Shown here: in pieces, positions 1-47,780 of the stretch
Position numbering within the stretch: position 1 is the stretch's first letter
Layout: every line of letters begins with the position of its first letter
Source of the DNA: a virus
Length of the DNA stretch: 47,780 nucleotides
Virus record (IMG/VR): IMGVR_UViG_3300021079_000015
Coordinates: 1 to 47,780 of that record
Direction: 5' to 3' (one strand)
The notes under the pieces: model-generated
Told to the model about the DNA's origin: nothing
What the model saw: only the letters and a program-made list of their open reading frames with translations
Databases searched by the model: none
Position numbers and translations under genes: made by a program

Positions 1-123
1 AGACCCGTCGCCTCGGTCATACAATCCCAAAAAGCCGTGCCCTTTTTGCGAACCGTCAGCCCGTTTCCAGTCTGCTCCTTGTTCTTCTGTTGGTGGCTTT
101 ACGCCTAAGTTTACTCCTCCCAT
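1..123 (-). CDS. Conserved phage protein downstream of portal, 3' end outside window
   Basis: The reading frame opens at an ATG directly after the portal stop (TAATATGGGAGG junction) and is still open at the window edge after 41 codons. The protein begins MGGVNLGVKPPTEEQGADWK and continues with a KGHGFLGLYDRGDGS segment. I recall this kind of short start ahead of a KG-G-flG-DG stretch in small conserved proteins placed after the portal in podovirus-like genomes, but I cannot name a function. The ATGGGAGGA start recurs at two other virion-module genes in this window. It is probably cotranscribed with the portal gene. Confidence 0.7.
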   Translation of the reverse strand, partial: MGGVNLGVKPPTEEQGADWKRADGSQKGHGFLGLYDRGDGS

Positions 124-124
124 A

Positions 125-2527
125 TTATGCTGCTGTTGGTGGCCTTGGCGGCGTTGCTACGCCAGATACCATGGCGTTTTGGTTTGGTGTGTTCTGCGAG
201 TAAACTTCGCCCATCTGCTGCTGCGCTGCGGCGGTTTGCTGCGGATGTCCGCCGCCATGGTGCGCCGCTGCCGGGGCAATATCCGGCGGGGGTGGCGTGC
301 CATGGCCGGCGGTGAGATGCTTGTGGGCTTGCATGTATGCCTGTTTGTATTTTGCCACTGCTTCGTTTGGCATTCCTTTTGCCTGTGCCGCTTGGACGTG
401 CATTGCAAAATGTTGCAATGCTCGAACAAGTGGCTGGACTCCTTCCGGCGGCAGGCTTCCCGGCGGGACGTTCTGAAGCAGTGGCATGAGCTTCTGAATC
501 ATCGTGTCGAGATGCACCTGATCGTTGTCTCGTGGCGAGACAGGAATGTCTTGGCCGGCAATGATCGACTGAAGCTCGATGATCTGCTGGCGAGTTGCCT
601 CAATGGCCATGGCCTCAACCTGATCCTTGGGCAGGATGACTTCGTTTGCCGTCGTTTCCCCGAGCTTCTTGATCCAGTCGAGCTTGATGAGTGCATCCTG
701 ATTGATCGCAGGGTTGCCCATGTACCGTTGCACCATCACATCCAGAATCTGATTGTCCTGAGCGGAATTGTCCGGGATCAACTCGCTTGCCGGGCTGTAC
801 GCCATCAGCAGGATATCAGCCGGAGCAATGTTCTTCTCAATCATCTCCAAGCAGCAGTTGATTGCGTCTTCGTCAAGATGCTCAGGGATTTCAAACGGAA
901 TCAAAAACGGAGGCAGTTCCATCATGGAGCGGTCGAACGCATCCACCACTTCACGCCGAGCCCAGATGGCGTTCTTCTCCACCTGACGTGCGAGATCCAG
1001 CTTCCCTTTGAGGTCCGCAGCAGCCTTGAGATGCTCGGGATGGCAAATGCCACGCTGCATTCGCTCAACCCCTTTGCTGAATTGACGAGAAAATCGCATG
1101 AGAACGCCTTGCCGGAGCTGGTTCTCAATGGCTGCAACTCGGTTAACTTCCGATGCGGTTTTCTTGCCCTGCGTCTCAACAGGGGCGCCCGGTAGGAATG
1201 TTCCAACCTGAATCTCGGCAAGCTGCGTAACAAACCTGTCGAGACGAATGAAATCCTCAACGTCTGCCGGCACGCCTTGTGGCACAACGTCGTAGCCTTC
1301 CGACACAAACGCAACTGGATGATGCACCGTGAGGGGCGCCACGTTAGGCTTTGCCGTCGGGCCTTTCTTGAGCAGCAACAACCCTTTGATGTAGCTGTTG
1401 TCCACCACAAGGTTTCGAGCTTTATCAACGGCAACGTGAGTGTTGTACAGGTCCCTGCCGGCGCCCCGGCTCGACATCAGGTTGCCGGACCCGATTTCGA
1501 TTGCAAAGAGGCAGAGGGTTTCTGACATCCGGTTATACCGATCAACCTGCGTACAAATCTCATCTCCGCTTTTGTCGTCAAAAAGGTAACGTGATATTTT
1601 TCCGTGCGGCTCTTTAACAAGGATTTCACCCAACTCCACATATTTTGCATCATTCTCATAACTAGCTCCATACGAGCCCTCACGTTGCCAGTCTTCATAC
1701 CTGCGAGCGTCGTCATCCGCATCGAGTGTGCGTCCCGCAGGAATGGCATTATTGATAGCTTTGATTAGGTTTTTGATGTGCCACCCGGCCAGAATGGACA
1801 TCTCTTCATTCTCGAGAATCGGCATGAGTTCTGCGATCTGATACCGGCGTTTGCGAGCCCAGATCGGAGTCGCATCAGATACCATCGGAGTCTCAATAGA
1901 AAAGAAGGTGTAGTCCTGTCTGAGGAACTCAGGCTTCCAGTCTCGAGTGTCGTCCCAGCACCATCCGCAATATCCGAACGTCGTGTTTTCATGCACCGTC
2001 TGCGCCACAAGATCATCAAATCCATTCCATCCACGGATGCATTTGGTGATGGATTCCCGAAACATCTTGGTCTTGTGCTCGGTGTCGATCCCGTCAACCG
2101 GGTACTTTGTAAACGTCAGGGTTGGGGTCTGTTCGATGACCTCTTTAAAAGGAGGTTGGATGCGAGAGACCATAGTTGAAAGAAAGCCAGTAGGCCGATT
2201 ACTGCGCCAATTTTGGCCCATGGACTCAAGCTTCTTTGGTTGATACGGAGGCTCATTGTTGAGTTTTTTCTGAATGAGTTGATTTTTGCGGTTCCTCTCG
2301 ACGTTCTGCTGTTTCAGGCGCCGATACGCACTGTGCGCCTGAGCCGCATCCTTAAACGTGCGCCGGACCTGTAGCGTTTCCGGGTCAATCGTGTCAGTGT
2401 TGCCAGCCGTTGGGTCCTGAACGTCCAGATTGAGAATGCGAGGCTTCTCGTGGTGGTCGCTGACTCGGGGCGCCTTGTCGGCAAACTTGTCGGTGATCTG
2501 TGGATCGAGTGGTTTTATGTCTGCCAT
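125..2527 (-). CDS. Portal (head-tail connector) protein
   Basis: An 800-residue protein directly downstream of the terminase module, in the place and size expected for a podovirus-type portal, the dodecameric ring through which DNA is packaged and ejected. The N-terminal 100 residues are charged. The middle is a mixed alpha/beta body with a conserved-looking segment ending AGRDLYNTHVAVDKARN, and the C-terminal 300 residues are helical and Gln-rich, ending in a Pro/Ala/His/Gln tail typical of a portal barrel or crown. I chose the ATG at 2527, two bases after the upstream TAA, because the longer start adds only seven residues overlapping the previous gene. The call rests on position, length and overall character rather than on a catalytic motif. 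Confidence 0.8.
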   Translation of the reverse strand: MADIKPLDPQITDKFADKAPRVSDHHEKPRILNLDVQDPTAGNTDTIDPETLQVRRTFKDAAQAHSAYRRLKQQNVERNRKNQLIQKKLNNEPPYQPKKLESMGQNWRSNRPTGFLSTMVSRIQPPFKEVIEQTPTLTFTKYPVDGIDTEHKTKMFRESITKCIRGWNGFDDLVAQTVHENTTFGYCGWCWDDTRDWKPEFLRQDYTFFSIETPMVSDATPIWARKRRYQIAELMPILENEEMSILAGWHIKNLIKAINNAIPAGRTLDADDDARRYEDWQREGSYGASYENDAKYVELGEILVKEPHGKISRYLFDDKSGDEICTQVDRYNRMSETLCLFAIEIGSGNLMSSRGAGRDLYNTHVAVDKARNLVVDNSYIKGLLLLKKGPTAKPNVAPLTVHHPVAFVSEGYDVVPQGVPADVEDFIRLDRFVTQLAEIQVGTFLPGAPVETQGKKTASEVNRVAAIENQLRQGVLMRFSRQFSKGVERMQRGICHPEHLKAAADLKGKLDLARQVEKNAIWARREVVDAFDRSMMELPPFLIPFEIPEHLDEDAINCCLEMIEKNIAPADILLMAYSPASELIPDNSAQDNQILDVMVQRYMGNPAINQDALIKLDWIKKLGETTANEVILPKDQVEAMAIEATRQQIIELQSIIAGQDIPVSPRDNDQVHLDTMIQKLMPLLQNVPPGSLPPEGVQPLVRALQHFAMHVQAAQAKGMPNEAVAKYKQAYMQAHKHLTAGHGTPPPPDIAPAAAHHGGGHPQQTAAAQQQMGEVYSQNTPNQNAMVSGVATPPRPPTAA

Positions 2528-2529
2528 AA

Positions 2530-3108
2530 TTACAGGGTGACCCAACAAACGTCGGGCAGGTTTGTCGCTCTCTGGAGCACAGATCGATCCATGAAGATTG
2601 CAGCCCGGTTGTCGTGGCGCATGAGTGTGCAGCCTCCGAGCACGGCAGATGACTTGGTGTCTCTAGCTTGGCGCACCGAGGCGCATAACCTGTCGGTTGC
2701 AGCAATGCACGAATTGCAGCCACCCCGCCAGTTGACGTTGTTTGGACAGGCTCGGCAAATCTGAGCACGGGTCTCAGCGAGATCATCTGATACCAGTGGA
2801 TGAGGTTCGCTTGAGTGCAAGATCCCCTTTGCCCACGTCCCAATGTCGTTCATCAGCTCGCCAGTTGCGGTTGTAGCGTTTACGCTGGTAATCGCAACCA
2901 TGTCCACCCCGTGGCAGAAATTCGGCCAATTGGAGCAGATGTAACTGTTCACATCCCCTTCAATATCCCCCCCGGGCAGGTGGTTTTCTGCTCGGTACGT
3001 CTCAACAGCCTTGAGCAGGTCAGGGTAGCTGTACCCTGTGAGTTTTACGTCACTTTGGTAGTAATGCCACCCCCCGGGAGGGATCATGCCTATGATGGGT
3101 TTTGCCAT
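2530..3108 (-). CDS. Cysteine-rich conserved phage protein next to portal
   Basis: A 192-residue protein between a ParB-like gene and the portal gene. It opens with a PPGGWHYYQSDVKLTGYS segment, followed by helices and a YRAEN-LPGGDIEGDVNSYIC stretch. The C-terminal half carries several cysteines (CRACPNN, GGCNSC, GGC), which suggests metal binding. Proteins with this GGWHY start and Cys-rich tail occur beside portal genes in phages, from memory. The function is unknown. It could be a packaging accessory factor or a zinc-stabilised structural protein. Confidence 0.65.
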   Translation of the reverse strand: MAKPIIGMIPPGGWHYYQSDVKLTGYSYPDLLKAVETYRAENHLPGGDIEGDVNSYICSNWPNFCHGVDMVAITSVNATTATGELMNDIGTWAKGILHSSEPHPLVSDDLAETRAQICRACPNNVNWRGGCNSCIAATDRLCASVRQARDTKSSAVLGGCTLMRHDNRAAIFMDRSVLQRATNLPDVCWVTL

Positions 3109-3111
3109 ACA

Positions 3112-3630
3112 CTACAGAACAAATTCGTGGTGACACTTGGGGCAGATGGTCGTGTCGCTTTCAGGTTTCTTTGGCTTCTCTTCCGGCGCCTCTGGAGGCA
3201 TGTTGGGGGACCCGAGCATCTCGTCGAGTTGCTCTTTGGTGAATCCAAGGCTACTGATGTCGAAATCTTCCTCCCTCAACGCATCAATCTCAACCGCAAG
3301 CACGTCGTAGTCCCACCCAGCCATTGATGCCAGTTGATTGTCCGCAATTGTGTACGCCCGGACCATGGCATCGGTTAGATGCCCAAGCACGATGCAGGGG
3401 ACTTGATCAAGGCCGGCCTTCTTTGCTGCCAGCACTCTGCCGTGGCCGGCAATAATGCGGCCAGAAGAATGGGTGAGAACTGGGTTTGTAAACCCAAACG
3501 TCTTGATCGACTCAGCCAACGCCTTCACCTGCTCGTCCGAATGGGTGCGAGCATTCCGGGCGTAAGGCTCCAGATCAAGGACCGGCAGCATTACGACTTC
3601 AAGTCGCTCCTTACTGACTGTGTTTTTCAT
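3112..3630 (-). CDS. ParB/Srx-fold nuclease-domain protein with C-terminal Cys pair
   Basis: A 172-residue protein with a ParB N-terminal domain: MLPVLDLEPYARNARTHS (residues 14-31), the SIKTFGFTNPV helix (41-51), and box II in the form IIAGHGRVLAAKKAG (59-73). ADNQLASMAGWD follows. In this superfamily the box binds CTP or a nucleotide, and phage members act as DNA-binding proteins, nucleases or modification-associated factors. The last ten residues are CPKCHHEFVL, one half of a zinc ribbon. I took the ATG at 3630 because the nine extra residues of the longer frame lie inside the previous gene. It overlaps that gene by 20 bases. Location between holin-like and portal genes suggests a packaging-linked rather than a partition role (inference). 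Confidence 0.8.
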   Translation of the reverse strand: MKNTVSKERLEVVMLPVLDLEPYARNARTHSDEQVKALAESIKTFGFTNPVLTHSSGRIIAGHGRVLAAKKAGLDQVPCIVLGHLTDAMVRAYTIADNQLASMAGWDYDVLAVEIDALREEDFDISSLGFTKEQLDEMLGSPNMPPEAPEEKPKKPESDTTICPKCHHEFVL

Positions 3631-3805
3631 GGTTGGGGCAAAGATAAATCTTCCCATTATTTATGGGAAATTGCTTCGATGTTAACGCAGTGCAGCGGAC
3701 ATATTCAATACCGTTGCTTGTCCTTACTTTTTCAACGTATCCGCACTCAAAAAGCTTTTTAGGCTTCGGATCTTTTGCTGCCCTTTCTGGCCTGTAGTTC
3801 TTCAC
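3611..3805 (-). CDS. Small Cys-containing phage protein (GTG start)
   Basis: A 64-residue basic protein starting at GTG seven bases after the upstream stop. It contains FECGYVEKVRTSNGIEYVRC and, near the end, YLCPNHEK, so three cysteines and a histidine could form a small metal-binding knuckle. The N-terminus (KNYRPERAAKDPKPKKLFEC) is highly basic. No recognised family. It overlaps the ParB-like gene by 20 bases, so the two are probably translationally coupled. Confidence 0.5.
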   Translation of the reverse strand: MKNYRPERAAKDPKPKKLFECGYVEKVRTSNGIEYVRCTALTSKQFPINNGKIYLCPNHEKHSQ

Positions 3806-3812
3806 AGTTAAT

Positions 3813-4253
3813 TTATTTTTTTTGTTTCAATCTAATTAAAACTGAATCCACTGCGCCGCACTTGCGACAGTCTTCAGTGTCGTCACTGTACAAGATTGAA
3901 CGTGAATTTACTGCGCTCACTGTTCCGCACTGGTTGCAATACTTTTCGTTATCTCTGACAAAGACTTTGCGCTGCTCTTTCTTGAGTCGTGTCATAGTCC
4001 TCTTGAGTACTACAGGCATCAGCACCGGCCCCCACCACACAATGCATTCTTCTGAGACTCCATAATCCACAGTCATATCGTCTCGGACATTGGTGATGAC
4101 GTGAACATGCTTGTTCTCAACTCCGTTTTCTAGGAACAGCTTTTCTCTGTACGGATCTTCTGGGTAATACAGAATTCCGACGAAGTAAATCCCCGGTTCT
4201 GTTGGCCTTTTTGTTGCGTACAGGGTCCAGCTTTTTTTGCCTTGGTTTTTCAT
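3813..4253 (-). CDS. Hypothetical phage protein with C-terminal zinc-ribbon-like Cys pairs
   Basis: A 146-residue protein. The N-terminus has the pattern W-LYATKRPTEPGIYFVGILYY, a segment often seen in short phage proteins of unknown function. The C-terminus carries two CxxC pairs (YCNQCGT and DCRKCGA), consistent with one zinc ribbon. Its start is preceded by AATCGATCA, a leader element shared by several genes here. The first 137 bases overlap the 3' end of the membrane-protein gene in another frame. The zinc-ribbon tail suggests nucleic-acid or protein binding, but no role can be assigned. Confidence 0.6.
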   Translation of the reverse strand: MKNQGKKSWTLYATKRPTEPGIYFVGILYYPEDPYREKLFLENGVENKHVHVITNVRDDMTVDYGVSEECIVWWGPVLMPVVLKRTMTRLKKEQRKVFVRDNEKYCNQCGTVSAVNSRSILYSDDTEDCRKCGAVDSVLIRLKQKK

Positions 4254-4542
4254 TGATCGATTTTTTAGGCGGAATTCCCCGCATGAAATAACTAATCCAA
4301 AGGAAGTTCAACGAAACTCCCACATTCAACATCACTTCTGTCCATGTTGGAGTCGAAAGTGTCAATACATTGGCTACAGCACCGCAAAATGTAATAGACG
4401 CAGCCGCTTTGCAAGCCACAGCAGCATACTTCAGCTTGTAAACCGGACTCTGCGGATTCTGAAACACCCGGATAATCAAGTGCAGCATCGAGCCAATGCA
4501 TGCGACGTTAGCGGCGGCGTTTATGACTGTTATTGGATTCAT
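4117..4542 (-). CDS. Small membrane protein, possible holin or spanin partner
   Basis: A 141-residue protein with about three hydrophobic segments (MNPITVINAAANVACIGSML, KAAASITFCGAVANVL, MLNVGVSLNFLWISYFM) followed by a very basic tail of about 45 residues. It directly follows the holin-like gene, overlapping it by 35 bases, which suggests a joint lysis role (inference). The basic tail lies wholly inside the start of the next gene, which has the better-looking protein sequence there, so the true functional part may be the first 95 residues, or a frame change may exist near 4250. Confidence 0.55.
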   Translation of the reverse strand: MNPITVINAAANVACIGSMLHLIIRVFQNPQSPVYKLKYAAVACKAAASITFCGAVANVLTLSTPTWTEVMLNVGVSLNFLWISYFMRGIPPKKSINEKPRQKKLDPVRNKKANRTGDLLRRNSVLPRRSVQRKAVPRKRS

Positions 4543-4822
4543 CAGGCGCTGAAATAAAGAATTTATTGCTTATCGTCTCCACTGCTCGGAGACCACAAAA
4601 GCCAAGAAGAAAAGCAGCAGCAAAGCCATAGTGCGGGTCAGACTCAAGGTGTGAAATCTTCAAGAGAAGAGGGGTGACATAATTTGCAGACGCTGCCCCG
4701 CCCATCAGCGAAGCAATCGTGGTCGCAAGACTCTGGTTCCCCCGTTTCGAGGAACAAAGTACGCTGCCAAACAAACCGGCAATCGCCAGCCCAATGTCGA
4801 TCCCCTCTTCTTTGAGATCCAT
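4508..4822 (-). CDS. Holin-like membrane protein
   Basis: A 104-residue protein with a charged N-terminus (MDLKEEGID), hydrophobic segments IGLAIAGLFGSVL, SLMGGAASANYVTPLLLKI and YGFAAAFLLGFCGLRAVETI, and a basic C-terminus (SNNSHKRRR). Two or three membrane spans with a short basic tail, and the ASANYVTPL loop, match the general pattern of phage holin-like proteins between terminase and portal genes. Holins permeabilise the inner membrane to time lysis. No endolysin is seen in this window, so the assignment rests on topology only. Confidence 0.6.
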   Translation of the reverse strand: MDLKEEGIDIGLAIAGLFGSVLCSSKRGNQSLATTIASLMGGAASANYVTPLLLKISHLESDPHYGFAAAFLLGFCGLRAVETISNKFFISAPDESNNSHKRRR

Positions 4823-4823
4823 G

Positions 4824-5057
4824 TTAGGCGTAGGCTAGGAACGTCGTGCCCGGCCCCGGAACGGTCGGAAGCTTTCCCTGCTCATTGTAAATCCCGCTGT
4901 AAGGCAAGATCTTGTCAGGCGGAAGCCCCGAACCATCAGATCCCGCCGGAGGCAGGATGCGACGAGGGGCTGCAAGTATCTGTAGTCCCGCAGGAGGCGT
5001 AATGCCGGTATAGCGCAACACCTGAGGCGGGATCGATGGTATGGGTAGTACTGTCAT
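4824..5057 (-). CDS. Proline-rich small phage protein
   Basis: A 77-residue Pro/Gly-rich protein starting MTVLPIPSIPPQVLRYTGIT and ending VPGPGTTFLAYA. I chose the ATG at 5057; a GTG at 5105 would add 16 residues. The stop is one base from the next start. Segments such as LPPDKILPYSGIYNEQGKLP suggest an extended structural peptide, possibly a capsid decoration or head-completion peptide, but there is no recognisable family. Confidence 0.5.
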   Translation of the reverse strand: MTVLPIPSIPPQVLRYTGITPPAGLQILAAPRRILPPAGSDGSGLPPDKILPYSGIYNEQGKLPTVPGPGTTFLAYA

Positions 5058-5126
5058 AAAATTAAGAGGGGGCCAACGGAACCGGGGGAGATATCCTATA
5101 ATCACCCCGTAGGGGTTGGCGTTTTT

Positions 5127-7001
5127 TTATTCTGAGAAGTCCACAAAGCTCGCAACCGAGTCTACCAGAGATACCAGTTCCTTCTCAACGACTTCCGGCT
5201 TCTTTTCGCTCATCGTCGCCACATTGCCGCCCCTTTGTCGCATCAAATGCACCAGCATAGATAGGGAGTCTAACGCATCCGGGCTCCCAAGCCGTGTCCG
5301 TTTGATGTAGTCTTTCTTCGACTCCACCCGCACAAGCCCCTTGCCCTTCTGTATGTACCGGCGACTGATGGCCTGCTTGGTCAGGTCCTCATTGCGGAAG
5401 CCCGGGCTGATCTTCAACCACTCAAACTCCAGATACTTGCCCAGCGCAAACAACAGCTCAGTCACCAGTCCGTTGTAAAGCTCGTTGGCCTTCTGGCTGT
5501 CGTCCCCCATCACCGGCGTGTCCGTCGCCGCCCACGAGTAGTTCAGGCCCATAACATCCGAACCGAACGTCGAGCAAAGCACGTCGTGGATGCCGGCGCC
5601 GTTGCCCGTCCGGTCCACGCACAGCCACCGGGGCGAGATCTTCATCTGCTTGCAGAACTTGATGATCGCATTCGCCTGCTCGAGCGTTGCCGCCTTGGGA
5701 AACGGCATCTGGCTATCGAGTTGCAGCATCGTGCGGGGGCGCTTGAACTCGTGAAACTTGCCGGACCGATCGGTCCACCCATCGCTGAGTCCAAATCGTC
5801 CGTAACTGCACAGCACTTGGTCAACCCCCTCAAGCGCCAAGTCAAAGCTGGCAAGCGGCACCACAGGTCCGACAAAGCGGATGATGCCCTGTGCGTTGTC
5901 CATCATCGCCGGCGTGATGATGCTCATGGCGATCCCTTCCTCAGGAAACCAGCCCCGGGCCATCGTGGACGCCTCTGCCGTCCTGCCCTTGCTGACGTAA
6001 GCCATAAAGCCCTCATACGTCTGCAATCCATGGAACACTACCTTGCGCTCCTTCACGTTCTCGCAGTCGGCTGCGTCGAGGCGGATGACCTGCCAGTCGT
6101 CCCGGCTCCGCCAGTCCCGGTCCAGCTCCATGTCTATGCTGCCCCACCCAAACTTGGGCTCGCACCGCTGACCAAACTGGCTGGTACGGTCTCGAGGGTT
6201 GCTGGCCGCAAACACCTTGATGCGCCCGGGCGTCGAGGAGTCCGCTGCCGTCAGACAGTTCATCACGCCCGCCCATACACCGTCCGGCACCTCCTCCGCC
6301 TCGTCCAGCACGATATGCGTCCTGCTCACCTTGCCCCAGCGTGGATGCGACGGCCCGAACCGTGGCGAAGGATGGAAGCCACGCAGACTCCCGTGGCCGC
6401 TCTCACCCTTTGGGATGGCGACCAGATGGATGCCCTGCTTGCTGTCGGTCGTGGATTGGATGCTCGTGGCGAGGTCGTCGTCCATGCCGCCGGGGCGGAC
6501 CAGTGCCGTCCTGTGGAACGTCTTGATCGAGGCGAAGATGTTCCGGGTAGCGTGAGCAGCCGTCAGCGAGACGACCTTGATGCACGTCCAGTCCGGGTCT
6601 CTGTACCAGTCGAGATAGAACCAAGCCGCTGCACCGTAGGACTTGCCCATCGACCCGGCTCCCTGCACCAGTAGTTTGTCCGTACCCATCAGCCCCTCCC
6701 ATACCCGGCGGCAGGACTCTGGCCTCCAGTCGAACGCCCCGGGTCCCCACAGCAGGATGGCCGCAGGCTCGAACAGGTCAGCGTCGAGCAAGTGCTGCAC
6801 ATACTGCCGGATGATCCGCTCGGCCAACGCCTGCGTCATCTCGAGCTTACCGTTGTGGCGCAGCGCCGCCTTGGCAATGTAGGCAGCGCACCGCAGTAGG
6901 CCACGCTCCTCGCTCGAGTCAGCCAGCTCCCGGGCCTCCGTTGCGATGCGGATCGCCCGGGCGACCGGGGGCGGCAGTGTCGTCAGCAGATCGTCGCTCA
7001 T
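5127..7001 (-). CDS. terL: Terminase large subunit
   Basis: A 624-residue ATPase-nuclease that pumps DNA into the prohead and cuts it. Residues 114-121 form an atypical Walker A, GAGSMGKS. THIVLDEAEE carries the Walker B and catalytic Glu. In the C-terminal half, RWLCVDRTGNGAGIHDVL has the first acidic residue of the RNase H-like nuclease, and RLGSPDALDSLSMLVHLM has the distal acidic residue. It lies after the TerS gene and a small nuclease gene and before holin-like and portal genes, the usual packaging-module order. It overlaps the upstream gene by 4 bases (ATGA). Confidence 0.93.
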   Translation of the reverse strand: MSDDLLTTLPPPVARAIRIATEARELADSSEERGLLRCAAYIAKAALRHNGKLEMTQALAERIIRQYVQHLLDADLFEPAAILLWGPGAFDWRPESCRRVWEGLMGTDKLLVQGAGSMGKSYGAAAWFYLDWYRDPDWTCIKVVSLTAAHATRNIFASIKTFHRTALVRPGGMDDDLATSIQSTTDSKQGIHLVAIPKGESGHGSLRGFHPSPRFGPSHPRWGKVSRTHIVLDEAEEVPDGVWAGVMNCLTAADSSTPGRIKVFAASNPRDRTSQFGQRCEPKFGWGSIDMELDRDWRSRDDWQVIRLDAADCENVKERKVVFHGLQTYEGFMAYVSKGRTAEASTMARGWFPEEGIAMSIITPAMMDNAQGIIRFVGPVVPLASFDLALEGVDQVLCSYGRFGLSDGWTDRSGKFHEFKRPRTMLQLDSQMPFPKAATLEQANAIIKFCKQMKISPRWLCVDRTGNGAGIHDVLCSTFGSDVMGLNYSWAATDTPVMGDDSQKANELYNGLVTELLFALGKYLEFEWLKISPGFRNEDLTKQAISRRYIQKGKGLVRVESKKDYIKRTRLGSPDALDSLSMLVHLMRQRGGNVATMSEKKPEVVEKELVSLVDSVASFVDFSE

Positions 7002-7411
7002 AGCAGCTTGAAGTCAGCAATTGGAATGTGAACCATAGGCTCTTGGTCTTCACAATCGCCACGGTCGTGTCTGCCTCCAATGTGGATGGCGTCGAACGTG
7101 GGCGTCACCCAGCCCAGCGAGTCCGTCCACTGCACTACCAACATGAACGGTAAGTTGGTGCGCTGCGACAGGTTCAGGCCCGTCAACACCTTGCCCAGCG
7201 CAACCATGTAGGTTGGGTACTGCTCTCGAGGGTTGGTGCGGCACTTAACCTCCGCCCATGCCATCACCCTATTACCCCTCGAGAGAGCGTAGTCAATCTC
7301 GTAGCGCCGTGGCAGTTTCACCGCATTGCAGCGCCAGCGTTCCAGCAAGGCGTCAGCTACCCGGCGCTCATTGACCAAGTCTGCTGGCGTCTCGTATATG
7401 GGGCGGGACAT
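6998..7411 (-). CDS. Small PD-(D/E)xK-type nuclease-like protein
   Basis: A 137-residue protein with a restriction-endonuclease-like core: EIDYAL supplies Asp40, and VMAWAEVKCRTN supplies Glu54-x-Lys56. The spacing and the preceding hydrophobic strand fit the PD-(D/E)xK fold, near the VRR-NUC and phage helper nuclease type. A pre-nuclease sits immediately upstream of TerL and overlaps it by 4 bases, so it may assist packaging or cleavage of branched DNA during packaging (inference). Its own start overlaps the stop of the upstream tiny membrane peptide (TGATG). Confidence 0.65.
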   Translation of the reverse strand: MSRPIYETPADLVNERRVADALLERWRCNAVKLPRRYEIDYALSRGNRVMAWAEVKCRTNPREQYPTYMVALGKVLTGLNLSQRTNLPFMLVVQWTDSLGWVTPTFDAIHIGGRHDRGDCEDQEPMVHIPIADFKLL

Positions 7412-7515
7412 CAGAACAGGTGCTGGTCAAGACAGGTGACGACCGCAATAGCGAACCCGGCGAACATCGACAGCAAGACGAAGTCGCCCCATACAAAGCT
7501 GGTGGACATGATCAT
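7411..7515 (-). CDS. Tiny single-span membrane peptide
   Basis: A 34-residue peptide, MIMSTSFVWGDFVLLSMFAG followed by FAIAVVTCLDQHLF, with one strongly hydrophobic segment over residues 10-28. It is coupled on both sides: ATGA with the upstream gene and TGATG with the downstream nuclease gene. That packing, rather than length, is why I accept it. It may be a lysis accessory or membrane anchor. Confidence 0.5.
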   Translation of the reverse strand: MIMSTSFVWGDFVLLSMFAGFAIAVVTCLDQHLF

Positions 7516-7814
7516 GGGCGTACAATCACCATCCCGTACCGGCGCCCCAGAGGACTGACGTACTTGCCAGTCACGTCCCGGCGTACACGCAGCCGCTGAG
7601 TCTGGCCTAGCAACATGCCGGGGTTTGCCGTAGGACCGCTGCCAGTGGGCTGGAGTTGCTTCAGGACGACGAACGTCTTGGTGACAGCGCAGCAGAGCCA
7701 CGTCAGATCCGGCTCGGCTGCGGCCTCGTTATCATTCGGGATGTCGTAAGGCCGAAGCCCATACGGGGTGACAGAGTTGCCGTAGATTTGTCCTTTAACG
7801 AATTCGGTAGCCAT
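7512..7814 (-). CDS. Hypothetical phage protein
   Basis: A 100-residue protein starting MATEFVKGQIYGNSVTPYGL, with a hydrophobic LTWLCCAVTKTFVVL segment and a C-terminal basic stretch, GQTQRLRVRRDVTGKYVSPL. The composition suggests a compact beta-rich protein. No recognisable family. It sits between a small zinc-finger gene and the tiny membrane peptide in the packaging module. Confidence 0.6.
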   Translation of the reverse strand: MATEFVKGQIYGNSVTPYGLRPYDIPNDNEAAAEPDLTWLCCAVTKTFVVLKQLQPTGSGPTANPGMLLGQTQRLRVRRDVTGKYVSPLGRRYGMVIVRP

Positions 7815-7825
7815 AGTGTGTGTTG

Positions 7826-7996
7826 TTAGTCAGGTAGATCGTCTTTGCAGTTTAAGCACCAGAACGGCTCCTCGTCCCTCGGAAAGAACCCAAGGAAGCA
7901 GTCGCAGTCCATACAGTAAGCTTTGTATTCCCTGCGCTTCTTCTCTGGTTTTTTCTCTGGCTTGTCGCCGGCGGTGTGTGTGTCTATTGTATCCAT
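7826..7996 (-). CDS. Small zinc-finger protein
   Basis: A 56-residue protein with a basic N-terminal half (KPEKKPEKKRREYKAY) and a C-terminal zinc-ribbon-like arrangement, CMDCDC followed 15 residues on by CLNC. I chose the ATG at 7996 because the longer frame begins at a TTG with no supporting context. Probably a nucleic-acid or protein-binding accessory of the packaging module. No family recognised. Confidence 0.6.
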   Translation of the reverse strand: MDTIDTHTAGDKPEKKPEKKRREYKAYCMDCDCFLGFFPRDEEPFWCLNCKDDLPD

Positions 7997-8078
7997 AAGT
8001 GCTTCAGAATGAACAGATCCAATTCCATATGACGTGTATTGTTGGTACTTATAACACAAGTTTCTGAATTGAAGTGAG

Positions 8079-8627
8079 TTACAACGGTTGTGTTTTCGCC
8101 TGCTTTAAAACCTCATCCAGACCGGGCTGGTCCATGGGTGCGTCCTTGTACATTAGCTCTGCCGGCTCAGGCGCCACAACGATGGCTTCCATCCATTCCC
8201 GGGGCGGGTTGGGATGATTGCGATGGTAAACCTCGAACGTCAGCTTAACGTCGGACCCGGCGTCAGGCTGCACGTTGTCGGCCAGCTCCCCGGCCAGCTT
8301 GGCGTCGGCCATTAAAGCGCCCAGACGGTCGAACGTGGCCTCGAGCTTGCCGTCAGCCCGCTTCACGACCTTCGTGGGGACGGTTCCCTCGATCATCTGG
8401 CGCAGCAGGTCCCGCTTGTTATCGATGGCCATCAGGGACCGACAGTTGACTTCGGTCTGGATCTCGGCGATGCGGGCCTTGATGTCGGCCTTCTTATAGA
8501 GTTGGTAGCCGATTTGCCCGGGGTTGTTGGCATGCGGAGCCAACTGGGTGTAAGCGGCCTTACGGTCCAGCCCTTCGGCCACGAGCCAGCAAAAACGCTC
8601 GTGCAGTCTGTTGGTCAGGCGAGGCAT
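8079..8627 (-). CDS. terS: Terminase small subunit
   Basis: A 182-residue protein. The N-terminal 60 residues form a helix-turn-helix-like region (LTNRLHERFCWLVAEGLDRK, then YKKADIKARIAEIQTEV), as in many TerS proteins that recognise the packaging site and stimulate TerL. A helical region and an acidic C-terminal segment follow (VAPEPAELMYKDAPMDQPGL). It is the first gene after the strong promoter and terminator at 8.7-8.8 kb and lies just upstream of the terL module. Confidence 0.75.
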   Translation of the reverse strand: MPRLTNRLHERFCWLVAEGLDRKAAYTQLAPHANNPGQIGYQLYKKADIKARIAEIQTEVNCRSLMAIDNKRDLLRQMIEGTVPTKVVKRADGKLEATFDRLGALMADAKLAGELADNVQPDAGSDVKLTFEVYHRNHPNPPREWMEAIVVAPEPAELMYKDAPMDQPGLDEVLKQAKTQPL

Positions 8628-8714
8628 GGTTAACAGTTTGGAAGGGCGACGGCGGAAAGGGGTGGGCGACCCACAGTGTTGGAGTTTGTTGGCATTGTAG
8701 TGCTTTTGGGCTGG

Positions 8715-8743
8715 ATAATGTCATTTCGCATCATTGAGGTCAA
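8715..8743 (-). promoter_or_regulatory. Sigma70-like promoter for the packaging module
   Basis: Read on the minus strand, TTGACC (8743-8738) and CATTAT (8720-8715) are separated by exactly 17 bases, matching -35 and -10 consensus at 5/6 and 4/6. The promoter lies directly downstream of a rho-independent terminator and about 90 bases ahead of the TerS start, so it would drive terS, terL and portal transcription. Confidence 0.55.
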
Positions 8744-8786
8744 ACCGATGGTTTTAAGCGATGAAGCGCCGGGTTGATTAATATAC

Positions 8787-8826
8787 AAAAAAACCGTCAA
8801 ACCACTTGATTTGGCTTGACGGTTTT
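8787..8826 (-). terminator. Rho-independent terminator
   Basis: Read on the minus strand, AAAACCGTCAA pairs with TTGACGGTTTT (arms 8816-8826 and 8790-8800), with an inner CCA/TGG pairing, and ends in seven consecutive T. It closes the long accessory operon immediately after the gene ending at 8849. Because both ends are A/T-rich, it could also work weakly in the other direction. Confidence 0.85.
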
Positions 8827-8848
8827 GAATACCCTTATTTCCGACAGG

Positions 8849-9154
8849 CTATCGATGTACGGCGGATAAAGCGGCGTTTAGGGCATGGGCGACGGAGTTG
8901 ATCGGTGCGATTTTGCGGCCTTGGGTTCGCTTGTAACTGGCGGCTGATCGATTGATGTTTTCGACCCGATGGGCAGCCTTGATGGCCTTGGCGGCTTCAG
9001 CCTGCTGTTTCCTAGCTATGAGTGCCGGGGGCGACTCGTGGGTGAGATCGCCGTTGGTCAGCTCTTCGTAGACTGGGCAGATGTCCCGGTGCAGGTCGGT
9101 TAGTTCGGCCCCGCAGGAGCAGGCGACGGTACGGTTGTGGAATCGTTTACTCAT
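8849..9154 (-). CDS. Small Cys/His-containing phage protein
   Basis: A 101-residue protein starting MSKRFHNRTVACSCGAEL. CSCGAELTDLHRDIC gives a possible Cys/His metal site. The rest is helical and basic (IARKQQAEAAKAIKAAHRVE), ending with SVAHALNAALSAVHR. I rejected the longer frame to 9253 because it overlaps the previous gene. It is the last gene before the terminator. Confidence 0.6.
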   Translation of the reverse strand: MSKRFHNRTVACSCGAELTDLHRDICPVYEELTNGDLTHESPPALIARKQQAEAAKAIKAAHRVENINRSAASYKRTQGRKIAPINSVAHALNAALSAVHR

Positions 9155-9161
9155 GCCATTG

Positions 9162-9464
9162 CTAATCGACGTATTGATGTTGATGGCCTTTGTCTGCCAA
9201 TACATTGAGCGCAAACTCCAATGCCTCAACAAATAGTTTGTATTCGGCGTCACCGCTTAGGATCAGCTCAAACCTATCGAACGGCTGATGCTCTTGTCCG
9301 TCGATGGATATGGTTGCTGCGGTTCCTCCTTCGTCTTGAAGTCTGAAGATGGTTCTGCCTCCGTGGCCAGCGTCACCTCCTTGTGGGCAGTTTGTTCCAG
9401 CGGTAACTGTAAGAACACAGAAGTCTTCACACGTTCTGCTTTGGGTTTTTACTAGGTGCTTCAT
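9162..9464 (-). CDS. Hypothetical phage protein
   Basis: A 100-residue protein starting MKHLVKTQSRTCEDFCVLTV. It contains a Gly-rich stretch (NCPQGGDAGHGGRTIFRL) and then a beta/alpha region, FDRFELILSGDAEYKLFVEA. Overlaps the previous gene by 4 bases (ATGA). No family recognised. Confidence 0.55.
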   Translation of the reverse strand: MKHLVKTQSRTCEDFCVLTVTAGTNCPQGGDAGHGGRTIFRLQDEGGTAATISIDGQEHQPFDRFELILSGDAEYKLFVEALEFALNVLADKGHQHQYVD

Positions 9465-9829
9465 AGGAATGTTGGATGGCTGGACCGGCTGGTATGTTTG
9501 GCGGTTTTGATGGCTTTAATTTGGCGTTCGAGTCTGTCTACCTCGGTTTGTGCATCGTCTAGTTCGTCTTCGAGTCTTTCGACTTCCCGTTTGGCTTCGT
9601 AGAGATCGTCTTCGAGGTCTTTGACGGACTGGGTGGTTAACGAGTCGAATGCGTGTCGTCCGTCGTGCGCTAGGACGGTCTCTGGCAGTCCGTCGAACTG
9701 GTAGACTAGTGCGTCGATTGCATCGGCTCGGCATTGGATACCGTTGGCGGTGTGAGACCAGTTGCCGTGGCGTCCTGACGGGCTGCGGTGGAGCCAGTCT
9801 GGGGGCGTTGTGGTGAAGTCTGGAATCAT
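9461..9829 (-). CDS. Hypothetical protein with C-terminal coiled coil
   Basis: A 122-residue protein. The first 65 residues are a mixed region containing PDWLHRSPSGRHGNW. Residues 70-105 form a clear coiled coil with Leu/Val heptads (KDLEDDLYEAKREVERLEDE). The frame also allows a GTG six bases earlier. Likely an oligomerising accessory protein; no family recognised. Confidence 0.6.
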   Translation of the reverse strand: MIPDFTTTPPDWLHRSPSGRHGNWSHTANGIQCRADAIDALVYQFDGLPETVLAHDGRHAFDSLTTQSVKDLEDDLYEAKREVERLEDELDDAQTEVDRLERQIKAIKTAKHTSRSSHPTFL

Positions 9830-9915
9830 TTTCACTCGCTATTTTGTGATGAATTGGATGTATTGGCGTTTCAACCTAAACCTAACAGCGGTGGGTTTTG
9901 GAAGTGTTACGGGCG

Positions 9916-9950
9916 GCCCCGGCCTACGAGTGTAGTGTCCGGGGCTTTTC
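9916..9950 (+). terminator. GC-rich hairpin with T-tract on plus strand
   Basis: GCCCCGG (9916-9922) pairs with CCGGGGC (9939-9945). Inside, CTAC and GTAG pair around GAGT, and TTTTCGTTT follows on the plus strand. As a terminator it would face against the genes, blocking antisense transcription. Alternatively the minus-strand RNA forms a structured element in the 157-base gap between genes. Confidence 0.4.
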
Positions 9951-9986
9951 GTTTACTGTTGGTTCTTTCATTTTGCATCCTTTTGG

Positions 9987-10379
9987 TTATTTGTTTCGTT
10001 TTCCGTCGTAAGGGTCTGGTTTGTTTGGGTCGTATGTCTGCCCTCCCGGGCGGTAGACCATGTCGTACTCATGCCAGTCGTCTTTGAGTCCGTTAAACAT
10101 GTCTAGAACGCAGTCTGGGTGCATGGCAATGGTCATGCAGATGGCGTTCTCGCTGGGATCTGAACCCCGCCAGATGATTGCCGGCAGGGTTAGCTTCTCA
10201 CCGCAGCAGAAGCAATTCTGGCCTATATTCCATGGGAATGGTGCAAACCGTTCGATGTCGCACAATTCCTCCATGGTCTGTGTATCCATTTTGCCTTCGT
10301 TCACGGCTTTCTGGCATTCATCAATGCACAAGTCCCGTTTCTTGAAGTTGTATTCGTAGTCGATTGCCTTCAGGAGCAT
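9987..10379 (-). CDS. Hypothetical phage protein with zinc-binding-like cysteines
   Basis: A 130-residue protein. The N-terminal half is helical (YEYNFKKRDLCIDECQKAVN). Then NIGQNCFCCGEKLTLPAIIW and a distant HPDC give a Cys-rich site suited to zinc. It ends with a Pro/Asp-rich tail, YDPNKPDPYDGKRNK. Its start follows a TAATATG junction with the upstream 30-residue gene. Function unknown. Confidence 0.6.
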   Translation of the reverse strand: MLLKAIDYEYNFKKRDLCIDECQKAVNEGKMDTQTMEELCDIERFAPFPWNIGQNCFCCGEKLTLPAIIWRGSDPSENAICMTIAMHPDCVLDMFNGLKDDWHEYDMVYRPGGQTYDPNKPDPYDGKRNK

Positions 10380-10380
10380 A

Positions 10381-10473
10381 TTACCACAGGTATTCTCGTT
10401 GAGACTGCATATCGACGAGCGCAGCCTCGAGTCTCTTGAGTATTGAGTGGAATGCTTCTGTGTCTGTATTCAT
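10381..10473 (-). CDS. Very short helical peptide gene
   Basis: A 30-codon frame, MNTDTEAFHSILKRLEAALV and onwards, predicted as one amphipathic helix. It starts in an ATGA overlap with the upstream gene and ends one base before the next ATG (TAATATG). That gap-free packing is the main support. Function unknown. Confidence 0.4.
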   Translation of the reverse strand: MNTDTEAFHSILKRLEAALVDMQSQREYLW

Positions 10474-10655
10474 TTGATTTTCAACATGTTAATTGCCTGA
10501 TCTGCCAATGCTTGTATTGCGATTTCTGCTGCGTCTTTGGCATGGACTTTTGGAACCATGCCTTCTTGGTGTATGAAGTCTGTGAATGCCGCCTGATTGT
10601 CTCTGAGAAACATAATTAGCAGGTCCATTGTCTGCCAATCCAGCGTAGCCCACAT
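10470..10655 (-). CDS. Small helical phage protein
   Basis: A 61-residue protein, MWATLDWQTMDLLIMFLRDN then AAEIAIQALADQAINMLKIK. It is mostly helical and hydrophobic-faced. The ATG at 10655 follows the upstream TGA by one base. The longer frame in this register lies on top of the upstream gene and reads as a Ser/Lys-rich shadow, so I rejected it. Confidence 0.5.
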   Translation of the reverse strand: MWATLDWQTMDLLIMFLRDNQAAFTDFIHQEGMVPKVHAKDAAEIAIQALADQAINMLKIK

Positions 10656-10656
10656 C

Positions 10657-10860
10657 TCACTCGCCTCTCTCTGATCGGAGCAAATCCGTAACGGCTTTGA
10701 TGGCTTTTTCGCCTTCTGTGTGCGGGCTCCATCCTGACGCTTGCAGGATGCCTTGGAGCGTGATTGCCGCCTGCTTCCAGAGGGTTCTTGAGTGCTCGAG
10801 TTGGACGATTCTAGCTTCGACTGCTTCGAGGGTTTTGATGACTCTTTCATTTTGTTGCAT
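10657..10860 (-). CDS. Small coiled-coil phage protein
   Basis: A 67-residue protein starting MQQNERVIKTLEAVEARIVQ with a coiled-coil N-terminus (VEARIVQLEHSRTLWKQAAI) and a polar C-terminus. It overlaps the upstream winged-helix-like gene by 14 bases. Function unknown. Confidence 0.5.
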   Translation of the reverse strand: MQQNERVIKTLEAVEARIVQLEHSRTLWKQAAITLQGILQASGWSPHTEGEKAIKAVTDLLRSERGE

Positions 10861-11224
10861 AGATTGTTGCTACCATGACTCGTTGTTGGCGATTTGAAGG
10901 AGCCAGCCTTGTGTAGCCGGCATCCTGAATGACTCCGTTTCGGAGCAGCACCTTGTACATTGGGGTGATCGATCCGTATCCGATGTGCGGTAAAGCTGCC
11001 AATATGTCGGCACTGATGCAGCCTTCTGGTCCAAATGATTCAATAACTTCAAGCACTGTCTGAGCTACTTTCCCCCAGTTGCAGCTCTCAACTGCATCGT
11101 GACTGCTTTGCGGATCACTGTTTCTTGCCCGGGGTGTATGCACAAGCTTGAGTCGCTCCCCGCCCGGGGTAAATCCCAAGGGGAGCTTGTATGCATTAAA
11201 ATCAAATTCTGGGTGATCAGTCAT
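10847..11224 (-). CDS. Winged-helix-like small phage protein
   Basis: A 125-residue protein. The first 50 residues are extended and polar. Residues 60-110 have a winged-helix pattern: KVAQTVLEVIESFGPEGCIS, ADILAALPHIGYGSITPMYK, then a beta wing around RNGVIQDAGYTRL. It may bind DNA as a regulator (inference). The start at 11224 is in an ATGA overlap with the upstream gene. Confidence 0.55.
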   Translation of the reverse strand: MTDHPEFDFNAYKLPLGFTPGGERLKLVHTPRARNSDPQSSHDAVESCNWGKVAQTVLEVIESFGPEGCISADILAALPHIGYGSITPMYKVLLRNGVIQDAGYTRLAPSNRQQRVMVATIYATK

Positions 11225-11472
11225 ATTTTCCCTTCCTTGCAAAGGTCCAATGTTTCGAGCCATTCAAGGCACTTGTTTCCCATGCGTTGTACGACGGTTG
11301 GCCGGGCTGCCTCACAGAGTGCCATCAAGCATTTAACGGTGGCATTAAGCTTGCGGATCTCGGCTTCTGCCTGCTCTAGTGCGTCATCCTCGTCCATTGG
11401 ACGTGGTTGCCCGGAGCCATAGCCGGCGGCATCAATGTGACGCGCAAATGTAGGTTGGTTTGGATTTCTCAT
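11221..11472 (-). CDS. Hypothetical helical phage protein
   Basis: An 83-residue protein. A polar start (MRNPNQPTFARHIDAAGYGS) leads into an acidic coiled-coil segment (DEDDALEQAEAEIRKLNATV), then CLMALCEAARPTVVQRMGNK. ATGA overlaps on both sides place it firmly in the operon. Function unknown. Confidence 0.55.
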   Translation of the reverse strand: MRNPNQPTFARHIDAAGYGSGQPRPMDEDDALEQAEAEIRKLNATVKCLMALCEAARPTVVQRMGNKCLEWLETLDLCKEGKI

Positions 11473-11633
11473 ACAGTTCCCTTGCAGCGCATCAGGAATG
11501 CCCTGTTTTTTGCTGCTTTTGCGGCTTTCTTTTCAGCCTTTTGTTGTCTGGTTGCGTATTTGTTTGTGATTCTGGAGCTTATTAAATGGCGTTCTCTTGC
11601 CACTCCAGCATCGGTGCTTGCTCGAGACCCCAT
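11469..11633 (-). CDS. Small basic phage protein
   Basis: A 54-residue protein starting MGSRASTDAGVARERHLISS, very rich in Lys/Arg/Ala (KYATRQQKAEKKAAKAAKNR). It starts in a TAATG overlap with the MazG-like gene and ends in an ATGA overlap. Likely nucleic-acid binding by charge; no family recognised. Confidence 0.5.
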   Translation of the reverse strand: MGSRASTDAGVARERHLISSRITNKYATRQQKAEKKAAKAAKNRAFLMRCKGTV

Positions 11634-11941
11634 TATTTGTCCTCCTTCACAAACGCTCCTGACGAGAGCAGGGTTCCCTTTCTGTCTTTGATCTCGTTGT
11701 ACGCACAGGCGAGGCACACCGTAATGTCGATGCCTTCCAATTGGCACAGGTTGATTAAACAGACAAGCGTGTCTCCAATGGCATCGATGATGCCGGCTCG
11801 GTCGTTCTTGTTGATGGCGTCTGCCAGCTCTCCCATTTCCGACACAGCCTTTAAAAACTGGGCTGTGGACGTTGAGTTGGGGATGATTTGCCGAGCGACG
11901 GCCCATTCGATCACTGCGGATTCAAGTTGAGTGAATGTCAT
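11633..11941 (-). CDS. MazG-like nucleotide pyrophosphohydrolase
   Basis: A 102-residue all-alpha NTP pyrophosphohydrolase-like protein. Key segments are AVSEMGELADAINKND (Glu35 and Glu38 for metal), IIDAIGDTLVCLINLC (Asp53 and Asp57), and a final AYNEIKDRKGTL that is common in phage MazG-type proteins. These enzymes hydrolyse (d)NTPs or ppGpp-like alarmones to monophosphates. In a phage this could lower host stress signals or clear non-canonical nucleotides. The ATGA overlap with the methyltransferase stop suggests coupling with DNA modification. Confidence 0.8.
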   Translation of the reverse strand: MTFTQLESAVIEWAVARQIIPNSTSTAQFLKAVSEMGELADAINKNDRAGIIDAIGDTLVCLINLCQLEGIDITVCLACAYNEIKDRKGTLLSSGAFVKEDK

Positions 11942-13713
11942 TTATTTTCAGATATTTGCTGCATTAAAATTGTAAACGCTTTTGCCGCGCAGGACGGCAC
12001 AACGCCGTTGCCGAGGAGGCGCAGTTCGTCAGTGCGGTTTCCTTGACTGGCTGCTTCGACATAGCACCCGTTCTCCCAAACCTTTTGGTCAAGAGTGGAT
12101 CGCCATACTTCTTCCATCTCTGGTAATGCATCAGACAAAACCCACGCCCCTTCGCTGGCTTCCCGCAAACCTTGCAAGATTGCCGCTCCTTCCACGGCTT
12201 CTTGCCCTCTTTCCAATGCAATTTCGTATGACAACTGGCACATAGCGTAACCAAGTTCTCGCTTAAATTGTTCAATAGGTTCCTGTCCTTGTGATGGATT
12301 CCTACAAGATTCGTAGACCCACATTCCTGACAGGCCCCAGCCTTGAATTGGGTGGCCCGTTTGTACGCACCAGACAAAGTAACAGATTCTTTGAGTGAAT
12401 GCTGCCAACTGCATTCCCGTCCACAGTATTTCCTTCGCAAGAAAACACTGAAGTCCTCTATGCGTCCATTGAACCTCTTGCGTGTTAGCTTTACTCCACA
12501 CTTCAAACAGGATTTGTCTGGCTCTTGCTTTTTCGGATAAACTCTCATAAGCATTCACACTATCCCCATAAGGATTCAGCGTCAAGGTTTCACCCAGAAC
12601 ACTGGAAGATTCATTAGCACACAAACCCAGCGCGGGTTGAGTTTCGCATTCTGAGTTGTTGCCGTTGCCCACTGTATCTGCCGCGCCAGATACTCGGTCG
12701 TCCTGCCCGTTGCTATCCTGCTCGGACGCATTTCGGGAGACATTGCGCTGGCATCTGTCACCGTTGGAGTGCTCCACGCCTTCACTTGACCAGTCAACAG
12801 CAGCTCGTTCTTCCGCTTCCCGCCCCTGCTGATCTTCCCGCCTTCCATCCCCTCGGGCGTTGCCCACGACGCGGGGCGGCTCCCAAGCGTGCTGGGGTTC
12901 TCCGGGGCGGGAAGGCCATGCGTCGCGCTTGGAATAAACCCGTAACGAAGATTCAAGTCCACTGCTCGCGGCAACGTATCTTTCCTCAATTTTCCGTCCT
13001 TGCGATAGTCCGAATTGCTCAAGTTTCCGCAATCCTTGAAATCCCTCGCTGCTGCTGTTGGCCAAGTTATCACAGCCTCTCGCAATTGCGTTCCCTTTTT
13101 CCTCTCTAGCCTCTCTGGTCTCGTGTCGGGATTGTAACAGTCTGTTGTCTGAGTAGTGGGCCAATTTTGCACAGATAAACACTCGTTTACGCTGGTGACT
13201 CGCGCCGCATTCAGCCGCGCTAAATACTCCTGCCGTTGCTTTGTAACCCACACGTTCCAGTTCGCGCAAGACATGGAGCAGAACGGGCGTTCCTGCTGGG
13301 TCGTTCCAGTGGTCTCCAACGAGCTTGCTGGAGATGATTCCTTCAACATTTTCAAGGAAAACAACGGAAGGTCGGCACTGTCTAATTCCCTCCAGAATGT
13401 GAGGGAAGAGGTGTCTGGCGTCTTCGTCTCCGGCTCGTTTGCCGGCGCTGGAGAATGGTTGGCACGGGAACCCGCCAGAGAGGATGTCCACTTTTCCAGA
13501 AAACTCTGCCCAAGGGAATGACTTGAGATCGCTCCAGATCGGAGCCGCATCAAGTTGCCCGCCTTCCATTCTCGCAAGTAGGACTTCGCAGGCGAAGGCT
13601 TCGATCTCCGAATAAGCGACCGTTCGCAGGCTTGGGAGCACTCGTTTGAGTCCGAGGTCAATGCCTCCGTACCCGGAGCAAAGACTGAGATGATTGATTT
13701 GGGTAGTATCCAC
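11938..13713 (-). CDS. C5-cytosine DNA methyltransferase with large insertion
   Basis: A 591-residue frame with the ordered C5 methyltransferase motifs: SLCSGYGG (motif I, residues 10-17), GGFPCQPFS (motif IV, catalytic Cys84), ENVEGI (motif VI, 121-126), QRKRVFI (motif VIII, 174-180), and LRLLGNGVVPSCAAKAF near the C-terminus (motifs IX-X). I start it at GTG 13713, just before motif I. The product would methylate cytosines, probably protecting phage DNA. It is unusually long: residues 190-385 form a target-recognition region rich in Asn/Ser/Arg, and residues 386-550 correspond to the frame of a nested HNH gene, with no stop codon. Whether the long product folds as an active enzyme is open. 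A second protein frame starts two bases earlier. Confidence 0.85.
   Translation of the reverse strand: MDTTQINHLSLCSGYGGIDLGLKRVLPSLRTVAYSEIEAFACEVLLARMEGGQLDAAPIWSDLKSFPWAEFSGKVDILSGGFPCQPFSSAGKRAGDEDARHLFPHILEGIRQCRPSVVFLENVEGIISSKLVGDHWNDPAGTPVLLHVLRELERVGYKATAGVFSAAECGASHQRKRVFICAKLAHYSDNRLLQSRHETREAREEKGNAIARGCDNLANSSSEGFQGLRKLEQFGLSQGRKIEERYVAASSGLESSLRVYSKRDAWPSRPGEPQHAWEPPRVVGNARGDGRREDQQGREAEERAAVDWSSEGVEHSNGDRCQRNVSRNASEQDSNGQDDRVSGAADTVGNGNNSECETQPALGLCANESSSVLGETLTLNPYGDSVNAYESLSEKARARQILFEVWSKANTQEVQWTHRGLQCFLAKEILWTGMQLAAFTQRICYFVWCVQTGHPIQGWGLSGMWVYESCRNPSQGQEPIEQFKRELGYAMCQLSYEIALERGQEAVEGAAILQGLREASEGAWVLSDALPEMEEVWRSTLDQKVWENGCYVEAASQGNRTDELRLLGNGVVPSCAAKAFTILMQQISENK
11964..12554 (-). 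CDS. HNH homing-type endonuclease nested in methyltransferase gene
   Basis: A 196-residue protein with zinc-knuckle pairs (CLKCGVK, CQECGS, CKVCGK, with FCLMHYQRW) and the HNH core VGIHHKDRNLLNNLSENLVT followed by LCASCHTKLHW. The C-terminal MHYQRWKKYGDP is typical of phage HNH endonucleases. It is in a different frame from the methyltransferase and occupies the segment between its target-recognition region and motifs IX-X. Such genes usually spread by cutting insertion-free alleles. The last 25-30 residues may be out-of-place sequence, since the methyltransferase motif X is read from the same bases. Alternatively it lies within a self-splicing intron, but I did not find intron structure. Confidence 0.85.
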   Translation of the reverse strand: MLMRVYPKKQEPDKSCLKCGVKLTRKRFNGRIEDFSVFLRRKYCGRECSWQHSLKESVTLSGAYKRATQFKAGACQECGSTNLVGIHHKDRNLLNNLSENLVTLCASCHTKLHWKEGKKPWKERQSCKVCGKPAKGRGFCLMHYQRWKKYGDPLLTKRFGRTGAMSKQPVKETALTNCASSATALCRPARQKRLQF

Positions 13714-13715
13714 AT
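12582..13715 (-). CDS. Overprinted phage protein with W-P/S-T repeats
   Basis: A 377-residue frame lying entirely inside the methyltransferase gene in another register. Its ATG (13715) overlaps the upstream TAA (TAATG), the packing used by most genes here. It shows ordered features rather than shadow-like composition: ERPFCSMSCANWNVWVTKQR, then QNWPTTQTTDCYNP, ITWPTAAARDFKDC, ASWATPEGMEG, AWSTPTVTDASAMSP, and a C-terminal AKLNPRWVCVLMNLPVFW. I recognise this layout (repeated W-P-T-P segments and a terminal LNP-WVE-LMG-P-GW box) from hypothetical phage and prophage proteins found with C5 methyltransferases. Function unknown. It could be expressed, or it could be a constrained alternative frame. 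Confidence 0.55.
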   Translation of the reverse strand: MWILPKSIISVFAPGTEALTSDSNECSQACERSLIRRSKPSPAKSYLREWKAGNLMRLRSGAISSHSLGQSFLEKWTSSLAGSRANHSPAPANEPETKTPDTSSLTFWRELDSADLPLFSLKMLKESSPASSLETTGTTQQERPFCSMSCANWNVWVTKQRQEYLARLNAARVTSVNECLSVQNWPTTQTTDCYNPDTRPERLERKKGTQLREAVITWPTAAARDFKDCGNLSNSDYRKDGKLRKDTLPRAVDLNLRYGFIPSATHGLPAPENPSTLGSRPASWATPEGMEGGKISRGGKRKNELLLTGQVKAWSTPTVTDASAMSPEMRPSRIATGRTTEYLARQIQWATATTQNAKLNPRWVCVLMNLPVFWVKP

Positions 13716-14044
13716 TACAGGCTTTTGATTTTGAACACGGTTGCCAGCACGGGACGACTAGACTGAGGGATGGATAACGTGGTCGGACCATCGTCCGGGG
13801 TGTGCCGGCTACTGATCTCGACTCCATGTTCCATCAGCGTTGCCATTGCCTGAATATCAGGGTCGGCAATGGTTGTGTCGTAAGGCAGCGTCAGACTGCG
13901 TCCACGAGCCCTGTAGCTCATTTTTACCCGGTCGCCACGCTTGGCAGTGCTCGGGAGGTAGCGCACCTCGATTTCGTCGTTTTTCGACACTCGTGATGCG
14001 ATTGCGAATGTCATTTCACCGATGGATTTTGTGGGTTCGTTCAT
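13715..14044 (-). CDS. Hypothetical phage protein
   Basis: A 109-residue protein starting MNEPTKSIGEMTFAIASRVS. It has beta-rich basic segments (EIEVRYLPSTAKRGDRVKMS, YRARGRSLTLPYDTTIADPD), then a helix with IQAMATLMEHGVEISS. No family recognised. Its stop shares bases with the ATG of the overprinted frame and lies two bases from the GTG of the methyltransferase, so its ribosomes may feed both. Confidence 0.6.
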   Translation of the reverse strand: MNEPTKSIGEMTFAIASRVSKNDEIEVRYLPSTAKRGDRVKMSYRARGRSLTLPYDTTIADPDIQAMATLMEHGVEISSRHTPDDGPTTLSIPQSSRPVLATVFKIKSL

Positions 14045-14079
14045 ATATTTTGTTGGCTGTTGGTTTGGTTGCCGATGGA

Positions 14080-14367
14080 TTAGTCTTTTAAACGATCCAA
14101 ACGGAAAGGGACGAAAGCGGATTTATGATAGATGAAAGCCTCGAAATCTTCTGTTAAACATGCAATGTGGATGTCGTATTTTCGATACACGCAAAGCATT
14201 GCCACCGGCCCCGTGATGCTGTCTTTAATTTCAAAGACAGCTCTGCCTATCCGCAGGTAGTCCTTGCGGTTGCGGTGCAGCCGATGCACAAGCACGTCTC
14301 GCCGGAGCATTTCTTTCGCTGCATTCACCAAGAATGCGTTCCGGGCTTCGATCTTGTACGAGTTCAT
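14080..14367 (-). CDS. Hypothetical phage protein
   Basis: A 95-residue protein starting MNSYKIEARNAFLVNAAKEM. It has a basic helix (LRRDVLVHRLHRNRKDYLRI) and a beta-rich end, MLCVYRKYDIHIACLTEDFE. It starts in an ATGA overlap with the previous gene. Function unknown. Confidence 0.55.
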   Translation of the reverse strand: MNSYKIEARNAFLVNAAKEMLRRDVLVHRLHRNRKDYLRIGRAVFEIKDSITGPVAMLCVYRKYDIHIACLTEDFEAFIYHKSAFVPFRLDRLKD

Positions 14368-14609
14368 TTCAGGCTCAGAATTGCTGTTGGCACTGAACCT
14401 TTTGGAACGTCTTCCAAGATGGAAAGCACAGCTCGGGCATGCTGCCTAACAGCATCAATTTTGGTGCAGGTGTACTCGGCATCTCCAATCTGATCTAGAT
14501 TGGAATTCTTGATCTGGGTGACATAAACCCGGGAGCTGCGTAGATACCAAGTTTCAATAAACTTGGGATCAGCCTCCGGCGTTACTTTGATGTAATCGTG
14601 GAGGTGCAT
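14364..14609 (-). CDS. Hypothetical phage protein
   Basis: An 81-residue protein starting MHLHDYIKVTPEADPKFIET with mixed beta/alpha character and a helical C-terminus (VRQHARAVLSILEDVPKGSV). I chose the ATG at 14609 because the longer frame starts at TTG and lies on the upstream gene. Overlaps the upstream gene by 28 bases and the downstream one by 4. Confidence 0.5.
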   Translation of the reverse strand: MHLHDYIKVTPEADPKFIETWYLRSSRVYVTQIKNSNLDQIGDAEYTCTKIDAVRQHARAVLSILEDVPKGSVPTAILSLK

Positions 14610-14755
14610 GCGAGGGATGCTGTGATGTGTTTTGCGGGGATGTCCCAAAGCCGGCTGGCTTCGAGGATGGCGTCCCAGTAAGATTCGGCTCGGATAATTG
14701 TTGAGAGCCCGGGGACGAAGTCGGCTTCGACTTTGTAAGGGATGAGGCTGAACAT
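14582..14755 (-). CDS. Small phage protein
   Basis: A 57-residue protein, MFSLIPYKVEADFVPGLSTI then WDAILEASRLWDIPAKHITA. The ATG at 14755 is preceded by AATCCATCAATCGATACT, the leader element seen before several genes here. A TTG 39 bases upstream is possible but less likely. Function unknown. Confidence 0.5.
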   Translation of the reverse strand: MFSLIPYKVEADFVPGLSTIIRAESYWDAILEASRLWDIPAKHITASLACTSTITSK

Positions 14756-14837
14756 AGTATCGATTGATGGATTGAACTGACGGGGAGCAGTCAACTTGGC
14801 GGCAGCACTCCCGTCAATTCAGTTTCTTAAATTATTT

Positions 14838-15110
14838 TCAATCCAAGTGAACAATCGGATCGAAGTTCTCGTTGTCCGCTGCGTTCATGCGCTCCTCTTC
14901 GTCACGAGGTTCTTGGCACCGCTCGCAGGCGCAGACCCGTTCAATGGTCACTCGGAACACTGTCCCGGGAAGTGCGTTTTCCTCCTCTGGAGGGGTCATC
15001 TCCATATTGATCATGGAACAGCCTGTGTCGTTTGCGATTCGGCACATTTCTTGTGCCAACATTATGAAAACCCGATTGCAGCCTTCTTTTGAGAGAAATT
15101 GATTGTCCAT
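14838..15110 (-). CDS. Hypothetical phage protein
   Basis: A 90-residue protein starting MDNQFLSKEGCNRVFIMLAQ, with an acidic segment (NMEMTPPEEENALPG), then VFRVTIERVCACERCQEPRD, whose CACERC could bind metal. Acidic C-terminus. Two bases separate its start from the upstream stop. Function unknown. Confidence 0.55.
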   Translation of the reverse strand: MDNQFLSKEGCNRVFIMLAQEMCRIANDTGCSMINMEMTPPEEENALPGTVFRVTIERVCACERCQEPRDEEERMNAADNENFDPIVHLD

Positions 15111-15112
15111 AA

Positions 15113-15346
15113 TTATTCGCTGACGATGTTTTCGATGTTTTCAACCGCTGACGCTAGGTCAGATAGTGCGCTTTTGAGATACTCAAGTTTTTCAATGGCT
15201 TCTGAGCCTTTTTCAGACTCCTGCCAAGCGTCCGAACGCTCGCTGTAAGTCTCATCCAGTTTTTCTGCCGTTTCTTCAAGTTCTGGGATAAAGCTCAAGA
15301 TGGATGCAAGTAGACTATCGAGCTTCTTGATTGTTGTTTTTGTCAT
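15113..15346 (-). CDS. Small acidic coiled-coil phage protein
   Basis: A 77-residue protein starting MTKTTIKKLDSLLASILSFI, nearly all helical, with heptads through PELEETAEKLDETYSERSDA and LKSALSDLASAVENIENIVS. Acidic overall. The start is preceded by AATCCATTGAT. Possible oligomerisation or inhibitor protein; no family recognised. Confidence 0.55.
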   Translation of the reverse strand: MTKTTIKKLDSLLASILSFIPELEETAEKLDETYSERSDAWQESEKGSEAIEKLEYLKSALSDLASAVENIENIVSE

Positions 15347-15362
15347 ATCAATGGATTGTTGA

Positions 15363-15383
15363 GGCGGGGGATCGAACCCCGCC
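15363..15383 (-). other. tRNA T-arm-like perfect hairpin
   Basis: On the minus strand GGCGGGG-TTCGATC-CCCCGCC forms a 7-bp perfect stem with a 7-base loop identical in form to a tRNA or tmRNA T-arm, and CTCAACA follows, similar to an acceptor end. No complete tRNA can be folded around it. It lies in a 49-base intergenic gap. It could be a remnant or integration-type site matching a host RNA gene, or simply a structured spacer. Confidence 0.35.
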
Positions 15384-15395
15384 CGAGGAGTGATG

Positions 15396-15776
15396 TTAGG
15401 CAGTAACTGGCTTCAGTTCAGCAAGAGCCCACTTAGCAGCCCGAGGTTCTTGAAAGGCTACCCACGCCTTATTTGATTGGTGCTGGCGACGGTCATTTTG
15501 CCATTTTTTGAAAATAGCTTTCTCTTCAGGCGTCAAGGTAAAGGGGGTGTTGATCGGATTTTCAGAAGGAATGTAATTTGCGATAGAAACCTTCACTCCT
15601 TCGATAACTGCTTCGAGCAAATCCTTTGACTCTTCAAAAGGAAGTTCATGCGATCCACGGCAAGTCCCAGTAAAGAACGACCATTGCTTTGTGTACCCGT
15701 GCTTTGCAAGGCGACCGTTAGGTGCTTTTTGAAGCGATCCGCAGATTTGGCAGGTTCCGTAGTGAGTGGCTTTCAT
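15396..15776 (-). CDS. Conserved phage zinc-ribbon-like protein
   Basis: A 126-residue protein starting MKATHYGTCQICGSLQKAPN. The N-terminal region has CQIC and then KHGYTKQWSFFTGTCRGSHE, an arrangement I have seen in many phage proteins of unknown function. The C-terminal half is helical with EEKAIFKKWQNDRRQHQSNK. Start chosen at 15776, preceded by the ATCGATCA leader element; the longer frame adds 13 unsupported residues. Confidence 0.65.
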   Translation of the reverse strand: MKATHYGTCQICGSLQKAPNGRLAKHGYTKQWSFFTGTCRGSHELPFEESKDLLEAVIEGVKVSIANYIPSENPINTPFTLTPEEKAIFKKWQNDRRQHQSNKAWVAFQEPRAAKWALAELKPVTA

Positions 15777-15922
15777 TGATCGATGTGTTGTTGATTGCTT
15801 GCTGACTGGGGACATTCAACCATGCCGCTTGTTGGCTGGCAACTTAATTTGAATTCTTTTTTTTGCGCCAACGCAAGTGCGTGAATTTGCGGCACTTGTT
15901 TTCACAAAAAGAATGCCAATTT

Positions 15923-16093
15923 TCAGTAATCTGGCTGCAATGGCTCCACGTCAGCCTCCCATTCCATGCCGCAATCTGTGCATTTCGTTTTATCTTTACC
16001 ATCACGCACAACAACTCCTTGGCATTCAGAGCATTCCCACTCGTCCTCATTGTCTAAAGGATCACAGTCCCCGGGGTATCCTGTACTAAGCAT
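15923..16093 (-). CDS. Small zinc-ribbon protein
   Basis: A 56-residue acidic protein with two CxxC pairs, WECSECQG and TKCTDCGM, forming a rubredoxin- or ribbon-type zinc site. The ATG overlaps the end of the upstream gene by 8 bases. The following 146 bases up to the next gene contain only very short frames with weak starts. Likely a nucleic-acid or protein adaptor. Confidence 0.6.
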   Translation of the reverse strand: MLSTGYPGDCDPLDNEDEWECSECQGVVVRDGKDKTKCTDCGMEWEADVEPLQPDY

Positions 16094-16397
16094 TTTTGCC
16101 TTTCTTAAAGTGCTCCAACTGAACTCTTAATGCGGCACGGCTTTTTGCAAATTCCAACCGCATTTTATCATATGACTGCTTTGCAATGACTGGTCCAACC
16201 AGACTGTCCATGATAACTGACGGATCATAAACCTCTGCGTCGTCGGCTTTTTTGTCGATTGCGACAAGCTCATTTAACAACCTGTCACACTTGTCTTTGT
16301 ACGCCTGCACCTGAAGTTTCAGCGCATCGATCTGCATTTCTGCTTCCATAAGAATCATCTCTGTTGCTACTGCCTGTTCTGCTGATAGTTGGCTCAT
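16086..16397 (-). CDS. Coiled-coil phage protein
   Basis: A 103-residue protein starting MSQLSAEQAVATEMILMEAE. Residues 15-45 form a coiled coil (EMQIDALKLQVQAYKDKCDR). The C-terminal part is basic and helical (YDKMRLEFAKSRAALRVQLE). The ATG at 16397 follows the helicase-loader stop by one base. It may act with the replication proteins (inference from position). Confidence 0.55.
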   Translation of the reverse strand: MSQLSAEQAVATEMILMEAEMQIDALKLQVQAYKDKCDRLLNELVAIDKKADDAEVYDPSVIMDSLVGPVIAKQSYDKMRLEFAKSRAALRVQLEHFKKGKNA

Positions 16398-16398
16398 T

Positions 16399-17064
16399 TT
16401 ACTTGGTTCTGTATGAGGGCCAGTCGCACACTGCAACGCCCCCGGTTTCGATTATTCGGCTCGAAACACTTTCGCCGATGGAAATCAGGAAGTTCTCCTT
16501 GGTTTGGTTCGAGATCAAGAGCGTGTCTTTTTCGGCCTGATAACGCCGGTCGATCAGATGCGTGAGCAACCGATCCTCCCAAGCCGTCTCCCCACGCTCC
16601 TGCATTTCGTCGAGGATCAGGTACGCCGGGACGCAGTATCGGTCGATCACCGCACGCTCGCTTCCGCCTTTATCTCGAAAAGACTCTTTGATGTCTAAAA
16701 AGAACCCCATTGCCGTGGAATACAATGGCCGTTTCCCTGCCCTCGAAACGGATTTGGCTATCTCCACTGCGGACTGAGTCTTTCCGGTCCCTCTAGGCCC
16801 CACAATTGCGATAATGAACCCAGAGCCGATCCTGCTCAAAATGCGTTGCTGAAGTTTGTGCCATGCGCCCCCGGTCAACTCGCTTGCCGGCGTCGTCCGA
16901 TGCCGAGCAGGGATGTTGGCCTTGGACAGGTACTCCGCCCCCTTCTCCCGCAACGCCCGGGCCTTCAGCTCGGCTTCTCGAGCTTCAATCTCGGCCTCAG
17001 AGCAGGTCTGGGACTTGAGCTGATTCAGGAAACTCTCTGCTACGTTTTTCGCTTCTGTGGTCAT
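16399..17064 (-). CDS. DnaC/IstB-like helicase loader ATPase
   Basis: A 221-residue AAA+ protein: a helical N-terminus with charged coiled coil (residues 1-48), Walker A GPRGTGKT (89-96), Walker B LILDEMQERG (150-159), and a sensor segment LLISNQTKENF. The C-terminal motif SSRIIETGGVAVCDWPSYR is typical of DnaC-like loaders (the arginine at the end of the ATPase domain). It would load a replicative helicase at the origin with the DUF1376 protein encoded just upstream. I chose ATG 17064, which overlaps the upstream gene by 68 bases, because no later Met precedes the Walker A. Confidence 0.85.
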   Translation of the reverse strand: MTTEAKNVAESFLNQLKSQTCSEAEIEAREAELKARALREKGAEYLSKANIPARHRTTPASELTGGAWHKLQQRILSRIGSGFIIAIVGPRGTGKTQSAVEIAKSVSRAGKRPLYSTAMGFFLDIKESFRDKGGSERAVIDRYCVPAYLILDEMQERGETAWEDRLLTHLIDRRYQAEKDTLLISNQTKENFLISIGESVSSRIIETGGVAVCDWPSYRTK

Positions 17065-17818
17065 CTTTATGGTCCTTGATTTTGTGCTGAAACCCAACCC
17101 AACCGTGCGCCATTGCGTTCTCGCTTTGCGCCATGAATGTCTCAATGCCCATGCGGGCAATCACTCGGAAAACCGCCGGCAATGTTGCCGAATTCACGGG
17201 CTCTTCCAACTTTCGCCGGTACTCCACCCATTCCAGCCAACGGTCTCGGAACGCAGGAATGTCCAACTCAGGCAGCAACCCCTCGAACCAATCCACCGGA
17301 GCAGAATCGCCAGCGGTAGCTGGCTTCCCCCGCTTGCGGGGGGTAGGGGGGTTCTCTTTTGGTTTATGGTTATTGGTTATTGGTTTATGGTTTATGGTTG
17401 GTATACCACTGCCCGTATACGGCTCTTGGTATACCGGCGGTAGCTTTTCACCTACCGCCGGTAGGGTTTGGTCTACCGGCGGTAGATTTGCCGTAGGTTT
17501 TGCGTAGCGTTTCCGTACACGCTGGCGTTGCTGTTCAGACAGTTCTTGGTACTTCGCAATCACCGACTCGCACCGTTTGTTAGTCAGCATTCCAACGTCT
17601 GAGAGCACAAAAAATTCGGACACAATAGCCTCGACGGCTCCACGTTCGTCGGCAGTCCGGGCTCCCAGCTTCCGGCAGAGACCCTGAATATCCTTAGAGA
17701 TCGGCCCGTTGTTGAGATAGTACAGGTCCAGCAATCTGCTGTACACCCCGTGCTCAAGAAGGGTCAGGTGACCCGTGTCCCGCAGGTAGTCGCCTATGTG
17801 GCGGGGATAGTGATTCAT
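16997..17818 (-). CDS. DUF1376-family replication initiation-like protein
   Basis: A 273-residue protein. Residues 1-100 match the DUF1376/YdaU pattern: YPRHIGDYLRDTGHLTLLEH, GVYSRLLDLYYLNNGPISKD, then FFVLSD and NKRCESVIAKYQ. This domain resembles winged-helix replication-initiator or primosome proteins. Residues 105-165 form a Pro/Lys/Asn-rich linker with three 7-residue repeats (LPPVDQT, LPAVGEK, LPPVYQE). The C-terminal domain (around DWFEGLLPELDIPAFRDRWL) is helical. The linker-coding DNA holds an origin-like repeat cluster, an arrangement resembling lambda gene O. The helicase loader follows. The start is preceded by ATCAGATCA. Confidence 0.8.
   Translation of the reverse strand: MNHYPRHIGDYLRDTGHLTLLEHGVYSRLLDLYYLNNGPISKDIQGLCRKLGARTADERGAVEAIVSEFFVLSDVGMLTNKRCESVIAKYQELSEQQRQRVRKRYAKPTANLPPVDQTLPAVGEKLPPVYQEPYTGSGIPTINHKPITNNHKPKENPPTPRKRGKPATAGDSAPVDWFEGLLPELDIPAFRDRWLEWVEYRRKLEEPVNSATLPAVFRVIARMGIETFMAQSENAMAHGWVGFQHKIKDHKDDHRSEKRSREFPESAQVPDLL
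17361..17402. repeat. Six AT-rich 7-bp tandem repeats, possible unwinding element
   Basis: Six consecutive 7-bp units run on the plus strand: GGTTTAT, GGTTATT, GGTTATT, GGTTTAT, GGTTTAT, GGTTGGT. Seven is not a multiple of three, so the repeat is not explained by the codon pattern alone. It lies inside the linker of the DUF1376 gene next to two other ordered repeat families and a GC hairpin (CCCCCG-CTTG-CGGGGG near 17327-17342). Confidence 0.6.
17401..17484. repeat. Phased iteron-like repeats (candidate replication origin)
   Basis: GTATAC occurs at 17401, 17415 and 17429, exactly 14 bp apart. Then an 11-mer occurs at 17432 (TACCGGCGGTA), 17453 (TACCGCCGGTA, the exact reverse complement) and 17474 (TACCGGCGGTA), exactly 21 bp apart, two helical turns. 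Together with the adjoining 7-bp AT-rich array this looks like initiator-binding sites beside an unwinding element. The 21-bp family also encodes a 7-residue protein repeat, so part of the periodicity could be protein-driven. Confidence 0.6.
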
Positions 17819-18233
17819 TGATCTGATTTATTAAAATTTGGATGGATGGCAACTCTCCCTTGGCAGCGTAAACCTTCATCACGGTCGCCAAGGCAATCTG
17901 TCCGTCGTCCCCCCAGAAGCCGTCAAGAGCATCCTGAGTGCCTTTCTGGAGGTTGTCCCAGTCGGGGCGCACGTCCATCCAAATGCGCCCCTCTGGGTCT
18001 TTTTTGCGGTTTAGCCGCTGCGGTCTCGGCATGACGTACAGGACTTTTATCTCCAATGCCCCGGACAAGGGCTGCGCCGGCCTGTACCGGTTTGCATGGA
18101 GCCGAATCGCTTCGAGATACCGACGAGTGCGTGCGTCCTTGAAAAAGACTGGCTTACCTGTCTTCCCAACAAACATCCGCTTGCCGCCGGTCTGCACCGG
18201 CTGCGCCTCAATCGGTATCTCAATTCGGATCAT
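17754..18233 (-). CDS. rusA: RusA-like Holliday junction resolvase
   Basis: A 159-residue protein of the RusA family that cuts four-way junctions. Visible residues: MPRPQRLNRKKDP (68-80), then VRPDWDNLQKGTQDALDG with Asp91, Asp93 and Asp101, and GDDGQI (Asp109, Asp110) with Lys120, the acidic cluster that binds Mg2+. The last 25 residues overlap the start of the DUF1376 gene and are probably a variable tail. Its place beside SSB and a Sak4-like ATPase fits resolution of branched replication or recombination intermediates before packaging. Confidence 0.9.
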   Translation of the reverse strand: MIRIEIPIEAQPVQTGGKRMFVGKTGKPVFFKDARTRRYLEAIRLHANRYRPAQPLSGALEIKVLYVMPRPQRLNRKKDPEGRIWMDVRPDWDNLQKGTQDALDGFWGDDGQIALATVMKVYAAKGELPSIQILINQINESLSPPHRRLPAGHGSPDPS

Positions 18234-18235
18234 GC

Positions 18236-18823
18236 CTAGAACGGAATGTCGTCGTCAGCCAGTTCGATTGGGTCACTGGCGTGAACCGGGGGGCGAGGTG
18301 CCGTCCGAGGTGCCGGTGCCGGCGCCGGAGCTGGCGCAGATCCAGACTCCGCTTGGATCGACTTGGCCACCGCTTGCAGTTTGCGAGCAAGGTTGCTCAT
18401 CTTTGAGCGGTCAAGCGGAGTCGCCCGGGCTTGCGCCTCAGGATCGTTGAGCCACGTTGCCTCATAGATCGGCTCACCTTTCTTGGTGTAGACGAGCTGA
18501 CCATCCTTATTGGTCTTATGCTCAACGGTCACCAATACTGTGCGCCCCTCAAGAAACGTGTCCCCTTGGCAGAGCAACTCAAACCAGTTTGCCGGCGCCT
18601 TGAGCGCCTCGAGGAGCATTCGAGACGTCCTGCTAATCGATTTATCGCTTGAGATGTAGCCATCCCAGTTAATGGAACATCCCTGCTGGTCTCCGGGTTC
18701 CGAGATCGTCAGCGGGATGCGGACGTACTCGGCGCCACTGTCAGTTTGTGCCAGCCATCCGCCGGAGGTGGGGCACTCAACGATTGCCCGATAGCGCCCG
18801 GGCTGCGTAACGTATTTGCTCAT
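18236..18823 (-). CDS. ssb: Single-stranded DNA-binding protein
   Basis: A 195-residue protein: an N-terminal beta-rich body (residues 1-135), a Pro/Ala linker (APAPAPAPAPRTAPRPP) and the acidic-aromatic tip ELADDDIPF at the C-terminus. That tip is the classic SSB protein-interaction tail. The body does not show an obvious E. coli-type OB consensus, so it is a phage-type SSB. It lies directly after the Sak4-like ATPase and before RusA, forming a recombination module. The start is preceded by AATCAATCAAGATC. Confidence 0.8.
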   Translation of the reverse strand: MSKYVTQPGRYRAIVECPTSGGWLAQTDSGAEYVRIPLTISEPGDQQGCSINWDGYISSDKSISRTSRMLLEALKAPANWFELLCQGDTFLEGRTVLVTVEHKTNKDGQLVYTKKGEPIYEATWLNDPEAQARATPLDRSKMSNLARKLQAVAKSIQAESGSAPAPAPAPAPRTAPRPPVHASDPIELADDDIPF

Positions 18824-18835
18824 GATCTTGATTGA

Positions 18836-19714
18836 TTACTGAAGTTTCTGGAGTTTTTCGATGCCGGCCTTGATGCGGTCGGCGGGAAGGGTCTCGACAG
18901 GCGTTTTGACCCACTTGGCTTTGTCTGCGTCACTCATGTTAGCACTCGCCAACAGAGCCTTGAACTGGTCCCGGAGCCGTGCAGGGGAGTTCGCATCAAC
19001 TGCCGCTGCGAAATCTTCGTAGGAAAGGCTCAATGTCTCTGGCAGTGCCAGCCTGTTTTTGGCGTCCCAGCCGGGGCTCCAACACGTTTGGATGATGCGT
19101 CCGCCACCAATCGTCTTCTCTGCCTTCCCGCCGGCAGTCTTGGTCTTGAAAACCTCATAGACCGCAAACAGACAGGCGTCCGGCCACTCACGTAGGATTC
19201 CCGTGAACCCCTTGTGTCCCTTCATCTCGTAGCGGTCCCACTGCTCTCCCCCGGGCTGCGTGAACGTCTTGATTTGGACGTGGCTCAAAAGAATGATGCC
19301 GAACTTCTGCCGCTCACGCAGCGTGTCCAACTTATTGAGGAGTGCGGACAGCTCGAACTCGGCAACTTTATAGCCTTTGCCAAATCCGTAGCCCTCAATG
19401 TTCTGCTGTCCGTCCCGCTTGCAGACAAAAGCGTGAATCGAACGCTCGAGCGAGTCAGTGGTATCGATCACCAACGTCTTGAACTCACCGGGATTGCTTG
19501 TGAGTTCGTCCACTGTGGCAGTGACGTCAGCGTAGGACTCGGGCGTAATCCGGGCGACATGGTCGAGCCCAGTGAGCCCCTGCTCCTGACTGATAAACAA
19601 CGGGCTCGGCGCCGAGGCTCCGAACGTGGATTTGCCGATGCCTTCAGGCCCGGAAAGAAGGATGCGTGGTGGGAGGCTTTCGCCGCCCCGTTTGATTTTT
19701 GCGAGGATGGACAT
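18836..19714 (-). CDS. Sak4-like RecA-fold ATPase
   Basis: A 292-residue protein with Walker A GPEGIGKS (residues 22-29), FISQEQGLTGLDHV, Walker B LVIDTTDSLE, and a later strand GIILLSHVQIKTFTQPGGEQ with a polar residue for catalysis. This is the phage AAA_24/Sak4 type, a RecA-core ATPase that aids single-strand annealing together with phage SSB, and an SSB gene follows directly. The C-terminal 60 residues are helical. Length is normal for the family. Confidence 0.85.
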   Translation of the reverse strand: MSILAKIKRGGESLPPRILLSGPEGIGKSTFGASAPSPLFISQEQGLTGLDHVARITPESYADVTATVDELTSNPGEFKTLVIDTTDSLERSIHAFVCKRDGQQNIEGYGFGKGYKVAEFELSALLNKLDTLRERQKFGIILLSHVQIKTFTQPGGEQWDRYEMKGHKGFTGILREWPDACLFAVYEVFKTKTAGGKAEKTIGGGRIIQTCWSPGWDAKNRLALPETLSLSYEDFAAAVDANSPARLRDQFKALLASANMSDADKAKWVKTPVETLPADRIKAGIEKLQKLQ

Positions 19715-19726
19715 GATGTATGTATT

Positions 19727-20788
19727 TTACTGGTTAACTACGAAGTGGCGGAGGAACTCCTCTGCCGCATTGTGGAAGCCTGTGCCAAGGGCAAGGGCTT
19801 CGTCAATCTCTCCCAGCCTTTTCGTCGGCTGTTCGTATCGGAGAAAGTGATACCTGCTGCACTTACGGAGTGCCGTCAGACGTGAATTGGTTAGAAGCTG
19901 CTTGTAACCCTCATTGATGGTTAGCTCTGCGTGTTTTGTGGCAGGGCCAAAGCGGATATTGTCCACGGTAGCACGGCCAGCGCACAGGTCGTAAAACTCG
20001 CAAGTTCCATACTGGGTGCAGGCGCCCGGGTTTCGGGGCCAGAGATTGCGGTTGCGAAAATACAGGAGCTGCTGGCTCATGGCCCAAGCGTCGTTCATAT
20101 ACTCAAAGAGGTCGGCATCAGTGCGCCCTACCTCTTTTACCGAAAAGTAAGAATCCCTCTTTTCGTTAATCTCGGTAAGCGTGCGTGACGATAGCTCTTC
20201 CAATGTCTCTGGACGGGTCTGTAGGACGTACCCGGCGTCGGCGGCAGCGGCAGCCGTTTGTCTCCACTTCTTGCCATCCTGAGTGCGCACCCGTTCGCCG
20301 GCGGAATCGAGCACAATCTTGAGTCCGTCCTCGTCGAGCAGCGGGATGTTGCCGAGCTTGTACCCCGGCTTGCGGACCACGTCATAGATGACCGTGTTGG
20401 CGTCGATGCCTCTGGACCTAAGCGACAATATGTACTTGGAGATCTGCGTGTCCATTGTGAGACGCCCCCAATAAGTCGAGTCGGCATCAATCGAATCAGA
20501 TGTGGTTTTGTGCTCCAGAACTTTAAGCACCCCGGTTCCCTTGTGGCGCAGAACCCCGTCGATCTTGCCGGCTTCAAGAAAAGACCGAGAGGGAGCTTCG
20601 GTCTCCGGGTTAAGGAGAGGAAACGTGAACTCGCTCTCGACCTCAAGAACGTCATGCGCCTCAAGAACAGGAATAAACGATTCGACCCAGCCCATAAATA
20701 GGCCACGAGCTTTGGCTAGTGCCACGTCGGTGGCGGGAACCCGAGAAAGACCCGCAGCGACTGCGGTACGATAAAGTGATGTATCCAT
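19727..20788 (-). CDS. RecB/Cas4-like PD-(D/E)xK nuclease with permuted order
   Basis: A 353-residue nuclease. The catalytic core is complete: AGKIDGVL (Asp77), VLEHKTTS (Glu92-x-Lys94) and TQISKY (Gln115-xxx-Tyr119). Three cysteines follow (257, 263, 269), as in Fe-S Cas4/AddB-type nucleases. The N-terminal elements normally found before the core (a Cys in an SRL-L-C-R-Y-LRY segment and GxxxH) are missing at the N-terminus, but appear at the C-terminus as NSRLTALRKCSRYHFLRYEQ and ALALGTGFH (Cys310, His339). The order is therefore circularly permuted or a truncated tandem copy. Its role is probably DNA end processing for the adjoining Sak4/SSB system. Confidence 0.85.
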   Translation of the reverse strand: MDTSLYRTAVAAGLSRVPATDVALAKARGLFMGWVESFIPVLEAHDVLEVESEFTFPLLNPETEAPSRSFLEAGKIDGVLRHKGTGVLKVLEHKTTSDSIDADSTYWGRLTMDTQISKYILSLRSRGIDANTVIYDVVRKPGYKLGNIPLLDEDGLKIVLDSAGERVRTQDGKKWRQTAAAAADAGYVLQTRPETLEELSSRTLTEINEKRDSYFSVKEVGRTDADLFEYMNDAWAMSQQLLYFRNRNLWPRNPGACTQYGTCEFYDLCAGRATVDNIRFGPATKHAELTINEGYKQLLTNSRLTALRKCSRYHFLRYEQPTKRLGEIDEALALGTGFHNAAEEFLRHFVVNQ

Positions 20789-20792
20789 ATTT

Positions 20793-21413
20793 TTAAACTG
20801 CTGCGATTTCTTCTGCTTCTTCTGGCTTTTCTGACTCTTCAACGTCAATTCGATTTTGCGCTACCAGCTCTGGATAGCCGCACCTGATTAGGTTCTGAAT
20901 CAAGCGCTCACTCAAAACGTGTTGGGTCCGGCGGAACCCAACAAGCCACTTGTCGAAGAACGCAAACTTTGCGTGATCCGAACTAAGCGTCTCGCCAATG
21001 ATGTCCCACCAGATTACGCACGCAGTGTGAGCCTGTTCGTCTTTGGGGAGCATCTCAATCTGAAACGCCCAGTCCATCGGCTCCCGGGATTTTTTGAGCG
21101 CATGAAACTTCTGCACTGCGTAATACAACGCAGTTTCTTCTGCGGTGTAAGGTCTCCACGAGTTGTCGTGGATTTGCCGGCAGAACTTGTGAAGCACCAT
21201 GAACTGCTTCTCGGACAATTTCAGCAAAGCCAACTGCTCGCTGCGCTTTTTGTCGTCCATGTCGTAGATGGACACAATTCGACGCAACATGGAGGTGATG
21301 TTAAAGTTTCCAGCCAGCGATTTTAACAAGCGCACCTGCTGTGCATCTTTGCCGGTGGCGTTCATTAACTGCTCCCGGGCAATTTTGCTGTCCCACTTTT
21401 TGAGCGCTTTCAT
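20793..21413 (-). CDS. Hypothetical helical phage protein
   Basis: A 206-residue protein starting MKALKKWDSKIAREQLMNAT. It is mostly helical with aromatic-rich segments (FMVLHKFCRQIHDNSWRPYT, YYAVQKFHALKKSREPMDWA) and an acidic tail (VEESEKPEEAEEIAAV). I chose ATG 21413, in a TAATG overlap with the upstream membrane gene; the longer frame is a shadow of that gene. Adjacent to the nuclease, so possibly a recombination accessory. No family recognised. Confidence 0.65.
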   Translation of the reverse strand: MKALKKWDSKIAREQLMNATGKDAQQVRLLKSLAGNFNITSMLRRIVSIYDMDDKKRSEQLALLKLSEKQFMVLHKFCRQIHDNSWRPYTAEETALYYAVQKFHALKKSREPMDWAFQIEMLPKDEQAHTACVIWWDIIGETLSSDHAKFAFFDKWLVGFRRTQHVLSERLIQNLIRCGYPELVAQNRIDVEESEKPEEAEEIAAV

Positions 21414-21625
21414 TATTCGAGACGTGAAAGGGCTTCTACTGCGGTCAAAAATGTGATAGCGAGCAGCGCCAAAATGGCTAGGAACTCGTATGGAGTCTGT
21501 GCGAGACGGTACAGCCAGTACACGTCTGCCGCGCCGAGAATAAGCAGTGCCACAACGAATGGCAGAGGACGCTCCGGGGAGCGATCTGCGGGGCTGCTTG
21601 GAAGGAGAATACGGGGTGGTTTCAT
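21413..21625 (-). CDS. Small two-span membrane protein
   Basis: A 70-residue protein: a polar Pro/Arg start (MKPPRILLPSSPADRSPERP) and two hydrophobic segments, LPFVVALLILGAADVYWLY and FLAILALLAITFLTAV. The start is preceded by ATCGATCAA. It is not next to lysis genes, so a holin role is uncertain; it could alter the host membrane early in infection. Confidence 0.6.
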   Translation of the reverse strand: MKPPRILLPSSPADRSPERPLPFVVALLILGAADVYWLYRLAQTPYEFLAILALLAITFLTAVEALSRLE

Positions 21626-21636
21626 TTGATCGATAA

Positions 21637-21891
21637 TTAGAGGATGGAGGAAATGAGCTTGCTCGGGACTGGCTTCCCAGACTCGACGTAACGCAAGTGC
21701 GCCTTGTACTTGTGCCCGCCGTTCTCGAGGCTGCGACCGTAGCCGCTGAAAGTAGCGACAACCCGGTCGCCGTTGAGCGTGCCTTCGACGCCTTGCCATC
21801 CGAAGATGGCTTTGCGAACTGCTGCGTGGACGTAAGTTGCCCCGTAGTTGCGGGTGTCCCTGACATAAGGGAGGAGATCTTGGATTTTCAT
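21637..21891 (-). CDS. Hypothetical phage protein
   Basis: An 84-residue basic protein starting MKIQDLLPYVRDTRNYGATY, followed by FGWQGVEGTLNGDRVVATFS and KYKAHLRYVESGKPVPSKLI, suggesting a small beta-barrel fold. The start is preceded by ATCGATCCATCT. The 97-base gap upstream holds only a 14-codon frame and no clear promoter. Confidence 0.55.
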   Translation of the reverse strand: MKIQDLLPYVRDTRNYGATYVHAAVRKAIFGWQGVEGTLNGDRVVATFSGYGRSLENGGHKYKAHLRYVESGKPVPSKLISSIL

Positions 21892-21988
21892 AGATGGATC
21901 GATTTATTTTTAAGTTTCACTGCGACCGACGAGATGAACCTAACCTACGGCCATTCTACTGGCAAGCAATTTGGTAATTTATTTTCCA

Positions 21989-22201
21989 TTATTTTTGCTG
22001 TCGCTGCGTAAAGCTCTGGGATTGAGCGGAATAGCTGTAGGTAGTTTTTGCTCCTTTTTTGCTTACAGGGGTCCCGGAAACGGCTCCACGACCCCGAATT
22101 TGGTCGAAATTAGCCCGAAATTTTACACGGTCTATCGGGCGAGCCTCGTCACCCTTTCCGGCACCGTGCCCAAACTGGTTAGATGCAATTGGTTGCGACA
22201 T
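21989..22201 (-). CDS. Small basic phage protein
   Basis: A 70-residue protein starting MSQPIASNQFGHGAGKGDEA, then RPIDRVKFRANFDQIRGRGA. Proteins with an M-S-PIA start and a DRVKFR-NFD-I segment are familiar as short phage proteins of unknown function. Overlaps the upstream gene by 23 bases. The longer frame to 22345 is a shadow. Confidence 0.55.
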   Translation of the reverse strand: MSQPIASNQFGHGAGKGDEARPIDRVKFRANFDQIRGRGAVSGTPVSKKGAKTTYSYSAQSQSFTQRQQK

Positions 22202-22388
22202 TTGGATCGATGTTGAATGTGATGTTTTTCTCGATGCGGAGTTGGTCCGAACGGAAGTGCAGGATACGTCCGTCATGCAGTGCAACTGCCCAGACATCAT
22301 TGGCAAACGTGCCTGAGTCTGACACATATATAGCCATGCCGTCACCCAGCTCGGTTTTCACCGGGATGGGGCGCCTAAACTCCAGCAT
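22179..22388 (-). CDS. Small beta-rich phage protein
   Basis: A 69-residue protein starting MLEFRRPIPVKTELGDGMAI, continuing YVSDSGTFANDVWAVALHDG. The alternating hydrophobic pattern suggests a small beta barrel. Starts in a TAATG overlap with the upstream gene. Function unknown. Confidence 0.55.
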   Translation of the reverse strand: MLEFRRPIPVKTELGDGMAIYVSDSGTFANDVWAVALHDGRILHFRSDQLRIEKNITFNIDPNVATNCI

Positions 22389-22546
22389 TACTTGAGGTTG
22401 TTTTTGGTCGGAAGCCCTTTCTTGAGCCCTCCGATTTTGCCGTGCAGCTTCTTTTTGGTCTTCGGGTGCAGTCGGCTGTTCATCAGTTCATGCTGCGCCT
22501 CAGTGATTTGCACCTGACGCTGAAGATGAGGATTCTTGTGTTTCAT
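22388..22546 (-). CDS. Very small basic phage protein
   Basis: A 52-residue Lys/His-rich protein starting MKHKNPHLQRQVQITEAQHE, with a C-terminal KKKLHGKIGGLKKGLPTKNN stretch. Packed by ATGA upstream and TAATG downstream, which supports translation. Probably nucleic-acid binding by charge. Confidence 0.5.
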   Translation of the reverse strand: MKHKNPHLQRQVQITEAQHELMNSRLHPKTKKKLHGKIGGLKKGLPTKNNLK

Positions 22547-22725
22547 GCGTTGGGATCTTTTCGATTGGAAAGCATATGTCGGCGCAGAATGTCGTTCCGG
22601 CGGGGCCTTGTATCCTTGCTCCCGCCAGTCTCCGAGGATGGCGCTGCGTGGCTGCGTGGCGCCACCGCCTTATCAGCGCCTTTGATCGGCTTATGTGATC
22701 GCTGGAAGCTGTTTTTAGCCTTCAT
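22543..22725 (-). CDS. Small basic phage protein
   Basis: A 60-residue protein starting MKAKNSFQRSHKPIKGADKA, rich in Lys, Arg and Ser, likely disordered. The ATG at 22725 is one base after the upstream TAA, and the stop overlaps the next start (ATGA). The longer frame is a shadow of the upstream gene. Function unknown. Confidence 0.45.
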   Translation of the reverse strand: MKAKNSFQRSHKPIKGADKAVAPRSHAAPSSETGGSKDTRPRRNDILRRHMLSNRKDPNA

Positions 22726-22726
22726 T

Positions 22727-22996
22727 TTACGAAACAACAGTATCAACGCCGCCATCTGTCGCAGGAGCAGGCGGGGGGACGTCAGCGGGATGCAGCGCAG
22801 GGATGAACGGAATCGGCTCACCAACGGTTGGTTGTGCTGCGGATCTTTGCTGAATCACTTCAAGGACGCTGGCAGCGACAGCAAGGTGCAATGCCACCTT
22901 CCGACACTCTTCAGACAACTGATTAACAACCTCGTTAACAGTAAGTTTTGAAAGGTCCATGTTGTTGATGGCTTCTTGGACTGGATCGATGTTCAT
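22727..22996 (-). CDS. Small helical phage protein
   Basis: An 89-residue protein starting MNIDPVQEAINNMDLSKLTV with an amphipathic helix, CRKVALHLAVAASVLEVIQQ, and a Pro/Ala-rich tail (ALHPADVPPPAPATDG). I chose the ATG at 22996, just after the upstream stop. Function unknown. Confidence 0.55.
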   Translation of the reverse strand: MNIDPVQEAINNMDLSKLTVNEVVNQLSEECRKVALHLAVAASVLEVIQQRSAAQPTVGEPIPFIPALHPADVPPPAPATDGGVDTVVS

Positions 22997-23000
22997 GGTT

Positions 23001-23225
23001 TTACTTTTTGCGTTTTGGAAGTCTCTTTGCCGGGTTCTGATCTTTGCGACCATAGGGTTTTGCCTCCGGCGCCCCGGGCATGATCATCTTTTTGTTCTTG
23101 GGCATCTTCTCCATAGGCTCGGCCATTGGAGCTGATTTCTTTTTACCCTTAACTGCGTCCAGCCCGATATTGATTTCGGGAGACGCAAACTTGAGTGTGG
23201 CGGCGGATGAGGATGGGGATTTCAT
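23001..23225 (-). CDS. Small Lys/Pro-rich phage protein
   Basis: A 74-residue, very basic protein starting MKSPSSSAATLKFASPEINI, with a Met/Pro/Lys-rich end (EKMPKNKKMIMPGAPEAKPY). Likely disordered. ATGA overlap with the upstream gene. Function unknown. Confidence 0.5.
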   Translation of the reverse strand: MKSPSSSAATLKFASPEINIGLDAVKGKKKSAPMAEPMEKMPKNKKMIMPGAPEAKPYGRKDQNPAKRLPKRKK

Positions 23226-23449
23226 TGGAAAATCTGTGTGTAAAACTGGTCAGCTAGGTCAAATGCCTCTGGGATGGCATCTTCTGGAATCGCAAAATAC
23301 TTAGGGTTTTGAAGTAAACCGTGAAGGCAAACAAGTGCTGTAAGTTCACGCACCCCAATGCCTGAGTTCCCTTTTACCGGGGGATTCACGTCATCGCCGG
23401 CATACGGAGGAATCGGCATTACTGGAAAGTTTTTTGGTATGTATCCCAT
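23222..23449 (-). CDS. Hypothetical phage protein
   Basis: A 75-residue protein starting MGYIPKNFPVMPIPPYAGDD. The N-terminal half is Pro-rich and extended. The C-terminal half is helical (VRELTALVCLHGLLQNPKYF, EAFDLADQFYTQIFQ). It lies between the Erv-like fusion gene and the basic small genes. Function unknown. Confidence 0.55.
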   Translation of the reverse strand: MGYIPKNFPVMPIPPYAGDDVNPPVKGNSGIGVRELTALVCLHGLLQNPKYFAIPEDAIPEAFDLADQFYTQIFQ

Positions 23450-23452
23450 AAA

Positions 23453-24163
23453 TTAGAAAGTTCGAGTTTCCCACAGCTTTCGGGCTCCCGCAACATCGAT
23501 GATTGGCTTTCCAATTCGTTCATTCACAGCATTGTGGAGACTCACTCCCCACTCAAATAAATGCCCGTAATCCGGGGGGTTCTCCGAGACCCACTGTTTA
23601 AGATGTGCCTCACAGGGGCATCCATCAAACGGAAGTCCAGCAATCCAGAAATCCAGCCAGTAACGAATGTCAGCAACAGGCGCTACCTGCCGGTCGATCC
23701 GCAGCCCGTAAAGGTGCAGTTCCGCCCAGTGTCGGGCTCCTTCCATCAGAATGCGGCTCTTTTGCAGTTCGCCACGTTGCTCAATACGCTCGACCTCATT
23801 GCCAACGTCAAAAACCCATTTGTCGTGCGTTTCCCAGTCCGTAGAAGTGGCAAGCGCAGCCTCCCGCTCCAATGCCATGGCAATGACGTGCTGACGGTGA
23901 TACGGGGCGCCCGGATCGTCCCCGGGTTCCTCGAGCTTTGGATTGTCAGTGTCGAACTTGGTGACCTGCTCGTCAGTGATGCCATCCCGCTTGCACAGGA
24001 AAGCTTCGACCATCTCATGCAGAGCAACCAGCAGCACCGAAACGTCCCGGCCCCCGTACTCGGGGACTTTGAGCATCAGCGCACCATCTGGGAGCCATTC
24101 CCAGTCGCCAGCGGTTGGATACCGCATGGCACTGGGATCAACCGTCTTGATTTCAATCCTCAT
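23453..24163 (-). CDS. Fusion of HExxE helical domain and Erv1/Alr-like fold
   Basis: A 236-residue protein with two parts. Residues 40-110 have LHEMVEAFLC (His49, Glu50, Glu53) and APYHRQHVIAMALE (His89, His92, Glu99), a possible metal site. Residues 140-220 follow the Erv1/Alr sulfhydryl-oxidase pattern: ARHWAELHLYGL, then LPFDGCPCEAHLKQWVSENP, then LFEWGVSLHNAVNERIGKP. In that family the Cys pair with FAD makes disulfides, and the HN-VN-x-GKP segment packs on FAD. Here the cysteines are CxC (182, 184) rather than CxxC, so activity is uncertain. It follows the ATP-grasp gene with an 11-base overlap. Confidence 0.65.
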   Translation of the reverse strand: MRIEIKTVDPSAMRYPTAGDWEWLPDGALMLKVPEYGGRDVSVLLVALHEMVEAFLCKRDGITDEQVTKFDTDNPKLEEPGDDPGAPYHRQHVIAMALEREAALATSTDWETHDKWVFDVGNEVERIEQRGELQKSRILMEGARHWAELHLYGLRIDRQVAPVADIRYWLDFWIAGLPFDGCPCEAHLKQWVSENPPDYGHLFEWGVSLHNAVNERIGKPIIDVAGARKLWETRTF

Positions 24164-25424
24164 TGAATACGCTCAGGTTCAATTTATCCATTTTGTCGAT
24201 CTGCTCACGCACCTGATCAATGGCGCCGGTCTTGCCCTCGAGGTAATACCCTTCGACCAGCTCGGCGTTCTCGAGCGCATGATCAAACGCTTCCTCGAGC
24301 GTGTCCCCAAGGCCCACAACGGCTCCAATTTCAGGCAATCCAGTAGCTTGTGGAACCACAAAGTAGCCACGGTCGTCTTTGTAAATGTTCCGCAATTTAA
24401 CGTAATCCCGAATCTCCTCAGGGAAGCGAAGCGGTTGCCAGTTTTTGTCCGCAAAGCTGGAATGCAGCATGATCTCAGCCCCGTATTTGGCCACAGGCTC
24501 CGGGTCAATCACAACCCCGTTTGCGCCGGCCCAGATGCACTCGGCCAAGTTCTTGTACTGTTCCTGATACAGCTCGTTTGGGGGCGAGGGAGCCCGAGCG
24601 CAGAAGTCGATCATGTACGGCTCATGGTCCTTACCGATGCGGATCTCTGTGCTGAAAAAGCCACGGTATCCGTATGCCTCAAATACAGGCACCATCCGGT
24701 CGTTAAACCGAGTTAGCGGCTCAGGTAGGGCCTTGTAGTCTTTGAATACGCTGGCAAACCCGCAATCCTTGATTTCCAGCCCAGAGATAAGTTTGGACGG
24801 GAACTTGCCATCAATCGTCCAAGCGTCTGTCCCGAATTCAACCTTATCCTCCAGAGCATCTTCCACCGTAAATTCAATGATATCCTTGAACCGGCCAAGA
24901 CTCCACTCAACCTCATCCAGCTTTGGCTCCACAAGGTCGTAGTTGATGCTGTGGAAAGTCTCGAACGTGCCACGGTACTTGTCGGTCTTGACGTACACGT
25001 TGTCATGTTCCCGCAAGTAGTCCCGCAGCGCAGACATCCCTTTGACGTGAGCGAACTTTCCAACCGGGAGCCCCAGCTCTTTGATGATGGCTTTCATGCC
25101 TTCACGCTGAAGCTCGAGGCATTCCCCGGTGCGGGAACCCCATACAATCTTGCCGTGTTTCAAGAGGTGCTCCTGCTCCCAGCCGAAATAGATGTCCGGG
25201 AAGCAGAATAGGTCAATCTCGTCGTAATGCGGCCCGTAAATCGAGTCTACAAGCTCCAGCTCGTCAATCCCCATGCCAATTCTGGCAAGGTTCAATCGAG
25301 GAAAAGCAGACTCCCACGGAACGTAGTAATACACCTTCTTGTAAGTCTTTGCGAGTTTGATTGCCAACTCGCAGAACAAGCCATTGTCCACAACAAGGCA
25401 GACGACATCTTTGGGGTCTTTCAT
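24153..25424 (-). CDS. ATP-grasp superfamily ligase
   Basis: A 423-residue protein. Residues 90-160 have the ATP-grasp pattern: GKIVWGSRTGECLELQREGM (entry region), KELGLPVGKFAHVKGMSALR, and VYVKTDKYRGTFETFHS (nucleotide Lys and Gly loop). Around residues 260-290, GFFSTEIRIGKDHEPYMIDF followed by CARAPSPPNELY holds the metal-binding acidic residues. The fold resembles PurD/carboxylate-amine ligases, which activate a carboxylate as acyl phosphate and join it to an amine. The substrate is unknown. It could act on a peptide, polyamine or metabolite. The only nearby partner is the Erv-like fusion gene. Confidence 0.8.
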   Translation of the reverse strand: MKDPKDVVCLVVDNGLFCELAIKLAKTYKKVYYYVPWESAFPRLNLARIGMGIDELELVDSIYGPHYDEIDLFCFPDIYFGWEQEHLLKHGKIVWGSRTGECLELQREGMKAIIKELGLPVGKFAHVKGMSALRDYLREHDNVYVKTDKYRGTFETFHSINYDLVEPKLDEVEWSLGRFKDIIEFTVEDALEDKVEFGTDAWTIDGKFPSKLISGLEIKDCGFASVFKDYKALPEPLTRFNDRMVPVFEAYGYRGFFSTEIRIGKDHEPYMIDFCARAPSPPNELYQEQYKNLAECIWAGANGVVIDPEPVAKYGAEIMLHSSFADKNWQPLRFPEEIRDYVKLRNIYKDDRGYFVVPQATGLPEIGAVVGLGDTLEEAFDHALENAELVEGYYLEGKTGAIDQVREQIDKMDKLNLSVFNED

Positions 25425-25427
25425 TTG

Positions 25428-25604
25428 TTAAAAATTAGGATCTTTGCTTCGCATAAGTGCAACAAGATTGTCCGCAAACCGTGCTGCCTGTTCAGGTGTC
25501 ATAAAAGACGCAATATCATGGGGCTCAATATCCTCTAATTTCTCTGGCAACTGCTCTGGCTTGCTCTCCAAGTCCTCGTTGTTCTGCGATTTTGATGAAT
25601 TCAT
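25428..25604 (-). CDS. Small acidic phage protein overlapping end of giant gene
   Basis: A 58-codon frame, MNSSKSQNNEDLESKPEQLP then MTPEQAARFADNLVALMRSK. It overlaps the last 80 bases of the giant gene and ends three bases before the ATP-grasp ATG. An internal ATG at 25502, after the giant gene, would give a 24-residue peptide. Neither start has a strong ribosome-binding site, so the start is uncertain. Confidence 0.45.
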   Translation of the reverse strand: MNSSKSQNNEDLESKPEQLPEKLEDIEPHDIASFMTPEQAARFADNLVALMRSKDPNF

Positions 25605-28600
25605 CGTCGTATGATTGCTTTAAATTTGATTCCTTTTTTCCTGATAATTTTGCCCACAAGTCTTTTTCTGGATACCACAAAATCGCCTGAACATCAGCAT
25701 TTGTAACAGTATACCCACGCTGCTCAAGTGCTTGTCTGATTTTGTTAACCACTCGTGAAATGACCATGCGATCTTGATCTGAGGGAATGTCAATTGGGTT
25801 AAGCTCAGAAACAATGACTTTTGCAGCTTTTGCCCATTCTGGCTTTAGTAGATTTTTTTCTGGGTTTTTAAGCTTCTCGGTTCGTTTTTGTTGGATGTGG
25901 CGAATTTTTATCCAATCATCCTTTTTTATCGGTTTGCTTGGATTTTCTTGATTGAGTGCTTTTTTCTGATCGTTGGTTAAGTTTGAAAACTCTTCGTTTA
26001 GGGTTTCTGTAATTTTGCCCTGCTCCTTAATGACCTTGCGGTACACTTTATCCAACCCATCTAGCTCTGCTTGAGTTGGCGCCTTGGGATTGGCCGGCAT
26101 TGCCGCTCGAACTTCTGCTGCAAGGCTCTCGCTCATGGGAGCACTCATTAGCGCATAATGGCGCTGAAATTCAGCATCGGATTCTTTGGCAAACCGTTCT
26201 ACTTCTTGCCTGAAGTCTAAATCGTTTTCCAGTCGGTCTTCTACATTCTCGCTGATTGTAAGCTCTGGTTTTGTTGGGTTGCCTTTTTCGGTCAGTCCAG
26301 TGCTACGCACAACAGTCTTGAGTCGTTTGATTGAATCTGGAAGCTGCTTCCCGTGATCTCGGAACGCTTTAATCATGCGCCCCAATCGAACCCCTGTTAC
26401 GCCATCACCAACAACGTCTCCTGTCCAGCGTCCCCAAGTCCTACGCATCCACAAGTCAATCGTGACTGGGTCAAACTTGCCCATCAAATTCTGAAGGAAT
26501 CCTTGGCCAATCTTTGGACCAAAGATTGCGGCGCCATTAACAATGTCGTCTTTTCTTCCAGAAATGCTAATTTTTCTACCAAGGGCATTAGATGCAGCGG
26601 CTTCAAGTTCTCTAACTGTAAATTCTTGTTTTACGAATTTTTGCAATTTGAGAATTCCGCCAAGTCTATCAATCATTTCGTTTGCAAGATTTAAGTTTGC
26701 AGAAATAGATTTTGCCTTTCCTCCGTATTCCTTTGATGGGTCAAACTTTCCTGTCTGCTGAAAGATATTGAATTGCTCTTCAGCAAATCTTGCATTTAAC
26801 GGAACAGTCATATTTTGCGAGGTGATCGCAAGCGGGAGACGAAGCGCAAAATTAGCAGCTTCAAGAGGATCAGATTCTTTTGCAAAAAACTGGTTTGCCT
26901 TTGCTGTAGTAATATCCGTGAGAACCTTGTGAATAATGCCAGCAACTTTCAATGCTGCCTGAATGGCAGTTGAATACCAGTTTGCGGCGTTTTTTCCTGA
27001 TGCTTTTAGTGCGGCTTCAGCTTCATCGGCGCCATTGGCAACAAGTTCATTTTCAATCTTTGGAGTGATGTTGCTGCTGGTGATTTTTTGACCGTGATAT
27101 CGTTCAGCAACATCAGCAAGTTGAATCGCAATATCGGCGTTGGTGCGTTTACCTTCTGGCTTTGGTAAAACCAAGCTGTCGCCGTGCAAAACATCAACCG
27201 CAGACATTGGCATTCTCTGGCGGATTTCTTCATCCCGGTCAGGCAGGAACCGCACCTGAGCGCCTTCAAACGGCTTGGGAACGCCGGACAGTGCGCCTTC
27301 TGTGGGAGTGGCTGAAGCTCCGCCAATCGTCAGCTTGTCGTAAACTGGGTGCTGCTTGCCCCGGATATCAATCGTTCCGATCTGCTCGCCAATCTGCAAT
27401 TCACCCCTGCCAGTGGGGCGCAGACGAGGCTCACTCGCCTTATCGGCGTACCGGGCCATCTTCACTCCATTCTGGAAGTCTGCCTGAAGAGCATAGAGGT
27501 GCTTTCCTTGTCCTTCAACCGACACAATGGTGCTTGTGTCCGGGGCGTCCTCGGAGACCCATTTCCAGCCGGCCTTTTGCTTAAAGAGGTTGGTCCTGAA
27601 CAGAGGACCGGTGCCGGTTGTTTCGGCCTCATTATTAGCAACCAATGACGGCTTGCCGTTAACGACAGCAATGCTGGCGTTTTCGTAGGTCTTGTTGGTT
27701 AGGTCTTCGCCGGCCTCAGCGTCAAAGAACTTCCCTCCTTTTTCGTACTGCGAGATGTTGAATTTGCCAAAAGCCTTTGGAGGTTCAACGTACCTACCTC
27801 TGCGCTCCTCCTCTTTGCCGGTGCCGGTAAACCGCTCAGGGACAACTGCCACGGATGGCATAAAGCGGATGTCTGCGCTTGCCGGGTTGAAACGCTTGGA
27901 CAAGGGGATCAGTTTACCAGCGTTGTCGTAGGTGAAGGGGTCGGCGGATTTAATAGACGCTGGGTCAGAAACGTATGCGATCCTGTTTCCATCATCTAAA
28001 TTAACGATGAACGCTTTGTGCGGCTTGTCTCTCACATCAAGCCCCCAGACATCCTTCGCCAAGGACTCTCGACTTGATTCAATTTCCTGAACTCCGTCAG
28101 GCAATCTGAGGTAAACGGACTTTATTTCAGGTTTAGCTGAGTCTGATTTAAGTTTCTTTGCTGCGTCAATGTATGCAGTCGTAAGCTCTGGCAGCTTGTC
28201 TTTGTAGTACGCCGCCTGAGCAAGGAACCAGTCGTGGATCTCTTCAGGAGAATCATCAAAATGCTCTGCCCCATACTCTGGAGCCATATCTATTTCAGTA
28301 TCTCCGTACTCGTGCTCTCCAATTATTTTTAGGGCCTCTGGGGAGTTGTCGTACTTTCGGAATACTCGGTTGATGGTCGATACGGCATTGGTCAATGCAA
28401 CTGTCTCGCCAGAGAATCCTTTGGCATAAACCTCCGCTGCACGCTTGTCTGTAGTGAATGAGAAGCCTCCACGAGAATGTCCTCCCATGGTCCCCTTGCG
28501 TTCTGGGTCAAACTCGTTAAATCCTCCAGTGGGAGTCCCGTGATAGAATTTTTCAGTTGAATATCCAGCCACTTCCGCAGTCTTACGCACCAACTCCCGA

Positions 28601-31600
28601 GCCTTCTCCTCATTTCCGGCCTCATGCGCCGCAGCGTGCTCGGCGTCCATTTGAGCCGGCAGGAACCGGGCTTGCCCGCCTTCCACAGAGGATCGCATCT
28701 CCGGGGTGATGTTGATCTTCCAAATGCCGTCGTTTCCAATACTTGAAGGCTCAACCTTAGCTCCCCACTGCTTCACATACTTGCCAATCTCTTTTGGCAG
28801 CATTGTGTCGTAGAAGCCTTTCATTCCCTCGCCGCCGAGTTTCAGGTCAACGCCTTCGTATATCTCTCTGTCTCCAGCTTCTTTTTGATTTTCAACTATC
28901 TTCTTTGCCAGCTCTTTGCCAATTGTCGCCTCAAGCTCAGACTCGGTTGTAATTCCCTTTTGGAAAACAGCAACTCCCTGATCTCTGCCTTCAATGTGCC
29001 AGCCATCTTCTTCTCTGCGAACAAGCAAAGCGTCAATTGCTTGAGCCAGACTATACCGATCTGCCTGCGCCTCTCCTCCAGTCCAACCGATCCACTCTTT
29101 GCCGTCAGCGACAGCTTTTTGGAGTGCGTGTTTGAAGAGTTGAATGGGCCAATCTTTGCGGAATGGTGCGTCGGCAACGCCGTCTTGACGCATTGCTCCT
29201 GCGTTCATTAAGGCTGTCCATTCCTTGCGCTCTTCAGGTGTTGCCGCTTGCCCTTTTGCTTCAATTTCACGCACCCTATTATAATCGCGAAGTTGTTCAT
29301 TTTTGTACCCTCTTTTCCTAGCCGCTTGATGCAAGTCAGACTGCAATTCTTCAATCAGCCTGCCATTTCCAAAGTCTTGTGTGCGCATATGCGCAACATA
29401 GTTTGGAACGTCGTTAAAGTGGCTAGACCTATAGTCAACGCCGGGCATGCGAAGTACTGTTTCTTCGTAGTTTGTGCCGCCAGAAAGTGTATAAGAAGAG
29501 TATTTTGTTTCTTCTGGAGTGTAAGCTGAATCGTATGCTGAATTTATTTCGTTTGTGTCCCAGACAAAAACTTCAGCTTCGCGACGGGTTAATCCAAATC
29601 TAGTTTCAGCAGCCTGAATTGCTTCTTCAATTGTTTTGAATTTTCCATTGTTTCCCCAGCCATCATTTAAAGAATAAAACGCATAATCTTCAGACACAGG
29701 TCTGGCTGGACGCATTGTCTGCGTCTCAAATTTTGCAGCATAGTCTTCCTTCAACCACTTCCTTATGTCGTCCTTGGTGACGTACCCCTTCTCGGCCTGA
29801 GTAGCATCGATGAACTGGTTGATGCCGCTCGACTTCATTTCGTCAGGCTTCACGCCACTACCCTTCTGCGGGTCTAGAATGCCCTTTATCTGCTCTGCGC
29901 TGGCCCGATTAGGCATCTTGTCCAACAGAACCCTGCCAGCCTTGCTGTAGAACCCGGGGGCAACCATAGTCGGGTCTTCTTCACGCTCTGGCATGAACCG
30001 CACCTGCGCCTCTGCTGGCTGAACCGTCGCTTTGACCTCTCCAGTGCCTTTCGGGTCGTACTTAGCAGACACTGCTTGCAAGCCCTTTAGGATGCCGCCA
30101 CCAAACGCAGGACGCTGCTCTTCCTGTGGTGCTACTTCTTGCTCGGGCATGAATCGGGCCTTGTACGGAATCGGATATTTAAGGTGCGTCGCTGCGTTCT
30201 CTTCAGCTTTGGTGTGCGCGTCGAGACGGTAACTCTTGATGATCTGAGCAAGGGGTGATTTCTTGTCAATTTTTCGTTCTGCCCGACTGAGTTTGTTTTT
30301 TGGAATGTCAGGAATTGATTCAACGTCTGGGACATTAGGATTCGGATCTCCAATCATCTTTGCGTAGATCGTCCGCTTCAGCCTTTGCGTTTCAGGATCT
30401 CCCTCAAGTGCGGTCCAAGCAGGCTCGTTAAGCTTCTTCGCGTATGCCTCGGCAACCTTTTGATCAAACTGTTCTTTTGCTGGACCTTGAAATGTGGATG
30501 GGTCAACGCCCTCTGCAATGTCCGCTCGAATCTTCTCAATATCAGGCTTTTCCGACAATTTTGGTAAAAGTTTTGTCCTGAATTCTTTCCAGAATGCATC
30601 AACGTCGCCGCCCCAAGGCTCAAAGACGCCCGGAGCGTAATTTTTGTAAAGTTGCACTTTTTTACGCAGGGCACTCAAGTCCCAAGCCTTAACATAAAAA
30701 TGCCCATCCTTAGAAAGATGCAACCTCAACGGAACAATTTGCCGAACCCTAGACACAAATGCCTCGTAATTGCCTTTTGCGTTTAACCGGGCTGCATAGT
30801 CAATATCCAGCACCGTCCCGTCATCGCGAGTTAGCAAATCGTCGTACTGAAACAAAAGGTCTTTTGTGGACGCCGCGACGATGCTTTCAGGAAGAGCCGC
30901 AATTGCTTCCCGTTGCTCATTTGTCATCTTGCCAGTGTAGCGCATCTCCCCCTCTTCCTCGCCTTCACCCTTGCTAGGAATTGCCTTAAAGCGTCCAATC
31001 TCAGACGGATCTCCAGCGTTATCAATTGCGTCTCGCAACACCTGATTGCGGTTTTTGATAAACTCTGCCGTTTCTTTGTTTTTGCGCTCTTTAGGTTTCC
31101 CGGTGGATTCGTCGTATGCAATTTTGCGCTCGACTGTAATGCGTCCACCAACTGGCACTTGAATTTGAATCAATTCTGGGTGCAATTCCCCGTATCCCTT
31201 TTCTTTGTTTGGGACAACATTTCCAGTCGCATCGTCTTGATGGTAAACCCAACTCCCTTCAGGTGCGTCGTTGTCTTTTAGGTCAACCGTCTGAACAACT
31301 TTGCCATCTGCGTCCGTAACTACAGCCACTGGGGTCGTCTCAAACTTTCCCGTGTCTTTAAAGTACTTATTGAGCATCTCTGGCGACTTGATCACGTCTT
31401 TCCTCGTAATCGGCGCAGCCACTGCTTCTCCCGGCTCTGCGTCAGTAAAGTCGCCGTCGTACTTCTTCATCTCCCGCTCGACGTTGCGTATCGCACGCAT
31501 AACCTCGGGGCTATAAGTCACTCCAACCGTACCAGAAGTCCACTGCTTGTAAACCGTTGGACCCGCAATTGCATACAAGTGATTCAGCGCAGATTTGACG

Positions 31601-34600
31601 TTTTCGCTGCTAACCCGGGAGGCAATCCAGTTGATTCCTTGCTGCAATGGTGACTCTGGGTCACCAAAGAACCTGCCAGCGTGCGCCTCTGCAAGGGTCT
31701 CTTCCCGCATCAATTGAACAATCTTGTTCTTGTCAAAATCGTTGGCAACTTCATCCCAAACTCCAGCGGCTTCAGCGTAAGCCTGAACTTGTTCTGTTGT
31801 CTTTCCTTCCAAGTATTTTGTGAAAAATTTGCCGAACAGATCATCCCGAGACATTCCGGGTTCAGCAGGAGTGATCTGTTGCACATTGCCATTTTCATCA
31901 ACAGCCTCTGTGCCGAACATTTTGTTGAACAAAGGTGCAATCCGCTTGCGGTAATCGTCTTTGCCAAACAAGCCGTGCCCAGCAACTTCGTGAGCGAGGA
32001 CGTTTGAGATAGCTTCCCCGGAAAGCTCCGCCTTTTTTAAAGCGTTTTCAACATTCACAAACACCGTATCTTTGGCAGGGTCCATCGTAAACCCGTCCTT
32101 GGCGGTGCCTCTCCCAATCATAATGCCGTTAGCGGTTGGGTTCTTTTTCAACGCCTGCTCAACCGTCATTGGTGCTCCAACACCGTTGAAATTAGGGTTT
32201 GCCGCAATCATCTTGTCAATAATTTGGCTCGATGTAAGCAACTCAATGTTCATGTTGCTGTTAGGAGTCAATACCCCGTTTATCAGGTTTGACACTTTCC
32301 CTAATGACAATTTAATACCGTCCTCGAACGCTTGCCGGGCTTCTGGGGGCGCAACTAAGTTCTCCCGATGAAGCTGATGAGCAAACTCGTAAGCTGCTTT
32401 AGCCTTAGCCGTTTCAGGAGTGTTTGCTCCTCTTGCCATTTCGGCAAAATACGCTTTTTGAGTTCGATCAAGACGTTTTTCAGACTGCTGAATAACCTTA
32501 TCCCAATTCAAATTAGTGACGGTTTCTCGCGTCTCAGGACTAAACCCCAGCATCACCCTTTGAGCCTGTCGCATCTCTGCGTCCCGGTCCATTTTTATCC
32601 GCACTGGATCGTTCCCGAGCAATCCTCCGAGAACTTGCCCGTGAATAAATCCATAAGTCGCAAACTCGGCCCACATATTTGCAAGCTCTTGAGCGTCCTT
32701 ATCTTCAAGCACCCCCATCGCAACCATCATTGGCAGCATTGAGACGTTGTGTTGCACGAACACGTTTGCGTTCTTTTCGATAAAATCCAGAGCTTTTCCG
32801 CCGCCTGCTTTCTGAGACCATTTTAGGAATCTCTGCACTTCAGGAGATGCTGATTCCATCTTCCCTAAAGCCTCAAATCTGCCCATCTCAGCACCCGACA
32901 TCCGCCCGGCTTTGAGTAATTGCTGCCCGAGTCGAGGAGCAGCTAGAAGTGCTTTGCCTCCGAGTTGGATGCCCGCACCAGCCCCTGCTCCCTCAAGAGC
33001 ACCTATCAGCGGGTCATCAGAAGCCAACGCCCCAGCACCTGCGCCAATCAGCGTTGACGCAGCGTATTTCGCCGATTTCGGAATATTCTCAAAAGCTGCC
33101 TTAGACCGATCAATAGTGTCTGCAATGTTGCCGAGAGGTTTTTCAAGCAACCCGGGCTGTTCGCTAATTTTTGCTGTTGCTGCGCGTTGAGCCTGCAATG
33201 CCGCACTGTCGGCAGCGTACATTGCGTTTTTGGCTTCCTGAGTCATTCCCGCCGCCCTTAATCCTCGGCCTATTCTACTACCCAACATTCCAAAATCTCG
33301 AACAACCGCTCCGCCCAGACCGAACACATTCAAAGGAGTTGTCATTGCAACTGCCCCGACCTGCTCGGGGTCTTCCTTCAGCCTGTTTGCCTCAGTAATC
33401 ATCGCCTGCACCCCAGCATTTGCGGCTTCTGATGCCTGTGCTCTGCGATTAGCTCTTGCAGCTTCAATGTCTCCACCAAAGCCCGGAGCTGCGTCCTCCG
33501 CCGGGGGCATTAGCTTTTCAACAACATCAATCCAGTATTTCCTGATAGCAGGATCTTGCCAAAGCTCATCAACGGTTCGAGAGAGCACAGCAGGATTCTT
33601 TTCCTTCTGCATGTGCTCGATGTGCTTTGCATTTAGCCGAGTCGCAAAGTTCCTTCTGGCTTCCGCCATTGCAGGAGCAACAGCAGCTTCGCGCCTTGCA
33701 TTCTCTTCTTCAATGGAAACCGCAGGCGTGACTGAAGGATCGCCTAGATTTGCAGTCGCCCCAGCAAAGCCAACTCTGGCCTTGTCCCAGAGCATAGCCT
33801 TGCCTTCTGAGAAGTTCTTTGTGGCGTTCAGAAGATCTTCTCTAGCCATCAGCAAGGCATCCGCAGGCACACGAGCTGCTCGAATTGCCTTGTCGCGAGG
33901 AGACAACTCAGCTTCCTGAATCTGCTGCGCAGTCATCCCTTTCTTTTGCTCGTCAGTAAGCGTTGCGCCCTTCCCGAATGCTTCTGGGCTCCCAGCGTAC
34001 ACCGCTCCAGTTAGAGCATCCTTTGCGAGCCTTCCAGCACCACCAACAAGCGGTGGCAATGACTCCAGCATTCCCATCCCGGCTTTGGCTACGCCTTTAA
34101 CCGTATCAAAAACACCCGTTGACTCGTTCCATTCGTGCAAAAACAACGATTCGGTCTGTAACGGGTTTTGAGAAATGTTGTACCAAGGAACTTTCTCTTT
34201 TATTTCTTTAAGATCGCGAGGGTCGGTGATGTCCTTAAATACGCTCTCAATGATTCCCTTTCGAGTATCGGGATCAGTCACCCCTGCATACTTGTCAAAT
34301 CTACTTTCTGCACCGATTGAAACTGGAGAAAACTGACCAGAGCCTAGCGCCCCGCTGCCAACAAGCGGAGCCTGTTGAGGAGCCATAAATTGACCACCTC
34401 CAGACAACGTGTTGCCAGTAGATCCTAACAATGGTTGAGACGGCTCGGATGGCGTTTGGTTTTTAAATGCAGCCGAAAGCACTTGCTGCTTCAAACTGTC
34501 ATCCTTGCTCTCATCTGACGCTGGCAACTCACTTTGACTGGGTTCGCTTTGCTTTGGTGCTTCTCCTCTAAATGCAGCAGCAAGCACCTTTTCTTCCAAA

Positions 34601-34620
34601 CTATCCTTAGAGTCAGCCAT
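25525..34620 (-). CDS. Giant polyvalent ejection-type protein with metallopeptidase and ADP-ribosyltransferase domains
   Basis: A single 3031-residue protein, of the size seen for proteins injected with phage DNA. A hydrophobic Gly/Ala segment (ASTLIGAGAGALASDDPLIG) lies in the first quarter. HEVAGH at residues 877-882 is a zincin-like site common in polyvalent proteins. EELQSDLHQ (1757-1765) and GMKGFYD (1932-1938) mark two modules shared by large phage polyvalent proteins. From 2025, FYHGTP (His2027), GGFSFTTDKRAAEVYA and the closing DPASIKS match ART-PolyVal ADP-ribosyltransferases. The C-terminal 600 residues contain FDPVTIDLWMRRTWGR and VQAILWYPEKDLW, also typical. RFMP/RFLP occurs five times between domains. 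Likely roles are virion ejection plus modification of host proteins. Confidence 0.85.
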   Translation of the reverse strand: MADSKDSLEEKVLAAAFRGEAPKQSEPSQSELPASDESKDDSLKQQVLSAAFKNQTPSEPSQPLLGSTGNTLSGGGQFMAPQQAPLVGSGALGSGQFSPVSIGAESRFDKYAGVTDPDTRKGIIESVFKDITDPRDLKEIKEKVPWYNISQNPLQTESLFLHEWNESTGVFDTVKGVAKAGMGMLESLPPLVGGAGRLAKDALTGAVYAGSPEAFGKGATLTDEQKKGMTAQQIQEAELSPRDKAIRAARVPADALLMAREDLLNATKNFSEGKAMLWDKARVGFAGATANLGDPSVTPAVSIEEENARREAAVAPAMAEARRNFATRLNAKHIEHMQKEKNPAVLSRTVDELWQDPAIRKYWIDVVEKLMPPAEDAAPGFGGDIEAARANRRAQASEAANAGVQAMITEANRLKEDPEQVGAVAMTTPLNVFGLGGAVVRDFGMLGSRIGRGLRAAGMTQEAKNAMYAADSAALQAQRAATAKISEQPGLLEKPLGNIADTIDRSKAAFENIPKSAKYAASTLIGAGAGALASDDPLIGALEGAGAGAGIQLGGKALLAAPRLGQQLLKAGRMSGAEMGRFEALGKMESASPEVQRFLKWSQKAGGGKALDFIEKNANVFVQHNVSMLPMMVAMGVLEDKDAQELANMWAEFATYGFIHGQVLGGLLGNDPVRIKMDRDAEMRQAQRVMLGFSPETRETVTNLNWDKVIQQSEKRLDRTQKAYFAEMARGANTPETAKAKAAYEFAHQLHRENLVAPPEARQAFEDGIKLSLGKVSNLINGVLTPNSNMNIELLTSSQIIDKMIAANPNFNGVGAPMTVEQALKKNPTANGIMIGRGTAKDGFTMDPAKDTVFVNVENALKKAELSGEAISNVLAHEVAGHGLFGKDDYRKRIAPLFNKMFGTEAVDENGNVQQITPAEPGMSRDDLFGKFFTKYLEGKTTEQVQAYAEAAGVWDEVANDFDKNKIVQLMREETLAEAHAGRFFGDPESPLQQGINWIASRVSSENVKSALNHLYAIAGPTVYKQWTSGTVGVTYSPEVMRAIRNVEREMKKYDGDFTDAEPGEAVAAPITRKDVIKSPEMLNKYFKDTGKFETTPVAVVTDADGKVVQTVDLKDNDAPEGSWVYHQDDATGNVVPNKEKGYGELHPELIQIQVPVGGRITVERKIAYDESTGKPKERKNKETAEFIKNRNQVLRDAIDNAGDPSEIGRFKAIPSKGEGEEEGEMRYTGKMTNEQREAIAALPESIVAASTKDLLFQYDDLLTRDDGTVLDIDYAARLNAKGNYEAFVSRVRQIVPLRLHLSKDGHFYVKAWDLSALRKKVQLYKNYAPGVFEPWGGDVDAFWKEFRTKLLPKLSEKPDIEKIRADIAEGVDPSTFQGPAKEQFDQKVAEAYAKKLNEPAWTALEGDPETQRLKRTIYAKMIGDPNPNVPDVESIPDIPKNKLSRAERKIDKKSPLAQIIKSYRLDAHTKAEENAATHLKYPIPYKARFMPEQEVAPQEEQRPAFGGGILKGLQAVSAKYDPKGTGEVKATVQPAEAQVRFMPEREEDPTMVAPGFYSKAGRVLLDKMPNRASAEQIKGILDPQKGSGVKPDEMKSSGINQFIDATQAEKGYVTKDDIRKWLKEDYAAKFETQTMRPARPVSEDYAFYSLNDGWGNNGKFKTIEEAIQAAETRFGLTRREAEVFVWDTNEINSAYDSAYTPEETKYSSYTLSGGTNYEETVLRMPGVDYRSSHFNDVPNYVAHMRTQDFGNGRLIEELQSDLHQAARKRGYKNEQLRDYNRVREIEAKGQAATPEERKEWTALMNAGAMRQDGVADAPFRKDWPIQLFKHALQKAVADGKEWIGWTGGEAQADRYSLAQAIDALLVRREEDGWHIEGRDQGVAVFQKGITTESELEATIGKELAKKIVENQKEAGDREIYEGVDLKLGGEGMKGFYDTMLPKEIGKYVKQWGAKVEPSSIGNDGIWKINITPEMRSSVEGGQARFLPAQMDAEHAAAHEAGNEEKARELVRKTAEVAGYSTEKFYHGTPTGGFNEFDPERKGTMGGHSRGGFSFTTDKRAAEVYAKGFSGETVALTNAVSTINRVFRKYDNSPEALKIIGEHEYGDTEIDMAPEYGAEHFDDSPEEIHDWFLAQAAYYKDKLPELTTAYIDAAKKLKSDSAKPEIKSVYLRLPDGVQEIESSRESLAKDVWGLDVRDKPHKAFIVNLDDGNRIAYVSDPASIKSADPFTYDNAGKLIPLSKRFNPASADIRFMPSVAVVPERFTGTGKEEERRGRYVEPPKAFGKFNISQYEKGGKFFDAEAGEDLTNKTYENASIAVVNGKPSLVANNEAETTGTGPLFRTNLFKQKAGWKWVSEDAPDTSTIVSVEGQGKHLYALQADFQNGVKMARYADKASEPRLRPTGRGELQIGEQIGTIDIRGKQHPVYDKLTIGGASATPTEGALSGVPKPFEGAQVRFLPDRDEEIRQRMPMSAVDVLHGDSLVLPKPEGKRTNADIAIQLADVAERYHGQKITSSNITPKIENELVANGADEAEAALKASGKNAANWYSTAIQAALKVAGIIHKVLTDITTAKANQFFAKESDPLEAANFALRLPLAITSQNMTVPLNARFAEEQFNIFQQTGKFDPSKEYGGKAKSISANLNLANEMIDRLGGILKLQKFVKQEFTVRELEAAASNALGRKISISGRKDDIVNGAAIFGPKIGQGFLQNLMGKFDPVTIDLWMRRTWGRWTGDVVGDGVTGVRLGRMIKAFRDHGKQLPDSIKRLKTVVRSTGLTEKGNPTKPELTISENVEDRLENDLDFRQEVERFAKESDAEFQRHYALMSAPMSESLAAEVRAAMPANPKAPTQAELDGLDKVYRKVIKEQGKITETLNEEFSNLTNDQKKALNQENPSKPIKKDDWIKIRHIQQKRTEKLKNPEKNLLKPEWAKAAKVIVSELNPIDIPSDQDRMVISRVVNKIRQALEQRGYTVTNADVQAILWYPEKDLWAKLSGKKESNLKQSYDDEFIKIAEQRGLGEQARAVAREIRGY

Positions 34621-34628
34621 AAAAGTTG

Positions 34629-36698
34629 CTATTCAGGAGTGCCATAATAATGACCACCCGTAGGATTTATTTCCCGAAGTGTATCACGAGGTCCAAAGTA
34701 CGAAGAATGAAATCCGGGAATCTCAAAGAATTCTTTGTCTCCGTAAACTTTTTTCTTAAAATGTTTTAAGTCGTTAGCGTTAGGAGGTATTCCTTTGTTT
34801 GCTTTAAGAGCAATGTAATCGCTTACAATTGGCTCCAACTTTAAAAACCTTTTTTGTTTATCCAAAGGCATTTCTTTTTTAAATGACTTATTAACCTCGT
34901 CAATATATTCTCCTTTTAGCTTTTGATACTCAGATTCCGCATTGTCTAGATTTTTTTCTCCTAACTGTTCCCTTAATTGTTCTGTAGTTTTAAGCAATGG
35001 ATAAGGAACAGGCATTTTGTATGGCTTAATATCTGGATGCTCATCCTTTAACATGTTTCCAATATTGGAAAGTTTGGCGTTGGTTTGATCCGCAGAGTTG
35101 TTGTATGTGTCAACCATCAGATTGAGAATTGTGTTAACATCACGATCATCAAGTGTGGCACCACTATACCAATGCTGGAACTTTTTTGAAATGCTTTGAA
35201 ATTGAGCTAAACCAGCAAATGCGCTTTTAGCCTCGTGAAACTGAGCTTCTGTAGGTGCTTTGCCAGAAGCAAATTGAGCAAACAGATCCATCATTTCCTG
35301 ATGTATAAAAGGCAAAGATTCTGCTGTTGGATCTTCTTTTGCAGCGTAGTGATTTTTTACGGCAACCAACATGCGTTCCATCGCGTCTTTGCGCAGATCC
35401 ATCAATTTGGACTTTGGGTGATTATTGAAGGCAGTCGCCATTGCTGTTATTTTTGCATCTTTGGCGTTGTTCAGTCTTTCACGCTTTATTTCTTGATTTG
35501 CAGCTTCAGATCGACGTTTGTCGGCAACATCTTTGTATTCAACATGCCAATACGGGACATTTTTGCTGGGCTCTTTAACCTCAGCTTGAACTGCCGCAAA
35601 TGGATACTTTTCATTGAACCGAACAGCCTGAACATTTGCCATATTAGGCTTGTCTCCAAAGCGATATCTAAAATCTTTTGGGTTTACACTTTGAATTGAT
35701 GGAATGTCGCTCAATGCGGGCTTTGGACTCCCATCTTTATTAACGGTTCCAACGTCTAAGGACGGAGCTTCAACATTAATGAGAGCTGGAGGATTCTTTG
35801 CAGCTTCTTTCACCGCATCCTCTTGAGATGTATCTTTTTCTCCTTTATCTGTCCCGAGTGTCAATGGGTTCGATTGCGTTGAATCTTGTTTTGCTTTTGG
35901 CTCTTCTTTTTTTGCAGACGGGATTCCACCGAGTTGCCCGACGCTTTTGAGAAATTGATCTTTTTGTGCTTTCTCAGCCGCTTGCTCGTCAGGCGTCATC
36001 TCTTCAGGCTTTGCGACAGCTACAGGAGCCACCATAGGGGCAGCCACAGGGGCAGCGGGTGCAACCCCGGATATTTTTACAGGAGCGGCTGAAAGCGACA
36101 TTGTGTCTCCGTCAGACCCAACTCTATTTAGCGTAACTATAGGATCGGAAGTTGTGTCCCCAGCCAGCTTGATTTTAGGTGCGCTAGACTTTACTGGAAG
36201 CGCCAATGCCAGCGCATTAGAGCTTCCCTGCGATGATTGCGGCGCAGGTGGCGTATATTTAGCAGAGATGGGAGATTCGACAGCCGAGGAGGCCTCGCTA
36301 TCTTTTCCGTCTCCCACTTCCATTGGGTCTTCTTCGTCGAAAAGTTGCTTTAGTTTTCCAGATGAAACAGCATCAATCCGGCTCTGAGTAGACTTTTCTA
36401 ATGCTTTGTTGTGCCGAATTTGCTCTGCAAGTTTGTCTGTTTCAAACTTACTCTTTGCTTCCTCTTTTTTGTCTGCCTTCTTTTCCTCATACCGGGCCTT
36501 GATCCCGGCCCCAATATTCTCCATCGCCTTTGCAATGCCTTGAGCAACGTAGGGCTTCGTCTCAGGCACCTGCCAAGGTGCCATTCCTTGAATCTGAATC
36601 GGATTCGCACCTAGTTGAATAGGCCGCAGATTTGCTAGAGCATCCTGTTCAACAGGTGCCGCAGCGTAAGGCAGTGCAATACCCGTCTCAAATCCCAT
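34629..36698 (-). CDS. Large low-complexity internal virion protein candidate
   Basis: A 689-residue protein starting MGFETGIALPYAAAPVEQDA. A Lys/Glu coiled coil follows (ARYEEKKADKKEEAKSKFET), then a long Pro/Ala/Ser-rich disordered region (about residues 100-320) and a helical C-terminal half (AKITAMATAFNNHPKSKLMD, EYQKLKGEYIDEVNKSFKKE). It sits between the Ala/Gln-rich proteins and the giant protein, as expected for a core or ejection protein. The start follows GGAGG with good spacing. No recognisable family. Confidence 0.65.
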   Translation of the reverse strand: MGFETGIALPYAAAPVEQDALANLRPIQLGANPIQIQGMAPWQVPETKPYVAQGIAKAMENIGAGIKARYEEKKADKKEEAKSKFETDKLAEQIRHNKALEKSTQSRIDAVSSGKLKQLFDEEDPMEVGDGKDSEASSAVESPISAKYTPPAPQSSQGSSNALALALPVKSSAPKIKLAGDTTSDPIVTLNRVGSDGDTMSLSAAPVKISGVAPAAPVAAPMVAPVAVAKPEEMTPDEQAAEKAQKDQFLKSVGQLGGIPSAKKEEPKAKQDSTQSNPLTLGTDKGEKDTSQEDAVKEAAKNPPALINVEAPSLDVGTVNKDGSPKPALSDIPSIQSVNPKDFRYRFGDKPNMANVQAVRFNEKYPFAAVQAEVKEPSKNVPYWHVEYKDVADKRRSEAANQEIKRERLNNAKDAKITAMATAFNNHPKSKLMDLRKDAMERMLVAVKNHYAAKEDPTAESLPFIHQEMMDLFAQFASGKAPTEAQFHEAKSAFAGLAQFQSISKKFQHWYSGATLDDRDVNTILNLMVDTYNNSADQTNAKLSNIGNMLKDEHPDIKPYKMPVPYPLLKTTEQLREQLGEKNLDNAESEYQKLKGEYIDEVNKSFKKEMPLDKQKRFLKLEPIVSDYIALKANKGIPPNANDLKHFKKKVYGDKEFFEIPGFHSSYFGPRDTLREINPTGGHYYGTPE

Positions 36699-36699
36699 A

Positions 36700-37230
36700 T
36701 TAAGAGCCTCCGAACTTTAGTCCTGATGTGTCTGGCAGAGTAAACGAGCTTGTCGGTTTTGCGGCAGTGCCTCCCATTGCTCCACCGCCGCCCCCGGCAA
36801 CTGTCATGCTAGGAATTACCATCGCACCCTTGCCCTGCGGCCCCGAGGCAGCGGCAACCCCTGCACCCATCTGCGATGCTCCAGCTCCAGCGGCAGCGGA
36901 CTTTGCGCTTGCAACATTAGCGGCGTCCAAAGCCTGCTGGTAAGCCGTCTGCTGTCCGAGCGCCTGCTGAGCCCCCGTATTAGCCTGATTCATCGCCTGT
37001 TGAGCACTGGTGTCTTGCGCCTGAATTGCAGCGTTTCGTTGAGCCGTTGATGTAGCTTGCTGCGCGTCGGTTATTTGCTTCTTTTGCAAGTCAATCTGCT
37101 GTTGCAAAAGCTTTGAATTGTCCGTTGCAGCAGGAGCAGCAGCAGGAGCACTAGGCTGCGGAGATAATGCGCCAATAACTGCCTCTGTTGGAGCCATTAA
37201 CACATGCAATGCTTTAGAAAAAAAATTCAT
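36700..37230 (-). CDS. Ala/Gln-rich virion-module protein, paralogue of the next gene upstream
   Basis: A 176-residue protein starting MNFFSKALHVLMAPTEAVIG. It has a Pro/Ala linker, a Gln/Ala coiled coil (DLQKKQITDAQQATSTAQRN, QDTSAQQAMNQANTGAQQAL), a Gly/Ala-rich region and a conserved end, SSFTLPDTSGLKFGGS. The coiled coil and C-terminus match the neighbouring frame-disrupted gene, so the two are tandem paralogues. AGGAGG lies at good spacing before the ATG. Probably a structural or scaffold-type protein; no family recognised. Confidence 0.65.
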   Translation of the reverse strand: MNFFSKALHVLMAPTEAVIGALSPQPSAPAAAPAATDNSKLLQQQIDLQKKQITDAQQATSTAQRNAAIQAQDTSAQQAMNQANTGAQQALGQQTAYQQALDAANVASAKSAAAGAGASQMGAGVAAASGPQGKGAMVIPSMTVAGGGGGAMGGTAAKPTSSFTLPDTSGLKFGGS

Positions 37231-37232
37231 AA

Positions 37233-37726
37233 TTAATACCCTCCTAAATTAAGCCCCGCCGTACTGGGTAGTGAAAATGAACTGAGCGGAGCTGTTTTCA
37301 TTCCGCTGTAAACCGGGGCACCCGTTGGCCGATACATCCCAGCAAGGTTTGCCTGCGTCTGCGGCAGGTTTGCAGCGTTTGCTCCGAGCGCAGCCAGTTT
37401 TGCTTGCGAAGAGTCTGCCAAATTAATACCGCCGCCTGTCTGCTGCTGGCCTGCCGCCGCCGCCTGTTGCTTCGCCTGCTCGGTCGCCATATAGTCCATC
37501 GCTTGCTGATAGGCTTCCTGCCTCCCGAGAGCTTGCTGCGCATTAAACCCGGCTTGCGTTGCCTGCTGCGCTGCTGAGGTGTCCTGAGCGGCAGTTAAAG
37601 CTGATCGTTGAGCTTCTTGCCAGCCTTCTGCTGAGCTGCCATTTGCTCTCCCTGAAGCTTCATTTCCTCAAACAGAGGAGTGTAATCAACAGGAGGCGGT
37701 GCCGGAGGAGGTGATGAGCTGCCCAT
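37233..37726 (-). CDS. Paralogue of the adjacent gene, split by a -1 frameshift
   Basis: The frame opens at ATG 37726 (MGSSSPPPAPPPVDYTPLFE) and runs 43 codons to a TAA at 37595-37597. In the -1 register, without any start codon, the protein continues WQEAQRSALTAAQDTSAAQQ, then FNAQQALGRQEAYQQAMDYM and onward to SSFSLPSTAGLNLGGY at 37233. That second part aligns with the downstream paralogue (AQRNAAIQAQDTSA, AQQALGQQTAYQQALD, SSFTLPDTSGL). The shift lies between about 37600 and 37665. I saw no canonical slippery heptamer, so it may be a sequence error, a recent mutation or an unusual recoding site. The 88-residue frame from ATG 37499 could also be made alone. Confidence 0.55.
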
Positions 37727-37738
37727 AACTATTTGATG

Positions 37739-38071
37739 CTAGGAAACTTGACGCGATCCAATGTCATAAACTGGACTTCCGTTTGAGTCTAAAGAGTAGG
37801 GATAGCCGTATTCATCCACCATCTGCTGCCCGTCGTCAGGCTTTTTCCCTTTTTTGCCTTTCATGCCTGAGCCAATGCCAACTCCACTTTGAACTCCTCT
37901 TTCAAGCCCCTGCGCAATTTGTTCAGGATGAGACGATTCTACGTTCCAAGGGTCCATCTTGTTGAACGCTATCCCTTGCGCCGGAGCCTGCTGCCGCTGC
38001 CCCATAGTTGCCATTGGGTCGGGCGTTGCCTGCCCCGTTGCCTGCGCGTAATCGGTTTGTGATCCTCCCAT
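37739..38071 (-). CDS. Small Gly/Gln-rich virion-module protein
   Basis: A 110-residue protein starting MGGSQTDYAQATGQATPDPM. The ATGGGAGGA start and the MGG-x-T/D-DY opening resemble that of the CFI-box protein at 41323. It has a Lys/Gly stretch (GSGMKGKKGKKPDDGQ) and a tyrosine-rich end, DEYGYPYSLDSNGSPVYDIG. It is the first gene after the TfuA gene, so a substrate role is possible but unsupported. The longer frame from 38104 adds 11 residues without support. Confidence 0.6.
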   Translation of the reverse strand: MGGSQTDYAQATGQATPDPMATMGQRQQAPAQGIAFNKMDPWNVESSHPEQIAQGLERGVQSGVGIGSGMKGKKGKKPDDGQQMVDEYGYPYSLDSNGSPVYDIGSRQVS

Positions 38072-38160
38072 AATAATATTGGTACTCGTTAATGACAGGC
38101 ACAAACTGTGGCCTTTAGGTGCTGATTAAACCAATTTTTTACCTTTTGTACAAATGCTTT

Positions 38161-39171
38161 TTAACTTGAAGCCTTGTTTAAGGTTTGAAACTGAAGAGCC
38201 AATGGAACAATTTCAGATCCACAAGAGACTGAATTGAACCAATCCAGAGTGTTTTGGCGAATTGCCTTCCGAATTGCAAACCTGTTCCATTCAAGGTCTG
38301 GAACTCTGTTTTCCGTCATCCAAACAGAAGCTTTTTCAGAGTCAAATATACCAATAGACTTCCACATTTTGGCAGATTGCTCAAATATCTGCTCTTCACT
38401 AGCAACAACCCCGGCCTGCATCGCCAATTCGGTTAGCATCCAGAAGTCGAACGATTCGTCTTTCAAAAAGGCTAATTCCCACTTGCGCTTGCCAGAGTAA
38501 AATGTGTCGTTTTTTAAGAGTGAAACCAACAGTGAATTTAACGAGTTTTTTGCTTTTTCCTTTTCCAACACAGGCAAGTCTGACGCCATCATTTTTGCAA
38601 GCGCCTCTTCAGCATCCAGCCTCTTTTGGTCAATGTAGCAGGCTCGAATCAATTCGTGTTCTCGAATCAGCGCCCGGATCGCAGACCAGTTCCTGTTTGG
38701 ATAGTAAATCGCAGCGCACTCTGAGATGACCTTTTCGGCACTGGCAATTGCCCCTTTTGCCTCAAGAGCCAGACACGTCGCCCTAATGTTGACCAACGGA
38801 ACCGAGCAGGGCTCAAAACTACTACTTGCGTCGAGGTGCGTTAAGGCAACGTCGGCGTCGTCTGTGCAGGTTCCGTTTTTGTACCATTCGGCGATCTTGC
38901 CGTAGACCTCCATCCCGTATCGCTCGCACTCGACGCCTCGGAGGGCGCCTAACGACGCTGCGCCGATAACCCGAACCCCGGCTTCAATGGCAAAGAGAAC
39001 CTCTTTGTGCCAAGGCGCCAGATGCTGCGTGAACAGTCCGTCCACAAGCAGGATGCTTTTCACTCCATCTAAAACAGCGGTAGCAATGTCTCCTTGCTGG
39101 GCCGGGGGATAGATCTCAACTCCTTCAGGGAATTGCATTCCAACCCCGGTCGGTCCAATGAATACCCTCAT
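38161..39171 (-). CDS. tfuA: TfuA-like partner of YcaO
   Basis: A 336-residue protein with the complete TfuA core in its first 130 residues: RVFIGPTGVGM, EIYPPAQQGDIATAVLDG, SILLVDGLFTQ, PWHKEVLFAIEAGVRVIGAA, SLGALRGVECERYGMEVYG and CTDDADVALTHLDA. TfuA partners YcaO enzymes that make thioamides in peptide backbones (as in methyl-coenzyme M reductase and thioviridamide-type peptides) and is thought to help deliver sulfur. The C-terminal 200 residues are helical. The ATG at 39171 overlaps the YcaO stop (ATGA), so the two are coupled. After its stop comes an 89-base gap. Confidence 0.9.
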   Translation of the reverse strand: MRVFIGPTGVGMQFPEGVEIYPPAQQGDIATAVLDGVKSILLVDGLFTQHLAPWHKEVLFAIEAGVRVIGAASLGALRGVECERYGMEVYGKIAEWYKNGTCTDDADVALTHLDASSSFEPCSVPLVNIRATCLALEAKGAIASAEKVISECAAIYYPNRNWSAIRALIREHELIRACYIDQKRLDAEEALAKMMASDLPVLEKEKAKNSLNSLLVSLLKNDTFYSGKRKWELAFLKDESFDFWMLTELAMQAGVVASEEQIFEQSAKMWKSIGIFDSEKASVWMTENRVPDLEWNRFAIRKAIRQNTLDWFNSVSCGSEIVPLALQFQTLNKASS

Positions 39172-40310
39172 TTCACCCTCCCTTTTGCCCCATAAACATG
39201 CAAATACCCAGCCAACCCGGGAACAAGGACGCGCACCACTGAGCAAGGGTACGAGTGGGCAAACTCTTTGTAAAAAACTCCAGTGAACCCTGCTGTTTGT
39301 AGTTTCTGATTCAAGACTTCCATATCGCCGTAAAAACTCTCGGTAGACTCGTCTTTGTGAAACGTGCTTGAAACGATATTTTCTCCTGACAGTAATTTGG
39401 CAATATTCTCAGATGTGTCGTTTTGCTTTGTTTTAAAAAACAGTTCAGAAGAAATGTCGTCTCTTGCCCCGGACATCCAAACAACCCGTCCTTGAACAGC
39501 CTCGCAGACAGCCCGGCATTGAGCAACAACCGGGTCCAGATGGGAGGCATACCCCCGATAAATGCCAGTCTGGCGCTCGGAGTCGTAAAGGTACGCAGTA
39601 TAAGTGGGAACTTTTATGTCTCCAGTGCAGTCAAAGATTATAGGGAAAATGCCGTTCTTGCGAAGGAGCTGGATTAGCCCCTGCAATGTTTCGTCAGCGA
39701 TTGAATCCAAATCAACTCTAGGGGGAGATCCCGGGTGTCCCATTGCTGCCGAGACTTGATCCCGCTCAATCACCTCGTACAGTCCCCCTGCAAGAGCTTC
39801 GTGCAGCGTGTTGCCCGACGAAAGCCCATTACTGGTTGAAGTGAAGCAAGAGTGAAATAAAGGGGCAAAGGACTGCCTGTGAATCATCTTTACCACTTCA
39901 ATCGGCACAAAAGCATCTCCTCCAAAGAGTCCCTTAACAGAGGTCCACTCCCGTTCAATTTCAGGGCTGTAAAACGCGCCTTTCATTAATTGAAACCTTG
40001 CCTCTGAGCCTTCAAGGTCAATCCCCGCAACTTTGAATCCAGCAACATTTGCCGACTCGCCAACGTGCCGCTCAAAGCCTTCCATCATTGCGCTGGCTCT
40101 GGCGGCGTCCTTTGTTGCCCCTTTGCCAGAGTCTACCGACAAATAAACGGCATCCGGGCGAATGCACTGCGAAACGTGAATTCCAGAGCAGTCCAGCCCG
40201 GTAATGTCCGAGATCCGAGTGATCCCAGCGTCCCTGTAAAAAGGACGCATCCGCTCAATGGTTTCTTCCGGGGAACACGAACGCTGCGCCCCTTCTAGGC
40301 GGACCTTCAT
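39168..40310 (-). CDS. ycaO: YcaO-family peptide-backbone-modifying ATPase
   Basis: A 380-residue YcaO protein. The ATP/Mg2+-binding elements are all present: DSGKGATKDAARASAMMEGF (60-79) with Glu77, NGLSSGNTLHEALAGGLYEV followed by IERD (161-184), and VVAQCRAVCEAVQG (261-274) with GARDDI (281-286). The end VVRVLVPGLAGY (358-369) fits the TfuA-associated type rather than azoline-forming enzymes with a Pro-rich C-terminus. YcaO phosphorylates a backbone amide oxygen; with TfuA the product is usually a thioamide. The ATG at 40310 overlaps the stop of the CFI-box gene (ATGA). No precursor peptide gene of the usual type is next to it. Confidence 0.92.
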   Translation of the reverse strand: MKVRLEGAQRSCSPEETIERMRPFYRDAGITRISDITGLDCSGIHVSQCIRPDAVYLSVDSGKGATKDAARASAMMEGFERHVGESANVAGFKVAGIDLEGSEARFQLMKGAFYSPEIEREWTSVKGLFGGDAFVPIEVVKMIHRQSFAPLFHSCFTSTSNGLSSGNTLHEALAGGLYEVIERDQVSAAMGHPGSPPRVDLDSIADETLQGLIQLLRKNGIFPIIFDCTGDIKVPTYTAYLYDSERQTGIYRGYASHLDPVVAQCRAVCEAVQGRVVWMSGARDDISSELFFKTKQNDTSENIAKLLSGENIVSSTFHKDESTESFYGDMEVLNQKLQTAGFTGVFYKEFAHSYPCSVVRVLVPGLAGYLHVYGAKGRVK

Positions 40311-41323
40311 GCCCAATTTCGCTCTAGCATCCCGAGAACCGACCGAGTTGCAAACCGAGTGATGGAACAAAGTCCAACAAACTTAGCAACACGTTCGCCA
40401 TACTTGCAATAGAGCGAAATGACCCTGTCTGGCGCCCCTTTAAACATTGCGTTTCTAAATTGAAGCCACCTGTCTGTCGTCGTGCCAAACGCTGCTCTAG
40501 CCACCCAACAGAAAGCAGCAGCAACAGCCGCAGTGCTGCCTGCCGCAACATAAGATCCCGTCTCGGCGTTTGCGCTGTTCGCGGAATCGCTGGCGGCTTT
40601 CATAAGCCCCTGACGGTACTGTTGTTCGCCTTGATTGAATGCATTGATTGATTGAGAGTTTGAGCCCATCATCTGGTTTACCCAGTCCATTGTTGATTGG
40701 TTGCTAGCTCCAGCAGCGCCAACGCTAGCATTTCGCCGCTGATTACGTTGCTGCATTGCAGACAAGTTTGCTGCGTTTTGAGCGCCGAGGATGTGGGCCG
40801 TATCGATGCCTGCAACCGGGGTCGGATTCGCCCCTAGAAATTGAGCCGCTTTCCCTTCCTGTGCATTCCGTAAAGCTGCGCCTTCAGCCGTTGCCCTGTC
40901 GTAAAATGCAGACTTGCCGACAGTAGAATCTCCGAGACCACTGCCAATACTCTGGACTAGCCCCTGATGTTTAGACCAGTCATCCATTCGCTTCTGCCAC
41001 TCGCCGGGTTGGATGTCTTCCTTGATCATCTTAGGAAGCTGCGCCCGAATTGCTGTCGTCTCCGGGCTCATCTGCTGTTCAAGCTTCCGGGATTGAGCAG
41101 TGTTGATAGCCGGGATCTGCTGCGCCTGCTCGTTTGCTCCGCCAGCCCCAAAGATGTTTGGAGCGTTCTGCTCCATTGGCATGCCTGCCGCAAGGTTCAT
41201 CAGCGCATTCTGCTGATTAATGCCCGCCCCCGTCGCCTGCCGCTGCAACGCCATCTGTTTGGCCATAACATCGTAGTTAGGCCGATACATGTACTGACTA
41301 TAATCTGGCGTTTGTCCTCCCAT
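40307..41323 (-). CDS. Virion-module protein with CFI-box-like C-terminal domain
   Basis: A 338-residue protein. The start, MGGQTPDYSQYMYRPNYDVM, is followed by Gln/Ala-rich helices through about residue 265, suited to an internal virion or scaffold role. From Cys272 the sequence is CWVARAAFGTTTDRWLQFRN, then APDRVISLYCKYGERVAKFV. This matches the CFI-box C-terminal domain pattern (C-F/W-I/V-A-x-A-Y/F-G, R-FR, Y, G, A) found at the ends of many bacterial and phage proteins, whose function is unknown. It is preceded by a Gly/Ala-rich segment. The stop overlaps the YcaO start (ATGA), which makes it a leading candidate YcaO-TfuA substrate (inference only). Confidence 0.75.
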   Translation of the reverse strand: MGGQTPDYSQYMYRPNYDVMAKQMALQRQATGAGINQQNALMNLAAGMPMEQNAPNIFGAGGANEQAQQIPAINTAQSRKLEQQMSPETTAIRAQLPKMIKEDIQPGEWQKRMDDWSKHQGLVQSIGSGLGDSTVGKSAFYDRATAEGAALRNAQEGKAAQFLGANPTPVAGIDTAHILGAQNAANLSAMQQRNQRRNASVGAAGASNQSTMDWVNQMMGSNSQSINAFNQGEQQYRQGLMKAASDSANSANAETGSYVAAGSTAAVAAAFCWVARAAFGTTTDRWLQFRNAMFKGAPDRVISLYCKYGERVAKFVGLCSITRFATRSVLGMLERNWA

Positions 41324-41324
41324 A

Positions 41325-41711
41325 TTAGTGCGGCAAGTATAACTCTCGGTTGAGTCGTTTTAACCCAATTTTGGCCATAGTTCCCTCTGAGAAGTTACCA
41401 TTTCCGTTGTCATTGTCAAATGGTACACCGATATACCCCGGGGTGCCAGATAATTGGCTATGCGTCCGCCAGTCAGCCATTACCCTAATAACGTCTCGGG
41501 GATTTGTAAACTCAGGATGAAACGCCGGGTAAACCGTAGGAATGAAAACATGATCAGAGTATCCAATGAGTTTTCCGCCCCGGTAATGGGCGTAATGATT
41601 GATCTTTGGATGCGCAACAATAGTGTGATTAAACGAGACAGCAAAATGCTGCAACTCTTCAAAAGCAGGGGTATTTTGAGGGATTAAACGGTATTCAATG
41701 GATTCGCGCAT
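41325..41711 (-). CDS. Hypothetical phage protein, acetyltransferase-fold-like
   Basis: A 128-residue protein starting MRESIEYRLIPQNTPAFEEL. It includes YRGGKLIGYSDHVFIPTVYP, then FHPEFTNPRDVIRVMADWRT and GYIGVPFDNDNGNGNF. The strand arrangement with an internal GKLIGY is reminiscent of GNAT folds, but no acetyl-CoA loop is clear. It lies between the small protein and the CFI-box gene in the virion module. Function unknown. Confidence 0.6.
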   Translation of the reverse strand: MRESIEYRLIPQNTPAFEELQHFAVSFNHTIVAHPKINHYAHYRGGKLIGYSDHVFIPTVYPAFHPEFTNPRDVIRVMADWRTHSQLSGTPGYIGVPFDNDNGNGNFSEGTMAKIGLKRLNRELYLPH

Positions 41712-41714
41712 ATA

Positions 41715-41960
41715 TTAATTTGTCAATGTCAGTTGAGTCCCGTTCGCTAAAGTCGGCTGCAATTTGTACGACTCGGACAACAGGAGATTCTGCCTCAAAT
41801 TCGAGTTTCCACACATCACGCAAGGCAAACACCCCGGGGGAGTGTTCACTGAGAACGGAATCGACGAGTACAATTGAATCACGCCGTCGTTCCCATACGG
41901 GCTGATGTATAGGTTTGGAAATGACGTTACCGGCTGAGATGCTGTTGCTATGCTGGGCAT
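41715..41960 (-). CDS. Small cysteine-containing virion-module protein
   Basis: An 81-residue protein starting MPSIATASQPVTSFPNLYIS, with GCLPCVMCGNSNLRQNLLL near the middle (three cysteines close together) and an extended Thr/Leu-rich end, LANGTQLTLTN. The ATG at 41960 follows the upstream TAA by one base (TAATATG), so I use it rather than the longer frame that lies on the tail gene. Function unknown; the CxxCxxC segment might bind metal or be modified. Confidence 0.6.
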   Translation of the reverse strand: MPSIATASQPVTSFPNLYISPYGNDGVIQLYSSIPFSVNTPPGCLPCVMCGNSNLRQNLLLSESYKLQPTLANGTQLTLTN

Positions 41961-41961
41961 A

Positions 41962-44103
41962 TTAAGAGCAGGGGTGAATAATCCTGTAGTTCTTCGCAGC
42001 AATCGTTGCTGCATTAGTTGCGGCTGTATCAGCCTGCGTATCGGCATCAGCCTGCGATACCCGGGAGATCACCGTTTGAGTTGCCGTTGCGCTAACAGCG
42101 ATGGCCGTTGATGGAGGCGTGCAGCGAAGCGTCACTGTGCGCGTGCGAGTCGAGGTCCAACTGCTAATCTCGGACGACTTCTGCTCTTGAGGCGGCGGTT
42201 CAATCGCAGCGGTAATGGTCGCCCCGTCTTCCGCCACTACGCAATACAGAACCTCGTTTGGAGTGACCTTACCAGTGCTCTGCGTCGGATACGGGTCTTG
42301 AAACATCCGAATCGATTCAACTCCCATTGCGCCGCACCATTCCAACAAAAACGAAAACGCTTTGTCTACATTGGCAGCAAACGGGCTTTCGCAACTTACA
42401 ATTTCAGAGTTAGGCTGTACTGTTTCAGTAGTTAGCCTGCGATGCTGAGTTTGAAGAAACCCGAGGTCGTTAATCGATTCTGAAACGACTTGATTTGTCT
42501 GGTACTGGTACTTTTCAGTCGCGGCAAGAATGCGGGTGTTGAGGATAGGCAAGTACGCCCCTTTTGAGCCCCTGTAAGATGTTTTAACATCAACTACCCC
42601 AGAGATCTGGCTGCATTCTAGCTCTCCGTAGACAATCTGCTTCAAATCCATTCCATCACCCATCAAGGCGGTCTCCATCTGGCAGTAAATGCGCTGAATA
42701 AGCTCTGACGTAGTGCCGTCAGCCTTGATGTTCAAATATGTGTCGTATCGGTTTTGAGTGAACCCTTCCCACAAAGAGTTGAAACTCCCGTCGTTTGAGG
42801 AGACGTAATCGACTGAGAATGCAAAGACCCGGGGTTGCGAATCAATAACGCCTGCCGCCCACTCAACGGGCCGAATGCCGGTCCACACTCCAGACCAAGC
42901 CGGAACGCGAGACTGGTTGAATTCTGAAGCCGCAGCGTAATCCAGCACCATTGTCGCACTGTTGAGCGTCTCAAGGTAGGGGATGCTGTAAAGCAGGTAG
43001 TTTTCAAACGAAACGGCACAGATACCCGACAAGTTTGCAGACATCAGCCTCTTTGCCTTTGCCATCTCGATGTCTTTGTACAGCACCTGCGAGGACAGAT
43101 ACGACGCAGCGGCAACGTCGGCAGAGACAAGTCCGCCTTGAGAATACCACCACATCATCCCGGCTTGAAACGAGATGCTTTTGCCTGCTACACATCCGAT
43201 TGCGGGGTAGAGCACATTTTGAAAGTTCGCAGTCGTTGCCCACAATGCTCGATCCAGAATTCCAGAGGCAAATGAATGGGTCGTGCGGTCGGTGAAAACG
43301 TACAGCCGGGAGTCGTTATTCTGGCCGATATAATCGACCATTGCGGTCACCGGGCGCGGCACAATAAAGTCGCCCCTTCCAGTGCCAGAGAGCCGCTCTT
43401 GCCATCCTAGCGGGTTCCCGAGGTCCGATGCTGAAATGACGTTGGAATTAGCCACCCAAAGCCTGTTCCCGGAGAATGCCATCCAGTACCCTAGCGGGAT
43501 CTCGGACGACTGCGCCCCAGTTGTGGTTGCCCCGTCCCAATACCCGGCAGAAGAAATCCCATCCTGCACAATTATTAACCTGTGCGACGGCGTGATAGTG
43601 ACGCTCCCCGCCGAAACCTGTGCCGACTGAGTGGCGGTCACAAAGTTCACCTTGTCCACAGTGGCATCGAGCGTGATGCCGTTGAGTTGATAGTCTTCCC
43701 AGTTTTTTGGCTGCACCAACGGGAACGGAGCGTAGTAAACTTTGCCGTCCACCGCAAAAACAGCATAGGAAAGCTCTGTTTTTTGAATCTGCCCGCCTTC
43801 CGGGGTCCATATTGTCGCGGGCTGAAACACCTGCGCCCCAGAGGCATTAGTGAACACATTAGCCGCCTGATACTGCTTGTTTGCGTTGAAGATGATGCCG
43901 CCCTGAAAGTTTCCAGCGGGCAACGAGAGCCGCATACTAAACCCGGGCCGAGTCTGGGCAATCCCGCCCCGAATGTTGACGTTTTGAGCCCACTTAATCT
44001 GGTCGTCAGGTAATGCCCAAGGATTCCGAACGCTGTTGACTCCGTGAATCCAGCCTGCGGTGACCTTTTGAAGCCGTCCTGAACTGATATTTGGGCTTTT
44101 CAT
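41962..44103 (-). CDS. Tail or neck structural protein
   Basis: A 713-residue beta-rich protein. Starting MKSPNISSGRLQKVTAGWIH, it contains GVNSVRNPWALPDDQIKWAQ, LIIVQDGISSAGYWDGATTT, GYWMAFSGNRLWVANSNVIS and TRPGFSMRL, a style seen in podovirus tail, stabilisation or tailspike-hub proteins whose beta-propeller-like body binds the neck. A C-terminal Ser/Ala/Thr helix (ISRVSQADADTQADTAATNA) resembles the DUF5977-type tail. It follows the 1210-residue structural gene with a TAG-GC-ATG junction. No enzyme motif is visible. Confidence 0.7.
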   Translation of the reverse strand: MKSPNISSGRLQKVTAGWIHGVNSVRNPWALPDDQIKWAQNVNIRGGIAQTRPGFSMRLSLPAGNFQGGIIFNANKQYQAANVFTNASGAQVFQPATIWTPEGGQIQKTELSYAVFAVDGKVYYAPFPLVQPKNWEDYQLNGITLDATVDKVNFVTATQSAQVSAGSVTITPSHRLIIVQDGISSAGYWDGATTTGAQSSEIPLGYWMAFSGNRLWVANSNVISASDLGNPLGWQERLSGTGRGDFIVPRPVTAMVDYIGQNNDSRLYVFTDRTTHSFASGILDRALWATTANFQNVLYPAIGCVAGKSISFQAGMMWWYSQGGLVSADVAAASYLSSQVLYKDIEMAKAKRLMSANLSGICAVSFENYLLYSIPYLETLNSATMVLDYAAASEFNQSRVPAWSGVWTGIRPVEWAAGVIDSQPRVFAFSVDYVSSNDGSFNSLWEGFTQNRYDTYLNIKADGTTSELIQRIYCQMETALMGDGMDLKQIVYGELECSQISGVVDVKTSYRGSKGAYLPILNTRILAATEKYQYQTNQVVSESINDLGFLQTQHRRLTTETVQPNSEIVSCESPFAANVDKAFSFLLEWCGAMGVESIRMFQDPYPTQSTGKVTPNEVLYCVVAEDGATITAAIEPPPQEQKSSEISSWTSTRTRTVTLRCTPPSTAIAVSATATQTVISRVSQADADTQADTAATNAATIAAKNYRIIHPCS

Positions 44104-44105
44104 GC

Positions 44106-47100
44106 CTAGAACATCACTGGGTCAGATCCGTCTCCGTAGGTCTCGTTATTGATCTGCGGAGGCATCATTGCATGCCCGTCCATACTGTCGTTTTCGTTCC
44201 TCAAATACATCATCGCCGTCTGCCAATATTTTTGGCTCTGTTCAACGAAATCTTTGTCTTCCAAATCAACAGCGTGAACCGCAGCAATAACGGCCCGAGT
44301 GTTTTCGATTGGAATGTAATCGTAAACCGAAGTGATCTCAGGGGCTTTTACTCTGTAAATGATTCGAGCCCAAGCACAGGGCTTCCCAATGCGAATGCGA
44401 CGATACTTTGGGTTGGTCTCAGACGGGTGGTACTGCCCGATCAGCGCCATATCGTTCGAGCGCCCATAGTCAAAAGCGTACAGAGAGACATACCCAACAG
44501 TCAGAGGCTTTTCAACGTGACGCACAATTTTTACCAGCGTTTGAGAAGTGACCAAATCACTAAAAAAGACTGAGGTGATTTGGTCTCCGCTTGTCAGATA
44601 TTCAACGCGACCCGTTGTCACGCTTGTGTTTATAGCGTTCGCAAAAGTGTCGTAAAGCTCAAATGCATTCCCGCTAACTGAACGAGCATAATATAGATGA
44701 GGATTGTTGTAAGTGCTTGCCAATAAGGGCACTGGCAGTGTGTCGTTTTCATTTGAGCGTACAGTGATTTGATTGCCTGTTTCAATTAGTGAATTTGCGC
44801 AAATAATTGAAGTAGAAGGCAATGCAGTAAACGCCCTAACCACATTTAGAACCAACTGGCCAACGCCCAATGTCGTGAAAGAAACTGGGGTTCCCGATGC
44901 CGTTAATGTGACTCCGTTGCCAGTGATGCTCTCAATTAAGTAGGTAGTAGATGGGCTTAATGGGGCTGGAAGCGTGCCGCTACTCGTGAATGAAACCCTT
45001 TGTCCGGCAGTAAGATAAACAGACGAATCAAGCGTGACTGTGTTCTGATAAACAACCGAAGTTGCAGCCAAAATTACAGACAAATACGACTGCCCTACGC
45101 CTATTTGAATCACCTTAATGGGAGTGACCAAAGAAGAATTCGGATACAGGTAGGCTTCTGTTTCTGTGATCTTTTTGATGAAAACAATCGAATCTGGAGA
45201 CGTTGAAGGGTCCGTAATCGGAAGCTGATAATCCGTTTGCAGGGTCACCGAGCTGCCGTCAGCGATGCCAGCAAAGTCTCCAACCCACTTGTCTGTGAAG
45301 CCAACGCCAAATGTCCGAGAGATAACAAGGTAGAAATTTCCAGACCCGGTTGAAGTTATATTGACTTCTGAGTGATCGGAATTTCGGACAGTGAACGTGC
45401 TCGCAGAAGATGGCGCCTCAGCAAGGTAGGAATTTCCCTGCTCAAGCGGCTGCGGCATTGTGCCAGTGCTTGAGAACTGCACAAAAACACCGCTTGAAGG
45501 CGTTACTGTGGCAACCGGGGCTGATGTGTACCCAGTGCCTTGCGCGACCATTGTGACATTTGTCACGACACCGCCGTTGATGACAGCAGTGGCAACCGCT
45601 CCTAAGCCTTGTCCGCCGGTAAAGAAAATAGCAGGAGCGGTCGTGTATCCGCTTCCCCCTTGAACAACTTTACAAGTTTTAACAAAAGCTGTTGTGATTG
45701 TGCAGGAGGCCGTTGCTTGAGCCCCAGTCTCGGTAATGGTCGTGCTTGCAATTGCGGGGGAATGCGTGTTCGACACACTATATGTGCCGTTGCCACCCTC
45801 TGTTCCTGTCAAAAACCCAGTGATTGTTGTGCCCGGGATGATGTTAGCGCCAGATATTGTGCCGCCAATCCGAACAACCCCAGAAGTCACTCCTGTCACT
45901 GTCAGCGTTGTCGTATCAATTGACCCTGTAAAAACGGCTCCTTGTGCCGCTGTAATAACAATGCGGGGCGGGTACAAATAGTTTGCCCCGGGAGAAATAA
46001 GCGCGATTCCGTTTACAAGCGTTGAGACAGTATTGACTGACACATTTGCCGATGCGCCGGAACCTAAAGAATTAAGCGTGATGCTCGTTACTTGCCCGCC
46101 CGAGATGTTTGGAGTCGCAACAGCTTCAAAGCCGTTTGTGGCCAATCCGCCACTAAACACAATTGTTGGAGGAGTGAGAGGGTCATATCCACTGCCAACC
46201 GAGTCCATTACAATGGAGGAGACGTATTTAATGCCAGTGGCTGCATCCGTTGCTAAAACAGCATGCGCCGTTGCCACACTTGTGTGGGTTCCTCCCGAAA
46301 CAAGCACAGACGGCACCGAATTATAATTATATCCGCCAGCGTCGGCAAACGTAGCAGATGCGGTGGTGTACCCGCCTCCACCCGAATTGACCACCGCACT
46401 AGTCACCGGGCCAACAACCTGAGGCTGCAAAACTGCGCCATTCCCAGAAGCCTGATTTAAGCTAAACCCAGCCGCAGAGATGTTGTTCTGCGTCCCTGCA
46501 ATTGCCGTTGCCGGGATTAGCTTTGCGATTGAAAAGCCGCCTGACCCAGTTGTGAGAAAGTTGATCGAATTGGTTTTGGCAATTGCGTCTGCGTAAGACA
46601 AATGAAGCGTCACTGCATTTGGTTCGCTTTGAATCAGCCCAATGTAGTACGACTGCCCCACAACCAACGGCTGCGGAAGCACTCCCCCATTGGTGTACGC
46701 CTCAACGGTATCGCCATCCGCAAATCCCGGAGGCGTTGAGAAAGTTAGCTTTGTTTGAGCCGTGATAGACTTGCGAATGCCAATCCTAAACCCTGCCGTA
46801 TTCCCGCTCAAATAAATTGGATTATTGCCGTTTTGAGCATCAATGCGCGTTGCAAAGATCTGCAAATGCGTCAAGTCGAGCTGAGTAACGAAATAAGTTA
46901 CACCGGTCTTCAGTGGCGAAGGAAGCGGCGTTCCAATGTCGATTTGATAGAAATTAACCTCATTTGGCGAGTCAATGACAATGGCCGGGGGCGCTCCTAA
47001 GGCTACAGCCGTCTGTAATTGTGCCTGCCTTGCGTCTGTCAGGGTTATTGCGTTATCAACGCACCCAACAATACTTTGAAGCTGAATTGGGTTCTGGCCG

Positions 47101-47780
47101 TAAATTGCATCCAGCTCGGACTGGTGGAGTTGAATTGTGACATCATCAACAACGCCAATGTAGTATTCAGCCCCCACAGTGAGGTCAGCCGGAGTGGCCC
47201 CAGAGACAATAGACAGCGTCGCTGATGGCCCAGACGTTAACTGGTGCGCAGTTGCCGATTCAAAGTCGGTCAGCGGTTCAATTGTCGAAGTCCGGGTTGT
47301 AATAGTGACGCCATCAGGCTGAATTGTGCCATACGGAAAATCGGACTGCGCGTGAATCGGAACCAGTAGCCCGTCCACTCCAGTTCCGTCGTCCATCTGC
47401 GAACGCAGGTCGCGATTGTTGCCGTCTGTGCCGATGACCCGGATCACCTTGCCAGCGTCAGCCTCATGTTCAGCCACTGCAACGAGCTGCGAGGGCTGGC
47501 GGATGTCCATCTGCGTCGAGACCATCCCTCGGTCGTCCCAAGCCCATCCCACCGGGTTGTACATCCCGCCTTTGTTGACGTGATACTGGAAAAGTCTCCC
47601 TCGAAAATAGGTCGGGCTCCCATCCACATTGACTGCCAACGGAACTTCAATATTCCGGGGCAGTGTTATGGTTTGAGCGTCCCAACCTGTGCAAACATCG
47701 ACTTCAGCATTGGTGTGGAACCAGTGCCCGGACTGCATGAGGATCTGGACTGCCTGAGTTAACTTCCGATACGCTTTGGG
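44106..47780 (-). CDS. Large beta-repeat virion protein, 5' end outside window
   Basis: The frame is open at the window edge (14 codons precede the first ATG at 47738), so the true start probably lies beyond. The visible part is over 1200 residues. The N-terminus ([40 protein letters not shown]) and the C-terminus ([40 protein letters not shown]) look like a conserved structural body. Between them are two repeat families: P-PL-xG-YYxG modules ending in a GSG-F strand, and G-GY-P-V glycine modules. Such repeats occur in phage tail and neck fibres. Likely role: tail or neck component. Confidence 0.7.

Follow-up and report, generated by a model that had tools for sequence, protein, structure and literature searches.

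A viral branch of the YcaO–TfuA system and its candidate substrate, the alanine-rich segment of a probable virion protein

Intact ycaO and tfuA genes, coupled to each other and to the gene of a probable internal virion protein, are present in a stretch of phage DNA of 47,780 bases (an IMG/VR-type virus record, the whole of which is called the window here), and IMG/VR holds about a hundred contigs with such a pair, which fall into two deep viral clades. We propose that the two enzymes thioamidate the phage's own neighbouring virion protein, probably in an Ala-rich segment, a reading that comparison of sequences gives about an even chance of being correct; the wider claim, that at least two deep phage lineages thioamidate the Ala-rich segment of their own ejected virion protein and would thus be the first viruses to install thioamides in the particle, stands somewhat short of even. 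Thioamides in proteins have been described for one methanogen enzyme and one ribosomal protein, besides a small number of natural products. If the proposal is true, virion proteins would be subject to a type of modification new for them, here linked with a probable ejection protein; an unusual Ala-rich segment would be accounted for, and a large protein could be modified with just two enzymes. YcaO–TfuA is the known thioamide-forming pair (PMC5589413, PMC8120280, PMC8153245); its viral branch, with a specific candidate virion substrate, is undescribed in the sources available, and a search of the literature for phage YcaO or TfuA or for thioamide virions returned nothing relevant.

The gene pair in the window

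The pair lies among genes of the same strand, of which the following are relevant here (window coordinates):

25525..34620 (−): giant ORF of 3031 aa at the end of the module, in the position of a large ejection-type protein in relatives
38161..39171 (−): TfuA, 336 aa (ATG at 39171, stop at 38161); TfuA domain and helical C-terminal extension of about 130 residues
39168..40310 (−): YcaO-domain enzyme, 380 aa (ATG at 40310, stop at 39168); predicted to carry out ATP-dependent peptide-backbone thioamidation
40307..41323 (−): 338-aa upstream gene for what is probably an internal virion or ejection protein; ATGA overlap with ycaO; position of HMO-2011 gp25
40310..40510 (−): conserved C-terminal helical domain of the upstream protein, residues 272–338, beginning with CWVARAAFG (from alignments)
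40511..40558 (−): Ala-rich segment of the upstream protein, GSYVAAGSTAAVAAAF, residues 256–271, Ala fraction 0.44; proposed thioamidation site
41325..41711 (−): 128-aa gene (family F32) ahead of the one for the proposed substrate; relatives have a small gene of about this size here
41962..44103 (−): gene of 713 aa (family F22), also part of this module; 58–63% identity in the nearest relatives

Both enzymes are complete, as had been claimed from the sequence alone: every motif quoted in that reading is found in the translations, and the Pfam models are covered, PF02624 by YcaO over model positions 1–324 of 325 (1.8e-55, 189 bits, cut-off 25.7) and PF07812 by TfuA in its entirety (1.1e-33, 116 bits, cut-off 30); YcaO also matches TIGR00702, the YcaO-type kinase domain (5.5e-54, 183.7 bits versus a cut-off of 75.65). 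Residues E77, E80, N161, E179, E182, R183, D184, R266, E270, Q273, R283, D284 and D285 of YcaO, which make up the putative ATP/Mg ligand motifs, are invariant in 17 viral homologues, two of them from clade II. The reported ATGA overlaps were read in the DNA, at 40310–40307 (stop of the upstream gene and start of YcaO) and at 39171–39168 (stop of YcaO and start of TfuA).

The nearest solved structures are those of Methanocaldococcus jannaschii MJ1094 for YcaO (phmmer 4e-21) and of Methanosarcina acetivorans TfuA, 6xp8, for TfuA (9e-27). The full-length sequence match leaves little doubt about the YcaO fold, and the TfuA fold is confirmed at the level of prediction, the AlphaFold model (pLDDT 86) matching 6xp8 with an E of 3e-14 and a TM of 0.78. 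The C-terminal extension of TfuA (window 38161–38560), for which no match was found in the PDB, is possibly a substrate-binding part; it is even longer in clade II (TfuA of L109 and L118). Among NCBIfam models, both proteins are best matched by those for McrA thioamidation, YcaO by TIGR03266 and TfuA by NF033432, with scores below the equivalog cut-offs (185.8 versus 365 bits and 130.7 versus 235.2 bits, respectively), and YcaO reaches 49 versus the required 700 bits with NF040716, the model of the uL16-modifying E. coli-type enzyme; on these scores, an equivalog identity of either the McrA or the uL16 type was rejected. The Pfam and NCBIfam domains do support the earlier assignment of the pair to the thioamide-forming kind, for which a thioamide would be the expected product.

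As for the genome, the window encodes a ParB-like protein, a terminase-small-subunit-like protein, RusA, a DnaC-like loader, SSB, a Sak4-like annealing protein, an exonuclease, a cytosine methylase and a phage PD-(D/E)XK nuclease; it may be incomplete, because ORFs run off both ends. The sequence-only reading had placed the pair in a virion operon. This agrees with the module of the relatives, which has tail-fibre and virion-structural matches, and with the gene order of Puniceispirillum phage HMO-2011; within the window itself the structural PHROG matches are weak and come only from a 1210-aa ORF (44106–47738), and we assign the genes around the pair to the virion by inference from these sources and from position.

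Occurrence and evolution in viruses

Among 50,697 annotated phage records, there was no match to YcaO or TfuA of the window and none to the TfuA queries of clade II, and the YcaO queries of clade II found a single record, that of an Escherichia phage with an E. coli-type ycaO, which bears out the statement that no described phage uses the pair. The metagenome search that had been suggested along with that statement was productive. In IMG/VR, YcaO of the window retrieved 60 loci and TfuA seven, six of them new, and a search with the C-terminal domain of the upstream protein alone found YcaO as the next gene in every contig with enough DNA. Some 80 real cases came from an exact-pattern scan for CW[VIL]ARA[AC][FY]G, which also revealed the second YcaO–TfuA clade, clade II, at 26–29% identity and mostly in contigs of 20–78 kb (L109, L118, L289, L307, L325, L330, L334, then L368–L381), where the gene order is small gene, domain gene, YcaO, TfuA. 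Records with this pattern and no YcaO are G012, G013 and G014; G019 and several others end right after the domain. TfuA follows YcaO wherever the contig is long enough. In one subgroup (L018, L041, L043, L053, L056) the two genes are separated by about 290–500 bases and lack the ATGA overlap.

That bacterial sequence was wrongly joined into the contig, which had been named as a possible objection, is excluded because some 60 viral contigs, each assembled separately, have this pair in the corresponding place. YcaO relatives are indeed common in bacteria, with 433 candidate stretches confirmed in genome contigs; chance capture of bacterial genes or an assembly error is nevertheless extremely improbable as an account of one gene order recurring in dozens of independent contigs, of viral clades each supported at 100/100 (clade I including the window, and clade II), and of purifying selection. 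The latter acts on both enzymes: in close pairs dN/dS is 0.04–0.18 for YcaO and mostly 0.10–0.24 for TfuA, with one value of 0.44. The nearest cellular relatives of the viral YcaO belong to a variety of bacteria, with identities of about 40% or lower, and at 80 cellular YcaO loci no CW[VIL]AR domain was found. Two acquisitions of ycaO–tfuA fit the tree best; a single viral clade is not rejected (AU test p 0.338), and with L441 added the starred branches force only one change. One or two origins of the viral pair are both compatible with the data, although two independent acquisitions had been expected from the tree.

In nearly all pair contigs the start of YcaO is within a few bases of where one particular gene ends, whose product has a total length of 264–977 aa, a variable N-terminal part and a conserved stretch of its last ~65 residues beginning with CW[VIL]AR. 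The constancy of this companion bears on the idea that an unrecognised precursor is turned by the two enzymes into a small thioamidated peptide, in effect a RiPP encoded by the phage, whose target might be competitors or the host. In bacteria, assignment of YcaO–TfuA pairs to RiPP clusters is widespread (PMC8120280); in the phages, however, no other small gene is common to the pair contigs in a survey of ORFs of 45 aa or more, so the conserved small precursor gene by which thioamidated RiPPs are recognised is missing from the surveyed neighbourhoods, neither a transporter nor a protease nor a tailoring enzyme was seen to accompany it, and the sole constant companion is a large protein. We consider a peptide product improbable. 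Between the domain gene and ycaO of one contig (L370, 7502–8041; G011) lies an ORF of 179 aa that looks by eye like an HNH endonuclease, CWVWTGAKNRGY.

The neighbouring probable virion protein

By its position, the product of the upstream gene is probably an internal virion (ejection) protein. Its C-terminal domain of ~65 residues, starting with CW[VIL]AR, gives a profile match to the HMO-2011 protein (4.4e-13). In the AlphaFold model the last 67 residues are confident helices (pLDDT about 90) and the remainder is poor; the Ala-rich segment is modelled as low-confidence coil ahead of the helical domain, and a fold search with the model found no match. The prediction suggests that a folded C-terminal domain next to a flexible Ala-rich stretch would suit a recognition element beside a target segment.

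The domain also exists without the pair. Its CWVAREVYG form is widespread, with at least 564 IMG/VR matches to a combined pattern, and is present in HMO-2011 gp25; the expectation that it is common in isolated phages is not borne out, HMO-2011 being the only annotated phage record found at E ≤ 0.01. Neither YcaO nor TfuA was found at any of the best 80 of these at least 564 loci, using HMMs that recover the known pairs in five control loci. The order in HMO-2011 is domain gene gp25, a 165-aa gene, a 502-aa gene and a large gene (gp25-gp24-gp23-gp22); because this is the same module minus ycaO–tfuA, the pair looks like a two-gene insertion.

The difference between proteins with and without the pair is greatest directly before the domain. 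In the 16 residues preceding CW the mean Ala fraction is 0.51 in clade I (55 distinct sequences, including a few clade II duplicates), 0.43 in clade II (n = 8) and 0.12 without the pair (n = 72, of which the highest has 31%), while the remainder of the same protein contains 16–18% Ala in all groups. Allowing for G+C, the effect of the pair on the Ala fraction is 0.32 ± 0.02, with rows that are non-independent. The segment is the most Ala-rich 16-mer of its protein in 42/47 and 11/16 sequences with the pair and in 2/73 without, and an Ala-rich stretch, mostly with 40–60% Ala, is present in all pair-bearing phages whose upstream protein is readable. The trait and its threshold were chosen after inspection of the data, and the independent contrasts on the domain tree number just three to four, which almost without exception go the way expected but are too few for significance. 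A scan for Ala-Ala-x-CW..ARE found Ala-rich segments without a detectable YcaO in L410 (0.56), L413 (0.50) and L389 (0.50), whose records may be incomplete; as a few pair-less contigs are thus also Ala-rich, Ala-richness is not proof of the pair. Ala-rich hydrophobic stretches of this kind could also simply be membrane-active segments in certain hosts.

The virion protein might be the substrate at another site, for example in the C-terminal domain around CW, or as an azoline at the invariant Cys. YcaO enzymes can form azolines, and the domain is altered in pair-bearing phages, where E-V after CWVAR becomes A-A/C and, in clade I, two near-invariant Trp are lost. Against this, the domain has been lost in L064–L066 and L059, close relatives of the window that keep the pair and in which the protein ends directly after an Ala-rich stretch such as GGATIAAAAAVVAAL; L009 and L406 have it in the ordinary CWVAREVYG form; its Cys is equally invariant with and without the pair; and TfuA points to thioamidation rather than azoline formation. 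Modification at such a site is accordingly doubtful in our view, if a shade less so than a peptide product. The domain had been considered as an obligatory substrate, an idea weakened by its absence from G006, G007 and G008, and 'ARA' after CWV was likewise weakened as a marker of the pair (broken by L009, L014, L371, L376, L406 and the pair-less G012–G014). CWVARE variants occur in L406, L371 and L376, the segment before them being Ala-rich likewise.

Two observations count against the neighbouring protein as the target: the domain is dispensable in L064–L066 and L059, and the pair of L007, L009 and L048 is found at a distance from the virion gene, with flanking genes on the opposite strand. 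They would fit a pair that thioamidates a host protein, for example ribosomal uL16 or a defence protein, and for which the place beside the ejection gene is just a handy point of insertion, maintained by recombination; in Pseudomonadota, uL16 is thioamidated by YcaO without a partner (PMC13063428). The uL16-type enzymes, however, act without TfuA and require a folded protein (PMC13063428), YcaO of the window falls far below the E. coli-type equivalog cut-off, and a host target leaves unexplained why the virion protein is Ala-rich in all readable pair-bearing phages. This includes L009, in which the pair has moved about 16 kb off (16.0–18.1 kb versus 0.8 kb), the domain is of the pair-less CWVAREVYG type, and the segment is still 56% Ala. 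A host protein thus seems an unlikely target, albeit the strongest competitor. The sequence-only reading had left the choice between a phage structural or injected protein, a host protein and an unrecognised peptide; the virion protein is favoured because of the comparative evidence, namely linkage and the Ala-rich segment.

Proposed reaction and companion genes

If the neighbouring virion protein is the substrate, YcaO would bind it during late expression, possibly with the folded C-terminal domain as recognition element, and would use ATP to activate a backbone carbonyl. TfuA would supply the sulphide, probably from a thiocarboxylated ThiS-type carrier of the host, since no ThiS-like gene was noticed in the window; sulphide delivery by TfuA and ThiS-type carriers has been described (PMC13063428). 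The product would carry at least one thioamide, each adding 15.98 Da and most likely placed in the Ala-rich segment, and the modified protein would then be packaged or used in ejection, with stiffness or protease resistance of the segment as a plausible benefit.

The closest known system is the McrA-glycine pair of methanogens, which provides the nearest solved structures and the best NCBIfam models for both proteins. It modifies a large protein and not a small peptide, as is proposed for the phage pair, and its ycaO and tfuA also have overlapping stop and start codons (PMC5589413); the phage proteins differ in lying far under the equivalog cut-offs, in the long C-terminal extension of TfuA and in being phage-encoded. 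E. coli YcaO likewise acts on a whole protein, at Met82 of uL16 (PMC13063428), yet does so without TfuA and on a ribosomal protein, and the phage enzyme scores below its equivalog cut-off. HMO-2011-type phages share the C-terminal domain (as CWVAREVYG) and the downstream gene order with the window, but have neither ycaO/tfuA nor an Ala-rich segment before CW. The core peptides of thioviridamide-type RiPPs are Ala-rich and end in Cys, and in these features they resemble the phage segment, which we treat as a lead only. In their biosynthesis YcaO and TfuA (TsaH/TsaI) carry out the first modifying step on the precursor, and thioamides are reported to lose H2S (33.99 Da) (PMC8153245); unlike those clusters, the phage pair has no small precursor or RiPP tailoring genes beside it among the ORFs surveyed, and its proposed target is a protein of 338 aa.

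Some other genes of these phages deserve mention. The 128-aa product of 41325..41711 has no Pfam match. The 3031-aa ORF has a weak match to ART-PolyVal, an ADP-ribosyltransferase domain, at residues 2024–2160 (2.8e-6, just under the cut-off). A 236-aa protein (window 23453–24163, minus strand) matches the Erv1/Alr sulfhydryl oxidase model with its C-terminus (1.8e-7, over the cut-off), around CPCEAHLKQW, which would be unusual in a phage if real. In L015 the small gene immediately before the domain gene (7202–7597) encodes a SET-domain protein (PF00856, 1.3e-10), possibly another protein-modifying enzyme beside the same virion gene; this family, F24, is also found in L006, L022, L052, L058 and L070, and the other phages carry a different gene of ~130–150 aa upstream of the domain gene.
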